Source of the DNA: Nafulsella turpanensis ZLM-10
Lineage (GTDB): Bacteria; Bacteroidota; Bacteroidia; Cytophagales; Cyclobacteriaceae
Direction of reading: 5' to 3'
DNA length: 64,000 nucleotides
NCBI RefSeq assembly: GCF_000346615.1
Contig: NZ_ANNU01000010.1
Span: forward strand, 124,001 to 188,000
Positions 1-64,000 of the stretch are shown here, in pieces. Both the position numbers and the translations under genes were made by a program. The first letter of the stretch is position 1. Each line of letters begins with the position of its first letter. Under the pieces are notes generated by a model. It was not told the origin of the DNA and made no database searches. It was given only the letters and a program-made list of their open reading frames with translations.

Positions 1-489
1 GATTGCATCCGTAAAATAAGCCAATCCCTGATAGCCACTCTGTTTACCATCTACAACAACAGTAAATTTTGTACCCAAATGCCGTTCCTCAATCGGGTAC
101 CTTATTTCCCAGCTGCCATCAGCATTTACCTTGGTGTCATGATAGCCATGGTGGTGATCGTGGGCAGGCTCTTCTTCGAGGTGGATGTCGACCAGGCTGT
201 CTAAAGCCCAGCCGGTGCCGGTGATAATGGCGGCTTCACCTGGTGCGTAGTCATCTTTATCTGATGTTACGGTAGGGACTGCCAGCCCAGCTTCTGTATA
301 TTTGTCCGGCGCGGGGGCTTCCTGTGCCCGCAGCTGCAGACTACAAAAGCTTAATAATAGCAGGAACAGGAGGCATAGTTCCATTTTTGAGCGGTTTATT
401 ACGGAGATGCCTTCCGTTGAAGACCCTCTTCCGGGTGAGCTGCTCCCCTGGAGAAGGAGCGTTGCTGAGGTGGGTGTAAAAAGTTTCAT
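1..489 (-). CDS. Secreted protein, 5' part only (runs off the left edge)
   Basis: The reading frame enters from the left edge, so only the N-terminal part is visible. Read from the ATG at 489 it has a 35-residue leader, then a second Met (codon at 384-382) followed by a textbook Sec signal peptide: a run of Leu, Phe and Cys ending in LRAQ. The start at 384 is therefore equally likely and would give a cleaner signal peptide. After the signal comes a beta-rich stretch with TSDKDDYAPGEAAIITGTGW, which resembles Ig-like 'MG2/CARDB-type' segments in large extracellular adhesins, and a His-rich patch HDHHHGYHD. This points to an exported surface or secreted protein, but the family cannot be named without its C-terminal part. 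Confidence 0.6.
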   Translation of the reverse strand, partial: MKLFTPTSATLLLQGSSSPGRGSSTEGISVINRSKMELCLLFLLLLSFCSLQLRAQEAPAPDKYTEAGLAVPTVTSDKDDYAPGEAAIITGTGWALDSLVDIHLEEEPAHDHHHGYHDTKVNADGSWEIRYPIEERHLGTKFTVVVDGKQSGYQGLAYFTDAI

Positions 490-1187
490 GTGTTGTTGTT
501 GTAAAAGGTCAGTTCATAGTTTGTTTTTTCTGTATTTCCTCCCTTGCGGGAGGTCGGGTTTCCCTGCTGTTCTTCCTTTTCCAGATCCGGTGAGGCGTAT
601 GATCTTTTTGATGCCTGCCTGGCTGCCCCGGGCGCTTCTTATCCGGCTTTCTTCCTGCAGAAAGAATCTTCAGTAGCCTTTGCAGGCTAATACCGGAAAA
701 AAGATGATGCAATATGGAAAAAGGAAATCTGCGGGGGATCTTCCGGTTTGGGCCGGAAACGGAGTAGGCTTTGTAATGGGTTGCGGTACCGGGGTACCTG
801 CTCTTTTGCGTACGAAGAAGCCGCTTAAAGCTTCCCTGGTACTGTCCTTTTTTTAATGAATGCTTTTTAAGTTTAATGGTCTTATAAAAAATTCCCGGAT
901 ACCTCTTAACCTTCCTGAAGCAGAAAGTTCAATGTTCTCCTCACCATTCCTCCCTGCCTCAAAAATGTTTCCGAGATAGAAGATAGAGCCGGAATCTGTC
1001 CGGCTAAAGTGGCCATAACTAATTTACAGCCGCTGCTTACATTTCAAACTTATTACACACTTACTATCAGTATGTTATAACAAATATACGCGTGATAGCC
1101 ACTTACTTCAATACACAATTTTGTGTATTTTACATATATTTTTTTAAATTAAGCAGTCATTTTTTAGCTAAGGAAGCTTTAACCCTT
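490..1187. other. Spacer without a supported gene
   Basis: About 700 bases between two divergently arranged genes. Short open frames are present on both strands but their codon use is poor and no family is recognisable. It probably holds the promoters of both flanking genes. A GGTACC-GGGGTACC inverted repeat near 787-797 is the only visible structure. Confidence 0.5.
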
Positions 1188-1964
1188 ATGGAACACCTAC
1201 CAGGCTATTCATTTACCCAGTATTTGCAAAAAGTCAGCTCATTAAACACTTCCCGGGAGGAGGTGTGCGAGTTAGAAAAGTACCCGGAGCAGCATCCTTT
1301 CCTGGAGGAAGGGCCAACCGTCAGTTATATCCTGGATTACCGGACCGGGAGGTATTACCATTTTAGCGCGGGGGTAAAGCAGCTCACCGGCTATGAAAGG
1401 GAGCAGTTTCTGGCAGAGGGCATTGCCCTTACTATTCTCCAGCATAACCAGCAGGATGCTGAAGTCTTTTACAATACTATTTTTCCAAAACGCATACAGT
1501 TTATCCAGGAACTGGATCCCGACAGTCATCCTGACTACTGCTTTCAGCACACCTTTCGCTTTCAGCACCGTGACCAGTACTTTATCACCCTCCTGCAGGA
1601 AAACAAAGTACTGAAGGCCGACCACCACGGACCGCTGGTTATTTTAGGCTTCTGGACAGATATTACCTCTTTCAGGGAGGACAATAAAATCACAGACGTC
1701 GTAAAATGTAAGAATGAGGAGGGAATACAGACTATCATCCAGGTGAACCATTACTTTCCGAAGGCAGGGGAAGGGCTCCTGTCTGTTCGGGAGCTGGAAA
1801 TACTGAAGCTGGTGCTGGAAGGAAACAGCAGCGAGGCCATCGCGGAAAAGCTGCACATCAGCAAGCATACTGTTTTCACCCACCGGGCACGCATCCGCGA
1901 AAAAGCAAATGCTAAAAATGTAGCAGACCTGATGCGCTACGCCACGGCCAATAATCTTATTTAA
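1188..1964 (+). CDS. LuxR-type transcriptional regulator with PAS-like sensor domain
   Basis: The C-terminal 65 residues form a LuxR/FixJ-type helix-turn-helix: LLSVRELEILKLVLEG, then SEAIAEKLHISKHTVFTHR as recognition helix region. The N-terminal ~180 residues (YILDYRTGRYYHFSAGV..LTGYER) look like a PAS fold, as in many Bacteroidota PAS-LuxR regulators. I chose the ATG at 1188, which has AAGGAAG about 15 bases upstream, over the upstream in-frame start at 1092, which would add an odd Phe/Tyr-rich leader. It likely binds DNA as a dimer and responds to an unknown small signal. No clear target lies nearby. Confidence 0.75.
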   Translation: MEHLPGYSFTQYLQKVSSLNTSREEVCELEKYPEQHPFLEEGPTVSYILDYRTGRYYHFSAGVKQLTGYEREQFLAEGIALTILQHNQQDAEVFYNTIFPKRIQFIQELDPDSHPDYCFQHTFRFQHRDQYFITLLQENKVLKADHHGPLVILGFWTDITSFREDNKITDVVKCKNEEGIQTIIQVNHYFPKAGEGLLSVRELEILKLVLEGNSSEAIAEKLHISKHTVFTHRARIREKANAKNVADLMRYATANNLI

Positions 1965-2160
1965 ACCGGCAGGGCGGCATATCCCTGCGATGCCTAATGC
2001 TTCATCACCATTACAAAAGGAGCTTATCTCACCAGCCTGCAAAAGGAAGGGGCTTTAACTGCTCCCCGAGGCAAATCTCCCCTCTTTTCAAGAAATCTGA
2101 GGCAGATCCTTTTTTACTGGCAGCAGCCTCGCAGATAATTCCCCTCTACAACAAATAAAA

Positions 2161-2187
2161 CCCCTGCAAACGCATAGTTTACAGGGG
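2161..2187. terminator. Hairpin terminator, possibly bidirectional
   Basis: CCCCTG (2161-2166) pairs with CAGGGG (2182-2187), with an inner CAAAC/GTTTA arm. An A-run precedes it and TTGTTTT follows, so it could end transcription from the LuxR gene on the left and from the tRNA on the right. Confidence 0.55.
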
Positions 2188-2204
2188 ATCTTGTTTTCAT
2201 TGAG

Positions 2205-2263
2205 TGGTCCCGGCAAGAATCGAACCGCAGCGGCGGCCGCTTGCATCTAGAGTTTAGGAAACT
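2205..2263 (-). pseudogene. 3' half of a tRNA-Arg(CCU)-like gene with a 15-nt insertion
   Basis: On the minus strand this reads from the 3' side of an anticodon arm (shared with the intact tRNA next door for 19 bases) to an acceptor end CGGGACC plus discriminator A. The T arm is GCAAG-TTCGATT-CTTGC, a perfect stem that differs from the intact tRNA's AGGCG/CGCCT stem. It is broken by a 15-nt GC-rich insertion (2225-2239, within a GCGGCCGC-containing stretch). The 5' half is absent: homology stops at 2263. This is the classic shape of a tRNA 3' half left by site-specific integration, but the T-stem sequence difference means it came from a different tRNA allele or from a mobile element's attachment site. 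Confidence 0.7.
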
Positions 2264-2431
2264 TTTTACCTCTCTCTATTAAAATTTATTAACTCGCTAG
2301 TTTTAAGATCATTAACCTAAAAAATTAAAGCGCTAAAATTTAGCTAGTGAACTATTAGTGAACGTAAATTGAGGGAAGAAAAAAGTGTGGTCCCGAGGCG
2401 AATCGAACGCCTATCTAGAGTTTAGGAAACT
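2245..2431. repeat. 19-bp direct repeat shared by tRNA fragment and tRNA-Arg
   Basis: ATCTAGAGTTTAGGAAACT occurs at 2245-2263 and at 2413-2431. In the intact tRNA it covers the anticodon loop and the 3' side of the anticodon stem, a usual crossover site for tyrosine integrases. Only about 125 bases separate the fragment from the intact tRNA, so any element between them has been lost or was never large. Confidence 0.65.
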
Positions 2432-2459
2432 CCTATTCTATCCGTTGAACTACGGGACC
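2388..2459 (-). tRNA. tRNA-Arg (anticodon CCU)
   Basis: Minus strand folds as a full cloverleaf: acceptor GGTCCCG/CGGGACC, D arm GTTC/GAAT, anticodon stem GGAGT/ACTCT with loop TTCCTAA (anticodon CCU, reading AGG), variable loop AGAT, T arm AGGCG-TTCGATT-CGCCT and discriminator A. It totals 72 nt; CCA is not encoded. tRNA-Arg(CCU) genes are frequent integration targets, and here accessory genes begin right after the 5' end while a degraded 3' half lies beyond the 3' end. Confidence 0.95.
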
Positions 2460-2794
2460 AAAAAGTTAAACAAAAAAGTGGCATTACTGCCTCGCAACAG
2501 GAATGCAAATTTAGAAAAATTTCCCTCTGTTTACAATTCATCTGCACATAATTGCGACATCCCTTATCCAAATAGATTAATCTACTTCACTCATAAAAAA
2601 TTTTATTCCTTCATAAAATTTTTCTCATTAGGCCAACTACCTAACTATTAGATTATTATACTCAATCCTTAAATGTTAAGCTCCCCCTACTGTTCCACAT
2701 AATGTTAGCACGCCCTCCTACTCATCCTCTTTTTGCGCAAAAAATAAAGTTTGACCTTAGCATCATTATTTGTAAACATCTAAATAATTCAAAG
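2460..2794. other. AT-rich spacer at the start of an accessory cassette
   Basis: About 335 AT-rich bases between tRNA-Arg and the first small DNA-binding gene. Open frames here lack coding character. It should hold the promoter of the tRNA (minus strand) and of the cassette (plus strand); I see no clear repeat. Confidence 0.4.
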
Positions 2795-3082
2795 ATGACC
2801 AGGGAAGAATTAAACCAATTGGCTACTGTGGGGGATCTTGAAAGCCTTTACAGCAGGATTATAAATGACCTTCGGGACATTATTTCCAACAGCCTTAATA
2901 ATAAAGAATTCTTTACTCCCAGAGAATTCAGTCAGACCACCGGCATGAAGTACAGCACTGTTATCCATTACTGTAATACAGGACAACTCAAGGCCAGACA
3001 AGAGAGAAGTAGAGGAGCTTGGCAAATACATGCTTCCGAACTGGAAAGATATATGTATGAGGCTGAAGATAATACGCTTTAA
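2795..3082 (+). CDS. Excisionase-like helix-turn-helix protein
   Basis: A 95-residue protein whose C-terminal half (FFTPREFSQTTGMKYSTVIHYCNTGQL, then ARQERSRGAWQIHASELERYM) has the winged-helix layout of MerR/excisionase 'DNA-binding domain, excisionase family' proteins. The N-terminal ~40 residues are helical. The start at 2795 is preferred over 2702 because the upstream extension is non-conserved-looking and Pro/His rich. Such proteins direct excision or regulate a mobile element, and this one heads a small cassette next to a tRNA gene, but the partner integrase is missing. Confidence 0.6.
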   Translation: MTREELNQLATVGDLESLYSRIINDLRDIISNSLNNKEFFTPREFSQTTGMKYSTVIHYCNTGQLKARQERSRGAWQIHASELERYMYEAEDNTL

Positions 3083-3211
3083 TTGCACTTAAAGGATGAT
3101 TTTTTTAATCGTCGCAACATAGATTTATCGAATGTTCGATTATATTAATAGCAGTTTTCAGGTACCCCAACATATTTGGAAGCCTTATCTCTCACTTTAA
3201 CCATTAATAAA

Positions 3212-3436
3212 ATGAAGAACCTTTTTTTCACCCCCGCCGAACTGATCGAAAAATACCCCGATGTAATGGAAAAATTTCATTGGAGCCCAAGAGAACTCGG
3301 GTTATTCCTGAAATGCAAAATCCTGGAAGGATATTATGACCGGAGAAAGAGATCCGCCCTCATTAAAGAATCGTCCCTACTCAAATTAGTGCACTACGCT
3401 AATCAGGTGATCGAAGGACAGAAAATTATTTTATAG
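3212..3436 (+). CDS. Small helix-turn-helix-like protein
   Basis: A 74-residue protein starting MKNLFFTPAELIEKYP. The order 'TPAEL..KYP..MEKFHWSPRELGLFLKCKILEGYYDRRKRSALIKESSLLKLVHYAN' parallels the excisionase-like protein just upstream: a short helix-turn-helix, then a basic loop and a closing helix. Probably DNA-binding; no exact family recognised. The gene lies 130 bases after its neighbour on the same strand. Confidence 0.5.
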   Translation: MKNLFFTPAELIEKYPDVMEKFHWSPRELGLFLKCKILEGYYDRRKRSALIKESSLLKLVHYANQVIEGQKIIL

Positions 3437-3453
3437 CCTTAAAAACTGTAAAC

Positions 3454-3654
3454 ATGGCCAATCTCAAAGAACAAATAGCTTATTTGGAGTTGGAGTGTGA
3501 GCTAAATGAGCAAACCTTTAACTACATAAAAAGGGAATTTGGTGAGAAAAGTGCAATGCTTTTAGGAGATAAGTTTCACAAAAACGCCAGGCTCTTTAAG
3601 GCTATCTTAGCATCTCTCCGGGAACTGCAAAATATCAAACCTCTAAAGCAGTGA
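3454..3654 (+). CDS. Small helical protein of unknown function
   Basis: A 66-residue, almost wholly alpha-helical protein (MANLKEQIAYLELECELNEQ..) with charged repeats suggesting a two-helix coiled-coil hairpin. It lies 17 bases after the previous gene and its stop codon touches the start region of the next, so it is in the same operon. I do not recognise a family. Confidence 0.5.
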   Translation: MANLKEQIAYLELECELNEQTFNYIKREFGEKSAMLLGDKFHKNARLFKAILASLRELQNIKPLKQ

Positions 3655-3656
3655 CG

Positions 3657-4937
3657 ATGCAACAGATTTCATCCAGCCCTATATATCTTGAATTTAGTAC
3701 TGTTTTTGCCAATACTAAAGCATACATGGACGAACACAACTCCTCTCAGTCCAGGCTTACCGATTGTCTTAGCAACAGCCACAGAGCAACGGTCTTTTCT
3801 ATTGTAAGGCTTTATCTGAAACAGTTGAAAAGGGCATCTCTTTTACAACCTGTACTTCCTGATCAGCTGCCAAGCTTTAGAACATTTAATATAAGCCTTG
3901 CCAAAGAACAGGGTTGCACGGTCAGGACCATCATCAATCACAAAGAACGCTTAAAAAAGGCCGGAATCATTATCGGGGAAGAACGCAGGGGCTCCGGTGG
4001 AACAGAACTGTGGATAAACCCAAAACTGTTGTTGGGAGAGGTGTTTCCAGCCCAAAAATTGAATACAATTCCTTCCATTTCCGATATTTTTTGCGCTAAT
4101 GTGAAAAATTTTCACCCTTTAGTTCATGAACCCCATGAACAAGAAAATGCTAATAGCACTGTTGGTAAGTCGATAAGTCCTGATATAGCCAATCCAGAAG
4201 ACAAAGGAGTCCGCAAGGTGGCGGACGAGAATGGCGAGCCAAGCATCGCCACAGGAACATTACAGGAACACCACAAGAACATGGGGGAAAATGGTAAATG
4301 CTCCGCTTCCAAACAAGCCATTTCTGCTCCACCTAAGCAGAAACATGAACAAAAAAATGGCGAGGAGGCGGAGCGCATTTTCCTACTTTCGCTGATCCGG
4401 CAATTCTGGCAACATGCCAGAACAATCCTTTATCCGGATATAATTTTAAGTGATCCTGAGAATAATGAAGTGCTGAACCTGATCTGGGAATCCGTTTACG
4501 GTAAATTCAGGGTCAGATATTCTCAAAGTCAATGGATTGCTTACCACAATACGGCTTTAGCACGAGTAGATATGGTAAAAAGGTGGCTGGATCGGGATGT
4601 AAACCACTGGATACCACAAAAGCCGCATGTTTACTTTGATCCTCAAAATCAAAAGAACGGCTTTATCAACACCTGGGAATGGTATGTCCGGCAGGAAACT
4701 CTGAAAATAGAAATCCGCAACCAACTGGAGCTGGAGAAGGTGAAAAAAGAAACCCTGACACATAATCAAGAAAAAGGTAGATTCAAGAACCATTCCCGGC
4801 TGCAACTTTTCAGAATCCATGAAAAGCGGCTGAGCAAATTTAAAGATGAAGCTTTGATGCAAGCCTATTATGCGGGTTTACAATACAGTTTACAAATCAA
4901 AATCCACTCCAATGATATCAGAAATAGGAAAGCGTGA
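3657..4937 (+). CDS. Winged-helix protein, plasmid replication initiator-like
   Basis: A 426-residue protein. Residues ~25-125 hold a winged helix-turn-helix (SLAKEQGCTVRTIINHKERLKKAGII, then GEERRGSGGTELWINPKLLL). Residues ~140-230 are a polar low-complexity linker, and the C-terminal 190 residues are helical and charged. This layout resembles HTH replication or accessory proteins carried by Bacteroidota plasmids and integrative elements, where the wing ends in 'INPKLL'. The ATG at 3657 is preferred over a GTG two codons earlier. No Rep catalytic motifs are visible, so 'initiator' is an inference from domain order and context. Confidence 0.5.
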   Translation: MQQISSSPIYLEFSTVFANTKAYMDEHNSSQSRLTDCLSNSHRATVFSIVRLYLKQLKRASLLQPVLPDQLPSFRTFNISLAKEQGCTVRTIINHKERLKKAGIIIGEERRGSGGTELWINPKLLLGEVFPAQKLNTIPSISDIFCANVKNFHPLVHEPHEQENANSTVGKSISPDIANPEDKGVRKVADENGEPSIATGTLQEHHKNMGENGKCSASKQAISAPPKQKHEQKNGEEAERIFLLSLIRQFWQHARTILYPDIILSDPENNEVLNLIWESVYGKFRVRYSQSQWIAYHNTALARVDMVKRWLDRDVNHWIPQKPHVYFDPQNQKNGFINTWEWYVRQETLKIEIRNQLELEKVKKETLTHNQEKGRFKNHSRLQLFRIHEKRLSKFKDEALMQAYYAGLQYSLQIKIHSNDIRNRKA

Positions 4938-5163
4938 AGCTTTAAGTAAGTGCATTGTGTGGTTTTATGACGGCAATGTGAGGACTTTTTATTCTCTGGA
5001 TAAAAACCACCGAAGAGCAAAGCAAAATCAGGCTTTAGGAATACAAAGGCTAGAGAAAATGCTGCTGGAAACCTTTAAGGGAAAGTGGGAAACGGCTATT
5101 ATCTATGAAAATAAAGACGACGGAGCTGAACTAGCTAAGTTTAAACGAGGGCACCGTATATAA
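4912..5163 (+). CDS. Hypothetical protein overlapping the preceding gene
   Basis: An 83-residue protein, starting at 4912 (MISEIGKREALSKCIVWFYDGNVRTFYSLDKNHR..). The 26-base overlap with the preceding gene indicates translational coupling. Its sequence (VWFYDGNVRTFYS..., RAKQNQALGIQRLEKMLLETFKGKWETAIIYENK) looks like a small alpha/beta domain that occurs in Bacteroidota mobile elements. Function unknown. An upstream in-frame Met at 4870 is possible but would deepen the overlap. Confidence 0.5.
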   Translation: MISEIGKREALSKCIVWFYDGNVRTFYSLDKNHRRAKQNQALGIQRLEKMLLETFKGKWETAIIYENKDDGAELAKFKRGHRI

Positions 5164-5224
5164 CCCGCAAATTATTTCGCGGTGCGAATTTTGATTCGAT
5201 TCCGGTTAGGACAATCAAAAAACT

Positions 5225-5809
5225 ATGAAAACCACATCTTTTGAACAATTTGAGACTTTCCTGTTCTCCCGCAAATTTATCTTTCTGGTGGTAATTGCCG
5301 GTACCATTCCCATGATATTGCATACCCACCAGCTGTTTTACAAGATCTCTCCCTTTGATGGCAACAACTATTTTAAAAGTGTTTATGCACTATTTTATGC
5401 CATTAGTTTTGATCTCACCATCCTTGTGTTCACAATCCATTTCATCAAAAGAAAGCCGGAATTATATGCCCTTTTTGCCTTTATAATCAACCTGCTATAT
5501 TATAACCCTTTCGGTTTTATAGAGGATGTTTACATCACGGGGTTTACCAAAATATTTCTTTCAGCCATCCTTGCCTTTACCGGATATAGCTATGCAGAAC
5601 TATTTGTGGAGAAAATATCGGAAATCAAAAGTGTAAACAAGGCTGTAAACATGGATGAAGAAATAGAGAAACCATTTATTTGCCCGGAATGCCACAGGGA
5701 ATTCAGAACTGTTAAGGCACTAAATGGGCATATGGGGGTACATAAAGCAGAGAAAAAGCCTAAACCTACACTAGCATTGCAACACCAGGATAATAATACG
5801 GTGGAATAA
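5225..5809 (+). CDS. Membrane protein with C-terminal C2H2 zinc finger
   Basis: A 194-residue protein with about four membrane segments (residues ~18-38, 55-76, 80-98, 108-128), then a cytosolic tail holding a classical C2H2 zinc finger: C153-x2-C156-x12-H169-x3-H173, with KALNGHMGVH as the helix. The finger spacing is the eukaryotic type, not the CX2CX9HX4H spacing of bacterial Ros/MucR, and the helix resembles the plant 'QALGGH' class. The membrane part resembles a DUF-type four-helix bundle with no recognised function. It may be a membrane-tethered nucleic-acid-binding protein that anchors element DNA; this is inference. Last gene of the cassette. Confidence 0.6.
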   Translation: MKTTSFEQFETFLFSRKFIFLVVIAGTIPMILHTHQLFYKISPFDGNNYFKSVYALFYAISFDLTILVFTIHFIKRKPELYALFAFIINLLYYNPFGFIEDVYITGFTKIFLSAILAFTGYSYAELFVEKISEIKSVNKAVNMDEEIEKPFICPECHREFRTVKALNGHMGVHKAEKKPKPTLALQHQDNNTVE

Positions 5810-5927
5810 TTTAAAGACACAATTTAATGCTCTCCGTGGTAAGTTAAAGGTTTGAAGCCGAAATAAACAGATTTAGCCACCGCTCATCTTCCTGCCTTTT
5901 GTGTATAATCAGATACACTGGTTCCTC

Positions 5928-5980
5928 AAACAAATAGCTAATGAAGTTGAAGCTAATACAATTTCATTAGCTATTTGTTT
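5928..5980. repeat. Perfect 18-bp inverted repeat
   Basis: The arm AAACAAATAGCTAATGAA at 5928-5945 is exactly complementary to the arm at 5963-5980, with a 17-base spacer. There is no T-run on either side, so it is unlikely to be an intrinsic terminator. A recombinase, operator or resolution site is possible. Confidence 0.7.
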
Positions 5981-6164
5981 CCGAAATTTATGCCCAACAA
6001 GCACTCAAAAGAAACCATATAACCTTTTATTCATGAAGAGGAAAGTATTTTTACAACAAAAGCCCATAACCAGCGTTTATAATAATAGTTTGGTTATTTT
6101 TTAATCTCTCTCTAGTGCGATTTTTTTTTAGACTAGTTTGTAACCGAGATGGTTATACCTCAAA

Positions 6165-6199
6165 GTCCGGAAGAATGTAAAAGTTTTTCCGGGCTTTTC
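6165..6199 (+). terminator. Hairpin terminator
   Basis: GTCCGGAA (6165-6172) pairs with TTCCGGGC (6187-6194), one G-T pair, followed by TTTT. It could end transcription of the small cassette on its left. Confidence 0.5.
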
Positions 6200-6339
6200 G
6201 CTTTTGATACCTCCCGTCCATCAATGGTTACAAAAAATTATAACCTTTCTTAAAGAATTGTGGTTCTTATATTTGACATGCGGCTGAATATAATTTTAGC
6301 TGTAATATATATTTCTTTTTCATTATAAACAATGCTTAA

Positions 6340-7194
6340 CTATACCACAATAAGGAAATTACTAGGTAGATCCTTCAGAATAAATTCAATATCATGAGGA
6401 ATAATCCTATCAATAATGTCTAAAGTGTGATCAGGACCCGGTGCAACTATAAGATCGGCTCCCATTTCCTTTGCAAAATTGCTAACTTCTGCGCCATGCC
6501 TGCCCTTTGTTACCCGGAGATGGATTTTAAGTCCTGAGGTATCTATGGCTTTTAATTTCTCACTTAAATTATCTAATTCACCCTCTATTAACCCTTTTCT
6601 CTTCGTATTATATTTCTTTAGTGAATATTCTGATGCAACAGACATCTTAAAGCCAAATAGTTGTATTCCTTTTAACACATGAATACGATTAGATTTTGCA
6701 AACCTGGCAATAGAACATCCAATCTGCAACGCCTTCATTGAAGAGCCCCGGTCACTACCATCAATTACAATATCCTTAAAAGGAAATGGTTCTTCAGAAG
6801 GATCCTTCAGGATAAGAGTAGAACAAATCGTATTTCTAATTATATCCAAAATTGTGGAGCCAATATAATAATCAATCAAACTATCTTTTTTGTAGGCCCC
6901 TGTGATTAAAAGATCTATCCCTTCCTTTCTACAAAAATCCAGGACTTTGACTACAGGGTTTCCTGTTTCCCAAATAATGAATTGTTTGGCTTCGGGATCT
7001 AAGAAAAGTAATTCCCGTGTTGATCCCTGCTCTTTTCCTTCCTCTTGCTCTACCTGTTGTTCGTACAAATCTTTCTTTTCAACGTGAATAAAGAAAAGCT
7101 CACATTTAAAAGTCTCCTGCAATCTTTTTGCTTCAGAAAGAAGGGGAACTACCGGAGAAGAGAATTCAATCAGGACTGCAATTTTTTTAAACAT
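6340..7194 (-). CDS. Tandem universal stress protein (UspA family)
   Basis: A 284-residue protein with two Usp domains. The first opens KKIAVLIEFSSPVVPLLSEAKRL and has 'DLLITGAYKK'. The second opens FKDIVIDGSDRGSSMKALQIG and closes with ADLIVAPGP. Usp proteins bind nucleotides and are induced by stress or energy limitation. The length matches two-domain Bacteroidota members. It lies divergent to the GH15 gene, separated by about 275 bases, and not far from a Kef-type antiporter that itself has a Usp-like tail. Confidence 0.85.
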   Translation of the reverse strand: MFKKIAVLIEFSSPVVPLLSEAKRLQETFKCELFFIHVEKKDLYEQQVEQEEGKEQGSTRELLFLDPEAKQFIIWETGNPVVKVLDFCRKEGIDLLITGAYKKDSLIDYYIGSTILDIIRNTICSTLILKDPSEEPFPFKDIVIDGSDRGSSMKALQIGCSIARFAKSNRIHVLKGIQLFGFKMSVASEYSLKKYNTKRKGLIEGELDNLSEKLKAIDTSGLKIHLRVTKGRHGAEVSNFAKEMGADLIVAPGPDHTLDIIDRIIPHDIEFILKDLPSNFLIVV

Positions 7195-7470
7195 GATTTC
7201 TAATTCCTCTTGGTAGTAATACTTCTTTATTTATAAAAGCAAACTTTTATAATTTTGTTTAAGGTGAATATTGAATGATTATCACCTGATAATAAGTCAG
7301 TTAACCAAATATTCAAAATGATTATGTCAGGTATATAGAGCTATTTCTTCACATTTCACTCAAATTGTTGAATTACTAATATAAACTATATTGGCCCCTT
7401 ACAGAAGGTATCGGTGTGCAAACAATTACCCATTAACAAGGTTTTGCAACTATTACTAATAAATTTCAAA

Positions 7471-9294
7471 ATGAAGCACTATCAGCCGATTGAGGATTAC
7501 GGGATTATTGGAGATTTAAATACCGTGGCTCTGATAAGTAAGCGGGGATCTATCGATTTCATGTGCTTTCCTGACTTTGATTCTCCCAGCATATTTGCAG
7601 CAATGCTTGATAAAGACAAGGGTGGATTCTTCAATATACATCCTATACTGGAAGATATAAATCATAAGCAACTCTACTTACCCGAAACAAACGTATTACT
7701 CACCCGCTTCCTGTCCGATGAAGGTGTTGCGGAGATCACTGACTTTATGCCCGAGGAAGAAAACTATGGGGGTAAAGAAATCATCCGAAGAGTTGCCTGC
7801 ATTAAGGGCAAAATGCGCTTCAAGCTGGAATGCTGCCCCCGCTTTGATTATGCCAGAGCTAATCATACCATCACCCAGATAAACGAACATGAGGTAATCT
7901 TCACCAGCCAGGGCAGCCGCCGACTGATGCTGCGCCTGCTAAGCAGTGTACCTCTTCAACATAGAAATGGGGATGTTTATGCCGAGTTTACCCTTGGAGG
8001 CGGCGGTCTGGCTGATTTTATGCTGGAGGAGGTAGCGCAAAAACCCGTTCAGATAGAAGAGTTAAGATCTTTTGTTGAAAAAAGTCTCTTCGACAACATC
8101 AATTACTGGAAAAACTGGACTGGAAAATGTAATTACCGTGGCCGTTGGATGGAAATGGTGCATCGATCGGCACTGGCACTAAAGCTGATGACCTCCTACC
8201 GCTATGGCTCCATTGTGGCAGCACCAACCTTTTCTTTGCCTGAAGATATGGGAGGAGAGCGTAACTGGGACTATCGTTACACCTGGATCCGCGATGCCTC
8301 TTTCACTATTTATGCTCTAATCAACCTGGGCTATAAAAAAGAAGCAACCGCCTTTATGAGGTGGGTCGAAAGGCAATGTAATGAAATTCCTGATGGAGAT
8401 TACCTGAGGCTGATGTATACCTTGGATGGAAAGTTAGATCTGCAGGAAATAGAACTTAACCACCTGGAGGGCTATAAACAATCACGGCCCGTTCGCATTG
8501 GCAATGGTGCCTATGATCAAATACAGCTGGACATTTATGGTGAATTATTAGACTCGGTATACCTCTACGACAAATATGTGGAGCCTATCTCTTACGGCTT
8601 CTGGCAAAACCTCTCCAGGCAGGTAGAGTGGGTGTGCAATAACTGGCAAAGAGAAGATGAGGGAATATGGGAGGTGCGTGGAGGCAAGCGAAAGTTCCTT
8701 TACTCCAGATTACTTTGCTGGGTAGCCATTGACAGGGGTATGCGTATTGCACATAATCATTCATACCCTTTGAACCCGAGCTGGAAGGAGGAGCGTGATA
8801 AAATTTTCCATACCATTCATCATGAGTTTTGGGATGAGGAGCTACAGTCCTTTGTCCAGTTTAAAGGAGCCAAAACGGTAGATGCGGCCACTCTGTTTAT
8901 GCCCATCATACGCTTCATCAGCCCCACCGATCCCAAGTGGCTTTCCACACTTAAACGCATTGAAGAGGAACTGGTATCTGACTCGATGGTTTATCGCTAC
9001 CGCCCTGATGAAGAAGTGGAGGGGCTCACTGGAGGTGAGGGAACCTTCTCCATGTGCACCTTCTGGTATGTGGAGTGCCTTGCCAGGGCAGGGCAACTAA
9101 ATAAAGCCACCCTGTTTTTTGAAAAAATGCTTGGCTATGCCAACCATGTAGGGCTTTACGCAGAACAACTAGGGGTAAAGGGTGAGCATTTGGGTAACTT
9201 CCCTCAAGCCTTTACCCATCTTGGCCTAATAAGCGCCGCCCTTAGCTTAAACAAAGAATTAAATAAAGAATCTCCCAGGGATTCTTTATTGTGA
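7471..9294 (+). CDS. Glycoside hydrolase family 15 (glucoamylase/trehalase-like)
   Basis: A 607-residue, apparently cytosolic enzyme. The N-terminal beta-rich domain starts HYQPIEDYGIIGDLNTVALI with GSIDFMCFPDFDSPS, typical of bacterial GH15. The catalytic (alpha/alpha)6 barrel shows NWDYRYTWIRDASFT and, near the C-terminus, the Glu of GLYAEQLG as putative catalytic base. Substrate is likely a glucan or trehalose; it cannot be fixed from sequence. The start at 7471 is used because the in-frame upstream extension (from 7414) lacks the family's conserved start. Confidence 0.85.
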   Translation: MKHYQPIEDYGIIGDLNTVALISKRGSIDFMCFPDFDSPSIFAAMLDKDKGGFFNIHPILEDINHKQLYLPETNVLLTRFLSDEGVAEITDFMPEEENYGGKEIIRRVACIKGKMRFKLECCPRFDYARANHTITQINEHEVIFTSQGSRRLMLRLLSSVPLQHRNGDVYAEFTLGGGGLADFMLEEVAQKPVQIEELRSFVEKSLFDNINYWKNWTGKCNYRGRWMEMVHRSALALKLMTSYRYGSIVAAPTFSLPEDMGGERNWDYRYTWIRDASFTIYALINLGYKKEATAFMRWVERQCNEIPDGDYLRLMYTLDGKLDLQEIELNHLEGYKQSRPVRIGNGAYDQIQLDIYGELLDSVYLYDKYVEPISYGFWQNLSRQVEWVCNNWQREDEGIWEVRGGKRKFLYSRLLCWVAIDRGMRIAHNHSYPLNPSWKEERDKIFHTIHHEFWDEELQSFVQFKGAKTVDAATLFMPIIRFISPTDPKWLSTLKRIEEELVSDSMVYRYRPDEEVEGLTGGEGTFSMCTFWYVECLARAGQLNKATLFFEKMLGYANHVGLYAEQLGVKGEHLGNFPQAFTHLGLISAALSLNKELNKESPRDSLL

Positions 9295-9602
9295 AATCCA
9301 TATTACAGTTATGTGAATCTCTACAGGTAATCGGTACTAATTCCGGCATAAAGGAACATAAACATCCTTTGTTTATATAAAAAAGCAATATTTCAGCATA
9401 TCACCTAAAGAAGAAGATAAGCAATTCTTACTTTCTCCTGACTTTCTGTTTTTACATCCTTTATTTTCGACTGCTGCCAGAAATCAATCTATGAATACAA
9501 GGCTTCTTTCACTACGGCAGGTTTAAAACTTAAACCGGAACTAAGGTTTTCATTTTATTGCTCCTGCTAATGTATTGGGTGGTTTTCAGTAACTGTTCTA
9601 CA
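9295..9602. other. Spacer between convergent genes
   Basis: About 308 bases between the 3' ends of the GH15 gene and the antiporter gene. No supported gene; several short imperfect hairpins but no clear terminator. Confidence 0.4.
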
Positions 9603-11663
9603 TTAAACATATTGAGAGATTTCAGATAAATGTTTTGACTCCTCCACTTTAGGATATACCACAATATAACTATAGGCTGCTAAGTGTTTATTTAATTTAA
9701 TTGGCACCATATCAAGTACGGAGTTATAGGAGAGACTGCCCTTCCTTGGCGATACCACCACTATTATATCCTGCTTTTTAAAATCCTTAGCCAACACCAG
9801 AAAATCTTCTATTTCATTAAAATCCTTGTGCTTCACCTCATTACTCAGTTTATTTTCCCTGATAAAATTATTGATATTGTCATAAGATGTTTTAGAAGAG
9901 TAAATATAAATATCAACTGTTAGGGCGCCTGCCAATCGCATGATTTTTTCCAACCAGCTATGAAAGCCAAACTCCTTCTCTGAATGAGGAGGACAAATTA
10001 ATCTCACATTCTGGTGTAGATTTAAGGCCATGGAGGGGTTATAAACCAGCACCTCCTGGTGGGTGGAATTAAGCAGCGTATGGATAAAGCCCCCAAAAAA
10101 CCTGTCAGAAAAGGCAACTTTTGATGAGCTTCCTAATATTATATCTGTAGCCGCTACCTCTTTCGAAACCCGCCGGATTCCGTCACATACATTCTGATCG
10201 ATGGTTGTAATTACTTCTATTTGCTGGTCGGAAGAGGAAGCATGCGCAATAGCCTTCTCCAGAATTTTTCTGGATTCTGACAGCTTCACCTGTGCTTTTT
10301 CATCATCCTGCACCACTGCAAGACCATAAATGGGAGTATCATAAACCGGATTCTTAATGGTAAGGGCAAAATCTACCAGCCTTTCCATCGTATCAGGGTT
10401 AGAAATAGGTACCAGAATTTTTTCCTCATGATTTTGCGAGGTAGTAGGATCCTTCCTGTCCTCTACAAGAGCCATGGACTTTCCGGCACTTTCTGTGACA
10501 AAGGAAGCAACCAGGCAGGTAATGAGAATAAGAATTACAGTTCCATTCAGGATATTTTCATCTATAATGCCGATTCTGTAACCTACCAGGATTACTGCAA
10601 GTGTGGCTGCGGCATGGGCACTGCTGAGCCCGAAAATTACGTTGCGCTGGGCTTTGCTATATTTCATAAACAAGGCAATAAGGTAAGAGGCAATCCATTT
10701 ACCGAAAAGCGAAACAATTGTTAGGGCTGCCGCAACAATAAGTGCACTAGGACCCTGCATTAACACATCAATATTTACCAGCATTCCTACACTGATCAGA
10801 AAGAAAGGAATGAACAGAGAGTTTCCAACAAACTCAATCCGGTTCATGAGAGGTGAGGTATGGGGAATAAACTTATTAAGCACCAGGCCGGCCGCAAAAG
10901 CCCCTAATATTGGTTCCAGACCAGCAATTTCAGCGATAAACGCACAGAAAAAAACAATGGTAAGAACATATATATAGTGGGCATGCTTTTCATCTTCCCA
11001 ATGCCTGAAAAACCATCCGGAGACAGCCGGAATAACAAGCACCACAAAGGCAACAAAAGCAAAAAAGGAAATACCTAACCTTATCCAAAGCTCGCTTGTC
11101 AACCCGCCTTCCACAGCACCTGTTACTACTGCCAGAATTATTAGAACTGCAGTATCAGTTAAAATAGTGCCCCCCACGGTAATAGCAACTGCTTCATTCT
11201 TTGAAACTCCCAATCGGCTGACAATTGGATAAGTTACTAAAGTATGAGTGGCAAACATACTTGCAGTGAGCAAGCTGGTCATAAATCCATAACCAAGTAA
11301 ATACATGCACACAGGTAACCCAATCGCCAAAGGAAAAATGAAGGTCAGAAAACCAAAGATCACACTCTTATGCTTATTCTTGCTAAATTCTTTTAAGTCC
11401 AGCTCCAGGCCTGCAATAAACATAATATAAAGCAAGCCAATTGTTGAGAATAAATCTACTGCCGCATTCTGCTCTATCATGTTCAGGCCGTGAGGTCCAA
11501 TGATAATTCCGGATACAATTAACCCGATTATTCCTGGAATCCGAATCTTGCGCAACAGTATAGGTGCCAAAAGAATTATGAGAAGGATAATGCAAAAAAT
11601 TAGTACCGAATTCTCGAACGGCCTATGAAATTCATGATTTAATTGTTCCAGAAATTTATCCAT
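9603..11663 (-). CDS. CPA2-type cation:proton antiporter with Usp-like tail
   Basis: A 686-residue protein. Residues ~15-385 form about 12 membrane segments of the Na+/H+ exchanger (CPA2, Kef) family, with LVSGIIIGPHGL, LFATHTLVTYP-like and GAFAAGLVLNKF signatures. Residues ~415-665 are a cytosolic double Usp-like domain (EEKILVPISNPDTMERLVDFAL; later 'TDIILGSSSKVAFSDRFFGG'). It likely exchanges K+ or Na+ for H+ in the inner membrane, under control of a nucleotide-binding tail. KTN/TrkA-N domains of true KefB/C are absent. Part of a window rich in monovalent-cation transporters. Confidence 0.85.
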   Translation of the reverse strand: MDKFLEQLNHEFHRPFENSVLIFCIILLIILLAPILLRKIRIPGIIGLIVSGIIIGPHGLNMIEQNAAVDLFSTIGLLYIMFIAGLELDLKEFSKNKHKSVIFGFLTFIFPLAIGLPVCMYLLGYGFMTSLLTASMFATHTLVTYPIVSRLGVSKNEAVAITVGGTILTDTAVLIILAVVTGAVEGGLTSELWIRLGISFFAFVAFVVLVIPAVSGWFFRHWEDEKHAHYIYVLTIVFFCAFIAEIAGLEPILGAFAAGLVLNKFIPHTSPLMNRIEFVGNSLFIPFFLISVGMLVNIDVLMQGPSALIVAAALTIVSLFGKWIASYLIALFMKYSKAQRNVIFGLSSAHAAATLAVILVGYRIGIIDENILNGTVILILITCLVASFVTESAGKSMALVEDRKDPTTSQNHEEKILVPISNPDTMERLVDFALTIKNPVYDTPIYGLAVVQDDEKAQVKLSESRKILEKAIAHASSSDQQIEVITTIDQNVCDGIRRVSKEVAATDIILGSSSKVAFSDRFFGGFIHTLLNSTHQEVLVYNPSMALNLHQNVRLICPPHSEKEFGFHSWLEKIMRLAGALTVDIYIYSSKTSYDNINNFIRENKLSNEVKHKDFNEIEDFLVLAKDFKKQDIIVVVSPRKGSLSYNSVLDMVPIKLNKHLAAYSYIVVYPKVEESKHLSEISQYV

Positions 11664-11714
11664 GTAGTTTGAAAATTCAATTAATTATAGATAATACAGC
11701 CACACTTCTCCTGG

Positions 11715-11990
11715 CTAATCTTCTTTCATATTCGTCTGTTTAGGTTGCCCTAAGTAAAAGAGCGAGCCTATCGTTATGGCATTGGTTAAAATGTGACCCA
11801 CCTGTTTCAGAAGGTGCTGAATAATATAAAAGAATACTATCAAATTAACTATAAAGTTTAGTAGCAAATTCTTCCTTCTCTTGTTCGTAAGATTTGAGGA
11901 GTGTAGGAGAACTTTCCGAAGGAAAATATTTTTAGGTGCGTATTCGAAAAAAAGAATGGCAAGCAAGTATATTTTCCAATCGTAAACCAC
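11715..11990 (-). CDS. Possible small membrane protein
   Basis: A 91-residue frame with two hydrophobic segments (KIYLLAILFFEYAP; NFIVNLIVFFYIIQHLL) and a basic middle, 51 bases upstream of and co-directional with the antiporter gene. No family recognised. It could be a real partner or an accidental AT-rich frame; low confidence. Confidence 0.3.
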   Translation of the reverse strand: MVYDWKIYLLAILFFEYAPKNIFLRKVLLHSSNLTNKRRKNLLLNFIVNLIVFFYIIQHLLKQVGHILTNAITIGSLFYLGQPKQTNMKED

Positions 11991-12005
11991 CTCATCTCAA
12001 AAATA

Positions 12006-12660
12006 TATAATGAATTTCGAATAATCTCCGTAAGTTATCGGGTAAAATCAAAACAGGGTACACAATTTCGGATCTGGGCAACTAATCTGTTGAGACAATA
12101 CAATATCTTGCACAGGGGTATGCCCTTTAATGAAACGCGGTTACAGGATCAGACTCAAGAGCAAAAAGAAATACAGCAGTCTGTAAAATTAATTGAAAAT
12201 GTAATCAATAATAAAATGCTCTCTGCCGATGAGGCCCAAGGTCTGCTAAGAGTAGTTACAGATTACACCTATGTCCTTGATATATTGGATGTCTATGGTC
12301 ATCAGCGTTTACAGGTAAACAATTTCTGCAAATGAAGTATTTAAAATTACCTATGAGGAAGCCTTGAATGGCTTTCACGGCTTAAATTAAAAATTTGGCG
12401 GATCCTGGCTATTTGGAAGGGGAAAAAGATGGTTCTTTTAATAGCTCCCTTAGTACAATTTACCAATCATTTGGAGACCAGAATCTATATCCGACCGTTG
12501 AAGAAACAGCAGCCAACCTATTATACTTTGTTGCAAACAACCATCCCTTTTCAAATGGCAGTAAGCGTATAGCCGATAAGGCAATGGCACGTTGATCCTG
12601 ATGACCGCTGAAAGCAAAACAGATGAAAAGGATATGATTGTGAAGGAAATTATAATTTGA
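12006..12660 (+). pseudogene. Decayed RhuM-Fic/DOC fusion gene
   Basis: Reading from ~12006, YNEFRIISVSYRVKSKQGT and FRIWATNLL match the RhuM core, followed by SVKLIENVIN..SADEAQGLLRVVTDYTYVLDILD, typical of the RhuM-to-Fic linker. A frameshift follows near 12330-12395, then the Fic-type part (TIYQSFGDQNLYPTVEETAANLLYF, NHPFSNGSKRIADKAMA). In intact members HPFSDGNKRIAA and a later NGSKRIADNALVAL are about 25-30 residues apart; here they are merged, so an internal deletion removed the active-site loop. A stop and another shift precede the terminal MTAESKTDEKDM. The 5' end is also missing. An intact RhuM paralogue sits at 38619-39635. Confidence 0.75.
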
Positions 12661-12722
12661 TCAAGCAGAAGAACTAAGCAACTGTGCCACGCTGGGAACA
12701 TGAATTTTCAGATCAAAAAGGC

Positions 12723-12911
12723 TTAACCACCCTTCAAAATCCCAAACTCTTCATAAATCAATTTTAACTCCCCCGGATATAGCAGCTGCCTCCGGCCGGT
12801 GTTCAGCCCCTTCACTTTTTTCAGCTTTTTCCGCAGGGTTTCCCGGCTGATGCCCAGCTTTGCGGCCAGCTCAGATTTACCCATGAATTTGAATGTTGCT
12901 ACTTTATCCAC
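12723..12911 (-). CDS. Small Fis-type helix-turn-helix protein
   Basis: A 62-residue protein, mostly one helix-turn-helix: SELAAKLGISRETLRKKLKK, followed by a basic linker and LLYPGELKLIYEEFGIL. The layout (HTH, linker, a 'LxPxExxxIxExFG' closing helix) is repeated in the 91-residue protein at the other end of the structural operon (23407-23682). Likely a repressor or structural-operon regulator: it is divergent from that operon with about 220 bases between starts. Confidence 0.6.
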   Translation of the reverse strand: MDKVATFKFMGKSELAAKLGISRETLRKKLKKVKGLNTGRRQLLYPGELKLIYEEFGILKGG

Positions 12912-13130
12912 CTTCTAAAAATAAGGCTTTTTTTATCAACAGACACTTCAAATAAAACAAAAGAGCCCAGCTTCGCCAGCTATTTCCAGCACTTCAATCC
13001 AAGGTCCCCAAACCACCGCTGAAATGCTCTCTTTTCCTTAATAATTCTCCAAAAAACCCCCTTTAACAAGCCTCCTTGAATGTTTTTTCAGGATTGCTCA
13101 CATTTGATTCGGGCTTTTAAAACCGATAGT

Positions 13131-13592
13131 ATGATCAAATGGATTGCAGGTGGTATAGCTGCCTTTTTTGCCGGCAGATATTTGTTGAGACTGAACAATG
13201 CTTCCAACTCTATTAATACCCGGACTTCTGTGAAGGTCCATAAGGTAAGCCTTTCCGGTATAGAATTTAAAGCAAGGGTCACCTTACAAAATCCTAATCC
13301 TATCGCACTAAAGATCCAGTATCCTTTTGTAAACATCTTGTATAAAGGATCCTCCTTAGGCACTTCCGCATTGAAGAATGAGGTGATCAGTATTCCTCAA
13401 TATGGAGAACAGTCATTTGACCTGAACATACAGTCAGCTGGCTGGCTCACTTTAATCCAGTCCTTGGGAACGAGCCTGATCAACAGGATCAGAAGCGGTG
13501 AAAAGACTGATCTGGAAATTATCGCTGCTACCTCTACCAGGGTGAATAGTATTCCTTACCTGAAAGAAGACCTTATAAAACTCAGTTTCTGA
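13131..13592 (+). CDS. LEA14/WHy-like protein with N-terminal membrane anchor
   Basis: A 153-residue protein. Residues 2-20 (IKWIAGGIAAFFAGRYLL) form a membrane anchor. Residues ~35-150 are a WHy/LEA14-like Ig fold (VKVHKVSLSGIEFKARVTLQNPNPI, IQYPFVNILYKGSSLGTS), a family seen in stress proteins and bacterial envelope proteins. First gene of an 18-gene plus-strand operon. The start at 13131 gives the anchor at the very N-terminus; an upstream Met at 13080 is less likely. The stop TGA overlaps the next ATG (TGATG). In this setting it may be a structural or envelope component of a particle. Confidence 0.65.
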   Translation: MIKWIAGGIAAFFAGRYLLRLNNASNSINTRTSVKVHKVSLSGIEFKARVTLQNPNPIALKIQYPFVNILYKGSSLGTSALKNEVISIPQYGEQSFDLNIQSAGWLTLIQSLGTSLINRIRSGEKTDLEIIAATSTRVNSIPYLKEDLIKLSF

Positions 13593-14623
13593 TGGAAACA
13601 TTACGACACAGACGTATAAGACCAGGTCGGGAGTATGATAAGCTTTTTCCTGTCAGCGTAAAGCAGGATACGGTAGTAAAAGGAAAGGGTAAAGCAAAAC
13701 TCCACCATACCATCAACCTGATTAAGTCATTAGTCGAAGAGACTAAAAATGACACCAGGGTAATTGCGCCTATATTAAAAGGAAAAGACCTGGAAGAGAC
13801 CTGTCGGAATATATGGAATTTTGTTTACCAGCATATTCAGTACAAAAAAGATGAAGCGGGTATTGAACAGGTACGAAGACCTTCCAGAACATGGGCAGAT
13901 CGCTACCAGGGAGTAGATTGTGACTGTTATACTGTCTTTATCTCCAGTATCCTTCGCATTTTAAATATCCCGCACAAGGTCAGGATCACGAAGTATGGAG
14001 GTAAAAGCCACTTCCAGCATATTTACCCTATCGTACCAAAAGATGGAAATAACCACCAGGAGCTAAGCAACTCTACTTCTGGCTATATCACCATTGATTG
14101 CGTGGCAGATTACCCGAACTACGAAGTGCCCTTTTCAGAATGCCGGGATTTCACCATGGGAGATAATCTCTTATCAGGTGAGATTAATGGTATAAGGTTC
14201 GGTGAAGTGAGTGGTGTGGATTCGGCAGATCTACTATCGGATGACTTAGGTGTTCTTACTCTAAAACCTGAAGCTGTAATAAAGCAGCGGTTAACGCTTA
14301 GACAGATCGTTACAAAGCCCAGGACAAATTCCGGCACTCAATACGAGCCTAAGGTATCCATCTACCAGTACAGTAATGAGGCCCGAACTGCCCCGGAACC
14401 TCCAGAAAAGCCCGCTGCCAGTAAGGTGTCAACGATATCTGAGGCAAGATTAGCATCACAGAATATAGCTCCGTTAAGACTGGCTCCTGAAGAACAATAT
14501 GTCCAAACCGTTCTGCCAGCTAATGCTCAATGGAACAAACCGCTTCACATAGCAGGCCTTGCCCTGGCTATTGCAGGAGTTGGGTATGGTACTTATAAAA
14601 TAGTAAAAGAATTAACCAATTAA
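13592..14623 (+). CDS. Transglutaminase-fold cysteine protease-like protein with C-terminal membrane anchor
   Basis: A 343-residue protein. The transglutaminase/papain-like core has C110 (DCDCYT, followed by the expected SILRILNIPHKV), H143 (HFQHIYP) and D169 (TIDCVADYP), consistent with a catalytic triad. C110 is favoured over C112 because of its spacing to the conserved Arg. Residues ~230-315 are a polar, Pro-rich linker. Residues ~318-340 (GLALAIAGVGYGTYKIV) form a membrane anchor. Such folds occur in viral and Bacteroidota prophage proteins as maturation proteases or cross-linkers. A maturation protease acting on the shared motif is one speculative role. Confidence 0.6.
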   Translation: METLRHRRIRPGREYDKLFPVSVKQDTVVKGKGKAKLHHTINLIKSLVEETKNDTRVIAPILKGKDLEETCRNIWNFVYQHIQYKKDEAGIEQVRRPSRTWADRYQGVDCDCYTVFISSILRILNIPHKVRITKYGGKSHFQHIYPIVPKDGNNHQELSNSTSGYITIDCVADYPNYEVPFSECRDFTMGDNLLSGEINGIRFGEVSGVDSADLLSDDLGVLTLKPEAVIKQRLTLRQIVTKPRTNSGTQYEPKVSIYQYSNEARTAPEPPEKPAASKVSTISEARLASQNIAPLRLAPEEQYVQTVLPANAQWNKPLHIAGLALAIAGVGYGTYKIVKELTN

Positions 14624-14627
14624 AATC

Positions 14628-16127
14628 ATGGAGTTACACCGATTAGATGGCATGGATGCCGCCGGACTCGATTCAGTTGATATTGCAGAGGTTGAATATG
14701 ATTATACAGATGGATTGAATGGCGCACAGATTGAAGCATTGGAAGCCTTGGGTTATGTACAGAATCCTGAAATAGTCTATGAAATTCAGGATGAAGATGG
14801 CAATGTAATCATGTATGCCGATGCAGAGGAAAACCTGTATATGGTAGATGGCTTGGGTGAATTAGGCTTCCTCAAAAAGATTGGCAAAGGTCTTAAGAAT
14901 GCCGCCAAATTTGTAGGAAAGAAAGTGCTAAAGCCGGTTGCCAAAGGTATTTCTACAGCAGCTAAGTTCACAGGAAAGAAAATCCTGAAACCGGTTATCT
15001 CCACGGTCAATCGCTACGCCAACCCTGCTACCATTCTGCTTAGGAACGGTTTTCTGGCTTCCATGAAACTAAACCTTTTTAAAGTAGCGGAAAGGTTACG
15101 GTTCGGATACCTCAGCGATGCCGAAGCAAGAAAAAGGGGGGTAAACATGTCCGAATTTGGGAAGCTGAAAAGAGCTATCGAGAAGGCAAATCAAATTTAT
15201 GAATTAGCCGGAGGCAAGAAGCAAAATCTGAAAAATGCTATCCTGAAAGGAAAAGGCAATAAAGATAAAGCAGTGCCTTTAAGCGGACTGGAGGGTTTAG
15301 GTGAAGTGACGGAATATGCTGACGAATTCGAGCGCTTTATTCTGGAATCTGATCCCGATCTGGTAGAGGAGTACATGGATGAAGAGATAGAAGGATTAGG
15401 TCTAGTAGCATCTACTGCTATTGCAGCTGCTTCTGCTGCCGTTGGTTCCGTAGCAGCTTTACTCAGCAAGATCACCGGTGTATTTGATAAAGCAAGAAAT
15501 GCCAAAGACCAGGTTCAAAGCCTGATAAGTACTGCTAAACCACCATCTGCACCAGCTCCCTCTCTACCAAGGATTACGCAGCCGGTCACACAAAGCTATA
15601 CTGCCCCAAAAGTAGCTCAAACTGCTGTCAGGCAAAGCTACACTACTCCAAGGACCAGTAGTAGCATCCTGCAGGTACGACCATCGACCGTAACGCGAAC
15701 AACTATTCCGCGCACTACTGCCTTGCAAACTACTGTTCCGAAAACAACAGTACCGCAACCGCTCCAAAGGTTTACGAATGATCCAACTATCACATTACCA
15801 CCCCAAAAGCCTTCCACAGTAGAAGAGCTAAGCTGGTTCCAAAAGAATAAAACCAGTCTGATAGTCGGCGCAGGGGTCGCAGTAGCTGCAGGCGGAATCC
15901 TGTATGCGGTAAAGCAGTCAAAAAGCAAGAAAAGCAAACCAGTCAGCGGCATCCCTTCCAATAAGAAAGTAAAGGGCAAACCCAAAACAGGGACAGCAAA
16001 GCAAGAAAGCAACTCAGACAGTCCTTCAGCAAATACAATAGCAAAAAACGCAAAGGCCTCAAAGAGTTCGAGCAAAAAAAAGCAGCCTAGAAAGCAGGAC
16101 AAGCTTGCTCCGAAAGTATTACTGTAG
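14628..16127 (+). CDS. Large membrane-active, Pro/Thr-rich structural protein candidate
   Basis: 499 residues, no recognised family. The N-terminus is acidic (residues 1-72). It carries GL-rich motifs at 6-15 (LDGMDAAGLD), 73-80 (VDGLGELG), 218-226 (LSGLEGLGE) and 254-259. Residues 81-123 form a cationic amphipathic stretch with two copies of KFxGKKxLKPV (94-104 and 113-123), like membrane-active peptides of viral penetration proteins. Residues ~258-280 are an Ala-rich hydrophobic segment, ~300-400 are Pro/Thr-rich, ~408-428 are a membrane segment, and the last 70 residues are Lys/Ser-rich. Probably a minor capsid or membrane-penetration protein; inference only. Confidence 0.5.
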   Translation: MELHRLDGMDAAGLDSVDIAEVEYDYTDGLNGAQIEALEALGYVQNPEIVYEIQDEDGNVIMYADAEENLYMVDGLGELGFLKKIGKGLKNAAKFVGKKVLKPVAKGISTAAKFTGKKILKPVISTVNRYANPATILLRNGFLASMKLNLFKVAERLRFGYLSDAEARKRGVNMSEFGKLKRAIEKANQIYELAGGKKQNLKNAILKGKGNKDKAVPLSGLEGLGEVTEYADEFERFILESDPDLVEEYMDEEIEGLGLVASTAIAAASAAVGSVAALLSKITGVFDKARNAKDQVQSLISTAKPPSAPAPSLPRITQPVTQSYTAPKVAQTAVRQSYTTPRTSSSILQVRPSTVTRTTIPRTTALQTTVPKTTVPQPLQRFTNDPTITLPPQKPSTVEELSWFQKNKTSLIVGAGVAVAAGGILYAVKQSKSKKSKPVSGIPSNKKVKGKPKTGTAKQESNSDSPSANTIAKNAKASKSSSKKKQPRKQDKLAPKVLL

Positions 16128-16158
16128 AAAATTTTAATGGTCAACAAATATTAGTCTA

Positions 16159-16767
16159 ATGGAAAAAAGTGAAATGGTAAAAGAAAGCCTTATCGAAACC
16201 GGAAAGAAACTGGGATCTGGCGTAGTGGGCATGCTGATCGGTTCAGCAGTAGGCAGGCCAAGCCTGCTCGTAGGAATAGTCACCCTCTTTGGAGCAGCCT
16301 GGTACAAATACGACTGGCTTTCTGCTGCCGGTGTAGGCATGGTCGCCTCCAATGGTTTTATTTCAAAAACAGAAGAACAGGAGATGCAGGGAATGGATGG
16401 CCTTCAGCAGGAAATTGCAGGCGCTAAGAACAGAGCATTGAGCTCCTTGAAAGCACTCGGTAAAAAGGTATACCTGGACAAGTTCTCCCCTTCCCTGGCA
16501 GAGAAAATGGATTTAGGAGAACTGGCAGCGATAGAACGACCCATGGTTTTTGTAGGCAGCGAAATGGTAGACAGGGGCAGCTTTGATACTTCGGAGGTGG
16601 ATGAAATTATCCGCCAGTTAGAACAGGGAAACCCTGAAAATATAACAGGCATGAATGTGCAGGGATTTGGCAGCCCTGATATCAGCGAGTTACAGGGCTA
16701 TCTGGGCAGCACCGATATTACTGCCCTGGCAGGTGTCGATGAACTGGAGCTAAACGCCATCGCCTAA
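16159..16767 (+). CDS. Membrane protein of the structural operon
   Basis: A 202-residue protein. Residues ~17-65 are hydrophobic with two or three segments (GVVGMLIGSAVGRPSLLVGI, VTLFGAAWYKYDWLSAAGVG). The soluble remainder is acidic and carries motifs of the shared type: QGMDGLQQE (77-85) and, in the C-terminal 35 residues, NVQGFGSPDISELQGYLG and ALAGVDELELNAIA. No database family recognised. It follows the large 499-residue protein and precedes the candidate capsid genes. Confidence 0.5.
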   Translation: MEKSEMVKESLIETGKKLGSGVVGMLIGSAVGRPSLLVGIVTLFGAAWYKYDWLSAAGVGMVASNGFISKTEEQEMQGMDGLQQEIAGAKNRALSSLKALGKKVYLDKFSPSLAEKMDLGELAAIERPMVFVGSEMVDRGSFDTSEVDEIIRQLEQGNPENITGMNVQGFGSPDISELQGYLGSTDITALAGVDELELNAIA

Positions 16768-16810
16768 GGAAAATTCCACTAAAAAAATTTCAACCAAAAT
16801 CATAACTAAA

Positions 16811-17440
16811 ATGAACATGCGAAAAGGTTCAAGAGAACAATTCCTGGAAATTGTCAATGCCCATACGGCCCTCCGAGATGCCGGTAAAAAGTACGATCCT
16901 GCCATGGTGAAGATGGCACTGGACATCAAGGAAGGCAGGCTGCAATTAGCGGATGCTGCTTACTATTCCATTAAGAGGTCCGGAGGAAAAGCGAATATCA
17001 ATATGTTCGAAACCCAGGATGCCAAAGAGATCGGTGTAACCAATGTTACCCAGACGAAGCTTCCTAAAGACAGACTTTTCCTTTGCAACCGCATCATCTT
17101 ACTGGCCGGTATGCTGGAAGGCGAAGTGCCCACCAATGATTCGGAATGGAAGAAAGCGATTAAAATGGCCAACTTTGATTCGATCAAAAAGATCGCCGGT
17201 CTGCAAAATGGTGTATTTACCCTGATGGCCAATAAGAAGCTGATTATTGACGAAAGACCCATGCAGGAGTTTATTACCGATAATAACTCTACCATCAATC
17301 TGGGCACCTACTACCTCGAAAATCCACGGTTTATCCGGGACGACGAGGAATTTGAATTTACCATTGAGCTTGGTGAGGATGCCCCGGATAAATCCATGAT
17401 CAAGGTAGTGTTGGGCGGTACTTCTACGATACCGGCGTAA
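16811..17440 (+). CDS. Candidate major capsid-type beta-barrel protein
   Basis: 209 residues. The N-terminal ~55 residues are helical; the rest is beta-rich: LPKDRLFLCNRIILLAG, NGVFTLMANKKLIIDER, LENPRFIRDDEEFEFTIELG and the closing strand MIKVVLGGT. The order of strands with a 'NPxxIxxxEEFxFxIEL...IKVVLGG' ending resembles single jelly-roll capsid proteins of tailless prokaryotic viruses. There is no signal peptide or membrane anchor, unusual in this operon and fitting a soluble capsid subunit. I rank it as the best major-capsid candidate, by fold-like pattern only; structure prediction would test this. Confidence 0.4.
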   Translation: MNMRKGSREQFLEIVNAHTALRDAGKKYDPAMVKMALDIKEGRLQLADAAYYSIKRSGGKANINMFETQDAKEIGVTNVTQTKLPKDRLFLCNRIILLAGMLEGEVPTNDSEWKKAIKMANFDSIKKIAGLQNGVFTLMANKKLIIDERPMQEFITDNNSTINLGTYYLENPRFIRDDEEFEFTIELGEDAPDKSMIKVVLGGTSTIPA

Positions 17441-17479
17441 CAGTTGAACTATTTCGGAACAACCATTAAGTAAGTACGG

Positions 17480-17872
17480 ATGCAAAAGGAAAGCAGAGAA
17501 ATCAGGAAGGTGTTTACATTTTCTGTAAACGAGGCTAATAAGTCTTACAGTCCCCTTAACTGGGAGCTGAATAAGAAAACCATCGCTGTGAGGGCTATCC
17601 AGCTTTCTTCCGATTATCCTGATAAACTGTATTACCGTGGTGCCCAACGAATAGAAATCGGCGGTGATGAGATTTTTCCGGAAGGATTTGACAGTAAGTT
17701 CCTGATGTCTTCTGTAAGTGTAGGCCCGCATGAAAGGTTCTTTCAGTTAGGAGATGTCCTTCCGGGAGATCTATCCGTGAAGCTCCGCTATGAGGATAAA
17801 GATCATCAGCGGGCACCTATTGAAAGTGGCTACCAGGTGAAGGTGATCCTTTTAATAGAAGAAAGGATTTAA
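17480..17872 (+). CDS. Small beta-rich protein (candidate capsid/penton, member 1)
   Basis: 130 residues, nearly all predicted beta strand: IRKVFTFSVNE, KTIAVRAIQLSSDYP, LYYRGAQRIEIGGDEIFPEG, KFLMSSVSVGP, GDLSVKLRYED and a final strand YQVKVILLIEE. That final strand closely matches the one in the 98-residue protein two genes on (YRIKVWLLIEEE). A jelly-roll or similar sandwich is likely, fitting a capsid, penton or spike subunit. No signal peptide. Confidence 0.5.
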   Translation: MQKESREIRKVFTFSVNEANKSYSPLNWELNKKTIAVRAIQLSSDYPDKLYYRGAQRIEIGGDEIFPEGFDSKFLMSSVSVGPHERFFQLGDVLPGDLSVKLRYEDKDHQRAPIESGYQVKVILLIEERI

Positions 17873-17873
17873 G

Positions 17874-18476
17874 ATGTTCCGGAAAATAGAAAAGCGGCAG
17901 ATAACAGCTCTGGGAGGTGACAAGCAGGAAGAATACCAGTCACTTTTACTTAAAAGAAAACTGCTTGCTGTGGAGATTGAGATTCATGCAAAAGGACAAT
18001 ACGAGACTTTTGCTCAAAAGCTTCCCTTCAATGCCACGAAAGTGGTGGGCATCGTTGTTTGCAGCACCGTCAGCGATATGAGCGAACCTACTGTCTTTGG
18101 CAGGTGCTACTTTGGAACAGGACCGGGCAAACAATCCTCTGAGAGCTTTATCAAGTCTTTAGATTCAGAGCTTATCCTTTCTGAACGAACTGTTATACGG
18201 ATTCAGCCCAATGAAAAAGAGCATCATAAGGACGATGAGGATGAGGACGATGATGATCATGACCACGATGACTGGACCTATTATGCTCAACCTAAGCGTC
18301 TGGGTAATCCGGTCATCAAAATGGGTGGAAAAGCTGTAGAATCCAGAAATCCGGCAACTACTTCGATACTTGATGATGCAACCGGTATCCGGGAAGATTA
18401 CTACATCTGGAAGAGCCAGGAAGATAACCATAGCGAGATTGAAATAGAAATCATTCAACAGGTACTTCAGCCATGA
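17874..18476 (+). CDS. Small beta-rich protein with acidic His/Asp loop (member 2)
   Basis: 200 residues, beta-rich (KLLAVEIEIHAKGQYETFA, KVVGIVVCSTVSD, ..FGRCYFGTG) with a C-terminal strand EIEIEIIQQV. A highly acidic, His-containing loop (EHHKDDEDEDDDDHDHDDW) lies at roughly residues 113-134 and could bind divalent metal such as Ca2+. It starts 2 bases after the preceding stop and overlaps the next gene by 4. Similar overall design to its neighbours suggests a duplicated capsid or spike family. Confidence 0.45.
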   Translation: MFRKIEKRQITALGGDKQEEYQSLLLKRKLLAVEIEIHAKGQYETFAQKLPFNATKVVGIVVCSTVSDMSEPTVFGRCYFGTGPGKQSSESFIKSLDSELILSERTVIRIQPNEKEHHKDDEDEDDDDHDHDDWTYYAQPKRLGNPVIKMGGKAVESRNPATTSILDDATGIREDYYIWKSQEDNHSEIEIEIIQQVLQP

Positions 18477-18769
18477 AAACAGGAGAAATCGCATTATTTG
18501 AGAAGAAGGGCCTCTTTTTTAAGGCTGATGTATACGACAGTCAGCATCAGGAGAACCAGGAAGAAACCAACCTTCTGTCAAAAATAGATTTCTCAGAAGG
18601 TTTTGACTTTCCTGTTAACCTGAACATGGAGGTAGTGGATGTGGAGGGAAACACCGGATACATCACAGGCGCTTATAAAGATGCCGGGAATGTAAGGGAG
18701 TTTCCTTACCGCATCAAAGTATGGCTGCTGATAGAGGAAGAGCCGGTGCCTTTAAAGGATAGACCATGA
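18473..18769 (+). CDS. Small beta-rich protein (member 3)
   Basis: 98 residues: MKTGEIALFEKKGLFFKADVYD, then FSEGFDFPVNLNMEVVDVEGNTGYITGAYKD, closing with YRIKVWLLIEEEPVP. The last strand parallels the 130-residue protein two genes upstream. It overlaps both neighbours by 4 bases (ATGA). Too short for a full double jelly-roll; a single small sandwich is likely. Probably a structural subunit or tower/spike protein. Confidence 0.45.
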   Translation: MKTGEIALFEKKGLFFKADVYDSQHQENQEETNLLSKIDFSEGFDFPVNLNMEVVDVEGNTGYITGAYKDAGNVREFPYRIKVWLLIEEEPVPLKDRP

Positions 18770-19077
18770 GCGAAGAATTTATTCTCCGGTATGCCGAACA
18801 GCGAGTGAAGGAAAGAGGCTATGACAAATTTCTGATGCGCTACCATGACCTGCTCATTCAGGGTGAAGTAACGAAAGAAATTAATGCCTTCAATGAAATC
18901 TATTTTCTTATCTCGGCAGATGAAGGAATTTCCATCCAATCAGACTATGGCGAATATGATTACGGCAACTCCAGTTTATCTGAAAATGTACATGAGCATG
19001 CCGACCAGATCCGGATTACCAATTACACTTCCTCAACAAGACGAGCACAATTCATCCAGGTGATTTTTCAACAGTAG
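18766..19077 (+). CDS. Small beta-rich protein (member 4)
   Basis: 103 residues: helical start (FILRYAEQRVKERGYDKFLMRYHDLLI), then strands (EINAFNEIYFLISADEGISI, DQIRITNYTSS, AQFIQVIFQQ). The closing strand again ends in a short aliphatic/Gln pattern, as in the 200-residue member. Last of four consecutive small beta-rich genes; overlaps the previous gene by 4 bases. Confidence 0.45.
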   Translation: MSEEFILRYAEQRVKERGYDKFLMRYHDLLIQGEVTKEINAFNEIYFLISADEGISIQSDYGEYDYGNSSLSENVHEHADQIRITNYTSSTRRAQFIQVIFQQ

Positions 19078-19082
19078 TAAAA

Positions 19083-19952
19083 ATGGAAGAACGACAGGAA
19101 CATAGAAAAAGAAATCCGGGGGCGGTTCGCCTGACAGATGAACAATATGAGGAAATGGAATTGCTGGGTCTGTCAAATGAAAGTGCATACGTCAATTACA
19201 AGCTCAATGGCAATGGCCATCTGAAAGTCTCCCGTAGTGATTCGCGTGAAAATGAAAATCAGCATCCGCAGCTTTTAGCCAGTCAGCTGGCCCTTCAAAA
19301 AGCGGCTTTTGAAAATCAGCAGCTCAGGGAAAAACTGGAAGAGCTGAGCCGGAGCAGCGAAGAAAGCCTGAATGGAGTGAGTATTCGGGTCAATAAAATG
19401 CTGGAGGAAGAGCTGCTGCGAAGGGACTTTGAGGCACTGAAAAAAGAAAGGGATCATCTTAACAGAGAAATCGAAAAGCTGGAAAAGAAGCTGGAAAAAG
19501 CCGAAGACCAGCTGGAGGAGAAATCACAGGAGATTGAGGAACTGGCAAAGAAATTCGGCCTGATAGAGCTAGGCAAAACGCTGCTGCCCGGCGCCATCAG
19601 CGGATTGGCAAGAAGGTATCCCCGGGAGCTGAAAAGCCTGGCAGCCTCTCTGGGAGAGCTTGCCGGAGATGAGGGAAAAATGCTGGAAACGTCGGGCTTA
19701 GATGAGGAGCAGCGGAATTTATTAAATATCGCTGAATACTTCAGAAGCCTGTTTGACGATAAACAGTTTGAGCAGCTGATTGAGATAGTCTCCCTGATGG
19801 GAACGGCGGTAAAAGAGGACCTGCAGCTTATGCAGAAAATAATGTATTACCTCAACCAATTGTCCAGGATAAGGAAAGCATCCAGAAATCATAAAGAGGT
19901 ACAGAGTGAACCTAAAGAACAGTTAAAAGACCAAGAAAATGCAGGAATTTAA
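19083..19952 (+). CDS. Long coiled-coil protein
   Basis: 289 residues. After a short N-terminus (LTDEQYEEMELLGLSNES), residues ~60-160 form a strong coiled coil (QLREKLEELSRSSEESL; EIEKLEKKLEKAEDQLEEKS). The C-terminal part is helical and contains KKFGLIELGKTLLPG. No signal peptide. Scaffold- or rod-like role is possible: tailless viruses often encode a coiled-coil assembly or tape-like protein. The next gene overlaps its end by 14 bases. Confidence 0.5.
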   Translation: MEERQEHRKRNPGAVRLTDEQYEEMELLGLSNESAYVNYKLNGNGHLKVSRSDSRENENQHPQLLASQLALQKAAFENQQLREKLEELSRSSEESLNGVSIRVNKMLEEELLRRDFEALKKERDHLNREIEKLEKKLEKAEDQLEEKSQEIEELAKKFGLIELGKTLLPGAISGLARRYPRELKSLAASLGELAGDEGKMLETSGLDEEQRNLLNIAEYFRSLFDDKQFEQLIEIVSLMGTAVKEDLQLMQKIMYYLNQLSRIRKASRNHKEVQSEPKEQLKDQENAGI

Positions 19953-20124
19953 TTTACCCATTCGGTTTAAAGCCAAGGATACTGAGGAAGCGAAGGCCGT
20001 ACAGAAAGCCCTTGAAAATATGATCATCAGCGTAAGCGGTGAGGGAGTCATCAAAATGAATAAGTTATTCAACTCCGACCCCCTGGTCAGGAATCTGGTC
20101 AAAATAAAGTTAGGCATCCGTTAA
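19939..20124 (+). CDS. Small hypothetical protein of the structural operon
   Basis: 61 residues (MQEFNLPIRFKAKDTEEAKAV.., ending LVKIKLGIR). The 14-base overlap with the preceding gene and the immediate start of the next gene (one base after its stop) support it as real. Probably a small alpha/beta domain; function unknown. Confidence 0.45.
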   Translation: MQEFNLPIRFKAKDTEEAKAVQKALENMIISVSGEGVIKMNKLFNSDPLVRNLVKIKLGIR

Positions 20125-20125
20125 C

Positions 20126-20539
20126 ATGATTCCGGCTATGATGGCATATAAAAGTTTACCCAAGGTAAATGTGAGCAGCCAGATAGTGGCAGCCATTCTG
20201 GCTACAGCCGCTGGTGCAGGCACCTTTATCGGAATCCGCTATATGGTGAAAAATCTGAAGCAGGGACTGCGGGAAAAGAATGCCTTGTATGAAGGGAACC
20301 CTGCCGCCTATGCCACGCAGCTGAAGATGGCCTTTGAGAATGATACCTGGTTTGGATGGGGAACGGATGAAGAAGTTGTATTCAGAACGTTAGAAGAAAT
20401 TCCCGGCAAAGCCATGTTTTCAAAAGTGCAGAATGCGTACCGCGATTTGTATGGAAATAACCTGGCTGCAGACCTCAAAGATGAATTATCGACAGAGGAT
20501 TATATTCAGGCAATGCAGATTTTAAACTCAAAATCGTAA
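20126..20539 (+). CDS. Membrane-anchored protein with an annexin-like repeat
   Basis: 137 residues. Residues 20-40 (IVAAILATAAGAGTFIGIRY) are a membrane segment. Residues ~62-134 look like one annexin repeat: GTDEEVVFRTLEEIP (G79-T-D-E), then KVQNAYRDLYGNNLAADLKDELS, which parallels the annexin 'GTDE..L..R....Q....AY...YG.dL..dLk.elsg' pattern. Annexin repeats bind membranes with Ca2+; small annexin-like repeats have been described in bacteria. In the operon it may attach a particle or machinery to a lipid bilayer. Confidence 0.55.
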   Translation: MIPAMMAYKSLPKVNVSSQIVAAILATAAGAGTFIGIRYMVKNLKQGLREKNALYEGNPAAYATQLKMAFENDTWFGWGTDEEVVFRTLEEIPGKAMFSKVQNAYRDLYGNNLAADLKDELSTEDYIQAMQILNSKS

Positions 20540-20546
20540 GAGGAAT

Positions 20547-21614
20547 ATGAAAAATCCCCACAATAGCAGACAAAAATGGAAGGGTACCGGAAATATTCCC
20601 TCAAAAGCAGTGAGCACTACTTCTAAAAAGCCTGCTCCAGACAGCAATACTAAGTCCTCCATTAGTAGAAAGATAAATACACAGCAATATATTCTTTACG
20701 GGTTAGGTACAGGCATTTTGTTGGGTGGTGGATACCTGGTTTATAATTTACTGCAGGACATCAATGCATCTAAAAGAAGTACGGTTCAACCGGTGGTGAA
20801 TCAGGAGGTAAAACAGATTATCCAGGTCAACAAAGAAAACTTCCCTCTGAAAAACGGCTCAAAAGGAAACCTGGTGGCCATGCTTCAAAAGGCATTAATA
20901 GCCTTGGGAGGACAAGCTGCAAGCCATATTAGAAGCACCAGCATGAAGCCCAACGGTGAAGTAGATGGTGTATTTGGCCGGGGTACTGAAAATGCATTGG
21001 AAGCTGCAGGATATGCCAAAATAGTCTTTGAAAGCGATTTCTCGAAAATTGTAGGAAAAAATGCAGCAGGCTCGGCTCAAACGAGTGTAAGTGTTGCAAG
21101 TTCTACGAACTATAAGGCGGTTGCTGACGAAATTCTTGCTGCCGCCAACCGAAGAAATTTATTTGCCGTACTGGCAGGTCTTCAAAAAATTCAGAATGTC
21201 AGCCAGTATTCTTCCGTGAGTGCTTATTTCATAAATAAAAGGATATTCGGAACAAGAGTTACTTCTTTAGTGAATGCTTTACTAAGCGTAGCCTTTGCCA
21301 ATAATGAACCGGCCAAGGTAAAGATAAGAGCAGAGTTCAGCAGGATGGGCCTGAAACAGAATGCCGGAGGCGTATGGTCCTTATCTGGCTTTGGAAGTTT
21401 ACAAGGCTATGAGGCAGATGCAAAGCTTTTAAAAATGGCTATTACCAGGAGGCCTACGCTCCTGAAGAATGGGAATGGCCAGGTGATCCACCCGCTACTG
21501 AATCCCGATACCCTGATTGGCTATGTAACCAACGAGCACAAGGGAGTGCTTCAGATCTTAACCAAAACCGGAGAAAGCGTTTATGCCCCTTCTCAAAATT
21601 TAAAACTGATTTAA
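20547..21614 (+). CDS. Membrane-anchored peptidoglycan-binding protein
   Basis: 355 residues. Polar Ser/Lys-rich N-terminus; membrane segment at residues ~48-68 (YILYGLGTGILLGGGYLVY). A PG_binding_1-like domain follows at ~98-160 (LKNGSKGNLVAMLQKAL, then EVDGVFGRGTENALEAAG). Residues ~185-260 form a helical region (ADEILAAANRRNLFAVLAGL...) that recalls the annexin-like repeat next door. The shared-type motif LSGFGSLQG is at 279-287. Probably binds the cell wall and could bring cell-entry or lysis proteins to peptidoglycan. Confidence 0.6.
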   Translation: MKNPHNSRQKWKGTGNIPSKAVSTTSKKPAPDSNTKSSISRKINTQQYILYGLGTGILLGGGYLVYNLLQDINASKRSTVQPVVNQEVKQIIQVNKENFPLKNGSKGNLVAMLQKALIALGGQAASHIRSTSMKPNGEVDGVFGRGTENALEAAGYAKIVFESDFSKIVGKNAAGSAQTSVSVASSTNYKAVADEILAAANRRNLFAVLAGLQKIQNVSQYSSVSAYFINKRIFGTRVTSLVNALLSVAFANNEPAKVKIRAEFSRMGLKQNAGGVWSLSGFGSLQGYEADAKLLKMAITRRPTLLKNGNGQVIHPLLNPDTLIGYVTNEHKGVLQILTKTGESVYAPSQNLKLI

Positions 21615-21615
21615 A

Positions 21616-22020
21616 ATGACACAATTCAAAAAATGGTGGGGGAACGCTATCCATAAAAGCAAACCCTTTTTCAGAAAAGCCCTGAGCTTTGCCAAGGTCT
21701 GGCGGGAATTCTCCTCCATTCTGTTGGGATTACTTCTATGGTTCAACAGCCCTATCCTCTTACGGATGCTGGATCCTACAGCAGGTATTTATGATGCAGG
21801 TGTATTCCAGATATACCTCTTCGCAGTAATCGGCTTATACATCCTTCATGGAGTGGTGAGAATCCTGATGAAGCTGATCTGGCCTACCACCGATCATTAC
21901 CTGGATAATCAATTTGCTCACGACTTCCAACTCATTGCACCATGGAAAAAATTAAAATTATCTGTCTCTATCTTTTTTGCTTTGCTATTTGCTTTAGTGC
22001 TGCTGGCCAGGGTGCTGTAA
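21616..22020 (+). CDS. Three-helix membrane protein, holin-like position
   Basis: 134 residues with about three membrane segments (SSILLGLLLWFNSPILL; IYLFAVIGLYILHGVV; SVSIFFALLFALVLLARVL at the C-terminus). The gene's last 79 bases overlap, out of frame, the start of the CHAP hydrolase gene, so the same DNA codes for this protein's third membrane helix and the hydrolase's signal peptide. Overlapping holin/endolysin arrangement is common in phages; 'holin' is inferred from position and topology only. Confidence 0.5.
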   Translation: MTQFKKWWGNAIHKSKPFFRKALSFAKVWREFSSILLGLLLWFNSPILLRMLDPTAGIYDAGVFQIYLFAVIGLYILHGVVRILMKLIWPTTDHYLDNQFAHDFQLIAPWKKLKLSVSIFFALLFALVLLARVL

Positions 22021-22484
22021 GCAAAAGGGAGCAGGTGAGGCAGATCTACAGTAGCCAGATAGGCATTGTGGAGCAAGGGGGAGCAAACCGGGGCAAAGAA
22101 GTAAATGAATATTTAACTTCTACAGGCTTAGGTCCCGGCTATCCCTGGTGTGCAGCCTTTGTAAGCTGGTGCTATCAGCAAGCGCAGGTGGATGCTCCTC
22201 ATAGTGCATGGGTACCTGCCTATTTTACAATAAGCAGGATAGTTTACCTAAGAGGCAAGTTCCAACGCAAAGAGCCTGAAGCAGGAGATGTATTCAGCAT
22301 CTGGTATTCCCACTTAGGCAGGCCTGCCCATATAGGCTTTGTAGATAGGTGGGGTGAGAATTGGATAATTACAGTGGAGGGGAATACCAATGAAGGAGGA
22401 TCCAGAGAGGGCATAGGTGTTTTTAAAAAGCGCAGGCTCAGAAGACAGGTATATGCAGTCAGTGATTTTATAGGAAGAAAATAA
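21942..22484 (+). CDS. Exported CHAP-domain peptidoglycan hydrolase
   Basis: 180 residues. N-terminal signal peptide (KIICLYLFCFAICFSAAG). CHAP/NlpC-P60-like core with C70 (YPWCAAFVSWC), H130 (GRPAHIGFVDRW) and E146/N148 (TVEGNTN), fitting the Cys-His-Glu/Asn active site. It would cut peptide stems or crosslinks in the periplasm, either for host lysis or for wall penetration on entry. Starts inside the preceding membrane-protein gene; its stop overlaps the next start. Confidence 0.75.
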   Translation: MEKIKIICLYLFCFAICFSAAGQGAVSKREQVRQIYSSQIGIVEQGGANRGKEVNEYLTSTGLGPGYPWCAAFVSWCYQQAQVDAPHSAWVPAYFTISRIVYLRGKFQRKEPEAGDVFSIWYSHLGRPAHIGFVDRWGENWIITVEGNTNEGGSREGIGVFKKRRLRRQVYAVSDFIGRK

Positions 22485-23167
22485 TGCTGAGCAAGACCCG
22501 GAAAATATTAAAATCAAAAGGCTTTAAGATCTACGAAAAGCCTTATCAGCTCAACATTGTCGCCTACCGTAGCAGGCACTTAAGAAGCAATGCCTTTGAT
22601 GATGAGATTCATGTCTTCTACACGAACGATGAAGGCAAGTGGATCTACCATATTTTCAAGGGTACCACGGACCCTGGGCAATTCTGGCTGGATAATCCAA
22701 TGAATCCCCAGGGCACGGCTTTCCTGAAGAAAGGCCAGTATGAAAATGCCTATGCCATCGGATACCACCAGGGACTTTATGAAGCCTTGGTGCAGGTAAA
22801 AGAGGTGACGGTAATCAGAAACTATGACAGAAGGGGCTTATTCAACCTGCTTGAAACCGGATTGGAAGATAAAGGGATGTTTGGCATTAATATTCACAGG
22901 GCCAGTCAGACCGGAACTACCAAAACGATTGATAAATACTCTGCAGGCTGTATCGTATTTGCCAATATCGAGGACTATCAGCAATTCATGCAGCTGGCTA
23001 AAATACACCGACAGAAGCATGGGAATAGCTTTACGCTCACTTTGGTAGATTTCCGGGATGAAAGAAAACAGACGCTCAAAAAGATAGCTGCCGGAACCCT
23101 GATGGCTTCTTCCATGCTGCTCTTTGCCAATGTTTACTACAAACAGAAAGCTTATGAAACTCTCTAA
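22484..23167 (+). CDS. YkuD-like (L,D-transpeptidase-fold) protein with C-terminal membrane anchor
   Basis: 227 residues. H138 (GINIHRAS) lies 15 residues before S153-A-G-C156, matching the H-x(13-17)-[ST]-x-G-C layout of YkuD L,D-transpeptidases, where the Cys is catalytic. C-terminal hydrophobic segment (~203-220: ASSMLLFANVYY) is a likely anchor. The N-terminal half is beta-rich with FKGTTDPGQFWLDNP. Together with the CHAP protein and the peptidoglycan-binding protein it forms a cell-wall-active trio. A host-like transpeptidase role versus a wall-opening role cannot be told apart from sequence. Confidence 0.6.
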   Translation: MLSKTRKILKSKGFKIYEKPYQLNIVAYRSRHLRSNAFDDEIHVFYTNDEGKWIYHIFKGTTDPGQFWLDNPMNPQGTAFLKKGQYENAYAIGYHQGLYEALVQVKEVTVIRNYDRRGLFNLLETGLEDKGMFGINIHRASQTGTTKTIDKYSAGCIVFANIEDYQQFMQLAKIHRQKHGNSFTLTLVDFRDERKQTLKKIAAGTLMASSMLLFANVYYKQKAYETL

Positions 23168-23405
23168 AAACTCGAAAAAAGCAGGCTTGGCCTTAATAGG
23201 CAGCTTAGCAGGCTTTCTGGCGGCAAAGCGATTAAAGACAGAAGAAACATACCCCTTTATCCTGATCGGAGGGTTCATCGGAAATTATATTGGAGAAGAA
23301 TATATTCCGGAGGAGTATCCTCCATTTTTAGGTAGCCGGCCCCAAACCATTCCTCTGGCTTATATAAATCGTTTTGGTCATTTAGTTTACCTTAAACACC
23401 ATTAA
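23154..23405 (+). CDS. Small membrane protein
   Basis: 83 residues, start at 23154 inside the end of the preceding gene (overlap 14 bases). Two hydrophobic segments (AGLALIGSLAGFLAAKRL; FILIGGFIGNYIGEEYIP), rich in Gly, as in many small membrane proteins of viruses with internal membranes. Ends in a basic/His tail. No family recognised. Confidence 0.5.
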   Translation: MKLSKNSKKAGLALIGSLAGFLAAKRLKTEETYPFILIGGFIGNYIGEEYIPEEYPPFLGSRPQTIPLAYINRFGHLVYLKHH

Positions 23406-23406
23406 T

Positions 23407-23682
23407 ATGTCAGCTCCAGTCTCCACTTCCTATTATGACCTGCTACATAATGGCAAACAAAAGCTCATGCCGGTCGATCTACATGACGATGAGGCAAGGG
23501 TAAAAGAAAAAGCGTACTATAAGCACGAGATGGCCGCTCTATACAATGTCTGCACCAAAACTTTCTCAGCCTGGATCCACCTCTATTTTGAAGAACTCCA
23601 ACGGTTCGGGTATAAGAAGCATACCAAGCTCCTTCGACCGGAGGTGGTGAGGTTTTTGTTTGAGAAGCTGGGGGAGCCTTAA
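23407..23682 (+). CDS. Helix-turn-helix protein closing the structural operon
   Basis: 91 residues. Residues ~40-60 (EMAALYNVCTKTFSAWIHLY) form a helix-turn-helix, followed by a basic linker and LLRPEVVRFLFEKLGEP. The same three-part design is in the 62-residue protein at 12723-12911 that precedes the operon on the other strand. Last gene of the operon: after it the strand switches to the IetAS cargo. Possible regulator. Confidence 0.55.
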   Translation: MSAPVSTSYYDLLHNGKQKLMPVDLHDDEARVKEKAYYKHEMAALYNVCTKTFSAWIHLYFEELQRFGYKKHTKLLRPEVVRFLFEKLGEP

Positions 23683-23739
23683 GGGAGCGATAGAGCTAAT
23701 CCAATCCAAAATTTTGAACTTTAACAAGCTTTACCAGTT

Positions 23740-26253
23740 TTAAACCCTAACTTCAACTTCAATTTCATTCTCAACTTTTACGATTTCATATACGTCAATA
23801 TCTTGATTAATAGCTTCAAAGCTAACAATGACAGAATAGGGCACTTCTTCTTCTAAGTTTCGCTCCCAACCTTTATGGCCAATTATTGCAAGGCCAATTT
23901 CTTCAGGTAGATTATAGGAAGGAACAATAGCCCAATCCTTTTGGAGGGTACTTTCAGAAAGCCTCACGCCCGGAATCCCTTTATCAATTTGCTTTCTTAT
24001 AGCCCAATCAATTCCTCTTCCCGAATTATCGCTGTCAGCATCATCCCCGGCGTCAACATTTTTGAGCATTCTACTTTTAAATGCACCAAACTTTTCTCCC
24101 TCTTTAGAAGTTTCCCAATCCAGCCAAGTAGATAAATATGACTTTGTTCCTTTGCGGGTTCTCCTGGGCTCAGCTTTGTACGACAAGGTTATCTCTATTA
24201 AAATCTGATAGTTATCTCCAGGTCTTCTGAGAGCTTCTGGTATTTTAATGGAATAAACATTTGCCTGTTTTGGTTTAATAGTATCAGTTTGAATGAAAGT
24301 TATTCTGGCAAGGTTATTTCTGATTGCCCTTTCTTTTGAGGGTATTCCATAGCCATAATGTCTCAAAGACGTTAGATGATTATCAGCCTCAAACGCTTTT
24401 TGTGGCCACCTTGCTGAATGGACTGCCAGACCTCGATAAAGAAGAGTAGTTTCCCCAGGAAAAGCTTTTTGAATTGAGGACAAAATATGAGCTACTTTAG
24501 GGGCAGAAAAGGATGTACCAATATCTTTGCTTACTGCAGGTGTGCCATCTAACGTTGAACTTACTAGATCAACAGAAATGCCATCATTCGGAATTACATT
24601 AATGGAACTCTTCTCTCTTACTAAATCACCACCATACTCTACCAACTCCGGCTTAATACTTCCCCAAATTCCTAAGCCTGTCCGGGAAAAAGATGAAATA
24701 TCATCCGTATCACTAAAAGAAATTAAGTCCTCATTTTCATATTTACTGATGCCAATGGATCCTACCGTTAATGCATTTAACGCTTGCGATGGATTTGCTA
24801 TTCTGCAGGAATTGTTACAAAGATAATCAGGATACTCTGCTCCACTATCCAGATGTTCTAAAATTCCAGGATTATTCCTCCATGGTGTAGAACGTGCTAG
24901 ATTTCCTGCTGATACGATAAACAAAACATCATTATCATAAGAAAGCTTATCGATTTGTGCTGCCCAGGCAGACATATGCTTCGTTCTACAAGGGAATCTT
25001 GAATTAACGGATAGATTAAATATTTTCGTGCTCCCACTCTCATAAAAATCGGAAAACACTTTATTCATAAGATCCGGAGGAAAGAGGAGCTTATCGAGAG
25101 ACTTATTACTGTCCAAGATGCGGGCATTTTGAAGCCAAGTCTCTAATTGGAACTTTCCAGATTTAGGCACAACATTCCCATATAAGATTGCCCCTGCTAC
25201 TTTAGTACCATGTCCTCCATTTCCTACTTTGTCTGCTACGGATCCATCGTCAGGCACATAAGATTTTGACTTTCCCGATTCTATAGCTTTCTCTAGCAAC
25301 TTATGTCCTTCCTGAATGCCACTATCAATTACGCAAACTCTTGGGGCATCCTCTGAAGGGGCGATTAACTCAGGATCATACTCAAAATCATGTTCCTGTG
25401 GTTCCGTGGCTGGTTCTTGTAAACCATCATACTCCGTCACCTCAAACAGGTACGGAAAGTTAAAAATCAAATCTTTAATCCCTGCTCCTGTAATTTTAAT
25501 TCTACAAGTAAAGCTATCATCGTATCCAATATATCCGGATGTCACTTCTCCATAAGGTTCGATGAAATTTTCTAAAAGAGTCTGCCTTTCCATCTCCAGC
25601 TCACTTTGCTTTATTTGCGCACTTTCCCTTTTTTTATTCCACCGCTCAAGACTCTCCAGATATTTTTCATCACTTACACCTTCTTTTCTTTCAGGATAGT
25701 CACTAATTCTTACATAACAGGCAATACTGATATCAAAATAATATTCAGTATTATCTTCTATTAAATCCCATTTCTCCCTTAATTCATCTGATAATATTTG
25801 CTCTACTTTCCACTGTTGCCCTTCAATTATATTCCACAATTTGGCCGCAGAGTTTTTGTATTTTGGACTTGACTGATTGATGAATTGATCAATTTTCTCT
25901 TTAAGCTTGGTTAAGCTCACATCGGTTGAAGCTCCGATAATAAATCCGTCACTTTCTTCTGAAACAAGCTCTATACCATAGATGCTTTCTAGTGTTTCAA
26001 TTGAAAAACTACCAGGGTCTACTTCCAAAAATAAAGAAATAGATTCAGGTAAATCAGGAAGATTTTCAGGCCTGTTCTTCCTTGCCTCTTCCCACTCAGC
26101 TATCTTTTTGCCTGAAAGATTATTTAACTGCGAACCATGAACTTGCCTATTTTGAATGTTAGCTTGTGTTTTGGGATTTGGTTTACCACCACCATGAGCC
26201 TTATGCTGACCTTTGACTTTTACAGGTAGCTCTAAATGAGGAAAATCTGGCAT
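23740..26253 (-). CDS. ietS: IetS: subtilase-family protease of an IetAS defence system
   Basis: 837 residues. Subtilisin-type (S8) triad: D310 (RVCVIDSGIQ), H348 (GNGGHGTKVAG) and S581 (IGTSFSAPKVAH). A ~300-residue N-terminal region precedes the protease domain and a ~230-residue beta-rich C-terminal domain follows. Downstream of, and 16 bases from, an AAA+ ATPase gene on the same strand: this ATPase-plus-subtilase pair is IetAS, known first as a toxin-antitoxin-like plasmid stability pair from Agrobacterium (IetA/IetS) and later shown to give anti-phage defence. Lower GC than the structural operon, so likely acquired as cargo. Confidence 0.75.
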   Translation of the reverse strand: MPDFPHLELPVKVKGQHKAHGGGKPNPKTQANIQNRQVHGSQLNNLSGKKIAEWEEARKNRPENLPDLPESISLFLEVDPGSFSIETLESIYGIELVSEESDGFIIGASTDVSLTKLKEKIDQFINQSSPKYKNSAAKLWNIIEGQQWKVEQILSDELREKWDLIEDNTEYYFDISIACYVRISDYPERKEGVSDEKYLESLERWNKKRESAQIKQSELEMERQTLLENFIEPYGEVTSGYIGYDDSFTCRIKITGAGIKDLIFNFPYLFEVTEYDGLQEPATEPQEHDFEYDPELIAPSEDAPRVCVIDSGIQEGHKLLEKAIESGKSKSYVPDDGSVADKVGNGGHGTKVAGAILYGNVVPKSGKFQLETWLQNARILDSNKSLDKLLFPPDLMNKVFSDFYESGSTKIFNLSVNSRFPCRTKHMSAWAAQIDKLSYDNDVLFIVSAGNLARSTPWRNNPGILEHLDSGAEYPDYLCNNSCRIANPSQALNALTVGSIGISKYENEDLISFSDTDDISSFSRTGLGIWGSIKPELVEYGGDLVREKSSINVIPNDGISVDLVSSTLDGTPAVSKDIGTSFSAPKVAHILSSIQKAFPGETTLLYRGLAVHSARWPQKAFEADNHLTSLRHYGYGIPSKERAIRNNLARITFIQTDTIKPKQANVYSIKIPEALRRPGDNYQILIEITLSYKAEPRRTRKGTKSYLSTWLDWETSKEGEKFGAFKSRMLKNVDAGDDADSDNSGRGIDWAIRKQIDKGIPGVRLSESTLQKDWAIVPSYNLPEEIGLAIIGHKGWERNLEEEVPYSVIVSFEAINQDIDVYEIVKVENEIEVEVRV

Positions 26254-26269
26254 ATACTATTTAATGCAT

Positions 26270-27277
26270 TTATTGCTTTAAAGGATTAAACTCCTTTAAA
26301 ATTTTCTCAAAATGTTGTTGGTTTATAATTTTCTCATTGCTCATAATAGCAAGCTTTGACACACTTTGAGCGATCTTTACTGTTTCAGCTGCAGATATAT
26401 TCCCTAATTCATTTAGTATTTTCTCCCATGATATATCTTTAGATGTATTCATGGAAGATAAGGACATCTTGAGGAGGGCTTTAACCTCATTTTTGGAGGG
26501 CTTTCCTATTTCGATCACTTCATCAAAACGTCTAAAAATAGCAGGATCAATGGATGTTTCAAGGTTTGTAGTTGCAATCAATAGTCCTTCAGAATCATAC
26601 TCATCTAATAAATACAACAGTAAATTTACTATTCTATTCATTTCACCCACTTCCTGGGTATATGATCTTGACTTTGCTATAAAGTCAAATTCATCTAACA
26701 AAAGTACGCTAGGGTGTCCACCTACTATTTCAAATATGCTCTTTAAATTTTTCAGAGAATCCCCAAGATAAGAAGAGAGTAAGGCTTCAAACCGGACTTT
26801 ATAAAACGGCAATCCAACATTCCAGGCTATTCTTTCTGCACCCATACTTTTCCCATTTCCAGGAGAGCCATAAAGCAATATTTTACGCGACGGCTTTAGT
26901 CCATGTATAGCAAGCCTTTCTCTTGCAACATACTCCTTTTCTATTCTCTGAAACCTATCTTCAATTATGTCAGGCAAAATCATATGATGCCTTAGATCCT
27001 GTCTGCTAATCTGGGAAACTAGAGGGGATTTGGTACGTTGGCTTATAGGAATCTCATTTGGGAAAATATTCTTTAGCTCCTTCTTAAGACCCTCATTTCT
27101 ATGAACATTCTCCTCTAGAATATTTTTAAGCTGATGCGACAGCTTTGTATGTCCCTTATCTTCCTCCTCTTTAATAATTTGCAAAGCAACTTTGACAAGG
27201 TCATCGTTTTTATCACCTTCTATTGATTTAAAGAGTCGTTTAAGAGTTTCCTGTTTCATTGCACGTAAATAATGCAA
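26270..27277 (-). CDS. ietA: IetA: AAA+ ATPase of an IetAS defence system
   Basis: 335 residues. One AAA+ domain: Walker A GSPGNGKS (137-144), Walker B LLLDEFDFIAK, sensor region LLIATTNLETSIDPAIFRRFDEV with arginine-rich end. The N-terminal ~100 residues are helical. Presumably controls or presents substrates to the subtilase encoded directly downstream. Transcribed first in a two-gene minus-strand operon inserted between plus-strand core blocks. Confidence 0.75.
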   Translation of the reverse strand: MHYLRAMKQETLKRLFKSIEGDKNDDLVKVALQIIKEEEDKGHTKLSHQLKNILEENVHRNEGLKKELKNIFPNEIPISQRTKSPLVSQISRQDLRHHMILPDIIEDRFQRIEKEYVARERLAIHGLKPSRKILLYGSPGNGKSMGAERIAWNVGLPFYKVRFEALLSSYLGDSLKNLKSIFEIVGGHPSVLLLDEFDFIAKSRSYTQEVGEMNRIVNLLLYLLDEYDSEGLLIATTNLETSIDPAIFRRFDEVIEIGKPSKNEVKALLKMSLSSMNTSKDISWEKILNELGNISAAETVKIAQSVSKLAIMSNEKIINQQHFEKILKEFNPLKQ

Positions 27278-27500
27278 ATATACTGATTATATTCAAAGCT
27301 TATGTGATATAATTTAAACGGTAGTTTACGAAAATAGATTTCAAATTTCAAACTATGATCCCTAAGTTCCATGCAGCTAGACGCTTAATAGCTAAGAAGT
27401 AAACCCGCAAAAATACCTCCCCAATCCCGAACCAAAGCGAAACCTAATCCTCTCCTTTCCATATCATTACTTTTCAATTTACCACTTGAATCCCAAGAAA

Positions 27501-27674
27501 ATGAAAAGTAAAAATCAAGCAGCCTGCAAGAGCTCTTCCGGAGGAAAAAAAGCCAACACCGCAAGAGTTACTATGATCAGCCGTAGGGCGAAGCAAATCA
27601 GGAAAACGAATGAAGAATGGACGAAGGCTATTCAACGGGCCTCAAAAGAGCTGAAAAAAGAAGGTAAACTTTAA
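27501..27674 (+). CDS. Small basic protein, DNA-binding/condensing candidate
   Basis: 58 residues, strongly basic with Lys/Arg-rich sequence: SRRAKQIRKTNEEWTKAIQR and SKELKKEGKL. The pattern resembles small basic proteins of Bacteroidota viruses and elements that may coat or condense DNA. Start chosen at the ATG 27501; a TTG 15 bases upstream is possible. It precedes the methyltransferase by 14 bases, so same operon. Confidence 0.45.
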   Translation: MKSKNQAACKSSSGGKKANTARVTMISRRAKQIRKTNEEWTKAIQRASKELKKEGKL

Positions 27675-27688
27675 TCTTTTACGCAGCC

Positions 27689-28447
27689 ATGAATCAGCAC
27701 CAGTTGAACCAGGAGATAGAGGAGTTTATTAAAAGGAAGGATGTCCTGGAGGAAGTCTATTCCCCAAGTGACCTTGCCTTTATTAATCAGTATGAAGGAT
27801 CCGGAGGACAGGGAGGCAAAGGTGCAAAAGGCGAAGGAGTACTATACGAATACTATACTCCTGAATTTATCTGCAATCACATGTGGGAGCTCGCCAGACA
27901 CCATGGGTTTAAGGCGGGGGAAAGTGTTTTGGAACCAAGCTGTGGTACGGGAAGATTTTTTGCCGGCGCTCCAAAAGCAAGTAAGCTTGTAGGCTTCGAA
28001 ATCAATGAAACAACGGCCCGGATTGCTGAATTAAACTATCCTGAGGCCACTATTCATCGGGGCTATTTTGAAACGGCTTTTCTGGAACCACCAAGGTTCA
28101 CAGAAAAGATGAGAAACGGAGTAAGTTGGCTTGATGAGTACCCTTTTGGTTTAGTGATTGGGAATCCTCCATATGGGAAGTACAAAAATATGTTCAGCAG
28201 CTATTTCCCAAAGCCCAAAGTGCTGCAGATCGAGATATTTTTTATGTATTACGGCCTGCTTCTTTTGAAATCGGGAGGTTTACTATTATACATTACTTCT
28301 TCCGGATTTTTAAGAAACGGCAATACCTACGATCAACTGAAAGAGGACCTGGCTAAACTTTGCGAATTAATAGATGCATATCGTTTGCCTCCGGTTTTTG
28401 CATCCAGCCCCGTACCTACCGATATTCTTGTATTCAGAAAAAAATAA
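27689..28447 (+). CDS. N6-adenine DNA methyltransferase (HsdM-type fold)
   Basis: 252 residues. S-adenosylmethionine motif LEPSCGTGRFFAG (E82 onward) and catalytic NPPY (159-162, in GNPPYGKYKNM) show an N6-adenine methyltransferase in the order typical of type I HsdM / type II gamma-class. Its N-terminus has GGQGGKGAKGEG, a glycine-rich loop. Next comes a RadC/JAB gene one base after its stop, then (after Ntn cargo) a large helicase. Methyltransferase plus giant helicase is the composition of phage P1 DarB, here split into separate genes; an antirestriction or self-methylation role is plausible. Confidence 0.7.
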   Translation: MNQHQLNQEIEEFIKRKDVLEEVYSPSDLAFINQYEGSGGQGGKGAKGEGVLYEYYTPEFICNHMWELARHHGFKAGESVLEPSCGTGRFFAGAPKASKLVGFEINETTARIAELNYPEATIHRGYFETAFLEPPRFTEKMRNGVSWLDEYPFGLVIGNPPYGKYKNMFSSYFPKPKVLQIEIFFMYYGLLLLKSGGLLLYITSSGFLRNGNTYDQLKEDLAKLCELIDAYRLPPVFASSPVPTDILVFRKK

Positions 28448-28448
28448 G

Positions 28449-29009
28449 ATGAAACGTAACAATGACAGAAAGAAGAGCCTAATAGCATATGCTAAACCAA
28501 AGCCTTATAGCTATTCCGAAAAGCCTGACCTGATTATAGGAGAACTTTCAGGCTTAAAAGGACAGTTTAAACCGAACCTCATTCCGGAAATTAAAATCAG
28601 CTACAATAAAGGAAAGCGCATTCTGGGAAATATCAAATCTTCAGCCGATGTGCAGGATTTTATCAGGAAGCAATACAAAAGAGGAACCATAGAAACCCAG
28701 GAATATTTCAATGTCATCTACCTCGACAGAAAAAACAGTATCATTGGCTTTTACCGCCATAGCAAGGGTGGTGTTGCTGGCACCATTGCCGATTTAAAGA
28801 TTGTATTTGGCATTGCCTTAAAAAGCCTGTCCAGCAGCATGATTTTAAGCCACAATCATCCCTCTAATAATCTAAAGCCCAGTCAGGCAGATATTACTTT
28901 AACGAATAAATTTAAGGAGATTGGAAAATTACACGATATCCCGGTCCTGGATCATATAATTGTCGCAAAACAAGGATACTATTCTTTCGCTGATGAAGGG
29001 TTGATCTAA
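28449..29009 (+). CDS. RadC-family JAB/MPN metallo-domain protein
   Basis: 186 residues. JAB/MPN zinc site: H135-x-H137 (SHNHPSNN) and D148 (KPSQAD), the order seen in RadC-family proteins, and the C-terminal DHIIVAKQGYYSFAD. The N-terminal ~70 residues carry the shared-type motif LSGLKGQ (33-39). RadC-like proteins are very common on Bacteroidota mobile elements; the biochemical role is unsettled. Start at 28449 directly follows the methyltransferase stop; an upstream in-frame start at 28374 is less likely. Confidence 0.75.
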   Translation: MKRNNDRKKSLIAYAKPKPYSYSEKPDLIIGELSGLKGQFKPNLIPEIKISYNKGKRILGNIKSSADVQDFIRKQYKRGTIETQEYFNVIYLDRKNSIIGFYRHSKGGVAGTIADLKIVFGIALKSLSSSMILSHNHPSNNLKPSQADITLTNKFKEIGKLHDIPVLDHIIVAKQGYYSFADEGLI

Positions 29010-29116
29010 TTGGGAATGATTCCATTTTCTTGCCATAGCCGTCTCGACGAAAAGCGGGAGTGAGCTACCTACCTTAGCCCACCTTGTTTCGGGGCTATTT
29101 ATTGCCTAACGTTTTT

Positions 29117-30277
29117 CTATTTTTTGCTCAAACTCTGCATCTTAGGATCTACGAATAGTTGAACAGTAAACTCATCATCTACTGGAGTAGTTAGCGATTT
29201 AACGAAGTCAAAAAGAGTTTCGGAATTAAAGAAGAATGCCTTTTCTTCTCCTTCTACCTTTAGTTCAAATAAAGAAAAAGCCTCTATAAACTCCTTCGAA
29301 AAAACTGAAATAATAATAGGCAGTTTAGTACTGATAAAGATAAAATAATCCGCGTCAAGTATATCAATGATATGATTTACCTCTTCGCTCCATTTACAGG
29401 CCCAATTAAACCTTTTATCTTGCCATTCTTGACTTTCTAATACGGCTTTAGGTTGATAATTCCCAAATGGTCTTCGTGAAAAACGAAAATGTGTAAATGT
29501 ATTGCCAATAAATTCCAGATTATCTCGTACCACTACTGTTACGGCTTGAGCCTCCCCAAAAACATCAGAAAGATGGAAAGATTGGAGGTTTTGTCCATTA
29601 TGTTGAAATGGAAAGTAGCTAATGTCTTTTTGCCAGTGGATGCCGAATTTATCTATTCGAATCCCAGAGAAATGCCCGCCTACACCTTGCCCAATTAAAT
29701 CAGCTACATACTTAAACGACTGAAATACAGCACAAATACTAACTAAATTCTGCTCGTCATTAATGGTACGGTGTCGAAGTTCGAAGAAAAGTTGATTGGA
29801 ATACTCAACAAATTCAGAACTTATACTTCCCGCATGAACTGGCTCAAAGAAATCATGCTCTTTATAACCCTTAACGCTATTACAATCATAGGAAACCAAA
29901 ATGGGCATTTCGTTCTCAATAAACCCCGCAATGATTCGGACTTCACCACCTCCATATTCTTTACACACATGTTCAAAACACCCTTTTATATCTCTCCATT
30001 CAGAATTATTTAAAGCGAATTTTAAGATGTCAATTGTTTCATGTGCAGTCCTCACATTACCTGCAAATGCTAAGATTAGACGGTCCTCAAGGTTGTAAAT
30101 TTTTAACCACTGCTCTTGTGTAACTCTTTCACTTGCCAAAATATGCTTTTCACCAAAAGTTGAAACATCACTCCAAACTTTTGCATTCTCAACACTTGCC
30201 TTGTTGTCGTATGTAATTGCACTATCTGCTGCTATGAAAACAGAAGTCTTATTCTTCCAACCGGTGATATAAGTCAT
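29117..30277 (-). CDS. Proteasome-like Ntn hydrolase, cargo gene
   Basis: 386 residues. The N-terminus MTYITGWKNKTSVFIAADSA matches a proteasome beta / Ntn hydrolase: after Met removal T2 would be the nucleophile, D18 sits exactly 16 residues later (mature T1/D17 spacing), and K59 (LKIYNLEDRLILAFAG) matches the catalytic-lysine strand. The C-terminal half is unlike proteasome subunits and unassigned. It lies alone on the minus strand between the RadC and helicase genes, in lower-GC DNA. Probably a defence or stress cargo gene. Confidence 0.5.
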   Translation of the reverse strand: MTYITGWKNKTSVFIAADSAITYDNKASVENAKVWSDVSTFGEKHILASERVTQEQWLKIYNLEDRLILAFAGNVRTAHETIDILKFALNNSEWRDIKGCFEHVCKEYGGGEVRIIAGFIENEMPILVSYDCNSVKGYKEHDFFEPVHAGSISSEFVEYSNQLFFELRHRTINDEQNLVSICAVFQSFKYVADLIGQGVGGHFSGIRIDKFGIHWQKDISYFPFQHNGQNLQSFHLSDVFGEAQAVTVVVRDNLEFIGNTFTHFRFSRRPFGNYQPKAVLESQEWQDKRFNWACKWSEEVNHIIDILDADYFIFISTKLPIIISVFSKEFIEAFSLFELKVEGEEKAFFFNSETLFDFVKSLTTPVDDEFTVQLFVDPKMQSLSKK

Positions 30278-30559
30278 ATTCTTATCTCTTATTTAGTGGC
30301 AGCCAGCTACTGGAAAAAGTCCATTGCAAAGGGGATTTATATTTCTTATGGTTTTAATATTTTTCTGACACATTGCATCTGACCATCATTTCTAAACTTT
30401 GCTAAATTTAGAGTTAATTCTATAATTAAGCTCAATAATACTAATACTTCCCACGGCTCAATCTCTTCATCAAGTACAATGCGGATTTAGTACCCCCTTT
30501 AGCTTTCCAAAACAGAATCAACCCGAAAGTAATGAGCTTCCTCCTGCTATCATTACTGA

Positions 30560-30781
30560 ATGAATCACAAAGACGCTCAAAGAGACCAGGTAAAACAGCT
30601 TAGGCTCCTTATACGCAGGGAGCTACAAAGCTGTAATCCGTCGGCTACGCCTAACTTTTGCGAAATGATTAAAACTCAAAGCGGTTATAAAAAAGCGGAG
30701 AGCATGACCATTAGCTATGCCATTACTAACGGAGTGGGTGTAGGAGCCGCTATAGCCCAGTTGGAAAGTGAGATGGAGTAA
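30560..30781 (+). CDS. Small protein upstream of the helicase
   Basis: 73 residues, helical, with KQLRLLIRRELQSC and a hydrophobic C-terminus YAITNGVGVGAAIAQLESE. It lies 17 bases before the helicase, so it is likely co-transcribed. No family recognised; probably an accessory of the helicase or a small regulator. Confidence 0.45.
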   Translation: MNHKDAQRDQVKQLRLLIRRELQSCNPSATPNFCEMIKTQSGYKKAESMTISYAITNGVGVGAAIAQLESEME

Positions 30782-30798
30782 TTCAAGGAGGCTTCACA

Positions 30799-33700
30799 AT
30801 GACTAAATCTCTCTCCTACTACCGAGCCCGCATAGAGCACATTGAAAATCTGCTGGATGAATACAGAGAAGAGCTTAAAAGCAACATCAGCGAAAGCAGA
30901 AGGGAAATTGTAGAAAAGAATATTGCCCTGCTCCGGAATGGGGTGTTTCCACCCAATAATGCACATCAGGAAGCACAAAACCAGATTTTTCAGCTCCTAT
31001 CAAAGAAAAATCACCCTAATACCCCGCTATCCTTTACCGAAATCAGCAGGTACAACACCTGGTTTGAAATACACCCGGAAAAAGTAGCCGGGGAAGAAGT
31101 TATCAGCACCTCCAGAGAGTTCCCGCTAACGATTAAAGGCTTGAAAGAAGATATTGAAAGAACCTTAAAGGCCGGTATGGCTGGGGAAAACTTAAAACTA
31201 CCAACTATTCATATGATGAAGCTCAAAGCCAAAGCCCTTAAACTAAAACTCGATCTGCTTAAAGGAAATGATAATCTGGAAGACTTAAACAACTATGCCC
31301 TCAATGGCCTTGATGAAGAAGATTTTCTGGATGGACTGGGCGAACTGGGTGAAGCGGATTTGGAAACTGTAAATACGAATTATCTTACCGTACACTCTAT
31401 TCTGAAAAAATCAGAGGAAGAAAAGAAACAGCAAAACAAGAAGACTCTTTCTTTTGAAGAAGTGGATACTCTTTATAACAAAGGTATTTCTGAAGAAGAG
31501 AAAAAGGCATGGGTCTGGTATAAAAGGTCGCTTGGCTTCCCCATGAAAGGCTGGGAAAAGTACTATGTCCATTCAAAGGCGGGTAAAAGCGAGGAAGTTC
31601 TAAAGACAACTGAAGATACCATTATCAAGGATAACCGTTGGGAGAACGTGACCAGCGTGAAGAAAGGGAATATCATCGGCAAGCCTACAAAGTTCTCCAA
31701 TGAGTACGACGGCATAAACTATCTGGTGTTTATCGGGACGGATGGCCATAAATACCTGGTCAACGAAAAGCATGTCAGCCGCCAAAGCACCGGAATGAGA
31801 ACGGATGAAAAGGTGCTGAATGAATGGGTAGAAAAGGAGATCTTATTTTACTCTAAAGGAGATTACCTGCCTTACCCCTACTTCGCCTATGGCAATATGT
31901 ATGACCGGGAGCTGCAGCTGAAGGAAGATAAGGAAGCTATTGTGGAGAAATTCGGAGAGGCTGTCTTCCGTAAACATGAGGAGCTGATTAACTCTTTAAA
32001 ACCAAAGCTGATCACCGTAACGAATCCTGACCCTAATGAAAGACCCAAGATCCTGGCTATTTCCGACTTTGCCAAAAATTTCATTGTTTCAGAGCTCAGA
32101 GACGAAACAGGTATAGAATTTCCTGCCAACAGCGAAGATAAGGAGGGCATTCCTGTTGCCAGATACAGTCTTAACGAAGCCTTTACCGAATGGCTGCGTT
32201 CTCTGGATAATCATCATTTCAGGGAAGTATCTGCTTATGAAATCATTCAGTACTACCTGAACGGGAAAAATTTAGGCAAAAAGTTTTCGGATGAAGAAAA
32301 GTCCACCATCGATAAATATGGCAGAATCGAAGGGGAAGAACTATTTAGTAAATTCCTCTACGAAGCAGTCACTTTTGAGGATCAGCAAAAGATAGACTTC
32401 AGCTGGAACAGGGTGTACAATGGCTACAGCTCTATCCCCTATCACCGGGTGCCGATTGGCTTTCAATGTTCCTATAAATTCAAGCAGTTCAGTTTACAGT
32501 TTACACCAGCGCAACGGGAAGCGATTGCCTTTATGGAGATCGCAGGCTCCGGCATTATTGCGTATGATGTAGGGGTAGGAAAAACCATGTCGGCCATCAT
32601 TACGGCTGCCAACGCTTTGTTTTCCGGAAAGTGTAAGCGCCCCTTCATTGTGGTTCCTAATCCCACTTATCAGAAATGGGTACGGGAAATCATTGGCTAT
32701 ACTGATCCGCGCTCCGGAGAGTTTATCCCTGGGGTACTGTCTCATACCGGCGTAAAAGTAAATGACTGGTACAACCTCGGCACTGACATCATCAAAAAGC
32801 TTGATTTTGAGAAGGCCGTAGAGGAAAATACCATTACCATGCTGACCTACGAAGGCCTTAATAAGATAGGCTTTTCCTCCAAAGTTATGGGTCTCCTATT
32901 CCAGGAGCTTAGTGAAATTCTGGCTCAGGCAAGGGATGAGGAAAAATCAGCCCGTGACCTGGAGAAGAAGTACCAGACCTTCCGGGAATTAATAGGTGTA
33001 GGACTTAAAAACACCATCGCAGATATTGATACCCTTGGCTTTGATTACATTGTAATAGATGAAGGGCATAATTTTAAAAACGTTTTTGCCGATGTGCCCA
33101 CCGATGAGGATGGTGTGAAGCGCTTTAAAATTCAGGGCGCCCAAAGCTCAAGGGCAGTCAAAGCCTTTTTCCTTTGCAATTATATTCAGCGCACTTTCGG
33201 CAGTAATGTGATGCTGCTGACGGCTACTCCTTTTACCAATAGTCCTCTGGAGATCTACTCCATGCTATCGCTGGTAGGCCATGAAAGTATGCGGAAAATG
33301 GGAATCATCTCGGTGGAGCGGTTTATGGAAACTTTTGTGCTACAGTCCCTGGAATATGTGAATAGCTATGATGATACCATCCGGGAGGCCGTGGTGGTAA
33401 AGAGCTTTAATAATCGGCTCATCCTGCAGCGCCTGATCCATAATCATATCGCCTATAAAACCGGGGAAGAAGCCGGGGTGAAAAGACCCTGTAAAGTCAA
33501 TCTGCCCCGGATCAATGCCACCCAGGAAGACGGCAGCATTAAAAGATTGCCGAATGACAAGCAGATTGTCACCTATCTGCAGATGAGCGGGCCGCAAAGA
33601 GATAACCAGCAGGCAATCATTGAAGCGGCAAGATCGGGAAGTGCCAAAGATGGAAGTATTATGCGGGCCATGGGACAATCGCTGGACAACGCCCTTTCTC

Positions 33701-35187
33701 CCTTTCTTTATAAGTTCAACCGTCCTCCGGAAGATTATAAGGATTTTGTAGAGGAAAGCCCGAAGATCCTTTATGTGATGGAATGCATCCGGTCCGTAAA
33801 AGCGCACCACGAAAATAAGAAGGAGGAAGTGTCCGGCCAGGTAATTTATGCCAACCGGGGGAAAGATTATTTCCCATTGATGAAGGAATACCTGGAAAAA
33901 GAAGTTGGCTATAAAACCAGGGTAAAACATAGCGGCAAAACCGCGCGGCGGACCGTCTTTGATGAAGTAGAAATCATTTCTTCCGGTATATCGGGAGATA
34001 AAAAAGAAGCCATTAAAGATGCTTTTCTGGATGGGGTGGTGAAGGTTATAATCGGTACGGCCACTATCCGGGAAGGAATAGACCTGCAGAAAAAGGGAAC
34101 GGTGCTTTACAATTGCTATCCCGACTGGAACCCTACGGATGTAAAGCAGCTGGAGGGGCGCATCTGGCGGCAGGGCAATGAATTTGGCTATGTCCGTTCG
34201 GTGATGCCCCTGGTGCAGGATAGCATGGATGTGTTTGTATTCCAGAAGCTGGAGGAAAAGACGGCCCGCATCAACGATATCTGGTACCGGGGCGACCGGG
34301 GCAATGTTATTGACCTGGAATCGCTGGATCCGGAAGAAGTAAAGTTTGCCTTGTTTACCAATACACAGGCACTTGCCCAAATGACCATCGATAAGGAACG
34401 GAAAGACATCAGGCGCAGATTGGCCGTGGCAGAAAGTAATGTAGAGGTCCTGGCCAGGTTCAATTGGAAGCTGAGGCAATATTATGAGTACCAGGCAAAG
34501 TGCCGGGAGCAGGTCAGTTTATTTACCAGGACTTTTAAAGAAACCTTTTCCAGTAAAGAAAGTCCCATCTTTCAGCAATGGTGGTGGACCAACAAAACGG
34601 AAAAGGAACAAAAATCATTACTGGAGCGGATTCAAAAGCATATCAAAGATGCCGAAGCTTTTATAGAGTCTGCCGAGAAGGAGGATAAAGAATTACTCCG
34701 TTTGGGAAGAATGTTCTTTAAGCTCGGATCGGAAGTTGGCCAGCGGGGCAATGAATACAACTTTAATGAATTCAAAATGTACCTCTCAGAAGTTCGAAAA
34801 GCAGAGCGGTCTGTACTGGCATCGAAAGGATATTCATTGGAAGATGATGTGGATCAGATCATTGAGGAATTCAAAAAAGATGTAGCTGTCATCACCGCTG
34901 AAATGGAGGAAACCAAGAGCCCGGAATACATTGCTGCTAAAATGGACGAGGTGGTAAAGAAAAAAGAAAAGCTCGCCATTAAAGGGGCTACTGTTGAAGA
35001 AAGAGCTGCTGAATTTTCCAAACTAAACTATCTGCTGGATTACCGGGCAAAGGAGGTAGACGGGGACAATTGCATGCTGCCCAATGAAAGAGGAAAAGTG
35101 GTTTCCAAAGCTGATCTGGTGAAGATTCTAAAGCTGAAAGCAAAGGCTTTGAAGTTGAAGTTGGGATTACTGGAGTTTGCTGCATAG
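30799..35187 (+). CDS. 1462-residue SF2/SNF2-type helicase, DarB-like
   Basis: Residues ~560-780 hold the first RecA-like domain: AQREAIAFM, Walker A D590-VGVGKT-596, DEGH box at 754-757 (VIDEGHNF) and TATPFTNSPLEI. Residues ~960-1180 hold the second: GTATIREGIDLQKKG, QLEGRIWRQGNEFG. This resembles the helicase part of large phage/plasmid proteins such as P1 DarB (antirestriction, packaged in the virion). Two shared-type motifs lie at 168-175 (LNGLDEED) and 177-184 (LDGLGELG). A 14-residue amphipathic peptide occurs twice, KLKAKALKLKLDLL (141-154) and KLKAKALKLKLGLL (1445-1458, at the C-terminus), with different codons, so the peptide itself is probably under selection. Confidence 0.7.
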   Translation: MTKSLSYYRARIEHIENLLDEYREELKSNISESRREIVEKNIALLRNGVFPPNNAHQEAQNQIFQLLSKKNHPNTPLSFTEISRYNTWFEIHPEKVAGEEVISTSREFPLTIKGLKEDIERTLKAGMAGENLKLPTIHMMKLKAKALKLKLDLLKGNDNLEDLNNYALNGLDEEDFLDGLGELGEADLETVNTNYLTVHSILKKSEEEKKQQNKKTLSFEEVDTLYNKGISEEEKKAWVWYKRSLGFPMKGWEKYYVHSKAGKSEEVLKTTEDTIIKDNRWENVTSVKKGNIIGKPTKFSNEYDGINYLVFIGTDGHKYLVNEKHVSRQSTGMRTDEKVLNEWVEKEILFYSKGDYLPYPYFAYGNMYDRELQLKEDKEAIVEKFGEAVFRKHEELINSLKPKLITVTNPDPNERPKILAISDFAKNFIVSELRDETGIEFPANSEDKEGIPVARYSLNEAFTEWLRSLDNHHFREVSAYEIIQYYLNGKNLGKKFSDEEKSTIDKYGRIEGEELFSKFLYEAVTFEDQQKIDFSWNRVYNGYSSIPYHRVPIGFQCSYKFKQFSLQFTPAQREAIAFMEIAGSGIIAYDVGVGKTMSAIITAANALFSGKCKRPFIVVPNPTYQKWVREIIGYTDPRSGEFIPGVLSHTGVKVNDWYNLGTDIIKKLDFEKAVEENTITMLTYEGLNKIGFSSKVMGLLFQELSEILAQARDEEKSARDLEKKYQTFRELIGVGLKNTIADIDTLGFDYIVIDEGHNFKNVFADVPTDEDGVKRFKIQGAQSSRAVKAFFLCNYIQRTFGSNVMLLTATPFTNSPLEIYSMLSLVGHESMRKMGIISVERFMETFVLQSLEYVNSYDDTIREAVVVKSFNNRLILQRLIHNHIAYKTGEEAGVKRPCKVNLPRINATQEDGSIKRLPNDKQIVTYLQMSGPQRDNQQAIIEAARSGSAKDGSIMRAMGQSLDNALSPFLYKFNRPPEDYKDFVEESPKILYVMECIRSVKAHHENKKEEVSGQVIYANRGKDYFPLMKEYLEKEVGYKTRVKHSGKTARRTVFDEVEIISSGISGDKKEAIKDAFLDGVVKVIIGTATIREGIDLQKKGTVLYNCYPDWNPTDVKQLEGRIWRQGNEFGYVRSVMPLVQDSMDVFVFQKLEEKTARINDIWYRGDRGNVIDLESLDPEEVKFALFTNTQALAQMTIDKERKDIRRRLAVAESNVEVLARFNWKLRQYYEYQAKCREQVSLFTRTFKETFSSKESPIFQQWWWTNKTEKEQKSLLERIQKHIKDAEAFIESAEKEDKELLRLGRMFFKLGSEVGQRGNEYNFNEFKMYLSEVRKAERSVLASKGYSLEDDVDQIIEEFKKDVAVITAEMEETKSPEYIAAKMDEVVKKKEKLAIKGATVEERAAEFSKLNYLLDYRAKEVDGDNCMLPNERGKVVSKADLVKILKLKAKALKLKLGLLEFAA

Positions 35188-35337
35188 CATTCAGTCATTT
35201 TAGTTTCGGCTTGACCAGACAGGTTCTCCTGAAAACTCACGAATTATGATTAACCTTTAGGTTTCATACGAAAAGAGGCCATAGGGGATTTATATGTAGT
35301 ATCTTTATGTTACACAATTAGAGTTAAATGTAGATTA

Positions 35338-35649
35338 ATGAAAAATAAAAATATAAAATCATTATTAAAAAGTAACCTGTTATTGCTTATAGCGATAGGC
35401 CTATTGGTTTCTTGTGATGAATTGAGCGAAAATGCAGAGGGAAGAATAAATGAGATAATAAACAGCCAAACAGAGCGATTGGATTCTATGGTAAATAATG
35501 AAATAAATAAAGTACTGGAAATAGACTCTGTAATTAATTTAAAGGATGATAAAGTCAAAAAATTAGATTCTTTAGTTAATAATGCATCTTCAAAACTCGA
35601 CTCTGTTGCAAATATGAAAATTGAATCATTAAACAACATCGGGAATTAA
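35338..35649 (+). CDS. Small lipoprotein with helical repeats
   Basis: 103 residues. Signal peptide with a lipobox LVSC (LLIAIGLLVSCDE); the rest is a charged helical region with repeated 'LDSx(V/M)..' units (ERLDSMVNNEINKV, KKLDSLVNNASSKLDSVA), likely an elongated coiled coil on the outer membrane or periplasmic face. It precedes the restriction cargo on the other strand. Probable exported accessory or immunity-like protein; function unknown. Confidence 0.5.
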   Translation: MKNKNIKSLLKSNLLLLIAIGLLVSCDELSENAEGRINEIINSQTERLDSMVNNEINKVLEIDSVINLKDDKVKKLDSLVNNASSKLDSVANMKIESLNNIGN

Positions 35650-35817
35650 TAACAGGAGGCTATCGCCCCTTGTAAAAATTTTTACATTTTCGAATGGTGC
35701 GGTCCACCGCTGCGGCAGAGCTTTTGGAAGAATTGGAAAGATTAGAGAGGTCCAGCTTCACCTCTGAATAAAATTTTAAGCCAACAATTCCGTGTTTTTA
35801 ATTAACCCATAGAATTA

Positions 35818-35890
35818 TATATTTGTATTGTCATTGCCCATAGGGTAAAGGACGTGGTTGGCCGCAATACCTTAATTTGCGGCTTTTTTA
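35818..35890 (+). ncRNA. Possible small RNA ending in a terminator
   Basis: TATATTTG at 35818-35825 fits the Bacteroidota -7 consensus TAnnTTTG, though no good -33 TTTG is seen. Thirty-five bases on, GCCGCAA (35861-35867) pairs with TTGCGGC (35877-35883), followed by TTTTTT: a strong intrinsic terminator. A ~60-nt transcript with no open frame would result. The terminator itself is convincing; the RNA gene is speculative. Confidence 0.3.
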
Positions 35891-35975
35891 TTTCCCCCTT
35901 AAGAAACCGAAAGTACTTTTTCGGCTTTTCACGCTTAGCTCCATTTACAAATCCCAAACAATTGGCCTGAAGTCC

Positions 35976-38618
35976 CTAAAGCCTTGAAATCAGCTCCTTC
36001 GCTTTAGTTCTGCTAAAGGCATCCTCTGGCGAAATTTTATCATATACCATAAAGTAGTGATACTCTCTACCCGCCAAATCTGCCCATTTATTACCTAACC
36101 TCCTCTTCGATGCACTATCAGGATTATCTCTGTCATCTCCTTTGGTTTCCAGCAGTACCACATGGCCGGAGTTAGTAACAAGAATAAAATCGGGGAAGTG
36201 GTTGGATTTAAAGCCATTAATGGAAAACCCCTTCCCTCTGCCTAAATTTCTATGCCAGAAAGCAACATTTGGCATCGTGCCCATATCGGTAATAACTGAG
36301 GTCTCAAAATTATTCATGGAGCCTTCTCGCTCATATAAGGAGTTACTTATTGAGCTCCCCAATAATCCGGGTACTATCATGTCGGAAAAGGCCCAGGTGG
36401 GTTTGGTGTTGATCTTCCCGATTTTCACCATATCATTGAACTGCTCCTCCGCATAGGCATCAGCATGAAGCCTTATTTTAGCTTTAATTTTATCAGAATA
36501 GCTGTATTTGCGGATTAACATATCCTTCAGCTGCTCCGGGTTCAGGCTATCAAGGATTTTTTCAATATACCTTCTTATTTCCTGGTCCGGAATGGGATAT
36601 ATACTGCCTACCATCTGGATGATTTGATGGGCTATATCTTTTACCTGATTCTCTTTAGGCTTTGCCAGAATATATTCCACCATGGGGTCCTTCACCTGCT
36701 GGTCTTCTATCTTCGTAAAGCGGGGAGTGTACTGATCTTTCCCTACCTGTTCAATGTCCACCTTATAGAGGTCGGAGGAAATTTGCTCAAAATCAATCTT
36801 CGTATCCTCATTAGAAAGCCTGAAATCTTTGAGTAGTGCTTCCTGGTTGAGAAAAACCTCTCCGGAACCAAACAATTCACTTTGGGTTGTTTCCAGAAAG
36901 AACTGCGGTAACTGAATGGGTTTAGTTATATCCTGATTTTTCTCAACAATTTTGTAGCGCTTTACTTTATCACCCATTTCCATTAATAGATTATCATCAA
37001 CAGGTTTAGCCTTTTGCTTTTCTATTTCAGCCTCCATTTCCCTGTTCTGTTCTTCTGCCATGGATTGGATCTCCGTAACTACATTGTCTTGCGAAGCTGG
37101 GGCGGCATCGATTTGAGGATTGAAAGATATTCTTTCAGTATTAATTTCATCCTCTGCATCGTTTTGAGCTCCCTGCTGTTCAGGAAAGAGAAAGGATTCC
37201 ATCGGATCACCGCCTGATTTCTTTTTGATCTCCTCAGGCATGATATCTTTTTGGCGATAGTCGCGCTCGCTAAACCCGGATGCCTGCAGGCCTTCTACAA
37301 TATTCTGAAGGGTCTCATTAAACTTAGCCGAAGCAGTAAGCACATAAGAGACATTCAGTAAAGAGGCTGCATGCTTCATGACGTAGGGTTGCCGTAACAC
37401 CCGGCCCAGGATTTGTTCCACATCTACGGCAGAAGATTTATCTGCTAAGGAAGCCAGAATATAGGCAAAGGGGCAATCCCATCCTTCTTTCAGGGCATTA
37501 ATGGTAATGATATAGCGAACGGGACAGTTTTTATCCATCAGGTCAATGCCTTTCAGTTCGTCTATGTTCGCAGTTTTAATTTTTATCTGCTCCTCCGGAA
37601 TGCCTACTTTAAGGAGCTGCTCCTTCACTTTCTCAAAAGTGGTATTATCATCCTTCGTTTTTGGCTGCGCCTGGAAAAGCACGATTGGCCGAATGTATTT
37701 ACCTCCTTTTTTCGCCTCCTCAATTGCTAATAGCTCCAGCTTTCTTTGAAGGTGCAGGGCACTATTAATGACTTCTGTTTTATCATGGTGATTGTAGACA
37801 ATGACCGGCAGCTTCACCATGTGCTCCTTTTTCAGCTCAATAGCCGGAACCAGGCTAATGATATTGCTATTTTCTTTTGGCGTAGCGGTTAAATCAAGAA
37901 TAAAGGAAGGGTTCAATGCCTTTAGCATATCCACACTAAGGGTACTTTCCGCATTGTGGCTTTCATCTACTACCACCACCGGAGTAAGACTCCTGATGAC
38001 GTTTATAAGAGCAGTTTCGTCTACGTCTTCCATTATATGGGAGCGATCCTTGTATTGGGATACAAAAGGAGCCAACTGTCCGTTTTCCTGATAAACCTTT
38101 CGATCCTCCTTATTTTTTGCCCGTAAGCTGGCAAAGCTCATCACAATAATTGAAAGCTGATCCTGAACTACGGTCGGGTTAAAATTGGAAGCTTGCTCTG
38201 TATCCTTTTTCTCATATACTTCTACCCGGTGATTAAACAGCGCATCAAGTTTTTGGCGGTACGGATGTTCAGGATTACTAAGATTTGCTACTGTTTGATC
38301 GAGTAAGTTGCTCCAGGGAACTAACCAGACTACAACCTTTGGCAGCTCAGTACCATAGGCATTAAAAATGGTATCTAAAGCATTACAGGCTATAAAGGTC
38401 TTCCCTCCAGCTGTGGGTACTTTTATACATACATTTGCCGCATTAGGGATATTATTTTTATAAGGCTCCATTCCCTCTTTCGTGAGAGGATTAAAAGGTC
38501 CGATCCTATCTTCCCAATATTTATTAAAAGCAACATCAATTCGCTTATACTCCTGCACATATTCCAGGTAAGCCTGAAGATCGGCAACCACTTTCTGCTG
38601 ATAGCTTTTGAGTTCCAT
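35976..38618 (-). CDS. Type III restriction endonuclease subunit (Res)
   Basis: 880 residues. SF2 helicase: Walker A PTAGGKT (K73), VVVVDESHNA box near residue 215, LTATP, and helicase C region with QILGRVLRQPY. C-terminal PD-(D/E)XK nuclease: D810 (FPDFILV), E824-x-K826 (LLETKGDD). This is the classic Res subunit that translocates or slides on DNA and cuts after recognition by Mod. It is last in a minus-strand operon Mod-RhuM-Res where each start abuts the previous stop. Confidence 0.85.
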   Translation of the reverse strand: MELKSYQQKVVADLQAYLEYVQEYKRIDVAFNKYWEDRIGPFNPLTKEGMEPYKNNIPNAANVCIKVPTAGGKTFIACNALDTIFNAYGTELPKVVVWLVPWSNLLDQTVANLSNPEHPYRQKLDALFNHRVEVYEKKDTEQASNFNPTVVQDQLSIIVMSFASLRAKNKEDRKVYQENGQLAPFVSQYKDRSHIMEDVDETALINVIRSLTPVVVVDESHNAESTLSVDMLKALNPSFILDLTATPKENSNIISLVPAIELKKEHMVKLPVIVYNHHDKTEVINSALHLQRKLELLAIEEAKKGGKYIRPIVLFQAQPKTKDDNTTFEKVKEQLLKVGIPEEQIKIKTANIDELKGIDLMDKNCPVRYIITINALKEGWDCPFAYILASLADKSSAVDVEQILGRVLRQPYVMKHAASLLNVSYVLTASAKFNETLQNIVEGLQASGFSERDYRQKDIMPEEIKKKSGGDPMESFLFPEQQGAQNDAEDEINTERISFNPQIDAAPASQDNVVTEIQSMAEEQNREMEAEIEKQKAKPVDDNLLMEMGDKVKRYKIVEKNQDITKPIQLPQFFLETTQSELFGSGEVFLNQEALLKDFRLSNEDTKIDFEQISSDLYKVDIEQVGKDQYTPRFTKIEDQQVKDPMVEYILAKPKENQVKDIAHQIIQMVGSIYPIPDQEIRRYIEKILDSLNPEQLKDMLIRKYSYSDKIKAKIRLHADAYAEEQFNDMVKIGKINTKPTWAFSDMIVPGLLGSSISNSLYEREGSMNNFETSVITDMGTMPNVAFWHRNLGRGKGFSINGFKSNHFPDFILVTNSGHVVLLETKGDDRDNPDSASKRRLGNKWADLAGREYHYFMVYDKISPEDAFSRTKAKELISRL

Positions 38619-39635
38619 TTATTTTTTTCTTTTCTTAATATCTCTAATCACCTTATCAAAATCGGAATTAATTTTCTGGGTCTTGTTAAGCTGATCGTAT
38701 TCAAGGCCCGCTTTCTTTTCTGCCTGTGTCTTACTGATTTTGCCTGCATTTCCCAGCACCTTAAATTCGTTAAAGGTCAAAAATTTATTGACACTCTCTG
38801 CCAACTCATGCATCGTGAAGGTATACTCCCTTTCGATAAGATTTTCGATGTAATCAAAATAGCCGGAAACTGTTCGCTCCAGCTGTTTTATTTCTTTTTC
38901 CTGCAAATAGTTTTTGGCTACTGTAGTATCGGACTTCAGTATGCGGCCATCGGGGGCATTTTTCCAGGTTGTTAATCCCATATTTTGCCTGCTGCTATCG
39001 GCATTCCGGAAAATAATCTCAGCGGCCGTTTGATTCGTGATGGCGTAGTGAAATTTATTTTGCACAGTAGCATAAAATGCTTTGGTAACCTCAGCGTTAC
39101 GGTCATAATCTATGCTGCACTCTGCGAAAATATCGGTAATTTTTTGATAGATCCTTCGCTCACTTGCCCGGATGGAGCGTACCCGCTCCAGAAGTTCTTT
39201 AAAATAATCTTTCCCAAAAAGGATTTGCCCTTGCTTAAGTCGTTGGTCATCGAGAGTAAAGCCTTTGATAATATATTCCTTAAGTACTTTAGTGGCCCAA
39301 ATGCGAAATTGAGTAGCTTTAGCCGAATTTACGCGGTACCCGACAGAAATAATAGCGTCTAAATTATAGAATTCTACATTTCTTTTTACTTCTCTATCGC
39401 CTTCTAATTGAACTGTTCGGATTTTCCGAACAGTTGCCTCCTTCTCCAATTCTCCACTCTCATAAATATTAGATAAGTGTTCGCTAATGGTAGATTTAAC
39501 CACTCCAAAAAGCTCTCCCATGCTCTTTTGCGTGAGCCAAATGGTTTCATCTTCCAGGAAGACATCTACCCGCACATCGCCATTGGGGGTAGTATAAAGC
39601 AGAAAACTATTGCTATTATCAGGTAATGGTGCCAT
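38619..39635 (-). CDS. RhuM-family protein inside the type III operon
   Basis: 338 residues: DVFLEDETIWLTQKSMGELFGVVKSTISEHL, then the RhuM core FYNLDAIISVGYRVNSAKAT, FRIWATKVLKEYIIKG. RhuM proteins were named from a Salmonella pathogenicity-island gene; they are widespread near restriction systems, with unclear role. N-terminal helix-turn-helix-like region suggests DNA binding. Its start directly follows Mod's stop and its stop abuts Res's start, so it is translated as part of the operon. A decayed relative with a Fic domain lies at 12006-12660. Confidence 0.8.
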   Translation of the reverse strand: MAPLPDNSNSFLLYTTPNGDVRVDVFLEDETIWLTQKSMGELFGVVKSTISEHLSNIYESGELEKEATVRKIRTVQLEGDREVKRNVEFYNLDAIISVGYRVNSAKATQFRIWATKVLKEYIIKGFTLDDQRLKQGQILFGKDYFKELLERVRSIRASERRIYQKITDIFAECSIDYDRNAEVTKAFYATVQNKFHYAITNQTAAEIIFRNADSSRQNMGLTTWKNAPDGRILKSDTTVAKNYLQEKEIKQLERTVSGYFDYIENLIEREYTFTMHELAESVNKFLTFNEFKVLGNAGKISKTQAEKKAGLEYDQLNKTQKINSDFDKVIRDIKKRKK

Positions 39636-41234
39636 TTAAAAGCGGGTTATATCCCTCGGTATTTTCTTAAAGATGATATTATGCTTTGCCATATACTCTT
39701 TGGAGAGCAGGCAATTATCGGCATAAATCACATACTGCCCTGCTCTGGTTTTGATGGTGGCTAAAAACTCATAATCCAAAGTAGTTAATGCCTTTTTATC
39801 ATACACAAAATAGTAGGCAGTCGCTTCTTTAGAGCCTAAATAATACTGGTTATCTGAGGAAGATGGATTTTGTATTAGTGGGGTACGGGTTTCGCTATAC
39901 CAGATGTACTGCCTGATCTTTTCAACCCCCACTGCCTCATTAAGATATTCCTGATTATCTCCGGAAAATAATGGAGCACCAAGCTCAAAATAATCGAATG
40001 ATCCTCCTGTTCCTTCTACAGCCTTTTTTTTATCTCCATATCCAATCGCCACCCTCTTTACCCGCTCTGCAGTAGTGCTATTAGCATAATCTTCCATTTC
40101 AACCAAAATGAACTTCCTATTACCTCCATCACTCTTATTGAGAGAAACTACCGCATGAGCAGTTGTCCCAGAACCGGCAAAAGAATCAAGAATTATATCA
40201 TTTTCTTTGGTTGATAGCCTTAGTATTCTTTCTATTAAGAGGCTAGGTTTTGGTGTATCAAAAGAAGAGGTTTCTGCAAAAATTGCCCTCATCTCATTTT
40301 TTGAAGTTCTGTTACTGCCAACTTCATCTTTCTTCCACAGAGTCCGAGGCACAAGATCTGAGACTTCATTAAGATATCGTTTTATGCTAGGCCTAGCAGA
40401 ATTATTAGGTCCCCACCAAATTCTTCCGTCACTATCCAACTCTTTAAGCTTTTCTTCTGATATCCTCCAAAATCTTCCTTTAGGAGGCTGAAATGTTCTC
40501 CCAGTTGGACCCTTTATTGTGTATTCTCCTTTTGAATAAGGTTTATTAGCATAAGGGTCACCTGGGATCCAAGGCCCTCTGGGGTCATTATCCGGATTGG
40601 TATAAATAGAATTAGATTTCTCGTCTCTAGGAAGCTTATATGGCGTCCAATCAGAATTTTTCGAAAAAACCACAATATAATCATGGTCTGTAGAAAACTG
40701 TCGGGCAGAGTTTCTTGGGGAATCGGCTTTTTCCCAAATCACATTAGTTACAAAATTACCTGCCCCAAACACTTCATTCATCAATGGCAATAAATATGAC
40801 AGGGCATTATCATCGATGGAAACGAATATTACCCCGTCTCTTGCTAAAAGCTTGTATAACAGCATTAGCCGGGGATACATCATACAAAGCCACTTATCAT
40901 GCCTACTCAAATCATCTCCCTGTCTTCCAACAACATCTCCTAACCACTTTCTGATCTTTGGATCATTTACATTATCGTTGTACACCCAGCCTTCATTTCC
41001 CGTATTGTACGGTGGGTCTATATAAATGCATTTTACCTTTCCTTCATACTCCGGAAGTAAAGCTTTTAAAGCCTCTAAATTATCGCCATGAATGATCATG
41101 TTCCCACTTCCGGTTGCTTCTGAGCTTTCCCCCTCTTCAGCTGTAAAGCCGTATTTATGTTCAAGGACACGGAAAGGCACATCTCTGTGGTGGTTCACCA
41201 CCTTCTCTTTTCCTATCCAGTTGAGCGTTGGCAT
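39636..41234 (-). CDS. Type III DNA methyltransferase subunit (Mod)
   Basis: 532 residues. Beta-class order: catalytic DPPY at 73-76 (YIDPPYNTGNEG) precedes the S-adenosylmethionine motif FAGSGTT at 352-358. The region between them (target recognition) is long. Typical Mod: recognises an asymmetric site and methylates adenine on one strand. First gene of the minus-strand operon Mod-RhuM-Res. Confidence 0.85.
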   Translation of the reverse strand: MPTLNWIGKEKVVNHHRDVPFRVLEHKYGFTAEEGESSEATGSGNMIIHGDNLEALKALLPEYEGKVKCIYIDPPYNTGNEGWVYNDNVNDPKIRKWLGDVVGRQGDDLSRHDKWLCMMYPRLMLLYKLLARDGVIFVSIDDNALSYLLPLMNEVFGAGNFVTNVIWEKADSPRNSARQFSTDHDYIVVFSKNSDWTPYKLPRDEKSNSIYTNPDNDPRGPWIPGDPYANKPYSKGEYTIKGPTGRTFQPPKGRFWRISEEKLKELDSDGRIWWGPNNSARPSIKRYLNEVSDLVPRTLWKKDEVGSNRTSKNEMRAIFAETSSFDTPKPSLLIERILRLSTKENDIILDSFAGSGTTAHAVVSLNKSDGGNRKFILVEMEDYANSTTAERVKRVAIGYGDKKKAVEGTGGSFDYFELGAPLFSGDNQEYLNEAVGVEKIRQYIWYSETRTPLIQNPSSSDNQYYLGSKEATAYYFVYDKKALTTLDYEFLATIKTRAGQYVIYADNCLLSKEYMAKHNIIFKKIPRDITRF

Positions 41235-41372
41235 ATAGTATGTTATCTCTTAATGTTATTTTCTAATAGCTCCAGTCTTCTAAAGCTATATTTTCTCCTC
41301 CAGTAGTCTCTGCAATTTTACCAGTTAGCAGAAGCACTATGAATCCATTAGGCTCTGCTTTTAAAAGCTTAG

Positions 41373-43229
41373 TTACTGGTATAAACTAAAATAATCTGTC
41401 GACCACAATTGCTCACAAATCCGCTGTACTAATTCCTGCCTGTCTTCTATATCATCTGTTTTAAATTGAGGATGAGGCTTAAATTGCAACTCATCAATTA
41501 AGTTCGACTTCAAGAAGTTAGGATTTTTTACATAATAGGCTGGATGTAAAGTCTGGGCATATGTATTTTCCTTTATATAATGCTCCAGCTTATCTTCATA
41601 TTTATCGCTATTAAAGGACTGATTAGTGCCACTTGGTAAAAGTATGAGAGCCCCAACGGAATTCCGCCAACTTTGAAAATCCCCTTCCTGCTCAAACTCA
41701 TCCCTATGTTCAGAGAATTTATTTCCCCATATGTGCTCGATTTCAAATTGCCTTCCCTGAGGGTGATGGTAGCTTACGTAATTTGTGTCTTTGCCAACCA
41801 GGTTATCTATGTAAGCAGATATTCTTGAGAGTAAATGCTTTACAAATTTTCTATTCTGACCGTGCATGCCAAAGTTCTCTACTCCATCCCATTTTTCTTC
41901 GATATTTTTGATCTCTTTAGCCAGGTTTTCTCCCAGCTGGGCTAAATCATTATTACGAATATGCTTAATTAAATTAAACATCGTATATTTTATTGAAGTC
42001 TGCCCAAATTTCCGATAGTTAACGGCCCGCCTTACTGTAAAGGTTTCAATGTACCTGGAAGTAAAGTCTACCTTTCTTTTTATGGTTAGGTCATCATCTC
42101 CAAAATTGATAGGAGCTAGCAATAAAGGATCTTGAAGAGACTCTGCAATTCCCCAATGATTAATAAAGTGAGTGTGGGGCATATCCGGATCAAGCTCAGA
42201 ATGCGCATTCCAGATCTTTGTAAACCACTTCACAAAGAAGGGAAAGTGGTTTCTGAAGAATTGGTAAAAGTCATCAGAAGATTTTAATTTGAATAGGGTC
42301 TTATGATTATCCTTAAACCAATTATGGAATCTTGAGCCAATAAGCTCAAAATCCTGATTTTCCGAACCTGCTTTGCCTGGCCTTATGCTTTTCGCATACT
42401 TACTTCTAAACCATGCCTGAAAAAAGGTTTGATCTGCTGACTCTCCATATTCGTGTAACTTTTGTATTTGGTTTTTCCATAAATCATTAATTTCTGCCCG
42501 CTGCTTTGCATCCGTTATTTTTGAAAGGACATACCCTTTAAGCATTTCTGAAGGTGTGAGATTTAACCCACGATCATTCATTGTTTCAAAAATGGTATAG
42601 GCATTTTCATCTGAATAAGCAGTAATTTCAACAATTACCACATTTTCAATAAACCAGTCTATAAAAAAAGGCAAGGCTGATTGATCTATTTCTTCAGGAA
42701 ATGATTGCACTATGTCTTCATAACGCTCCATCATATTCTGAACAGTTTCATCATCACTTTCCTGCAGTCTGTAATCTCCTTCTTCAAATAATGCCTTCAA
42801 GCATGGCTCCCGCAATTCGTCTGTCATATTAAATGACTTTTCACCATACTTTTCAGAAAAAATAAGTTCGCTTATTGCTACTCTTTGCTCGCTATTCGAT
42901 TGTAAGTGATTAAGGTAAATTAATAACAAGGTAATGGAAGTAATCCGCTGCTGGCCATCAATGATTGACTTTCTACCATCATCAGGATTTACACTAAATA
43001 CTACAGGGCCTAAATAGTAGCTTTGGTAATTGGCTACGTCCGAGCGTTTATTATCTGGATTGTAAGACTTTAAAAATGTGGTGGTAAGATCTTCTACAAG
43101 TAATTTAATATGTTTTTCCTGCCACCGGTATTCCCGCTGAAAATAATCTATGTAGAACTTTTGATCTTTTAGAAGAGCATTGATACTGGTATCCGTTGCT
43201 TCTATCCTGTTTTTTAGCTTGTTATTCAT
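41373..43229 (-). CDS. DUF262/DUF1524 (GmrSD-type) restriction protein
   Basis: 618 residues. N-terminal DUF262 with the DGQQR motif (D91-R95, in SIIDGQQRITSIT) and YFQREYRWQ. C-terminal DUF1524 HNH-type nuclease with E-I-E-H499-I and VGALILLPSGTNQSF. The layout is that of GmrSD-type type IV enzymes, which use NTP to cut modified (glucosylated hydroxymethyl-C) DNA; homologous families occur across defence islands. A single fused chain, as in many GmrSD-like proteins. Lies between the type III system and a second nuclease gene, same strand. Confidence 0.75.
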   Translation of the reverse strand: MNNKLKNRIEATDTSINALLKDQKFYIDYFQREYRWQEKHIKLLVEDLTTTFLKSYNPDNKRSDVANYQSYYLGPVVFSVNPDDGRKSIIDGQQRITSITLLLIYLNHLQSNSEQRVAISELIFSEKYGEKSFNMTDELREPCLKALFEEGDYRLQESDDETVQNMMERYEDIVQSFPEEIDQSALPFFIDWFIENVVIVEITAYSDENAYTIFETMNDRGLNLTPSEMLKGYVLSKITDAKQRAEINDLWKNQIQKLHEYGESADQTFFQAWFRSKYAKSIRPGKAGSENQDFELIGSRFHNWFKDNHKTLFKLKSSDDFYQFFRNHFPFFVKWFTKIWNAHSELDPDMPHTHFINHWGIAESLQDPLLLAPINFGDDDLTIKRKVDFTSRYIETFTVRRAVNYRKFGQTSIKYTMFNLIKHIRNNDLAQLGENLAKEIKNIEEKWDGVENFGMHGQNRKFVKHLLSRISAYIDNLVGKDTNYVSYHHPQGRQFEIEHIWGNKFSEHRDEFEQEGDFQSWRNSVGALILLPSGTNQSFNSDKYEDKLEHYIKENTYAQTLHPAYYVKNPNFLKSNLIDELQFKPHPQFKTDDIEDRQELVQRICEQLWSTDYFSLYQ

Positions 43230-43319
43230 TAATTCTTGAAGGACTATATATTTAAATGGGTTTTCTTTTTAAGCCAATAACTAACGGTCAGATTAACAGG
43301 AACTTCTTATACTTCCCTT

Positions 43320-44366
43320 TCAATGGCTTGATCCGGACTCTCTTTTGACTGCAACGGCCTGGGCTCTTTTTCTTTCATATTCTTCAACCTTCTGCCTCAC
43401 TTCTTCTAATGGTGTTTTGAATTCGTAACCTTCTTTCAGGCCTTTTTGCTCGATTCCTTCCAGCCAAAACTCAATAGACCAGCCTTTTAGAGTTAAGCGA
43501 ACTTTGACAGTATAAGAATCTGCTTTTTTCTCAATAACACTAAAGAGTTTATTTTCACTGCTTTGGATTTTGGTGTACCCACCAACAAGCTTTTCTAGCT
43601 TATCAACTTTTTCATTTAGCACCTTTTCGATTTTCTGCAAATCATCATAGATTGAAATAAGCTTTTGATTGACCTCCGGGTCTTCTGCAAACTTCTGGTA
43701 GCTTTCCAACATATCAATTTCCCTTCTTCGATTTTTAATAGTTTTTACAAAGTCATTGTAAAAGTGGTATTGCGGATCATTTTCATTCAAGCTAATTCCG
43801 CTAAATTTTATATTTTCCTCAACTCTCTTAATGAAATGGCTTAAAATGACTTGCTTAAAATAATCGACTCTGCATTTCTCCGCTTCCCCTTCAGGTTGCT
43901 TTCGATTGGGAGTTAAAATTATATAGAACCTGTTTCCTTCAGGTACCTCAGAATATTTATCTTCTATAAAATTTATGTAATCACCCAGAGGATTATTCAA
44001 TATGTGATTGATCTTAAATTCTATCACAATCACATATTGCTTTGATTCAACCAGAATATCAATGCGATTATTCTCATTGGTAGGTTTTTCGGTCCAGATG
44101 TTGGCTGAATCAAAGTTTATATGCTTTAATTCCTTTGAAATATCAGCTTCACCTTCGGCTTTCCCCTCTTTAGCTCTTTCACGATGGTAGCACTCCAACA
44201 AAGATTTTATAAATAAGCCACCTAAGCCATGATCCTCTCGAGGATTAAGGTAATAGGCAATTATATTAGCCATTATAGTCTCTCGCTGAGATATCTTAAT
44301 TTTCTCAAAGAAGGTTTTTTTTCTTTTCTTATGAGTGGGTAGCTTTTCAACTAAATCTGTTATCAT
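43320..44366 (-). CDS. PD-(D/E)XK nuclease-family protein
   Basis: 348 residues. Nuclease core D103 (NRIDILVES) and E116-F-K118 (VIVIEFKIN) with the expected strand spacing; the N-terminal ~90 residues and C-terminal ~150 residues are helical, with a coiled-coil stretch (KLISIYDDLQKIEKVL). Matches the PDDEXK-like families (PD-(D/E)XK_4-type) found in defence islands. Possibly a stand-alone restriction or anti-phage nuclease, or partner of the GmrSD-type gene 90 bases downstream. Confidence 0.65.
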   Translation of the reverse strand: MITDLVEKLPTHKKRKKTFFEKIKISQRETIMANIIAYYLNPREDHGLGGLFIKSLLECYHRERAKEGKAEGEADISKELKHINFDSANIWTEKPTNENNRIDILVESKQYVIVIEFKINHILNNPLGDYINFIEDKYSEVPEGNRFYIILTPNRKQPEGEAEKCRVDYFKQVILSHFIKRVEENIKFSGISLNENDPQYHFYNDFVKTIKNRRREIDMLESYQKFAEDPEVNQKLISIYDDLQKIEKVLNEKVDKLEKLVGGYTKIQSSENKLFSVIEKKADSYTVKVRLTLKGWSIEFWLEGIEQKGLKEGYEFKTPLEEVRQKVEEYERKRAQAVAVKRESGSSH

Positions 44367-44591
44367 ACTTTTATCTAAAACCCAGAGAGAAAGTAATGAT
44401 AAAGGTTTATGGCGAAATAAGCGAAAGCTGTAGGAAAAATTTATGGATTACTGCTTCCGGGAGAACGAAACCCGGACCGAAACAGTAGCCGCTGCTCCGG
44501 ATTATGAATTTTAAAAAATTGATATAGAAGTATTTCCTGAAATTCGACTATCTCATATGCCACTATCAGACGAAAAGGTAGGAGAGGTAAT

Positions 44592-44900
44592 CTAATTGCT
44601 CACAACCATCTTACTGGCGAGCCATGCAATGTATTTGAACTGCTGTTCTTCAAGCTTTTTAATAGTATGATTCAGAACTAGCAAATACTCATCCCGTGAA
44701 ATATTTAATAAATAGGCAGATTCCTCTACATCCTGAAACGCCAGCACATATCCAATTGCTTTTATTTCAATCGAATTAAGGAAGCAAGCATCACTATTCA
44801 GCCATTCGTCCCAGTTCTTGTCGTAGGACACCAGCGCCTTTCGAACTTGATCGATTATTTTATTATTATCCATACCCTCAATATAGCCGTTTTCACTCAA
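44592..44900 (-). CDS. Small helical hypothetical protein
   Basis: 102 residues, helical and charged: MDNNKIIDQVRKALVSYD, AIGYVLAFQDVEESAYLL, NHTIKKLEEQQFKYIAWLA. No family recognised. Divergent from the XRE regulator with 66 bases between starts, so the pair may share a control region. Start at 44900 or at the later Met (44873). Confidence 0.4.
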   Translation of the reverse strand: MSENGYIEGMDNNKIIDQVRKALVSYDKNWDEWLNSDACFLNSIEIKAIGYVLAFQDVEESAYLLNISRDEYLLVLNHTIKKLEEQQFKYIAWLASKMVVSN

Positions 44901-44966
44901 AAGCCACTTATTAGTAGTATCTATTTAATGGTAACTTAATAATAGCCGCTCCTTTTCTTTTGTGAA

Positions 44967-45209
44967 ATGAGAGAAAAAGAGGATAAGCTACCGAATGAAG
45001 ATCTTATTAAGCTGGGGAACAGGATAAAAGCATTGCGAATCAAAAAAGGCTACACCAGTTACGAATATTTTGCCTACGAGCATAATATTTCCCGTGCCCA
45101 GTTCGGCAGATATGAAAAAGGTGAAGATCTGCGGTATACAAGCTTGCTAAAAGTGGTAAGGGCTTTGGATATGACGCTTGAAGAGTTTTTTCGTGAGGGG
45201 TTTGATTAA
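44967..45209 (+). CDS. XRE-family helix-turn-helix regulator
   Basis: 80 residues, one HTH_3 domain: LGNRIKALRIKKGYTSYEYFA, then NISRAQFGRYEKGEDLRYTSLLKVVRALDMTLEEFF. Typical small Cro/C1-type regulator as found beside restriction or toxin genes. Its 3' end overlaps by 4 bases the convergent small gene. Confidence 0.75.
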   Translation: MREKEDKLPNEDLIKLGNRIKALRIKKGYTSYEYFAYEHNISRAQFGRYEKGEDLRYTSLLKVVRALDMTLEEFFREGFD

Positions 45210-45421
45210 CCTTGGTTATTAGTTTCTTCCCGGAGATTGTCAGGCTCTTTGTTTTTATGCTGCATCTTATCGTAGATCTGATAGCATTCCTCAAGAGTGG
45301 TATGAGGATGATTTTTTTTAAGAGATTCGTATAAAGCTTTTGCCCCTTCCTCTCTTAGTTTATCAGGATTATCGGATGAATGATCGCTTTTTCTCATATT
45401 AAAAATATCAGTATTCTGCAT
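45206..45421 (-). CDS. Small hydrophilic hypothetical protein
   Basis: 71 residues, Lys/Glu/Asp/His-rich with helical stretches (KLREEGAKALYESLKKNHPH; EECYQIYDKMQHKNKE). No family recognised. Convergent with and overlapping the XRE regulator by 4 bases. Possibly an accessory or antitoxin-like protein. Confidence 0.4.
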   Translation of the reverse strand: MQNTDIFNMRKSDHSSDNPDKLREEGAKALYESLKKNHPHTTLEECYQIYDKMQHKNKEPDNLREETNNQG

Positions 45422-45852
45422 TTTGGTTAAGAGATAACTAAAATTAGATCTGAAAGTTAAAAATTAGATTAAAAAACAAAAACAGATTTCAACTATTGCT
45501 TGAGAATTCCCTACAAATCCTTATTAACAAAGATACTCTCCTTCCCGATTTTTTTTTAGCTCAGGAATTTCTAATGCAACAAACTCATGCAGTATTTACC
45601 AGCTCTTTTTTTCGCTTCTGATCGATAATATAGCCACTTAAGAATAAAATAGGAATTAGAATTTCCAATAATTGATGGAAAATTAGAAGCTGTACATTTA
45701 TTAATTTTCTCCTACCTTCCGTCTCTATCATAAATGACCAATGCTACCATTTTTATTTTCAGGTTTTCATGGACCACAAAGGCCTCATGGGTGTAATTAT
45801 AGAAAAAAGATACATGAAAACAACTTATGTGTCTGAAGGACTCATATGAGAA
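45422..45852. other. AT-rich spacer between cargo and right-end operon
   Basis: About 430 AT-rich bases between the cargo region and the minus-strand ATPase operon's 3' end. No supported gene; a poly-T stretch near 45550 but no clear hairpin. Confidence 0.4.
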
Positions 45853-46494
45853 TTAATATCCTACTAATTTCCTGAACCAGCTTGGCTCCCTTTTCAGGAC
45901 AAGGGAGTAAATAGTGTCTGCGGTTGTATTTGGATTTTTAAACTTTATCTCGGCTACTGCTTCCTTTCTTCTGAATATATTGAAGGGCTTTTTACCTGGC
46001 CTGCGGTAATAGTGGTAGTAGGTAAAATCATTCCGGATGGAATAACTGGAAATAAGGGTATCATTCAGTACAGTACCCTTAAATTTCAAATAGTCATCAT
46101 TAAATGAAAAGTGCTTTGCTTTAACCTCTTCAGCATTAGGGGTGACTATCACCGTATCTGTTAAAGGGGCCGTAAAATTTCCTGCCGTAGAAGTCTGTAT
46201 TTTTGAATAGCTGATCAAGTTCCTGCGCAGGTTTCCTACTTCATGCTTCAACGCCTCCAGCTCCTGGTTGAGCACCAGATTAACATTTCCGGCATAAACC
46301 TCTGCTGCTTTCGCCCTTGCCAGGTTCTCTCCGGATTTATTTTTCCACTTCTCTATAGCAGCATTTTGAGCCTCATAGAGGGAAGAAACACTTTTCAGCT
46401 CTTCTTTACTTTTCCGGTAGGTGGTGTAAAAGAGTACCGCCACTACAACCAACGCAATCAGGAAGGCTGTTTTTAAATACTTCAAATAGTTCAT
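45853..46494 (-). CDS. Membrane-anchored coiled-coil protein, spanin (Rz-like) type
   Basis: 213 residues. N-terminal membrane segment (FLIALVVVAVLFYTTY) then a coiled coil (~25-95) and a beta-rich C-terminus (LKFKGTVLNDTLISSYSIRNDF). The shape is that of Bacteroidota prophage DUF6549-like proteins, which sit in lysis regions and may span the periplasm like Rz. Last of three co-directional genes; it overlaps the preceding gene by 4 bases. Supports a viral origin for the element. Confidence 0.5.
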   Translation of the reverse strand: MNYLKYLKTAFLIALVVVAVLFYTTYRKSKEELKSVSSLYEAQNAAIEKWKNKSGENLARAKAAEVYAGNVNLVLNQELEALKHEVGNLRRNLISYSKIQTSTAGNFTAPLTDTVIVTPNAEEVKAKHFSFNDDYLKFKGTVLNDTLISSYSIRNDFTYYHYYRRPGKKPFNIFRRKEAVAEIKFKNPNTTADTIYSLVLKREPSWFRKLVGY

Positions 46495-46763
46495 CGATTT
46501 TGCCGGTCTTGTTTATCCTTCAATTCTAATTTTATCTCGTAAAGCAGCTTCGTCACGTCCTTATTGGCCTTTGTCACTTCCGAGATTAACTTCTCATAAA
46601 GAACTTCCATTTTCTGGTTCTTTTCTTTTTGAGTTTTTATTTCAAACTCCAGCTGGGCGATCTTTACATTTACATTGACCCAAAGGCCAATGATTACGGT
46701 AAGCAAAGAAATGGAGCTAAACAGCAAGTGCCCGATATTGATGGTGTTGTCTAATTTTATCAT
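46491..46763 (-). CDS. Small membrane/coiled-coil protein
   Basis: 90 residues. One membrane segment (LLFSSISLLTVIIGLWV) followed by a coiled coil to the C-terminus (NKDVTKLLYEIKLELKDKQ). Similar small proteins are found beside DUF6549-like genes in Bacteroidota prophages. Possibly a holin-like or spanin partner. Lies between the ATPase and the 213-residue protein in one operon. Confidence 0.5.
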   Translation of the reverse strand: MIKLDNTINIGHLLFSSISLLTVIIGLWVNVNVKIAQLEFEIKTQKEKNQKMEVLYEKLISEVTKANKDVTKLLYEIKLELKDKQDRQNR

Positions 46764-46765
46764 CT

Positions 46766-48406
46766 CTATTCTTGTTCAGCGTATTCCCCAATTAGTTTCT
46801 GGGAGGAGATATTAAATTTTTTACCTGTTTCACCGTACCGGTTTTTTGTGGCCACGGCATAATTATTTGAGAATTCTTCATCTGCTTTCACTACTTCTAT
46901 ATTGATTCCGGAATCATAAAGGGGAGCGGTTCCACCCCGGATGGTTCCCTGGGTAGTTCTTTGGAAAATGACGATAAAAATGGTGTTGGGAAAGGATTTC
47001 CTAAACTTATCAAATTCAGAAGAATGGACATTCAGCTTATTCCAGCTATCTATGATCACTACATCAAATGCTTTGGATGCCTTGTAAATGGTTTCCAGTC
47101 CTTCGGGAAGCTTATCGGTGATAAACACATTCTTCCGGTTTACCTCCACAATATAAGCTTCCCTCATGCGCCTGATCAGGTCTGATCTTCTGCCTATTTC
47201 CAAGGAGAATACCGCTACCTGTAAACCTATTTCCGCAAAAGCATTGGCAAGCTGATAACTGAACCTGGTCTTTCCTCCTCCCTGATCCCCTTCTAAGGTA
47301 ATGGCCAGCTCAAACCTTTCGAGCTCGCCCAACATCTTTCCCAAATCACCTTTAAGTCTGAATGAGTTATCTGAAGGCTGGCTATTCAGCTGGTCCATTG
47401 AATCAAAGATGTCTAAGTCTTTATCGGGCTTTTTTTTTACTTTCCCGTCTGTTGTAAGTGGTGGCAGATCATAATCCTCTAAGCCTGATAAATTAGCAGA
47501 ACATCCGCAGGCGTTGAGGATACCTTCCAGTCCGTTCAATTCTGCTTTTTCTATTTTTACTTTGCCCCCTTCTTTAGCTATTTCAAGGTTCTTCTGAATA
47601 GTTTTGATCTTGTCATAGTAAGGATCGCTGCAGGTGATTTCTTTTTTGCTCAAAGCTGCCTGCACAGCTTTAAGCAAACTTTCGATCCTGGTGATCAGCA
47701 TCTCACCCTGCAGCCCGATATACCTTTTAATAAGCTGCACCGACTTATACACCTTTTCCCCTCCGGCAGCAGCTACCAGCTCATTCAGCCATTGTTCATT
47801 GATCGCAATTTTCACGCTATCGCCATCGCTCATCTTATTATGCTGATCGCAAAGCTTCTTTTGAATCTCTTTAATGTGGCCGGCATGCTTAGAGGTTTTC
47901 CTGATCTCCCTTCCTACAATTGCTTTCTGCAATGCTTTAATAAAGAGATTGATCTGGTGCCTGGACTTTACCTTATTGTGCATATTGATAAAGCGCTTGA
48001 TGAAAAGGACATCTTTGCTTTGGGAAGCCACCAACTTTGGCTGGCTTTTGCTTACAGGTTCGGCAGGTTTGCTTTTTGGGGCAGCCTTTTTGCCCGGGGC
48101 TCTGCTCTTTAGAGGTGCTTTAATCTTAGCCTTAGCAGAATTGGCTTCATTCTTTGCTTTTGGAGGAAAAGAACTTTTACTCTTTGCTTCCTTTGGTTCG
48201 GAATCAGCTTTGACATTGCTTTCTTTTGCCCCCAGATATTCATTGAGCTTTTGGAGATAGATGTCTATCGTTTCCTTAATGCTTTCGTCCTGGTCATAAA
48301 CACTTTCAGCCTCAATAAAAAACTGATGGCCCTCTTGAAGTGCTTGCGGCAGGCTGTTAATATCAACAGACTTTATGGAATGGGAATAGTTGGCTATAGA
48401 AATCAT
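46766..48406 (-). CDS. RecA-fold P-loop ATPase with repeat-rich N-terminus
   Basis: 546 residues. The C-terminal ~190 residues have a RecA/RadA-like ATPase: Walker A EGDQGGGKT (G373-T380), Walker B VVIIDS with D453. The N-terminal ~100 residues are Lys/Ala-rich low complexity. Residues ~135-275 contain two copies of a helical repeat (LFIKRFINMHNKVKSRHQ; LIKRYIGLQGEMLITR). Shared-type motifs lie at 290-297 (LNGLEGIL) and 306-313 (LSGLEDYD). In the operon with spanin-like genes it is the best candidate for genome-packaging or DNA-translocating ATPase, but the motif set is not HerA/FtsK or terminase-like. Confidence 0.55.
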   Translation of the reverse strand: MISIANYSHSIKSVDINSLPQALQEGHQFFIEAESVYDQDESIKETIDIYLQKLNEYLGAKESNVKADSEPKEAKSKSSFPPKAKNEANSAKAKIKAPLKSRAPGKKAAPKSKPAEPVSKSQPKLVASQSKDVLFIKRFINMHNKVKSRHQINLFIKALQKAIVGREIRKTSKHAGHIKEIQKKLCDQHNKMSDGDSVKIAINEQWLNELVAAAGGEKVYKSVQLIKRYIGLQGEMLITRIESLLKAVQAALSKKEITCSDPYYDKIKTIQKNLEIAKEGGKVKIEKAELNGLEGILNACGCSANLSGLEDYDLPPLTTDGKVKKKPDKDLDIFDSMDQLNSQPSDNSFRLKGDLGKMLGELERFELAITLEGDQGGGKTRFSYQLANAFAEIGLQVAVFSLEIGRRSDLIRRMREAYIVEVNRKNVFITDKLPEGLETIYKASKAFDVVIIDSWNKLNVHSSEFDKFRKSFPNTIFIVIFQRTTQGTIRGGTAPLYDSGINIEVVKADEEFSNNYAVATKNRYGETGKKFNISSQKLIGEYAEQE

Positions 48407-48636
48407 TACAAATCTTTTTGTAATGATATGGAGGCCCTAACCAGTCCTTTCGGCTTGGGTCTGGTTGGTTCTTTTTTCAGATTGATAATTGGCTCTCACC
48501 GTCATAGAAAAACTCTGTACAACCGGAATATACTGCTTCCATTGTATTTGGGCAGCGGGATAAAAATAAGAAACTGCTTACCGTGGAAGGTGCCACATAA
48601 TACAGTCTTCCCGCCAGCTTTGTCTGAGCGCGATGT

Positions 48637-49455
48637 TTATTTATTCATCGTTACCTGCTCTTTAAAAGGCATCATCAGGAACTCTCCTACTTCCTGATGA
48701 TGCCGCACATAAGGAACGCCAATATTAATGCTTTCCTGTGGCACATCTAGTCGTAAGGTATGGTGCAGCCGGTCCCAGAGATTGAAAATAACGGAGTAAT
48801 TGTTGTTGGTTTCCCGGGCTACTACCGAATGGTGGATGCCATGCATACGTGGCGTAACGATGATCTGCCCCAGGGCATCATCTGTTTTTAGGGGCAGGCG
48901 CAGATTGCTGTGGTGAAAATTGTTGGCCAATTCAAAAAAGATTTCATAAATCAAGGTAGCCCTGGGAGTGGTACCCATCAGCAGGATAAAACCCGCCTTG
49001 AAGGGTACAGAACCTAGGATTTCTCCTATGTGAAAGCGTAGGGCGGTGCTCACATCCATATCCAGGTCGGTGTGGTGTACCTGGTGAAAGCGCCAGAGCA
49101 GGGGCCAGTGGTGGTTAAGGCGGTGCCAGAGGTAATTCATCCAGTCCAGAGCCAGAAAGCTGATGGCATGGGCAAGCGGAAGCGGAAGTGGGAGCCTCTG
49201 CAACAGGCCCAGCTTTTTCTCTTCCGTTAAAGCAGCGGCTTTTACCTGTGCAGGAATCAGGGCCAGCCGCAACACTGGCATCGCAATGCTTACCACCTGG
49301 GCATTGGTTTTTAATCTTTTTAGCAGGGGCAGGCGTTGCCGGCGCAGTGCATATCGCTGTTCCAGTACAAATAAAGTGCCCACGGCCAGGGCCACCAGGG
49401 GAACACCTCTGAAGTCATAGAGCCGATAGGTAAAGGAACTGATGCTCTTTTTCAT
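48637..49455 (-). CDS. Sterol desaturase / fatty acid hydroxylase superfamily protein
   Basis: 272 residues with membrane segments and the histidine box set of the superfamily: HRLNHHWPLLWRFHQVHHTD, HHSNLRLP and HGIHHSV, ligands for a di-iron centre. Oxidises an acyl or isoprenoid lipid; substrate unknown. First gene of host type right of the mobile element. Confidence 0.8.
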   Translation of the reverse strand: MKKSISSFTYRLYDFRGVPLVALAVGTLFVLEQRYALRRQRLPLLKRLKTNAQVVSIAMPVLRLALIPAQVKAAALTEEKKLGLLQRLPLPLPLAHAISFLALDWMNYLWHRLNHHWPLLWRFHQVHHTDLDMDVSTALRFHIGEILGSVPFKAGFILLMGTTPRATLIYEIFFELANNFHHSNLRLPLKTDDALGQIIVTPRMHGIHHSVVARETNNNYSVIFNLWDRLHHTLRLDVPQESINIGVPYVRHHQEVGEFLMMPFKEQVTMNK

Positions 49456-49525
49456 AAGATGCTTTTTTCATAATAAAGGGAGTACTCTTTCTGCTGCTAT
49501 ATTGTTCAGCTTAAAAGAATTTAGG

Positions 49526-49702
49526 TCACATTGAAGTCCTGGTGAGCTTTTTGTCCAGCTGATAAAGGTCCTCCCGGAAATTAATTTCTCCCTGCTCATC
49601 CATAGAAGTGAGGTAGAAAATGTACACCAGTATACTATTCTCCAGGCTATACACGGACATCACCCAAACATCTTTTGCATAGTGAGAAATAAATTCCAGG
49701 GC
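49526..49702 (-). pseudogene. Short coding remnant
   Basis: On the minus strand an open run of 58 codons without a plausible start (immediately preceded in frame by a stop) reads EFISHYAKDVWVMSVYSLEN...FREDLYQLDKKLTRTSM and stops at 49526. It has coding character but no recognised family, so it is probably the 3' fragment of a lost gene. Confidence 0.3.
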
Positions 49703-49722
49703 CTAAGCTAAGCAGAAGATTA

Positions 49723-50172
49723 TTAAGCATTTCCCTGCTGACCACCCTCTTTGTAAAGCTTTACGAATTCACTTTCGCTTATCTGGCTATTATTATCCGT
49801 ATCTACCACCTCAAACAGTCCTTCCCGGAATTCTTCTACCGAAATCTGATTATCCCCATTCAGATCCCACTCTCCAAACTTCTCCACTGTGGAAACTGTA
49901 TAACCGCCCAAATATTCATTTACCCCAGCGCTCCACTCGTCTTCACTTAAAGACTGATCATTATCCTCATTCCACGCTTCAAAATAGCCCATTTCAGCTA
50001 TTGCATTGTAGAACTCCAGATCACTTAAATAATCATTCTCATCCTGGTTAAAAGCCTTAAACAACTTTTGTCCTTCTCCGCCATTACTGCAGGAAGACAT
50101 ACCAAAAATCAAAAGAGCTAAAAATGCATTAAAAAATAAGTTACACTTCTTCATTTTCATACGAATAGACAT
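49723..50172 (-). CDS. EF-hand calcium-binding lipoprotein
   Basis: 149 residues. Lipoprotein signal (FGMSSCSNG). Four EF-hand-like loops, e.g. NQDENDYLSDLEF, DLNGDNQISVEEF, DTDNNSQISESEF. This domain is almost identical in plan and wording to the C-terminus of the exchanger encoded just upstream (50247-51626), so the two arose by duplication. Likely a periplasmic or surface Ca2+ sensor or buffer. Confidence 0.8.
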   Translation of the reverse strand: MSIRMKMKKCNLFFNAFLALLIFGMSSCSNGGEGQKLFKAFNQDENDYLSDLEFYNAIAEMGYFEAWNEDNDQSLSEDEWSAGVNEYLGGYTVSTVEKFGEWDLNGDNQISVEEFREGLFEVVDTDNNSQISESEFVKLYKEGGQQGNA

Positions 50173-50246
50173 TTACATTAGAAAATCACATAAGTAGCAG
50201 AGACCACCGCTGCTACCTTCAGCAACTGAGTTTAAAGAGGTTTTAC

Positions 50247-51626
50247 TTAATTACCACTCTGCGATCCACTCCCTTCTCTGTACAGAGCCACAAACTCGCT
50301 TTCACTTATCTGATTGTTACCATTCTTATCCACCGCTTCAAACAGTCCCTCCCGGAACTCTGGCTCGGAGACTTGGCCGTCACCGTCCAGGTCCCATTCT
50401 CCGAACTCCTCCACCTGCTCAAATTGATAGCCGCCCAGAAACTCACTAACCCCGGCCCTCCACTCGTCCTCGTTCAGGTAAAGGTCCTCGTCTTGGTTCC
50501 AGGCCTCAAAGTAGCCTATCTCGTTTACTGCCCTATAAAGCTCCACGTCCTCCAGATAGTCATTTCCATCCCGGTTGAAAGCCTTGAAAAGTTTAGTTCC
50601 TTCGCCGGACGTTCCACCGAATACCTGAAGTACCCCGAAAAGTACTACAGCCACATAAACCAGCAGGACCGCTCCAAGGGTAAAAACCTGCCAGCGTTTA
50701 AAACCGTGCTCGTTATCTTTTCCTCCCCAATGAATAAAGGCGGCATAAAGTATACCGACCAAGCCAACAAAGCTTAAAACCGTTGCAAAGAGCGGGAAGT
50801 TATTGACCGGCATGGTTACTATGGCAAGCGGAAAAAAGGCTACTGTGAGTGTAACGGCATGATCACCAATAACACTGGTGACGGCAGAGGTAATCTGGCC
50901 GCTTTTAGCGACACTCCAGGTGGCAAAGATTTCAGGCAGGGCCGCCATAGGCGCTGTAATAAATAAACCACCCACTATCTTAGATATTCCAAGGGCAGCA
51001 ACAATATTTTCGGTGGCACGAACGGTGAAATAGGCACCTAAAGCGAGAACTGCCACGCCTGCTACCGCCAGCCAGACCTCTTTCTTTTTCCACTCCACCT
51101 TTTCGCTTTCCTTTCTTCCTCTGAACAAAGCTTGCGCTAAATAAACCACATACATCCCCAGCATAATCCAGCCATCCACAGGCTGTAGTCCCCGCCATTG
51201 AGAAGGCACAGTTAGTACCGCCACTACCGCCACAATCACTAAATAGGGAATTGCCTGTACCGTAACAGCGGTAGGGTCTACTTTTAAAAGATGCTCTTTG
51301 ATATGCTTTTCATGGGCTTTATCCCTATTCTTCTTTTTCAGGTGCCTTGTAGCTACATAGGCGGTAATCACCATAAAAGGGATGGCAATGACATTGGAGC
51401 CAAACATGGTTCCCAAACCAATATTGCCAACGCCTGTAATGGCACTGGCAATGTTAATGCCTATTTCAGGACTGGCCGCAGCCAGACCTATTAAGGCCCC
51501 ACCGGCAGCCACAGAAAAGCCCCACTGCTTTCTTAGCTTCTTTAAAGGCTTCGATAAATGCTCTGCTCCCCAATGAGCTGCCCATACGGCAGCAAGTAAA
51601 ACAAGTGCCCATATCCAGGTGCTCAA
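50247..51626 (-). CDS. CaCA-family cation exchanger fused to EF-hands
   Basis: 459 residues. Two alpha repeats of the Ca2+/cation antiporter family: GLAAASPEIGINIASAITG and ITAPMAALPEIFATW, with about ten membrane segments (~1-330). The C-terminal ~110 residues are a four-EF-hand domain (NRDGNDYLEDVEL, DLDGDGQVSEPEF, DKNGNNQISESEF), paralogous to the free lipoprotein downstream. EF-hands on an exchanger suggest Ca2+ sensing coupled to transport; such a fusion is uncommon in bacteria. Confidence 0.8.
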   Translation of the reverse strand: MSTWIWALVLLAAVWAAHWGAEHLSKPLKKLRKQWGFSVAAGGALIGLAAASPEIGINIASAITGVGNIGLGTMFGSNVIAIPFMVITAYVATRHLKKKNRDKAHEKHIKEHLLKVDPTAVTVQAIPYLVIVAVVAVLTVPSQWRGLQPVDGWIMLGMYVVYLAQALFRGRKESEKVEWKKKEVWLAVAGVAVLALGAYFTVRATENIVAALGISKIVGGLFITAPMAALPEIFATWSVAKSGQITSAVTSVIGDHAVTLTVAFFPLAIVTMPVNNFPLFATVLSFVGLVGILYAAFIHWGGKDNEHGFKRWQVFTLGAVLLVYVAVVLFGVLQVFGGTSGEGTKLFKAFNRDGNDYLEDVELYRAVNEIGYFEAWNQDEDLYLNEDEWRAGVSEFLGGYQFEQVEEFGEWDLDGDGQVSEPEFREGLFEAVDKNGNNQISESEFVALYREGSGSQSGN

Positions 51627-51771
51627 TTGGCACCTCCTCTTCCCTTACCACATTCTTTAAAAAATAGATCAGCTCTTGTCATAGATTAAAAAGTTAAAGG
51701 TTGAATGTTTAATTTACGTACGCTAAAAGGCGTAATGCGTTGAGATTTTACTACCAGCGTTCCCTATCCTT

Positions 51772-52665
51772 TTACTCTGCCTTCAGGAGCGGGCATTTTT
51801 CCTTGTCGAGCTCCAGCTGAATAGTATGATGGCTAAACTCCCATTCTTCCACGGCTTCAATAGCCTGTTGTCGCACTTCATCTATTTGCTCATAGCGGCT
51901 GATTTTTTCCAGTACCAGGTGGGCCGTTAGCACATGGTGCTGTCCATCCAGCGACCAGACATGCGTATGATGAATAGAATTTACATGAGGAACCTGTTGT
52001 AACTTCTTCTTTACTTCCTGCAAGTTGATATTTTCAGGTACTCCCTGCAGCATTAAGTGGAGCGTGTCTTTCAGTCTACCGCCAACGCCCCACAAAATGT
52101 AAAGCGTAATAGCTAATGAGAGGGCCGGGTCCAGAAAATACCACTCTTTAAATTGCAGGATAATCGCCACGATAAGAACTGCTACCCAGCCCAATACATC
52201 TTCCAGCAGGTGCCAGCTTACTACTTTTTCATTAAGTGACTTTCCTCCACTTACCCGCCAGGCAGCATAGCCATTGGAAAGCACACCAATAACAGCAATA
52301 CCAATCATATAGGTTGATTCCACTGCCTCCGGATTCTGTACTCGGGTAATGGCTTCATAAATAATGTAAATGGAACCGCCTATAAGGACCACCGAATTGA
52401 CCAGAGCGCCAAGTAAACGGAAACGGGCAAATCCAAAGCTGAACTCTTCCGTGGCCCCTTTTTTCTCCGCCTTATTTTCTATATACCAGGCCAGTCCCAG
52501 CGATAAGCTATCTCCTAAATCATGCAGTGCATCAGACATGATGGCCACACTATTAGTAAAGAAACCTCCTACAAATTCAACAAGGGTAAAACCCAGATTG
52601 ATAAAAAATGCCAGCTTCAGGTTTTTTTTGGCACCTCCATGTTTGTGATTGTGATGACCTCCCAT
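51772..52665 (-). CDS. Cation diffusion facilitator (CzcD-like)
   Basis: 297 residues. Six membrane segments with the CDF signature (FTNSVAIMSDALHDLGDSLSLGL), His-rich N-terminus (GGHHNHKHGG) and a cytosolic C-terminal domain (HHTHVWSLDGQHHVLTAHLVL). Exports Zn2+ or similar divalent metal in exchange for protons. Confidence 0.85.
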   Translation of the reverse strand: MGGHHNHKHGGAKKNLKLAFFINLGFTLVEFVGGFFTNSVAIMSDALHDLGDSLSLGLAWYIENKAEKKGATEEFSFGFARFRLLGALVNSVVLIGGSIYIIYEAITRVQNPEAVESTYMIGIAVIGVLSNGYAAWRVSGGKSLNEKVVSWHLLEDVLGWVAVLIVAIILQFKEWYFLDPALSLAITLYILWGVGGRLKDTLHLMLQGVPENINLQEVKKKLQQVPHVNSIHHTHVWSLDGQHHVLTAHLVLEKISRYEQIDEVRQQAIEAVEEWEFSHHTIQLELDKEKCPLLKAE

Positions 52666-52727
52666 TTTATTTTTAATTAAAAAGTTTTATGAGTTATTTT
52701 TTAGCTGGTCAATTATCGTTTATTCTC

Positions 52728-53057
52728 CTAACCTCTTGGTGCATACATGATAATGCCCATTCCAATGAGGGCAATTACACCGCCAATGATATCGAACTTA
52801 TCAGGCGTAATGCCATCTACTTTCCAGCCCCAAAGAATAGCCAGCATAATGAAAATACCGCCATAGGCTGCGTATACTCTGCCAAAATTGGCAGGTTGCC
52901 AGGTGGCTACTATTCCATACAGGACTAAAATAATAGCCCCGCTTAGTCCCAACCACCAGGACTTTCCTTCCCGTAACCAAAGCCAGATTAAATAACCGCC
53001 ACCTATCTCGCAAAGACCGGCTAAAATGAAGAGTGCTATAGAGTAAAGTATTTTCAT
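52728..53057 (-). CDS. YnfA-family small membrane protein
   Basis: 109 residues, four membrane segments with [14 protein letters not shown] and [17 protein letters not shown], the YnfA (UPF0060) signature. Members are proposed drug/metabolite-like transporters related to SMR proteins. Sits 61 bases downstream of the CDF gene. Confidence 0.8.
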
Positions 53058-53348
53058 TGATTCCCTCTTTTATAAAATTAACAATCTAAAGTATGCAAAT
53101 CCATTGCATTTTATTCGATACACCGGCTGCATCGCCCTTTTACCAGCAGGCTTGCTTCCTCTGCCTAAAAACGCCCCGGCAAAGACACATCAGGAACTTT
53201 AGACATGGGCAGACAAAAGATATAAGGCTACAAAAAGATTAAAAGTTAACTCTTCTTTAATTTAACTACCAGCTTTTTGAGTCGAGCATGAAAATAGCTT
53301 AGAAATGTACTTAAATCTAAACAGCAAGGGTATTCTACTGTCAGAAAC

Positions 53349-54611
53349 TTACTTGTTTAAATTTATCGCCATTAACTGATCCCACCTGGTTGTATAACAT
53401 TGGGGCATTCGCTCTGCTTTGAGCTGCCAGGCTTTATTGAATCCTTGGGCAGCAACTTTAACTTTCTCGCTACCCATATAAGCATTAAGCTTATCTACTA
53501 CTTGCATGGCCTTTGATTTCTTTTCGCTCGGGCCCTCAAATAAGTTGCCCTGAAGGTTTCCTGCAGGAACGATTGAAGATACCAGTACCCCTGCTTTCTT
53601 ATAAGCATAGCCATCTTGAAAAATGCGATTTAAGCCCTTCAAGGCATAGTGTATGAGCGTTGGGGCGTCATTGCTGGCCACCGGCAGAGCGAGTACTAAT
53701 GAATTGCTGTAGTATGAATTCGTATGAAACCTGTTGGTTTCAACAAAGACAGTTAGCATACCAGCACAAGTTTTTTCCTTCCGGAGCTTAAAAGCGCATT
53801 TTGCAGCAAAATTGCTCACTGCTTCACAGAGAATGCTTTTTGATTCCACACCTTTAGGAAAAGAACGGGATGTACATATATTCTTCCGGGTCTTTGCAAA
53901 TTCCTCCAGGGGCAGACAAGATTGCCCTTTCAATTCCCGGTACAGTCTGGTTTCTACTACACTCATTTCCGTTTTGATCCAGCTTTCCGGAAGCTTAGTA
54001 AAGTCTAAGGCTGTTTTTACTCCAGCTGAAAGCAGCCTTTTAGTATGCTGGCGGCCGATCCCCCAAACCTCCTCAATCGGAAATTCTGCTAAAACCGATT
54101 CCCGCATATCAGGCCTCAGGACAAACACGCCTTTTTCTTTATATTCCGGATACTTCTTTGCAATATGATTAGCAACCTTTGCAAGAACCTTTGTCTGGCC
54201 TACACCAATTCCTACCGGTATGCCTATATTTTTCCTCAAAGTATGACGGATTTCCTGGGCATAATCGCTCAAATTAAATGGCATGTTGCTTAAGTCCAGA
54301 AAAGCTTCATCTATACTATAAATCTCCATACTCGGAGTAAACTTAGCTAAGGTTCGCATAACTCGGCCGGACATATCCGCAAAAAGGGTGTAGTTGCTAC
54401 TGAAGTATTCTACCTTATGTTTTCTAATTAATTCCTTCAACTCAAAGAAGGGCTGGCCCATTTTAATTCCAATGTCTTTGGCAAGCTGGCATCTTGCCAC
54501 AACGCAACCGTCATTGTTGCTTAAAACAATTACAGGCTTACCTTCCAGATCCGGGCGAAAACATTTAATCATGCTACAATAGGCTGAATTAATATCGACA
54601 AGAGCTATCAT
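53349..54611 (-). CDS. umuC: Y-family DNA polymerase (UmuC)
   Basis: 420 residues. Y-family polymerase: ALVDINSAYCSMIK (D6), LSNNDGCVVARCQLAKDIGI, YSIDEAFLDLS, then little-finger region with RSFPKGVESK. Carries out translesion synthesis with UmuD'. Start ATG overlaps the UmuD stop (ATGA). Confidence 0.9.
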   Translation of the reverse strand: MIALVDINSAYCSMIKCFRPDLEGKPVIVLSNNDGCVVARCQLAKDIGIKMGQPFFELKELIRKHKVEYFSSNYTLFADMSGRVMRTLAKFTPSMEIYSIDEAFLDLSNMPFNLSDYAQEIRHTLRKNIGIPVGIGVGQTKVLAKVANHIAKKYPEYKEKGVFVLRPDMRESVLAEFPIEEVWGIGRQHTKRLLSAGVKTALDFTKLPESWIKTEMSVVETRLYRELKGQSCLPLEEFAKTRKNICTSRSFPKGVESKSILCEAVSNFAAKCAFKLRKEKTCAGMLTVFVETNRFHTNSYYSNSLVLALPVASNDAPTLIHYALKGLNRIFQDGYAYKKAGVLVSSIVPAGNLQGNLFEGPSEKKSKAMQVVDKLNAYMGSEKVKVAAQGFNKAWQLKAERMPQCYTTRWDQLMAINLNK

Positions 54612-55027
54612 GACAAAACATTTTTAATCAGATAAGTAACAACTCCCCAAACAAGAAACTCCTGCTCAGGCAACACCTCGATAACCTTCATTTGTCTGTT
54701 TGCCGGTATTAGAAATAATTTATTCTTTTCCTTCCGGATCTTCTTTACTGTAAACTCTCCATCTAAGCAGCAACATGCAGCACGGCCACTTTTAAGCTCA
54801 AGGGACCTATCTATTATAAGAACATCTCCGTCATTGTACCCGTCTTCGATCATGCTAACTCCTTGCACTCGGCCAAAAAACGTGCTATCCGGATTATTAA
54901 TAAGTAACTCGTTCAAATCTAAGGCAGGCTCTATGTAATCCTGTGCCGGAGAGGGAAAACCACAGGATACATTATAAAATGGCAGAAATAATTTCTTTCC
55001 GGTTTCAAACGAATAAAAGTTTATCAT
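54608..55027 (-). CDS. umuD: UmuD-type S24 peptidase
   Basis: 139 residues from the ATG at 55027. Self-cleavage site region SCGFPSPAQDY, catalytic Ser (GVSMIEDG) and Lys (DGEFTVKKI), as in UmuD/LexA proteases. A longer in-frame start at 55174 would be unusual for the family. A Cys-rich stretch (AACCCLDGEF) is unusual. Operon with UmuC. Confidence 0.85.
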   Translation of the reverse strand: MINFYSFETGKKLFLPFYNVSCGFPSPAQDYIEPALDLNELLINNPDSTFFGRVQGVSMIEDGYNDGDVLIIDRSLELKSGRAACCCLDGEFTVKKIRKEKNKLFLIPANRQMKVIEVLPEQEFLVWGVVTYLIKNVLS

Positions 55028-55074
55028 GCTAAAATAATTACCAACTATAGTAAAATGTTTAGCAATATGTGAAA

Positions 55075-55088
55075 TACTAATATCAGTA
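55075..55088. promoter_or_regulatory. Short palindrome upstream of umuD
   Basis: TACT-AATATC-AGTA lies about 50 bases upstream of the umuD start, a plausible operator position for an SOS-controlled gene. The Bacteroidota LexA box is not well defined, so this is only a candidate. Confidence 0.2.
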
Positions 55089-55500
55089 GCAATTGTAAGG
55101 GGGTTAAAAAATATTTTCATGATCTGGCCCAAACGAGTAAACAAAAAATTTTCATCTATAAGCTGTAGTTTCACGGATTTTCAGTTCGGCGAGACTATTT
55201 AAAATAAAGTAGTTGAAAATGCATATAAAGCATCAAACAGAAGAATACTATCGACCAACAAAGAATGGGGGAGTTATCCAAAAGGAATTCATTAATGCTA
55301 AAAAGCAAAGGGTTAAGAAGAATAGGTAAATTCTTGGAAGTACTGTCCGAAATGATAAGAGGGCTTTTTTAACAGCCTCCAGCCTGAGAAGGCCCACCGA
55401 GAAAGCAACTCTACAAAATTTTTATTCTAACCATTGGATTCTAACTTTTAAATCCTTTGAATCTTGGGCAACAACACTGGAGGGTTGAGGTTCTTCCTGT

Positions 55501-56610
55501 ATGATGAATCAATTTGAAAAAGAGGACAGGCAGCTTTACAGGTTTGCCTTACTCCTGTTCACAGGCTTTCTTTTTTTTGGCGGATTATACTTTGCCAGGG
55601 ACTTTTTAATACCGGTGAGCATTGCAGCACTAATGGCCATGGTGATGCTTCCGGTAAACCGCAGGCTTGAGTCATGGGGCATGGCACGATCCATTGCTAT
55701 TATCATTTGTATCATCATTATCATTTTAATAGTAGCAGGATTCACTTTTTTCTTTTATTACCAGATGGAAGATCTTGTTCAGGATTTTCCTTCCATCAGG
55801 GCAAAGCTGAACCAACAGTTAGAAGATTTTCAGTTACTGATAGAAGAAAAGGCAGGTGTTTCTCAGGAGAGGCAAATCTCTTTCCTAAAGAACCAAAGTG
55901 CCACTTTTCTTGATTTCACCAGCCGTTATATAAGAAATATGCTGATGACAGCCACAGAAACTCTGGCAGAAATAGGTCTGGCCACTATTTATTTATTCTT
56001 TTTTCTATTCTACCGGGATAAGTTTGAAAACTTCTTACTCAGGCTGATAGATGAAAGTAATAATCAAAGGGTTAAAAGTATTATCAGTAATATAAGTAAG
56101 GTAACTCAACAATACCTGGGAGGGAAGCTGATTGTCACTGTTATCCTTTCATTCTATAATACCGCTGGCCTGAAAATAGTAGGCTTTGAGGATGCCATTT
56201 TTTGGGGCGTTTTTGGAGGAATTCTCAACTTCATTCCCTACATCGGCACCTTTCTGGGTGGGTTTATCCCCTTCCTTCTTGCCTTAGTAACCTATGATTC
56301 CTTCGGGACTCCACTTGCAGTTGCCCTTATCTTTATGAGCGGGCAGTTCTTGGATAATAATTTTCTCACTCCTATCATTGTAGGTTCAAAAGTTGATTTA
56401 AATCCCTTGTTTACTATTATGGCCCTCATTATAGGAGGACTATTATGGGGTGTTGCCGGCTTAATTATATTTATTCCTTTTTTAGGGATTGTCAAAGTTG
56501 TTTTCGACAATGTCTCATCTCTACATCCTTATGGTTACCTGATTGGCGATGAAAACAAACATTTCGGACTCATGATCATCAAAAAAATCAAAAATGCTTT
56601 TCAACAATAG
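55501..56610 (+). CDS. AI-2E family (PerM-like) membrane transporter
   Basis: 369 residues with about eight membrane segments: YFARDFLIPVSIAALMAMVMLPVN at the start, the long central soluble part, then IGTFLGGFIPFLLALVTYD and LDNNFLTPIIVGSKVDLNPL, the AI-2E family signature. Family members export small molecules or act as Na+/H+ antiporters; the substrate here is unknown. Confidence 0.85.
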   Translation: MMNQFEKEDRQLYRFALLLFTGFLFFGGLYFARDFLIPVSIAALMAMVMLPVNRRLESWGMARSIAIIICIIIIILIVAGFTFFFYYQMEDLVQDFPSIRAKLNQQLEDFQLLIEEKAGVSQERQISFLKNQSATFLDFTSRYIRNMLMTATETLAEIGLATIYLFFFLFYRDKFENFLLRLIDESNNQRVKSIISNISKVTQQYLGGKLIVTVILSFYNTAGLKIVGFEDAIFWGVFGGILNFIPYIGTFLGGFIPFLLALVTYDSFGTPLAVALIFMSGQFLDNNFLTPIIVGSKVDLNPLFTIMALIIGGLLWGVAGLIIFIPFLGIVKVVFDNVSSLHPYGYLIGDENKHFGLMIIKKIKNAFQQ

Positions 56611-57128
56611 TCAGTTATTGGTGCTCATCTAAGGGAAAAAGATCCGGAGCCATTTCAGAACGTATCGTGAAAGATTTTTATCTCTATTTTAACGCTCCGT
56701 TCTCTTTTACGCACGAATAACATTAGTCAAAATTAGGAGCCCCTTCTAACTCGTTCTTCTTTCACTTTAGTATCCTCTTATTAGCTGAATTACCCAGCGC
56801 ACCTATAAATGCAGTTTTTCAAATACCTTTATACTTGCCTTAAGGTAATAACCAGAATAGAAAGTATTTCATTTAATCTATATTCTGTAATCCTTTTGTC
56901 TGAACAGTGTAGTGGATTGTTTGAGCCACTATAAAGCCATTGCGGACTAAATATGAGTCTGCCCCATCTGTAATTACCAAGCCCCTGGCAGAACTCCTAA
57001 CTTCTTACATTCTTTTTTAAGTTCTCAGGGATTTGTGATGCATGTAACTCTTCATAATAGAATAAATTGAATTATCCCTTGCTGCTTATTCCAGTAGTTG
57101 GTATAGTTAAATCTTTTATGATTAACTT
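56611..57128. other. Spacer between convergent genes
   Basis: About 518 bases with no supported gene on either strand and no strong hairpin. Confidence 0.45.
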
Positions 57129-58949
57129 CTACCCAACCATAATATGCGCTTTAGGATATTTGTAGTCTTGTGTATCAACTCTGCTGATAAATGCCAGAGC
57201 AAGGGTAAGGGTCCCGATACGGCCTATAAACATGCTCATTATTATTATAATGCGGCCCCAGAATGAGAGCTGTGGAGTTATTCCCGTACTAAGCCCAACG
57301 GTTGCAAAAGCGGACACTTGCTCAAAGGCAAGGTCTTTAAAATCCATACCAGGCTCTGTGATTGTGAGCAAAAATATACCTACCACGTTTGCACTAACGG
57401 CAAATGCAACAATTGAAAGAGCTCTGAAGATGAGGGATTCGCTGATGAAATGTTTCCCTATTACCAGCTTCACTTTTCCTCGAAAGGTAGCTACAGAAGA
57501 GGCTAATACTATAAAAAAAGTAGAGGTTTTGATGCCGCCTCCAATAGAGCCTGAAGAGGCTCCTACAAACATCAGGAAGATAAGAATAAGATAAGTAGGC
57601 AACTGCAAAGAACCAATATCCACCGTACTGAAACCGGCAGTACGGGTGGCTGAATGAAAGAAGCTGGTGATCAGTGCTTCCATAAAGGCCATATCAGCAA
57701 GGGTATTATCGATTTCAAACAGATAGAAAGTTAGGGTTCCCACTAGCAGCAAGGCAGCCGTTACATAAACGGCTATTTTAGTGCCCAATTGCCAGTCGCG
57801 CCATGGATGACGCAGCCTATCCCGTAGCCGCTTGATGGAGAAGAGGTCCTGAATGACGGGAAAGCCGATGCTCCCAAGGATGATTAGCCCTGCAATCACC
57901 AAGTGCATTAGGTAAGCCTCACGTACCAATCCCTGGTAAAGTCCATTGGAAAACAGGCTAAAGCCTGCCTGGCAAAAGGCAGATACTGCATGAAAGGCAG
58001 AGTAGTAGATTTTCTGATCTATTGAAACGAATTCAATCTCATTGCCCCAGGTAGCAAAGATCAGCAGAAAGCCAACAAATTCAATAAGTATAGTCATAAA
58101 GACAATCCGCCGAATCAAGTCACGAGCTGTTAGTAAGGATTCACTATTTAGAATATTTTGCAGCATTAACTGGTGGCGAATGCCAATACTCTGCCGGAAT
58201 AAGAGAGTGAAGAAAGAAGCAAAAGAGAGGATTCCCAGTCCACCCAATTGGATGAGGATTAGAATTACCAACTGCCCCTTAATGGTAAAGTAGGTAGCGG
58301 TATCCACTACAATCAGACCGGTGACACATACTGCGCTGGTAGCGGTAAATAAGGCCTCTAAAAATGGCATACTGCCCGGTGCTCTGCTCATGTCGGGAAG
58401 CATTAATAAACCAGTACCGATCCCGATGAGAATAATAAAACTTATCAAAAGAGCCGCCGCCGGCCGTACATTAAGGTTCCCAAGGCGGGAACTAGCAACA
58501 CCAAATTCATATACCAGCAGCAGAATCATAAAGCTGCCAATGATGAAATGGTAAAAAGGTAGCGGATGCTGGAAGCCTGCCAGCCCAAGAAGCTCTGGAA
58601 TAAGCGCAAAATCCAGCAGAAAGGCGGATAAGCCATTAATAATTAACAGGAACATTAATATTCCTTCGAAGCGGTGCCTACGAAGGAAATCTGTACGCTT
58701 GAAGGAATACAGCCAGCGAGTCAGGTAGGAGAGAACAAAAATGGCAAAAATGATATTAATGCCATAGTAGACCTGTTGCTGCTGGCGAGGTGTTAGTTCA
58801 AAACCGAAGTTGTATAACAGTAGTGCAGCAGCAGCAAAAGAGCTAATGAAAGTAACGGCCCTGATGGAGGTGTAGGCTTTATCCCGGCTCTCATAGAGTA
58901 GTCGGTTCAGGTTTGCGGCAAGGTCGTTCTTTATTCTCCTAAAATTCAT
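57129..58949 (-). CDS. TrkH/KtrB-type potassium transporter
   Basis: 606 residues, about ten membrane segments with selectivity-filter-like loops (TATSAVCVTGLIVVDT; SAFCQAGFSL; SATRTAGFSTVD; VSAFATVGLSTG), the four-fold MPM repeat of TrkH/KtrB. Long N-terminal extension with three extra hydrophobic segments. K+ uptake channel; a gating partner (TrkA/KtrA) is not adjacent. Confidence 0.85.
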   Translation of the reverse strand: MNFRRIKNDLAANLNRLLYESRDKAYTSIRAVTFISSFAAAALLLYNFGFELTPRQQQQVYYGINIIFAIFVLSYLTRWLYSFKRTDFLRRHRFEGILMFLLIINGLSAFLLDFALIPELLGLAGFQHPLPFYHFIIGSFMILLLVYEFGVASSRLGNLNVRPAAALLISFIILIGIGTGLLMLPDMSRAPGSMPFLEALFTATSAVCVTGLIVVDTATYFTIKGQLVILILIQLGGLGILSFASFFTLLFRQSIGIRHQLMLQNILNSESLLTARDLIRRIVFMTILIEFVGFLLIFATWGNEIEFVSIDQKIYYSAFHAVSAFCQAGFSLFSNGLYQGLVREAYLMHLVIAGLIILGSIGFPVIQDLFSIKRLRDRLRHPWRDWQLGTKIAVYVTAALLLVGTLTFYLFEIDNTLADMAFMEALITSFFHSATRTAGFSTVDIGSLQLPTYLILIFLMFVGASSGSIGGGIKTSTFFIVLASSVATFRGKVKLVIGKHFISESLIFRALSIVAFAVSANVVGIFLLTITEPGMDFKDLAFEQVSAFATVGLSTGITPQLSFWGRIIIIMSMFIGRIGTLTLALAFISRVDTQDYKYPKAHIMVG

Positions 58950-59315
58950 GCCTGCTTTAAATGATATTTTGTATTCTGGTACATCTTTGATTAATCAGAG
59001 AGCTCCACTCTCACATATTTTATATTAGTCCATTCCAAGGGTTATCCAGAGTAGCAAAAATTAAAGACTGAAGTCCTGCGCCACAAATAAGAATATAGTG
59101 CTTCCTATTGTTTCATTCACCTTGCTCCTGGGCAAACCATTTGCAATTTAAATATAACTAATGATGCTGACATAGCTATATATTTTTTCAGCTTGGAGAG
59201 CATTAATCCATTTCTGTATATGAACGATCTCCCTGCAAAACACATGCATAGCAGCTTAAAGGAACATAAACTTTGTGCTTACCATCACTTACAGATTAAC
59301 AGATCTGGAAAACTT
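58950..59315. other. Spacer
   Basis: About 366 bases upstream of the K+ transporter; presumably its promoter region. An open frame from 59193 runs through into the antiporter remnant at 59316-59375 but has no recognisable N-terminus. Confidence 0.4.
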
Positions 59316-59375
59316 GTGGAATTATACTATTCATTTTCTATATTAATTGTTGTAGCAATATCTAAGGACATTTGA
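59316..59375 (+). pseudogene. Remnant of a second NhaP-type antiporter start
   Basis: GTGGAATTATACTATTCATT encodes VELYYSFSILIVVAIS, matching the first residues of the antiporter at 60516 (MELYYSFSVLIVLAS): 30 of 38 bases identical. It then stops at 59373-59375. A duplicated gene start, truncated before the following small gene. Confidence 0.55.
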
Positions 59376-59481
59376 ATCTTTCATTTACCTCAGAAAAACA
59401 GGGCAATTTAAAACGAAAGAAAGGATAGGAAAGTACAAGGCGGAATAGAGCTTTCAGGCTCTATGTTTAGAAAGAAAAATC

Positions 59482-59844
59482 ATGAAAACACAGAACACTT
59501 TTAAATTACCGAAAAATGTGGAGAGGCCATTACCTATTACTATTATATGCATATTAGGGTTAATTGGAGCTGTTGTGAGCCTCCCAGGCATTCTTTCCGG
59601 ATCTCCTCAAATTAAAGAATTAGGGGAATGGTTTCATTACCACCTGGCCATCTCGACCATTTTTGGCTTTTGTTGTTTTCTGGGATTATGGTCGATGAAA
59701 AGATGGGCCCTCTATCTCTACTCAGGAATTCTTCTAATAAATCAGATCATCCTTCTGATAGTAGGTTTATGGAACCCGAGTTCTTTAATCCTGCCCCTAT
59801 TAGTGGTGATATTTGGGGTAGCATATTTCCATAAAATGGATTAA
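59482..59844 (+). CDS. Small membrane protein
   Basis: 120 residues with about four membrane segments (LPITIICILGLIGAVVSLPGI; ISTIFGFCCFLGLWSM; LYSGILLINQIILLIVGLW; LILPLLVVIFGVAYF). No specific family assigned. It stands alone between two antiporter-related sequences. Confidence 0.6.
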   Translation: MKTQNTFKLPKNVERPLPITIICILGLIGAVVSLPGILSGSPQIKELGEWFHYHLAISTIFGFCCFLGLWSMKRWALYLYSGILLINQIILLIVGLWNPSSLILPLLVVIFGVAYFHKMD

Positions 59845-60058
59845 TACCTGCGACTGTACCACAAACTCTACTGCTATGGGGATGGTGAGATAGATGAAGA
59901 AATATCATCGGGTAAAAAAGCGGTATACGCTCTTCATTTTTATAGGAGATAATTAGTTATCCTTTACATAAACGACCCGTTAGAAGTAGAATAAAGCGGT
60001 CGATAAAAGGAATCCCATCAAAAACTTTCCTCTTTTTCTATTTCTATTTGGGTTAAAC

Positions 60059-60214
60059 TTAGGCTAATCCATTATTTTCAGCAATTCTGGCATTCCTACT
60101 TCCATTTAGTGCCTTCTGGTCGATTCTGCTCTTTTTAACTGACACCAGCGCAATTTCTGATAGCGCAAACAGCCCATTAAGTAAAATGAGGATGAGAATA
60201 AGTACTATTTCCAT
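60059..60214 (-). pseudogene. Truncated CorC/TlyC (CNNM) gene start
   Basis: The frame starts with MEIVLILILILLNGLFALSE, then IALVSVKKSRIDQKALNGS, the N-terminus typical of HlyC/CorC-family (CNNM-domain) transporters, and stops after 51 residues. Intact members continue for about 400 residues. No more of the gene is found upstream on this strand. Confidence 0.6.
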
Positions 60215-60482
60215 GCATTACTAAAAAATCCTATGTTTTTTTGTTTAGGAAAGAATTGAGGTTCTAATATAGAATATTAAAAGAAAACCGACTGACTTGT
60301 AAATCCTAAACATTACTACAGGCATTAAGAGAAAAAGGGGCAAAGAAAAACCGGAGAGACCCGCGTGGGAAGGCAACAAGCAGGATTAGATACATTAATT
60401 TGTATTGAGTAAAATATAACCCTTTTAACCAAAGTAACGGAAATTTAGAGATTATTTACTGAAAAGACTTTCCAAAGCTCTT

Positions 60483-60490
60483 TATATTTG
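60483..60490 (+). promoter_or_regulatory. Bacteroidota -7 promoter element
   Basis: TATATTTG matches TAnnTTTG, 26 bases upstream of the antiporter start codon. The -33 element is not clear. Confidence 0.4.
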
Positions 60491-60515
60491 TCAATTATGC
60501 CTGTTAAATAAATTT

Positions 60516-61760
60516 ATGGAATTATATTATTCATTCTCTGTCCTTATTGTTCTGGCTTCCTTTTTTGCCTACATTAATTTACGGTTCATAAAGCTACCTT
60601 CAACAATCGGCATCATGCTAATGGCCATCATTGCCTCCATTATCATCAGATTTGCAGGCGAAAGCATTTTCCCGAATACAACAGGAAAATTATTTACCCT
60701 AATATCGGAATTTGATTTTACGGAAGTACTAATGGGCGCAATGCTCAACTTCCTGCTTTTTGCCGGGGCTATTCATGTAAATTTTGCTGACCTTAAAGAG
60801 CATCGCTTACCGATATTTACTTTTTCTACGGTAAGTGTAATTATTTCCACCTTTGTAGTGGCAGGCCTTTTATATTATGTATCTCCCTTTTTTAATATTG
60901 AGCTTCCTTTTATTTACTGCCTGTTATTCGGTGCACTCATTTCTCCAACCGACCCCATTGCGGTTCTGGGCATATTAAAGAAGGCAAACGTTCCTAAATC
61001 TTTAGAAACAAAAATTGCTGGCGAATCCCTATTTAACGATGGGATGGCGGTTGTTCTGTTTGCCGTAATTTTACAATTAACCCAGGCAGATAGCCTGGAG
61101 ATTTCGTTTTCTTCTATTTCCTGGTTGCTCGTAAAGGAAGCGGCCGGAGGGCTGTTGTTAGGCCTGTTGCTGGGATATATCGCATCGAAGGCCCTGCACA
61201 ATATTGATGACTACATTGTATCTGTGCTGATTACGCTTTCGGTAGTAATGGGAGGCTACCTGATTGCGCATGCAATACATATTTCCGGTCCGCTTACCAT
61301 GGTTGCTGCCGGACTTATCATCGGGAATTACGGAAAAAGAGAAACCATGTCCCCTGTTACAAAAGATTATCTGAACAAATTTTGGGAACTCATAGATGAA
61401 ATTCTTAATGCCATCCTCTTCCTGTTTATTGGCTTCGAATTATTACTGCTTCCGGATTTAATAAACCAGTGGGCTATCGGGGCCATCGCTATTATAATCG
61501 TGCTTTTGGCAAGATTATTATCTATCTGGATCCCGTCACTCATTGTGCCATTCAGGAACAAGTTCAGCAGAGGCACACTTACCATGTTGGTATGGGGCGG
61601 GCTTAGAGGTGGCGTATCCATTGCACTGGTGTTATCCATGGACAATGGAGTATACAAAGACCTTTTATTGGAAATCACTTACTTTGTGGTAGTGTTTTCT
61701 ATTGTTGTTCAGGGCCTTAGTGTCGGGAAGGTCGCCTCCAGGGTATTGATAACGAAGTAA
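60516..61760 (+). CDS. NhaP-type Na+(K+)/H+ antiporter
   Basis: 414 residues, about 12 membrane segments, with the CPA1 signatures GALISPTDPIAVLGI, AGESLFNDGMAVVLFA and WGGLRGGVSIALVLS. Exchanges Na+ or K+ for H+. No long cytosolic tail. One of several monovalent-cation systems in the window. Confidence 0.9.
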   Translation: MELYYSFSVLIVLASFFAYINLRFIKLPSTIGIMLMAIIASIIIRFAGESIFPNTTGKLFTLISEFDFTEVLMGAMLNFLLFAGAIHVNFADLKEHRLPIFTFSTVSVIISTFVVAGLLYYVSPFFNIELPFIYCLLFGALISPTDPIAVLGILKKANVPKSLETKIAGESLFNDGMAVVLFAVILQLTQADSLEISFSSISWLLVKEAAGGLLLGLLLGYIASKALHNIDDYIVSVLITLSVVMGGYLIAHAIHISGPLTMVAAGLIIGNYGKRETMSPVTKDYLNKFWELIDEILNAILFLFIGFELLLLPDLINQWAIGAIAIIIVLLARLLSIWIPSLIVPFRNKFSRGTLTMLVWGGLRGGVSIALVLSMDNGVYKDLLLEITYFVVVFSIVVQGLSVGKVASRVLITK

Positions 61761-61997
61761 GGATTTAATGTGTCCAGACTATTTACTAATTGATTTCTGT
61801 TAACCATAGCTAACCCTCTAGACAGATGTGTAATATCGGAGATCAGCAAACCATGCCCGGACACTTCCTAAAATAAGAAAGGACTTCCTTATCGAATGGG
61901 AAGGTGTGTATGATTTTTTTCACAATTATTCTTATAACAGGATTAAAGATTTATCTGACTGATCATTTGGTAACTGGGATTCGTACCTCGAAAGATT

Positions 61998-62462
61998 TTA
62001 AAATAAAGACAGTCCGATAATGCTAAAATGGGTACTAACCGCCATGATCATGCAGGAAATAACCACCCCAATACTGGTTGCCAATAACGCTTCTTTTCTT
62101 TTAAGTTTAAAAATATACGCAGCTATAGTACCCATATAGGCTCCTGTGGTTGGCAACGGAATCATTACAAAGATCATAAGGCCCCAGAAGCCATATTTTT
62201 GTACCTGGGCTCCGACCCCTTTCCTTGCTCTGCGAATGAGCCTAATATTCTGTTTTCTGTAAAATTTGAAACGCCACAACTTAGCGTTAAAGGCGTCAAT
62301 TAAAAACATAAATAGTGGAAAAATAAGCAGATTACCAGCCAGGCCTACAGAAAAAGCAACAACAGGATTTAGGCCGTTCAATATTCCATAAGGGATACCT
62401 GCCCTGGCTTCTCCAAACGGAGAAATACTGATTAAAAAAGTATAAATGATATCGTTGATCAT
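61998..62462 (-). CDS. Small multidrug export-like protein (COG2426)
   Basis: 154 residues from the ATG at 62462. Membrane protein with SPFGEARAGIPYGILNGL and MIPLPTTGAYMGTIAAYI, typical of the COG2426 (DUF2062-unrelated) 'small multi-drug export' family. Function poorly known. A longer start at 62510 would add a non-conserved leader. Confidence 0.7.
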   Translation of the reverse strand: MINDIIYTFLISISPFGEARAGIPYGILNGLNPVVAFSVGLAGNLLIFPLFMFLIDAFNAKLWRFKFYRKQNIRLIRRARKGVGAQVQKYGFWGLMIFVMIPLPTTGAYMGTIAAYIFKLKRKEALLATSIGVVISCMIMAVSTHFSIIGLSLF

Positions 62463-62587
62463 AGATTGCAAAAAAACAAAGCTAAGGCAATTCAAATTGA
62501 TAACGTACAAAAGAGTTAGCCTTTTGTAGACCCGAAAAGATAAAATAATAAGAGAACATGGATTATAGCAGAAAGAAAATAATTGAG

Positions 62588-63319
62588 TTAAACTTTTATC
62601 TTCTGACTCTTCTTTTTCTTATCCCACCATATATAGATAACGAATCCGAGTACACTAACCACACTCACCCAAATAAGGCCGGTTTTCAAACGATCATTAT
62701 TTTCCCCCAGGTAGGCAATCAAAACGGTAAGAGGAAAGATACCCAGCATGGTAGCACCCATAAATCGCCAGTATCCCATCCGGAGCATACCTCCTACAAA
62801 GCTGATGGCATCATTCGAAAGAAAGGGTGAAAGGCGGGTAACAATGACCGCCCAAAAACCATAGTCTTCAATAAAGCCTTCAACCTTTTTTTCTGATTTT
62901 GTCCCAAGCAAACGCTCAACAAGTGGTGTTCCTATGTATGCCCCGAGCATATAGCCGATGGAAGATGCACAAAATATAGCAACCAAAATTATACCTGTTC
63001 CAAAATATGGCCCATAGGCAATTACTGTAACCACCATAAGAACTGGTGTAGGAATAACCAGCAAAAACATTTGCGCTATCATGGCCGCCACAATAACTGC
63101 AGGGCCCCATAAACCAAAGTTATTTACCCACTGCGAAATCCGCTGATCATCTCCACTGGAAAGAACATTCCAAGCTTCGGTAAAAAATTCCTGTACGGAT
63201 GGAACTACAAAGTACATCAGCACCAGAGTTCCTACCAGGGCTAATGACAAGTAGAGAGGCCATTTCGATTGATCTCTGTGTTCATCTAACGCAGTTGTTT
63301 CAGTTTCTTCTTGTTTCAT
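62588..63319 (-). CDS. TVP38/TMEM64 (DedA-superfamily) membrane protein
   Basis: 243 residues. Core with GAYIGTPLVERLLG, VIVTRLSPFLSNDAISFVGG and MLRMGYWRFMGATMLG, the SNARE-associated/VTT domain of the TVP38 family. Likely acts in membrane lipid or ion homeostasis. Confidence 0.85.
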   Translation of the reverse strand: MKQEETETTALDEHRDQSKWPLYLSLALVGTLVLMYFVVPSVQEFFTEAWNVLSSGDDQRISQWVNNFGLWGPAVIVAAMIAQMFLLVIPTPVLMVVTVIAYGPYFGTGIILVAIFCASSIGYMLGAYIGTPLVERLLGTKSEKKVEGFIEDYGFWAVIVTRLSPFLSNDAISFVGGMLRMGYWRFMGATMLGIFPLTVLIAYLGENNDRLKTGLIWVSVVSVLGFVIYIWWDKKKKSQKIKV

Positions 63320-63439
63320 TCCTGATATAATAATCTTTTAGAGAATTTATTAAATATCCTGATACACTCTCTTAGAATGGGAGGATGTCCAGGTAGTCAT
63401 TTTTTTCATGCGGCTATTTGGAAAAAATTTTACTGTTGG

Positions 63440-63970
63440 TTAAGCATTCTTATCCAGAAGATTTTGGTAGGAGGAATTTGCGCCTGTTCCGGACTTTCTG
63501 ATCACTGAAAAGCTTCCATCTGTCTCAAGGATAATAGCTTCCACTTCATTTAGGCTACTAAACTTCTTTTTTCTTACTGCTCCTATTAAGTCTTTTTTAC
63601 GAATTCTTTCCTTGAGCATGTTCTTTTTCAGAAAACTCCCATTGTAAAAGAGCAAAGTAGGTGAGGAAGTTATGAGTTTAGAAAAAGAAGATGAACGCAC
63701 CTCTATGTAAGACAGGATATACTGAAGCGCTACAAGCAACAGAAAAGTAGTGAGTGATTCCGCAATAGAAACCTTTTTTGCAGTAAGAATCCTGCCAAAG
63801 GCCGACCCCATCGCAATAGTGATCACGAAATCAAAGGCATTCATGCTGGCCAGCGTTCTTTTTCCCGAAACGCGTAAAAGAATAATTATGCCTATGTAGG
63901 TAAGGGTTCCCACCACTACTATTCGTACTATAGGTTCCCACCCACTCCAGAAAATAACTATTTTATCCAT
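63440..63970 (-). CDS. DUF421 (YetF-like) membrane protein
   Basis: 176 residues. Three membrane segments with LRVSGKRTLASMNAFDFVIT, AMGSAFGRIL, then a soluble domain KDLIGAVRKKKFSSLNEVEAIILE, the DUF421/YetF pattern. Complete within the window; its start is 30 bases from the right edge. Confidence 0.8.
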   Translation of the reverse strand: MDKIVIFWSGWEPIVRIVVVGTLTYIGIIILLRVSGKRTLASMNAFDFVITIAMGSAFGRILTAKKVSIAESLTTFLLLVALQYILSYIEVRSSSFSKLITSSPTLLFYNGSFLKKNMLKERIRKKDLIGAVRKKKFSSLNEVEAIILETDGSFSVIRKSGTGANSSYQNLLDKNA

Positions 63971-64000
63971 ATTTTATTATTCTTATGGCCTTTTTCTATT

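Follow-up and report, generated by a model that had tools for sequence, protein, structure and literature searches.

In the chromosome of the Bacteroidota member Nafulsella turpanensis ZLM-10, an operon of 18 genes is very probably the morphogenesis and lysis module of an integrated, temperate, tailless and probably membrane-containing icosahedral DNA virus that is known from its genes alone. The operon lies in a window of 64,000 nucleotides, the whole stretch of DNA that was analysed, and all coordinates refer to this window (Table 1). A virus-like or virus-derived particle module had been proposed in the preliminary description of this DNA, and predicted jelly-roll proteins, a mobile-element context and homologues in Salisaeta icosahedral phage 1 (SSIP-1) all speak for it. 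Formation of particles, their internal membrane, their infectivity and the activity of the copy carried here are inferred.

Organization of the operon

The plus-strand run consists of 18 consecutive open reading frames (13080-23682) separated by -79 to +43 bases, and homologues favour the start at 13131 given in the preliminary description over 13080. All 18 frames are intact. The same gene families were detected at 84 loci elsewhere, in other genomes and on viral contigs, 82 of these loci being retrieved with g05 itself as query, so the operon is more than a chance arrangement. Of the 84 loci, 81 are collinear with the operon, and the remaining three deviate by one extra hit each only. Thus, the operon with tiny gaps or overlaps described earlier is confirmed, and its order recurs in other Bacteroidota and on viral contigs. 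The interval 13131-23682 holds for the operon but is too narrow as a unit, because the element extends on both sides.

Table 1. Features of the element in the window, with the number of the 84 homologous loci that carry each operon gene
Feature	Position	Strand	Description	Loci (of 84)
tRNA-Arg (CCT)	2387..2459	-	likely attachment site	
early/replication-like module	2702..5809	+	HTH_17-like protein, small proteins, 428-aa and 194-aa proteins; putative role	
428-aa protein	3651-4937	+	HTH_36 match below cut-off	
194-aa membrane protein	5225-5809	+	C2H2 zinc finger	
probable cargo	6340..11663	.	universal stress protein, GH15 hydrolase, Na+/H+ antiporter-like protein (last by eye); between early and structural modules	
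small helix-turn-helix protein	12723..12911	-	faces operon; likely regulator; HTH_8 above cut-off	
g01	13131..13592	+	membrane-anchored; LEA_2 domain 1.9e-5, just above cut-off	76
g02	13592..14623	+	transglutaminase-like domain below Pfam cut-off; C-terminal hydrophobic anchor; SSIP-1 gp34 homologue	79
g03	14628..16127	+	large basic protein, hydrophobic segments; candidate internal/membrane virion protein	82
g04	16159..16767	+	membrane protein (hydropathy) immediately 5' of capsid gene	81
g05	16811..17440	+	predicted major capsid protein, single jelly roll, N-terminal helices	84
g06	17480..17872	+	second predicted single jelly roll; candidate penton, second or minor capsid protein	82
g07	17874..18476	+	likely g06 paralogue (hhalign 85% over 35 columns)	77
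g08	18473..18769	+	possible g06 paralogue (hhalign 37%)	38
g09	18766..19077	+	small conserved protein	81
g10	19083..19952	+	coiled-coil protein; putative scaffold or internal role	79
g11	19939..20124	+	conserved, 61 aa	77
g12	20126..20539	+	one hydrophobic segment; annexin-like repeat below Pfam cut-off (2.9e-4)	77
g13	20547..21614	+	membrane-anchored, peptidoglycan-binding-like	72
g14	21616..22020	+	multi-pass membrane protein, holin-like by position only	33
g15	21942..22484	+	CHAP-domain endolysin, N-terminal hydrophobic signal	30
g16	22484..23167	+	PHROG_3000 protein, endolysin-related, C-terminal hydrophobic segment	67
g17	23154..23405	+	small membrane protein, start placed by homologues	46
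g18	23407..23682	+	small DUF4248 protein (2.2e-6, above Pfam cut-off)	53
N6 DNA methyltransferase	27689..28447	+	homologues in elements G020, G013, G056; PHROG matches include DarB-like antirestriction family	
RadC-like protein	28374..29009	+	common to 2/28 clade-A loci	
SNF2-type helicase, 1462 aa	30799..35187	+	homologues in G020, G013, G056; PHROG matches include DarB-like antirestriction family	
ATPase	46766..48406	-	C-terminal RecA-like domain, SSIP-1 gp40 family (PHROG_6891); candidate packaging or virion ATPase	

Predicted capsid proteins

Structure prediction and comparison with jelly-roll capsids had been suggested earlier as a check. The AlphaFold models of g05 (209 aa, pLDDT 86.8) and g06 (130 aa, pLDDT 93.9) each form a single jelly roll, and in these predicted models there is one barrel per separate chain, unlike in the double jelly-roll Bamfordvirae. 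The small beta-rich soluble proteins noted before are therefore borne out for the two that were modelled. The best solved fold match of both is a virion chain of Sulfolobus polyhedral virus 1 (SPV1), with Z 9.0 for g05 and Z 7.8 for g06, the latter within the range that, as the tool warns, may be merely a common arrangement. The six highest-ranking g05 matches are all virus shell proteins, SPV1 on top, and the best 50 rows listed hold 24 virus shell or scaffold proteins and 23 entries of the enzyme PHM (Z about 6). In the g06 list, PHM (7.6) is level with SPV1 (7.8). Further matches are appendage or envelope proteins, namely Ena fibres and BcsB for g05, and TasA and FlhE for g06. The top BFVD fold match of g05, I1ZBH9, equals SSIP-1 gp46 (and gp35) in length, and the link to either is a candidate one. 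The g05 sequence gave no significant match to PHROGs or to solved structures. On the models, g05 and g06 look like jelly-roll shell proteins that would form the shell, although jelly rolls are not exclusive to capsids, as PHM also scores.

Membrane-associated and lysis proteins

A strict hydropathy scan (19-residue mean of at least 1.6) marked five of the 18 products (g03, g04, g12, g14 and g15). The lenient scan (17-residue maximum of at least 1.25) marked 12, and 10 of these were kept (g01, g02, g03, g04, g12, g13, g14, g15, g16 and g17). Two products were dropped: g05, whose hydrophobic segment coincides with a predicted barrel strand, and g07, a likely paralogue of the g06 barrel. Therefore, the earlier count of at least nine membrane or signal-peptide products is valid under the lenient scan only. 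In some relatives, g02 and g03 are fused (e.g., L010 839-2668 and L195 9482-11311). The coiled-coil protein seen earlier is g10, which has weak matches to many coiled-coil families.

Family matches also agree with the three peptidoglycan-active or -binding proteins of the preliminary description, which are g13, g15 and g16. The first matches an endolysin family (1.1e-6) and PG_binding_1 (0.003, below the Pfam cut-off), the second has a CHAP domain (7.1e-8, above the Pfam cut-off), and for the third, the hits are PHROG_3000 at 2.7e-31 and, at 7e-14, an endolysin family. No family match to g14 was obtained in phage-family and Pfam profile searches; a holin family was recognised in one related element. 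An LxGL(D/E) peptide is recurrent across the proteins of the element and nearly absent from the lysis proteins.

The element around the operon

The element spans at least 2.7-48.4 kb of the window, and the operon is its structural and lysis module. The 5' half of the tRNA-Arg gene has a 42-bp, 93% copy at C10:208251-208292 (84251-84292 in the window frame, outside the window), which adjoins a tyrosine-recombinase-like gene. About 82 kb, including a long cation-transport island, separates these two candidate att copies, which match only at 93%. The same tRNA adjoins the homologous module in loci L115 and L116. The 428-aa protein of the early module is common to 14 of the 28 clade-A loci, its neighbours to 2-14 and the regulator at 12723 to 12, and the cargo position is filled by unrelated genes in L115, L140 and L141. 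Fic-like fragments at 12090-12595 look broken by eye.

The ATPase in the window matches PHROG_6891 at 2.8e-13 (2.5e-18 for the ATPase of G056), with 51.1 bits for this gp40 family vs 17.5 for the next family, and its hhalign value against gp40 is 95.7%. With an ATPase profile built from the elements, RadA (40 bits) is placed above gp40 (32.8 bits). By sequence family, the conserved ATPase of the element is RecA/RadA-like, the Varidnaviria comparison being the FtsK/HerA type. An independent scan with the ATPase family yielded four viral contigs, three of which carry the capsid gene too; the fourth has no module gene in the part examined.

Comparison with SSIP-1 and other tailless viruses

Judged by sequence, SSIP-1 is the nearest isolated relative found, a distant one and a phage without a described family. 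It infects Salisaeta sp., and Salisaeta is a Bacteroidota-related genus. The g02 family matches SSIP-1 gp34 with an HMM E of 1.9e-16 (in a search set of the ORFs of two phages only) and 97.9% by hhalign, and the window protein alone with 6.8e-7 by single-sequence phmmer. Both gp34 and gp40, the counterpart of the ATPase, are annotated as structural in SSIP-1. In 50,697 phage records, g02 gave no tblastn match at E 0.01, and gp40 and gp34 found SSIP-1 itself and one weak hit only. The SSIP-1 endolysin gp31 is similar to endolysins of three related elements, its genome of 43.8 kb is comparable with the elements, and it is annotated without a tail or terminase gene, as in the operon here. By eye, the order of gp44-gp48 (a hydrophobic protein, then two of ~210 aa and further proteins) is like that of g04-g09. 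On the other hand, gp43 is a single 2319-aa protein with methyltransferase and ParB-like domains, whereas in the elements the methyltransferase and the SNF2 helicase are separate proteins. The capsid candidates and other module families have no detectable sequence similarity to SSIP-1: the g05 profile had no hit among its ORFs, and in a comparison with 27 of its 57 proteins, the hhalign value was 1.3% at best (gp45). In a 2019 review, SSIP-1 is said to encode two capsid protein types and to have a genome that 'hardly shares any similarity' with the entries in GenBank (PMC6356626); another source classes it as 'single jelly roll?' only (PMC6260650). The element group would be a large temperate sister group of SSIP-1.

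The preliminary description had named FLiP, of the Finnlakeviridae, beside SSIP-1; of the two, SSIP-1 compares better. The kinship with SSIP-1 stands on the g02 and ATPase homologues, but FLiP is not close by sequence, with no match of the 18 module families better than E 0.04. FLiP is tailless and lipid-containing with a Bacteroidota host, and its penton protein is the first PDB match to g05 in Foldseek (E 4.8e-4); the virus here is known from genes alone, and FLiP has a 9 kb ssDNA genome and a 311-aa major capsid protein vs the 209-aa single barrel of g05. The Helvetiavirae (P23-77, SH1 and HCIV-1 type) have two single jelly-roll capsid proteins, and two are predicted side by side here; the g05 fold list includes HCIV-1 (6.3), SH1 (6.2) and P23-77 VP17 (6.0). 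However, the Helvetiavirae lineage has an ATPase of the FtsK/HerA type, and that of the element is RadA/SSIP-1-gp40-like by family match. Among the Portogloboviridae, the SPV1 matches of g05 and g06 are to chains A and Z of 6oj0, for which the tool gives no assignment to virion proteins. SPV1 has a single jelly-roll shell, an internal lipid layer and no recognised replication initiator, and it has an archaeal host, a 20 kb genome and is presumably nonlytic (PMC8459092).

Integration, distribution and alternative explanations

Judged from tRNA-end direct repeats and a tyrosine recombinase in relatives, the module lies in integrated temperate elements. In genome G672, four elements of 46-55 kb stand in tandem, bracketed by five copies of a tRNA-Ser gene end, and each carries the module, the ATPase and an integrase. 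The 14-mer of this tRNA end has only these five copies in 220 kb, and the repeats extend to 14-17 bp. In G056, the integrase adjoins tRNA-Cys, and no repeat was found in G056a. Two element copies in G013 are 93% identical, and an IMG/VR contig of 38.8 kb with the module has identical ends (127-bp terminal repeat). The distribution is patchy: a profile search recovered g05 relatives from 40 of 394 further genomes of this class, with up to five copies per genome, and a phylum-wide draw gave only 2 of 295 other genomes. The GTDB collection contains 176 matching stretches, several of them in named cultures (Fulvivirga, Aquimarina and Marivirga). Three of 80 loci from this collection have non-Bacteroidota names (Thalassovita, Rickettsiales and Saccharospirillaceae MAGs) and are probably binning errors. 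In G060, a tailed prophage adjoins the module by eye.

It is unlikely that the element is a domesticated or defective descendant of such a virus (a GTA-like particle, killer particle or satellite) that still employs the module but has ceased to spread virally in this host. No integrase was recognised within 2.7-48.4 kb, the candidate lying about 34 kb further on, and the broken-looking Fic-like fragments and heavy defence cargo would fit such decay; against it, all module frames are open, and tandem tRNA-site integration, recent duplications and the terminal-repeat contig in relatives point to active mobile elements. Much less probable is a trans-envelope machine for secretion, adhesion or a surface appendage with the jelly-roll proteins as extracellular subunits, which is suggested by the many anchored proteins, the murein-binding and -cleaving proteins and the Ena, BcsB, TasA and FlhE matches of the models. 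The homologues belong to no known secretion machine; they lie in integrated elements with tRNA-end repeats and integrases, in multiple copies per genome, and on viral contigs. The mobile distribution, SSIP-1 homologues and lysis genes also argue against it.

As stated earlier for terminase, portal and tail proteins, and here with every family listed, none of the 18 operon proteins matches a terminase, portal, sheath or HK97 family at E<=0.001. These families were also absent among those listed for two related regions, namely 25 of 31 in G059 (60 ORFs of at least 75 aa) and 25 of 67 in 46 kb of the G672 array (45 ORFs). A part of a tailed phage with head and tail genes diverged beyond recognition is hardly credible: the g16 family occurs in tailed phages as well, one G059 protein matches a baseplate-hub family (2.3e-24) and the 12723 regulator weakly matches terminase-small-subunit families (0.0079) among many helix-turn-helix families, yet the head and tail families absent from the operon scan (terminase, portal, HK97/sheath) appear at once in the same scan of a P2-like phage.

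Proposed life cycle and significance

We hypothesize that the tailless virus would excise through the tyrosine recombinase of the element and that the left module (2702-5809) would aid replication. The shell capsomers may consist of g05, and the pentons or second shell proteins of g06 together with g07 and g08, while the small anchored proteins g01-g04, g12 and g13 would line the internal membrane. The RecA-like ATPase could drive or assist packaging, and g14-g16 would act as holin and murein hydrolases in the release of progeny. At entry, g02 and g13 may help wall penetration, and the methyltransferase and SNF2 helicase may protect incoming DNA in a DarB-like manner.

It is rather likely that these elements represent a new lineage, at family or order level, of temperate DNA viruses with single-jelly-roll capsids, a membrane and no tail, common in integrated form in environmental Bacteroidota, with SSIP-1 as the first isolated member of a large group and LxGL(D/E) as a possible particle-inclusion tag, also of the DarB-like helicase and the ATPase. 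This lineage would have been overlooked because family libraries hold no match for most of its genes. The elements connect the orphan SSIP-1 to this provirus group (40 of the 394 genomes searched by profile), and since relatives occur in named cultures, induction of ordinary laboratory strains would open up the capsid, the membrane and the packaging of a tailless lineage about which little is known. They provide new single-jelly-roll sequences for the debate on the origin of such capsids, and they suggest that a common class in Bacteroidota would escape prophage catalogues that rely on tailed-phage markers.

Operon Proteins and Predicted Structures

The plus-strand operon of 18 genes (g01–g18) that the preliminary description had delimited was present as claimed, and its neighboring genes are spaced by −79 to +43 bases. 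When each of the 18 proteins was searched against family libraries, murein-related matches were obtained for g13, g15, and g16, an LEA_2 domain for g01, and DUF4248 for g18. Two further matches were below the cut-off, a transglutaminase-like domain in g02 and an annexin-like repeat in the membrane-anchored g12, and the remaining proteins had weak matches only, such as coiled-coil noise. A second, weaker annexin-like match to the same part of g12 was seen in one relative (locus L010). The g07 protein is probably a paralogue of g06 by profile comparison (hhalign, 85%), and g08 possibly another (37%). The g16 family, PHROG_3000, also occurs in crAss-like, Bacteroides, and P2-like phages, and in Pseudoalteromonas phage ACA1 a gene of this family lies between the tail tube and tail chaperone genes.

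A comparison of the predicted structures with jelly-roll capsid proteins had been proposed, and both proteins modeled were predicted to have such a fold. The g05 model, for which 41 sequences served as input (mean pLDDT 86.8, pTM 0.82), is a predicted strand barrel behind two helices. Its best VIA-align match was a virion chain of Sulfolobus polyhedral virus 1 (SPV1; Z 9.0, with 149 residues aligned at rmsd 3.5). Next came PBCV-1, EhV-201, satellite panicum mosaic virus, and Singapore grouper iridovirus at Z about 7, and then PHM enzymes and proteins of HCIV-1, SH1, and P23-77 at Z about 6. Among the 50 matches listed, 24 were virus shell or scaffold proteins, 23 PHM, two phage tail parts, and one a plant protein. 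The first PDB match by Foldseek was the penton protein of Flavobacterium phage FLiP (E 4.8e-4, poor TM-scores), and the first BFVD match was I1ZBH9 (211 aa, E 5.3e-5). At a guess from its length, I1ZBH9 could be gp46 or gp35 of Salisaeta icosahedral phage 1 (SSIP-1); it was not found mentioned in the literature searched. The g06 model (pLDDT 93.9) also had SPV1 as its top match (Z 7.8), level with PHM enzymes, the STIV turret, and the KHP40 cement protein. Three BFVD entries of similar length with fold matches to g05 or g06 have consecutive accessions (A0A141HS21, A0A141HS22, and A0A141HS23). Fold likeness alone shows no function; g05 is a capsid candidate because of its position, conservation, and company. 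The models predict a shell of single jelly rolls.

Spread and Conserved Order of the Module

The genome of the window carries one copy of g05, and g05 was found in five of 58 relatives, one of which (G020) has all 18 genes in the same order. Two others of the five, G013 and G056, hold two copies each, with 93% identity over 12.6 kb in the former and about 80% in the latter. In genome sets drawn by the search tool, and with the genome of the window excluded from the counts, the g05 profile matched 40/394 genomes of the class, 36/294 of the family, and 2/295 of the phylum, with up to five copies per genome; among the 41 class matches that include the genome of the window, four were weaker than 1e-8 and two more stood at about 3e-9. 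A scan of the GTDB collection yielded 176 stretches encoding relatives, of which 80 were kept. The carriers include Fulvivirga, Aquimarina, Marivirga, Crocinitomix, and Chitinophagales, among others, and three of the kept stretches bear the names of non-Bacteroidota MAGs.

Together with four loci on viral contigs, these stretches make up 84 loci, which are not independent, several coming from one genome. A search for the same gene order elsewhere in Bacteroidota and in viromes had been proposed, and the module proved collinear in 81 of the 84; the three others had one extra match apiece. Since contig ends truncate some of the loci, the family counts are lower bounds: g03 and g06 were recognized in 82 loci, g04 and g09 in 81, g02 and g10 in 79, g13 in 72, and g16 in 67, and g08, g14, and g15 in only 30-38. 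The most diverged loci, L022 and L023, retain five and four recognizable families, respectively. No match was obtained for the whole operon by megablast, for g05 by tblastn in collections of 50,697 phage records and 72,556 plasmid records, or in a first viral-contig scan that used g05 alone; a later scan with g03 gave no additional viral contig.

Extent of the Element and Its Mobility

The operon is only one part of the element in the window, which also includes genes with homologues in other module-bearing elements, as well as defence-like cargo.

Features of the element and its surroundings in window coordinates (G-numbers, compared genomes or viral contigs; L-numbers, module-bearing loci; clade A, a group of 28 such loci)
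Feature	Position	Content or relation
19-bp exact copy of tRNA-Arg anticodon region	2245-2263	some 120 bp beyond the gene
tRNA-Arg gene	2387-2459	adjoins left genes here and in L115, L116
Left genes	2702-5809	shared with clade-A elements
Fic/RhuM-type-like fragments	12090-12595	broken frames; classified by eye
Operon g01–g18	13131-23682	plus strand
g05	16811-17440	capsid candidate
g06	17480-17872	predicted jelly roll
g12	20126-20539	membrane-anchored
Defence-like cargo	23740-27277, 35976-44366	inside provirus
Methyltransferase	from 27689	homologues in G020, G013, G056 elements
SNF2 helicase	30799-35187	homologues in G020, G013, G056 elements
RecA-like ATPase	46766-48406	homologues in G020, G056, G672, G059 elements
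Cation transporters, exchangers, EF-hand proteins with DinB/S24 genes	48637-64000	Pfam
Copy of tRNA-Arg 5' half	84251 (contig position 208251)	42 bp, 93%

The defence-like cargo comprises a subtilase with an AAA ATPase; a set made up of a type III restriction-like helicase, a RhuM protein, and an N6/N4 methyltransferase; GmrSD; and a PD-(D/E)XK nuclease. The dense cation island goes on to 84 kb with transporter- and channel-like genes (identified by eye) and separates the provirus from the distal tRNA-Arg fragment, beside which lies a gene that matches the integrases of G056 and G672. No third copy of the tRNA-Arg repeat was found between the two copies. This arrangement is either one 82-kb island, in which the provirus is joined by a long cargo of cation-transport genes, or a pair of adjacent elements. 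The 19-bp copy beyond the tRNA-Arg gene is perhaps the scar of another integration. In G001, of the same genus, a homologue of the fatty-acid hydroxylase (54%) was found, but the other genes that flank the element in the window were missing from its neighborhood, and an empty site could therefore not be read.

In relatives, the sequences show integration at tRNA genes by a tyrosine recombinase. G672 (contig C1, 1512745-1714941), which agrees in length and position with JAIBBC010000001 of a Cyclobacteriaceae MAG, has a tandem array of four elements of 49.0, 46.5, 54.5, and 52.1 kb, and every one of them carries the module, an ATPase gene, and an integrase. The tandem arrangement depends on the assembly of this MAG contig. 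They are related but diverged (about 74-84% identity in aligned stretches). A search for a common substring of the four junctions in guessed intervals found nothing; a later search with the end of the tRNA-Ser gene that adjoins the last element found 14-17 bp of its 3' end repeated at four further places. In 220 kb there are exactly five copies of the 14-mer, versus 0.002 expected at random, and these five thus bracket the four elements. The tRNA-Cys gene of G056 has an integrase gene next to it (Phage_integrase, 6.9e-8), and no repeat of at least 11 bp was found in the left flank searched for G056a. One 38.8 kb IMG/VR contig with the module (G059) has an exact direct repeat of 127 bp at its ends, a feature that usually marks an assembly as circular. 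The viral contigs G060, G703, G704, and G705 are without terminal direct repeats, and the last three continue into integrase and host-like genes (by eye). On G060, a tailed, contractile-type prophage lies beside the module (L026) on the same IMG/VR contig, as judged by eye.

Relation to SSIP-1 and Alternative Readings

The g02 family matched SSIP-1 gp34, annotated as structural, at E 1.9e-16 in a set made of the ORFs of two phages and at 97.9% by hhalign; the g02 of the window alone matched it at 6.8e-7 (phmmer). No match to g02 was found in the 50,697 phage records, where gp34 found itself and one weak match (3e-4). The second link is the ATPase family, which falls in PHROG_6891: the E-value of this profile is 2.6e-79 for SSIP-1 gp40 and 2.8e-13 for the ATPase of the window, against 0.0046 for the next best. 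As a caveat on the link to gp40, RadA (40 bits) outscores gp40 (32.8 bits) with a profile built from the ATPases of the elements. Bacteroides phage p00 and records like it are also matched weakly by the ATPase of the window (3e-5). None of the SSIP-1 proteins compared resembled the capsid candidates or the other module families in sequence, and no direct sequence relation of g05 to the SSIP-1 capsid candidates was found. A match between an SSIP-1 DNA invertase and a G013 gene (3.8e-51) was taken as a common mobile gene and not counted. Viral-contig scans for relatives of gp46 and gp34 returned SSIP-1 itself only. The elements are therefore related to SSIP-1 by two genes and in their general plan, and do not form one close family with it.

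A FLiP-like or other double-jelly-roll virus was rejected, as there was no sequence match and the predicted barrels are single. A tailed phage was considered as well, and lytic enzymes of tailed-phage families are present, namely PHROG_3000 and a baseplate-hub match in G059 that is probably a lytic domain. Against a tailed phage, terminase, portal, and HK97 families were absent for the 18 proteins at E<=0.001, among the best 25 of 31 families for 60 ORFs of G059, and among the best 25 of 67 families for 45 ORFs from 46 kb of the G672 array (a stretch with most of the second element plus the integrase of the first one), the latter two scans covering ORFs of at least 75 aa within piece borders. 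The control scan worked: terminase, portal, head, and sheath families were found with 25/52 annotated proteins of a P2-like phage, picked to include head and tail genes. A trans-envelope machine, offered earlier as the alternative, was rejected in view of the mobility, the SSIP-1 homologues, and the lysis genes.

A Shared Peptide

An LxGL(D/E)-like peptide is repeated across non-homologous proteins of the elements. In a set of 430 proteins, each common to at least 20 clade-A loci, it has a density of 2.71 per 1000 residues, and in 189 unshared flank proteins one of 0.55, about the level of shuffled sequences (25 versus 23); this enrichment of about fivefold in shared proteins refers to a pattern picked post hoc, after inspection of the sequences, with homologous members counted repeatedly. 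The peptide occurs in 74/80 g02, 81/85 g03, 50/74 g13, 53/81 g04, and 35/81 g10 members, in both SNF2 helicases, and in four of five ATPases examined, and is nearly absent from the lysis proteins (0/33 g14, 1/31 g15, and 0/73 g16 members). We can only guess that it is a packaging or assembly tag.

Proposed Mechanism and Significance

The elements were not found described in the literature searched by titles and the starts of abstracts, which does not prove that no description exists, nor in passages of PMC8682789, PMC6356626, and PMC6260650 or in PMC8459092. The original proposal, in which the operon serves a tailless virus for morphogenesis and lysis, is supported by the mobility, the SSIP-1 homologues, and the predicted jelly rolls. 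Judging from homology and position, the particle would contain an internal membrane and its DNA would be packaged by the RecA-like ATPase. The methyltransferase and the helicase may give DarB-like protection, and g14–g16 would bring about lysis. The evidence supports a new lineage of tailless single-jelly-roll virus, known here from its genes alone, and this lineage is common in parts of Bacteroidota.
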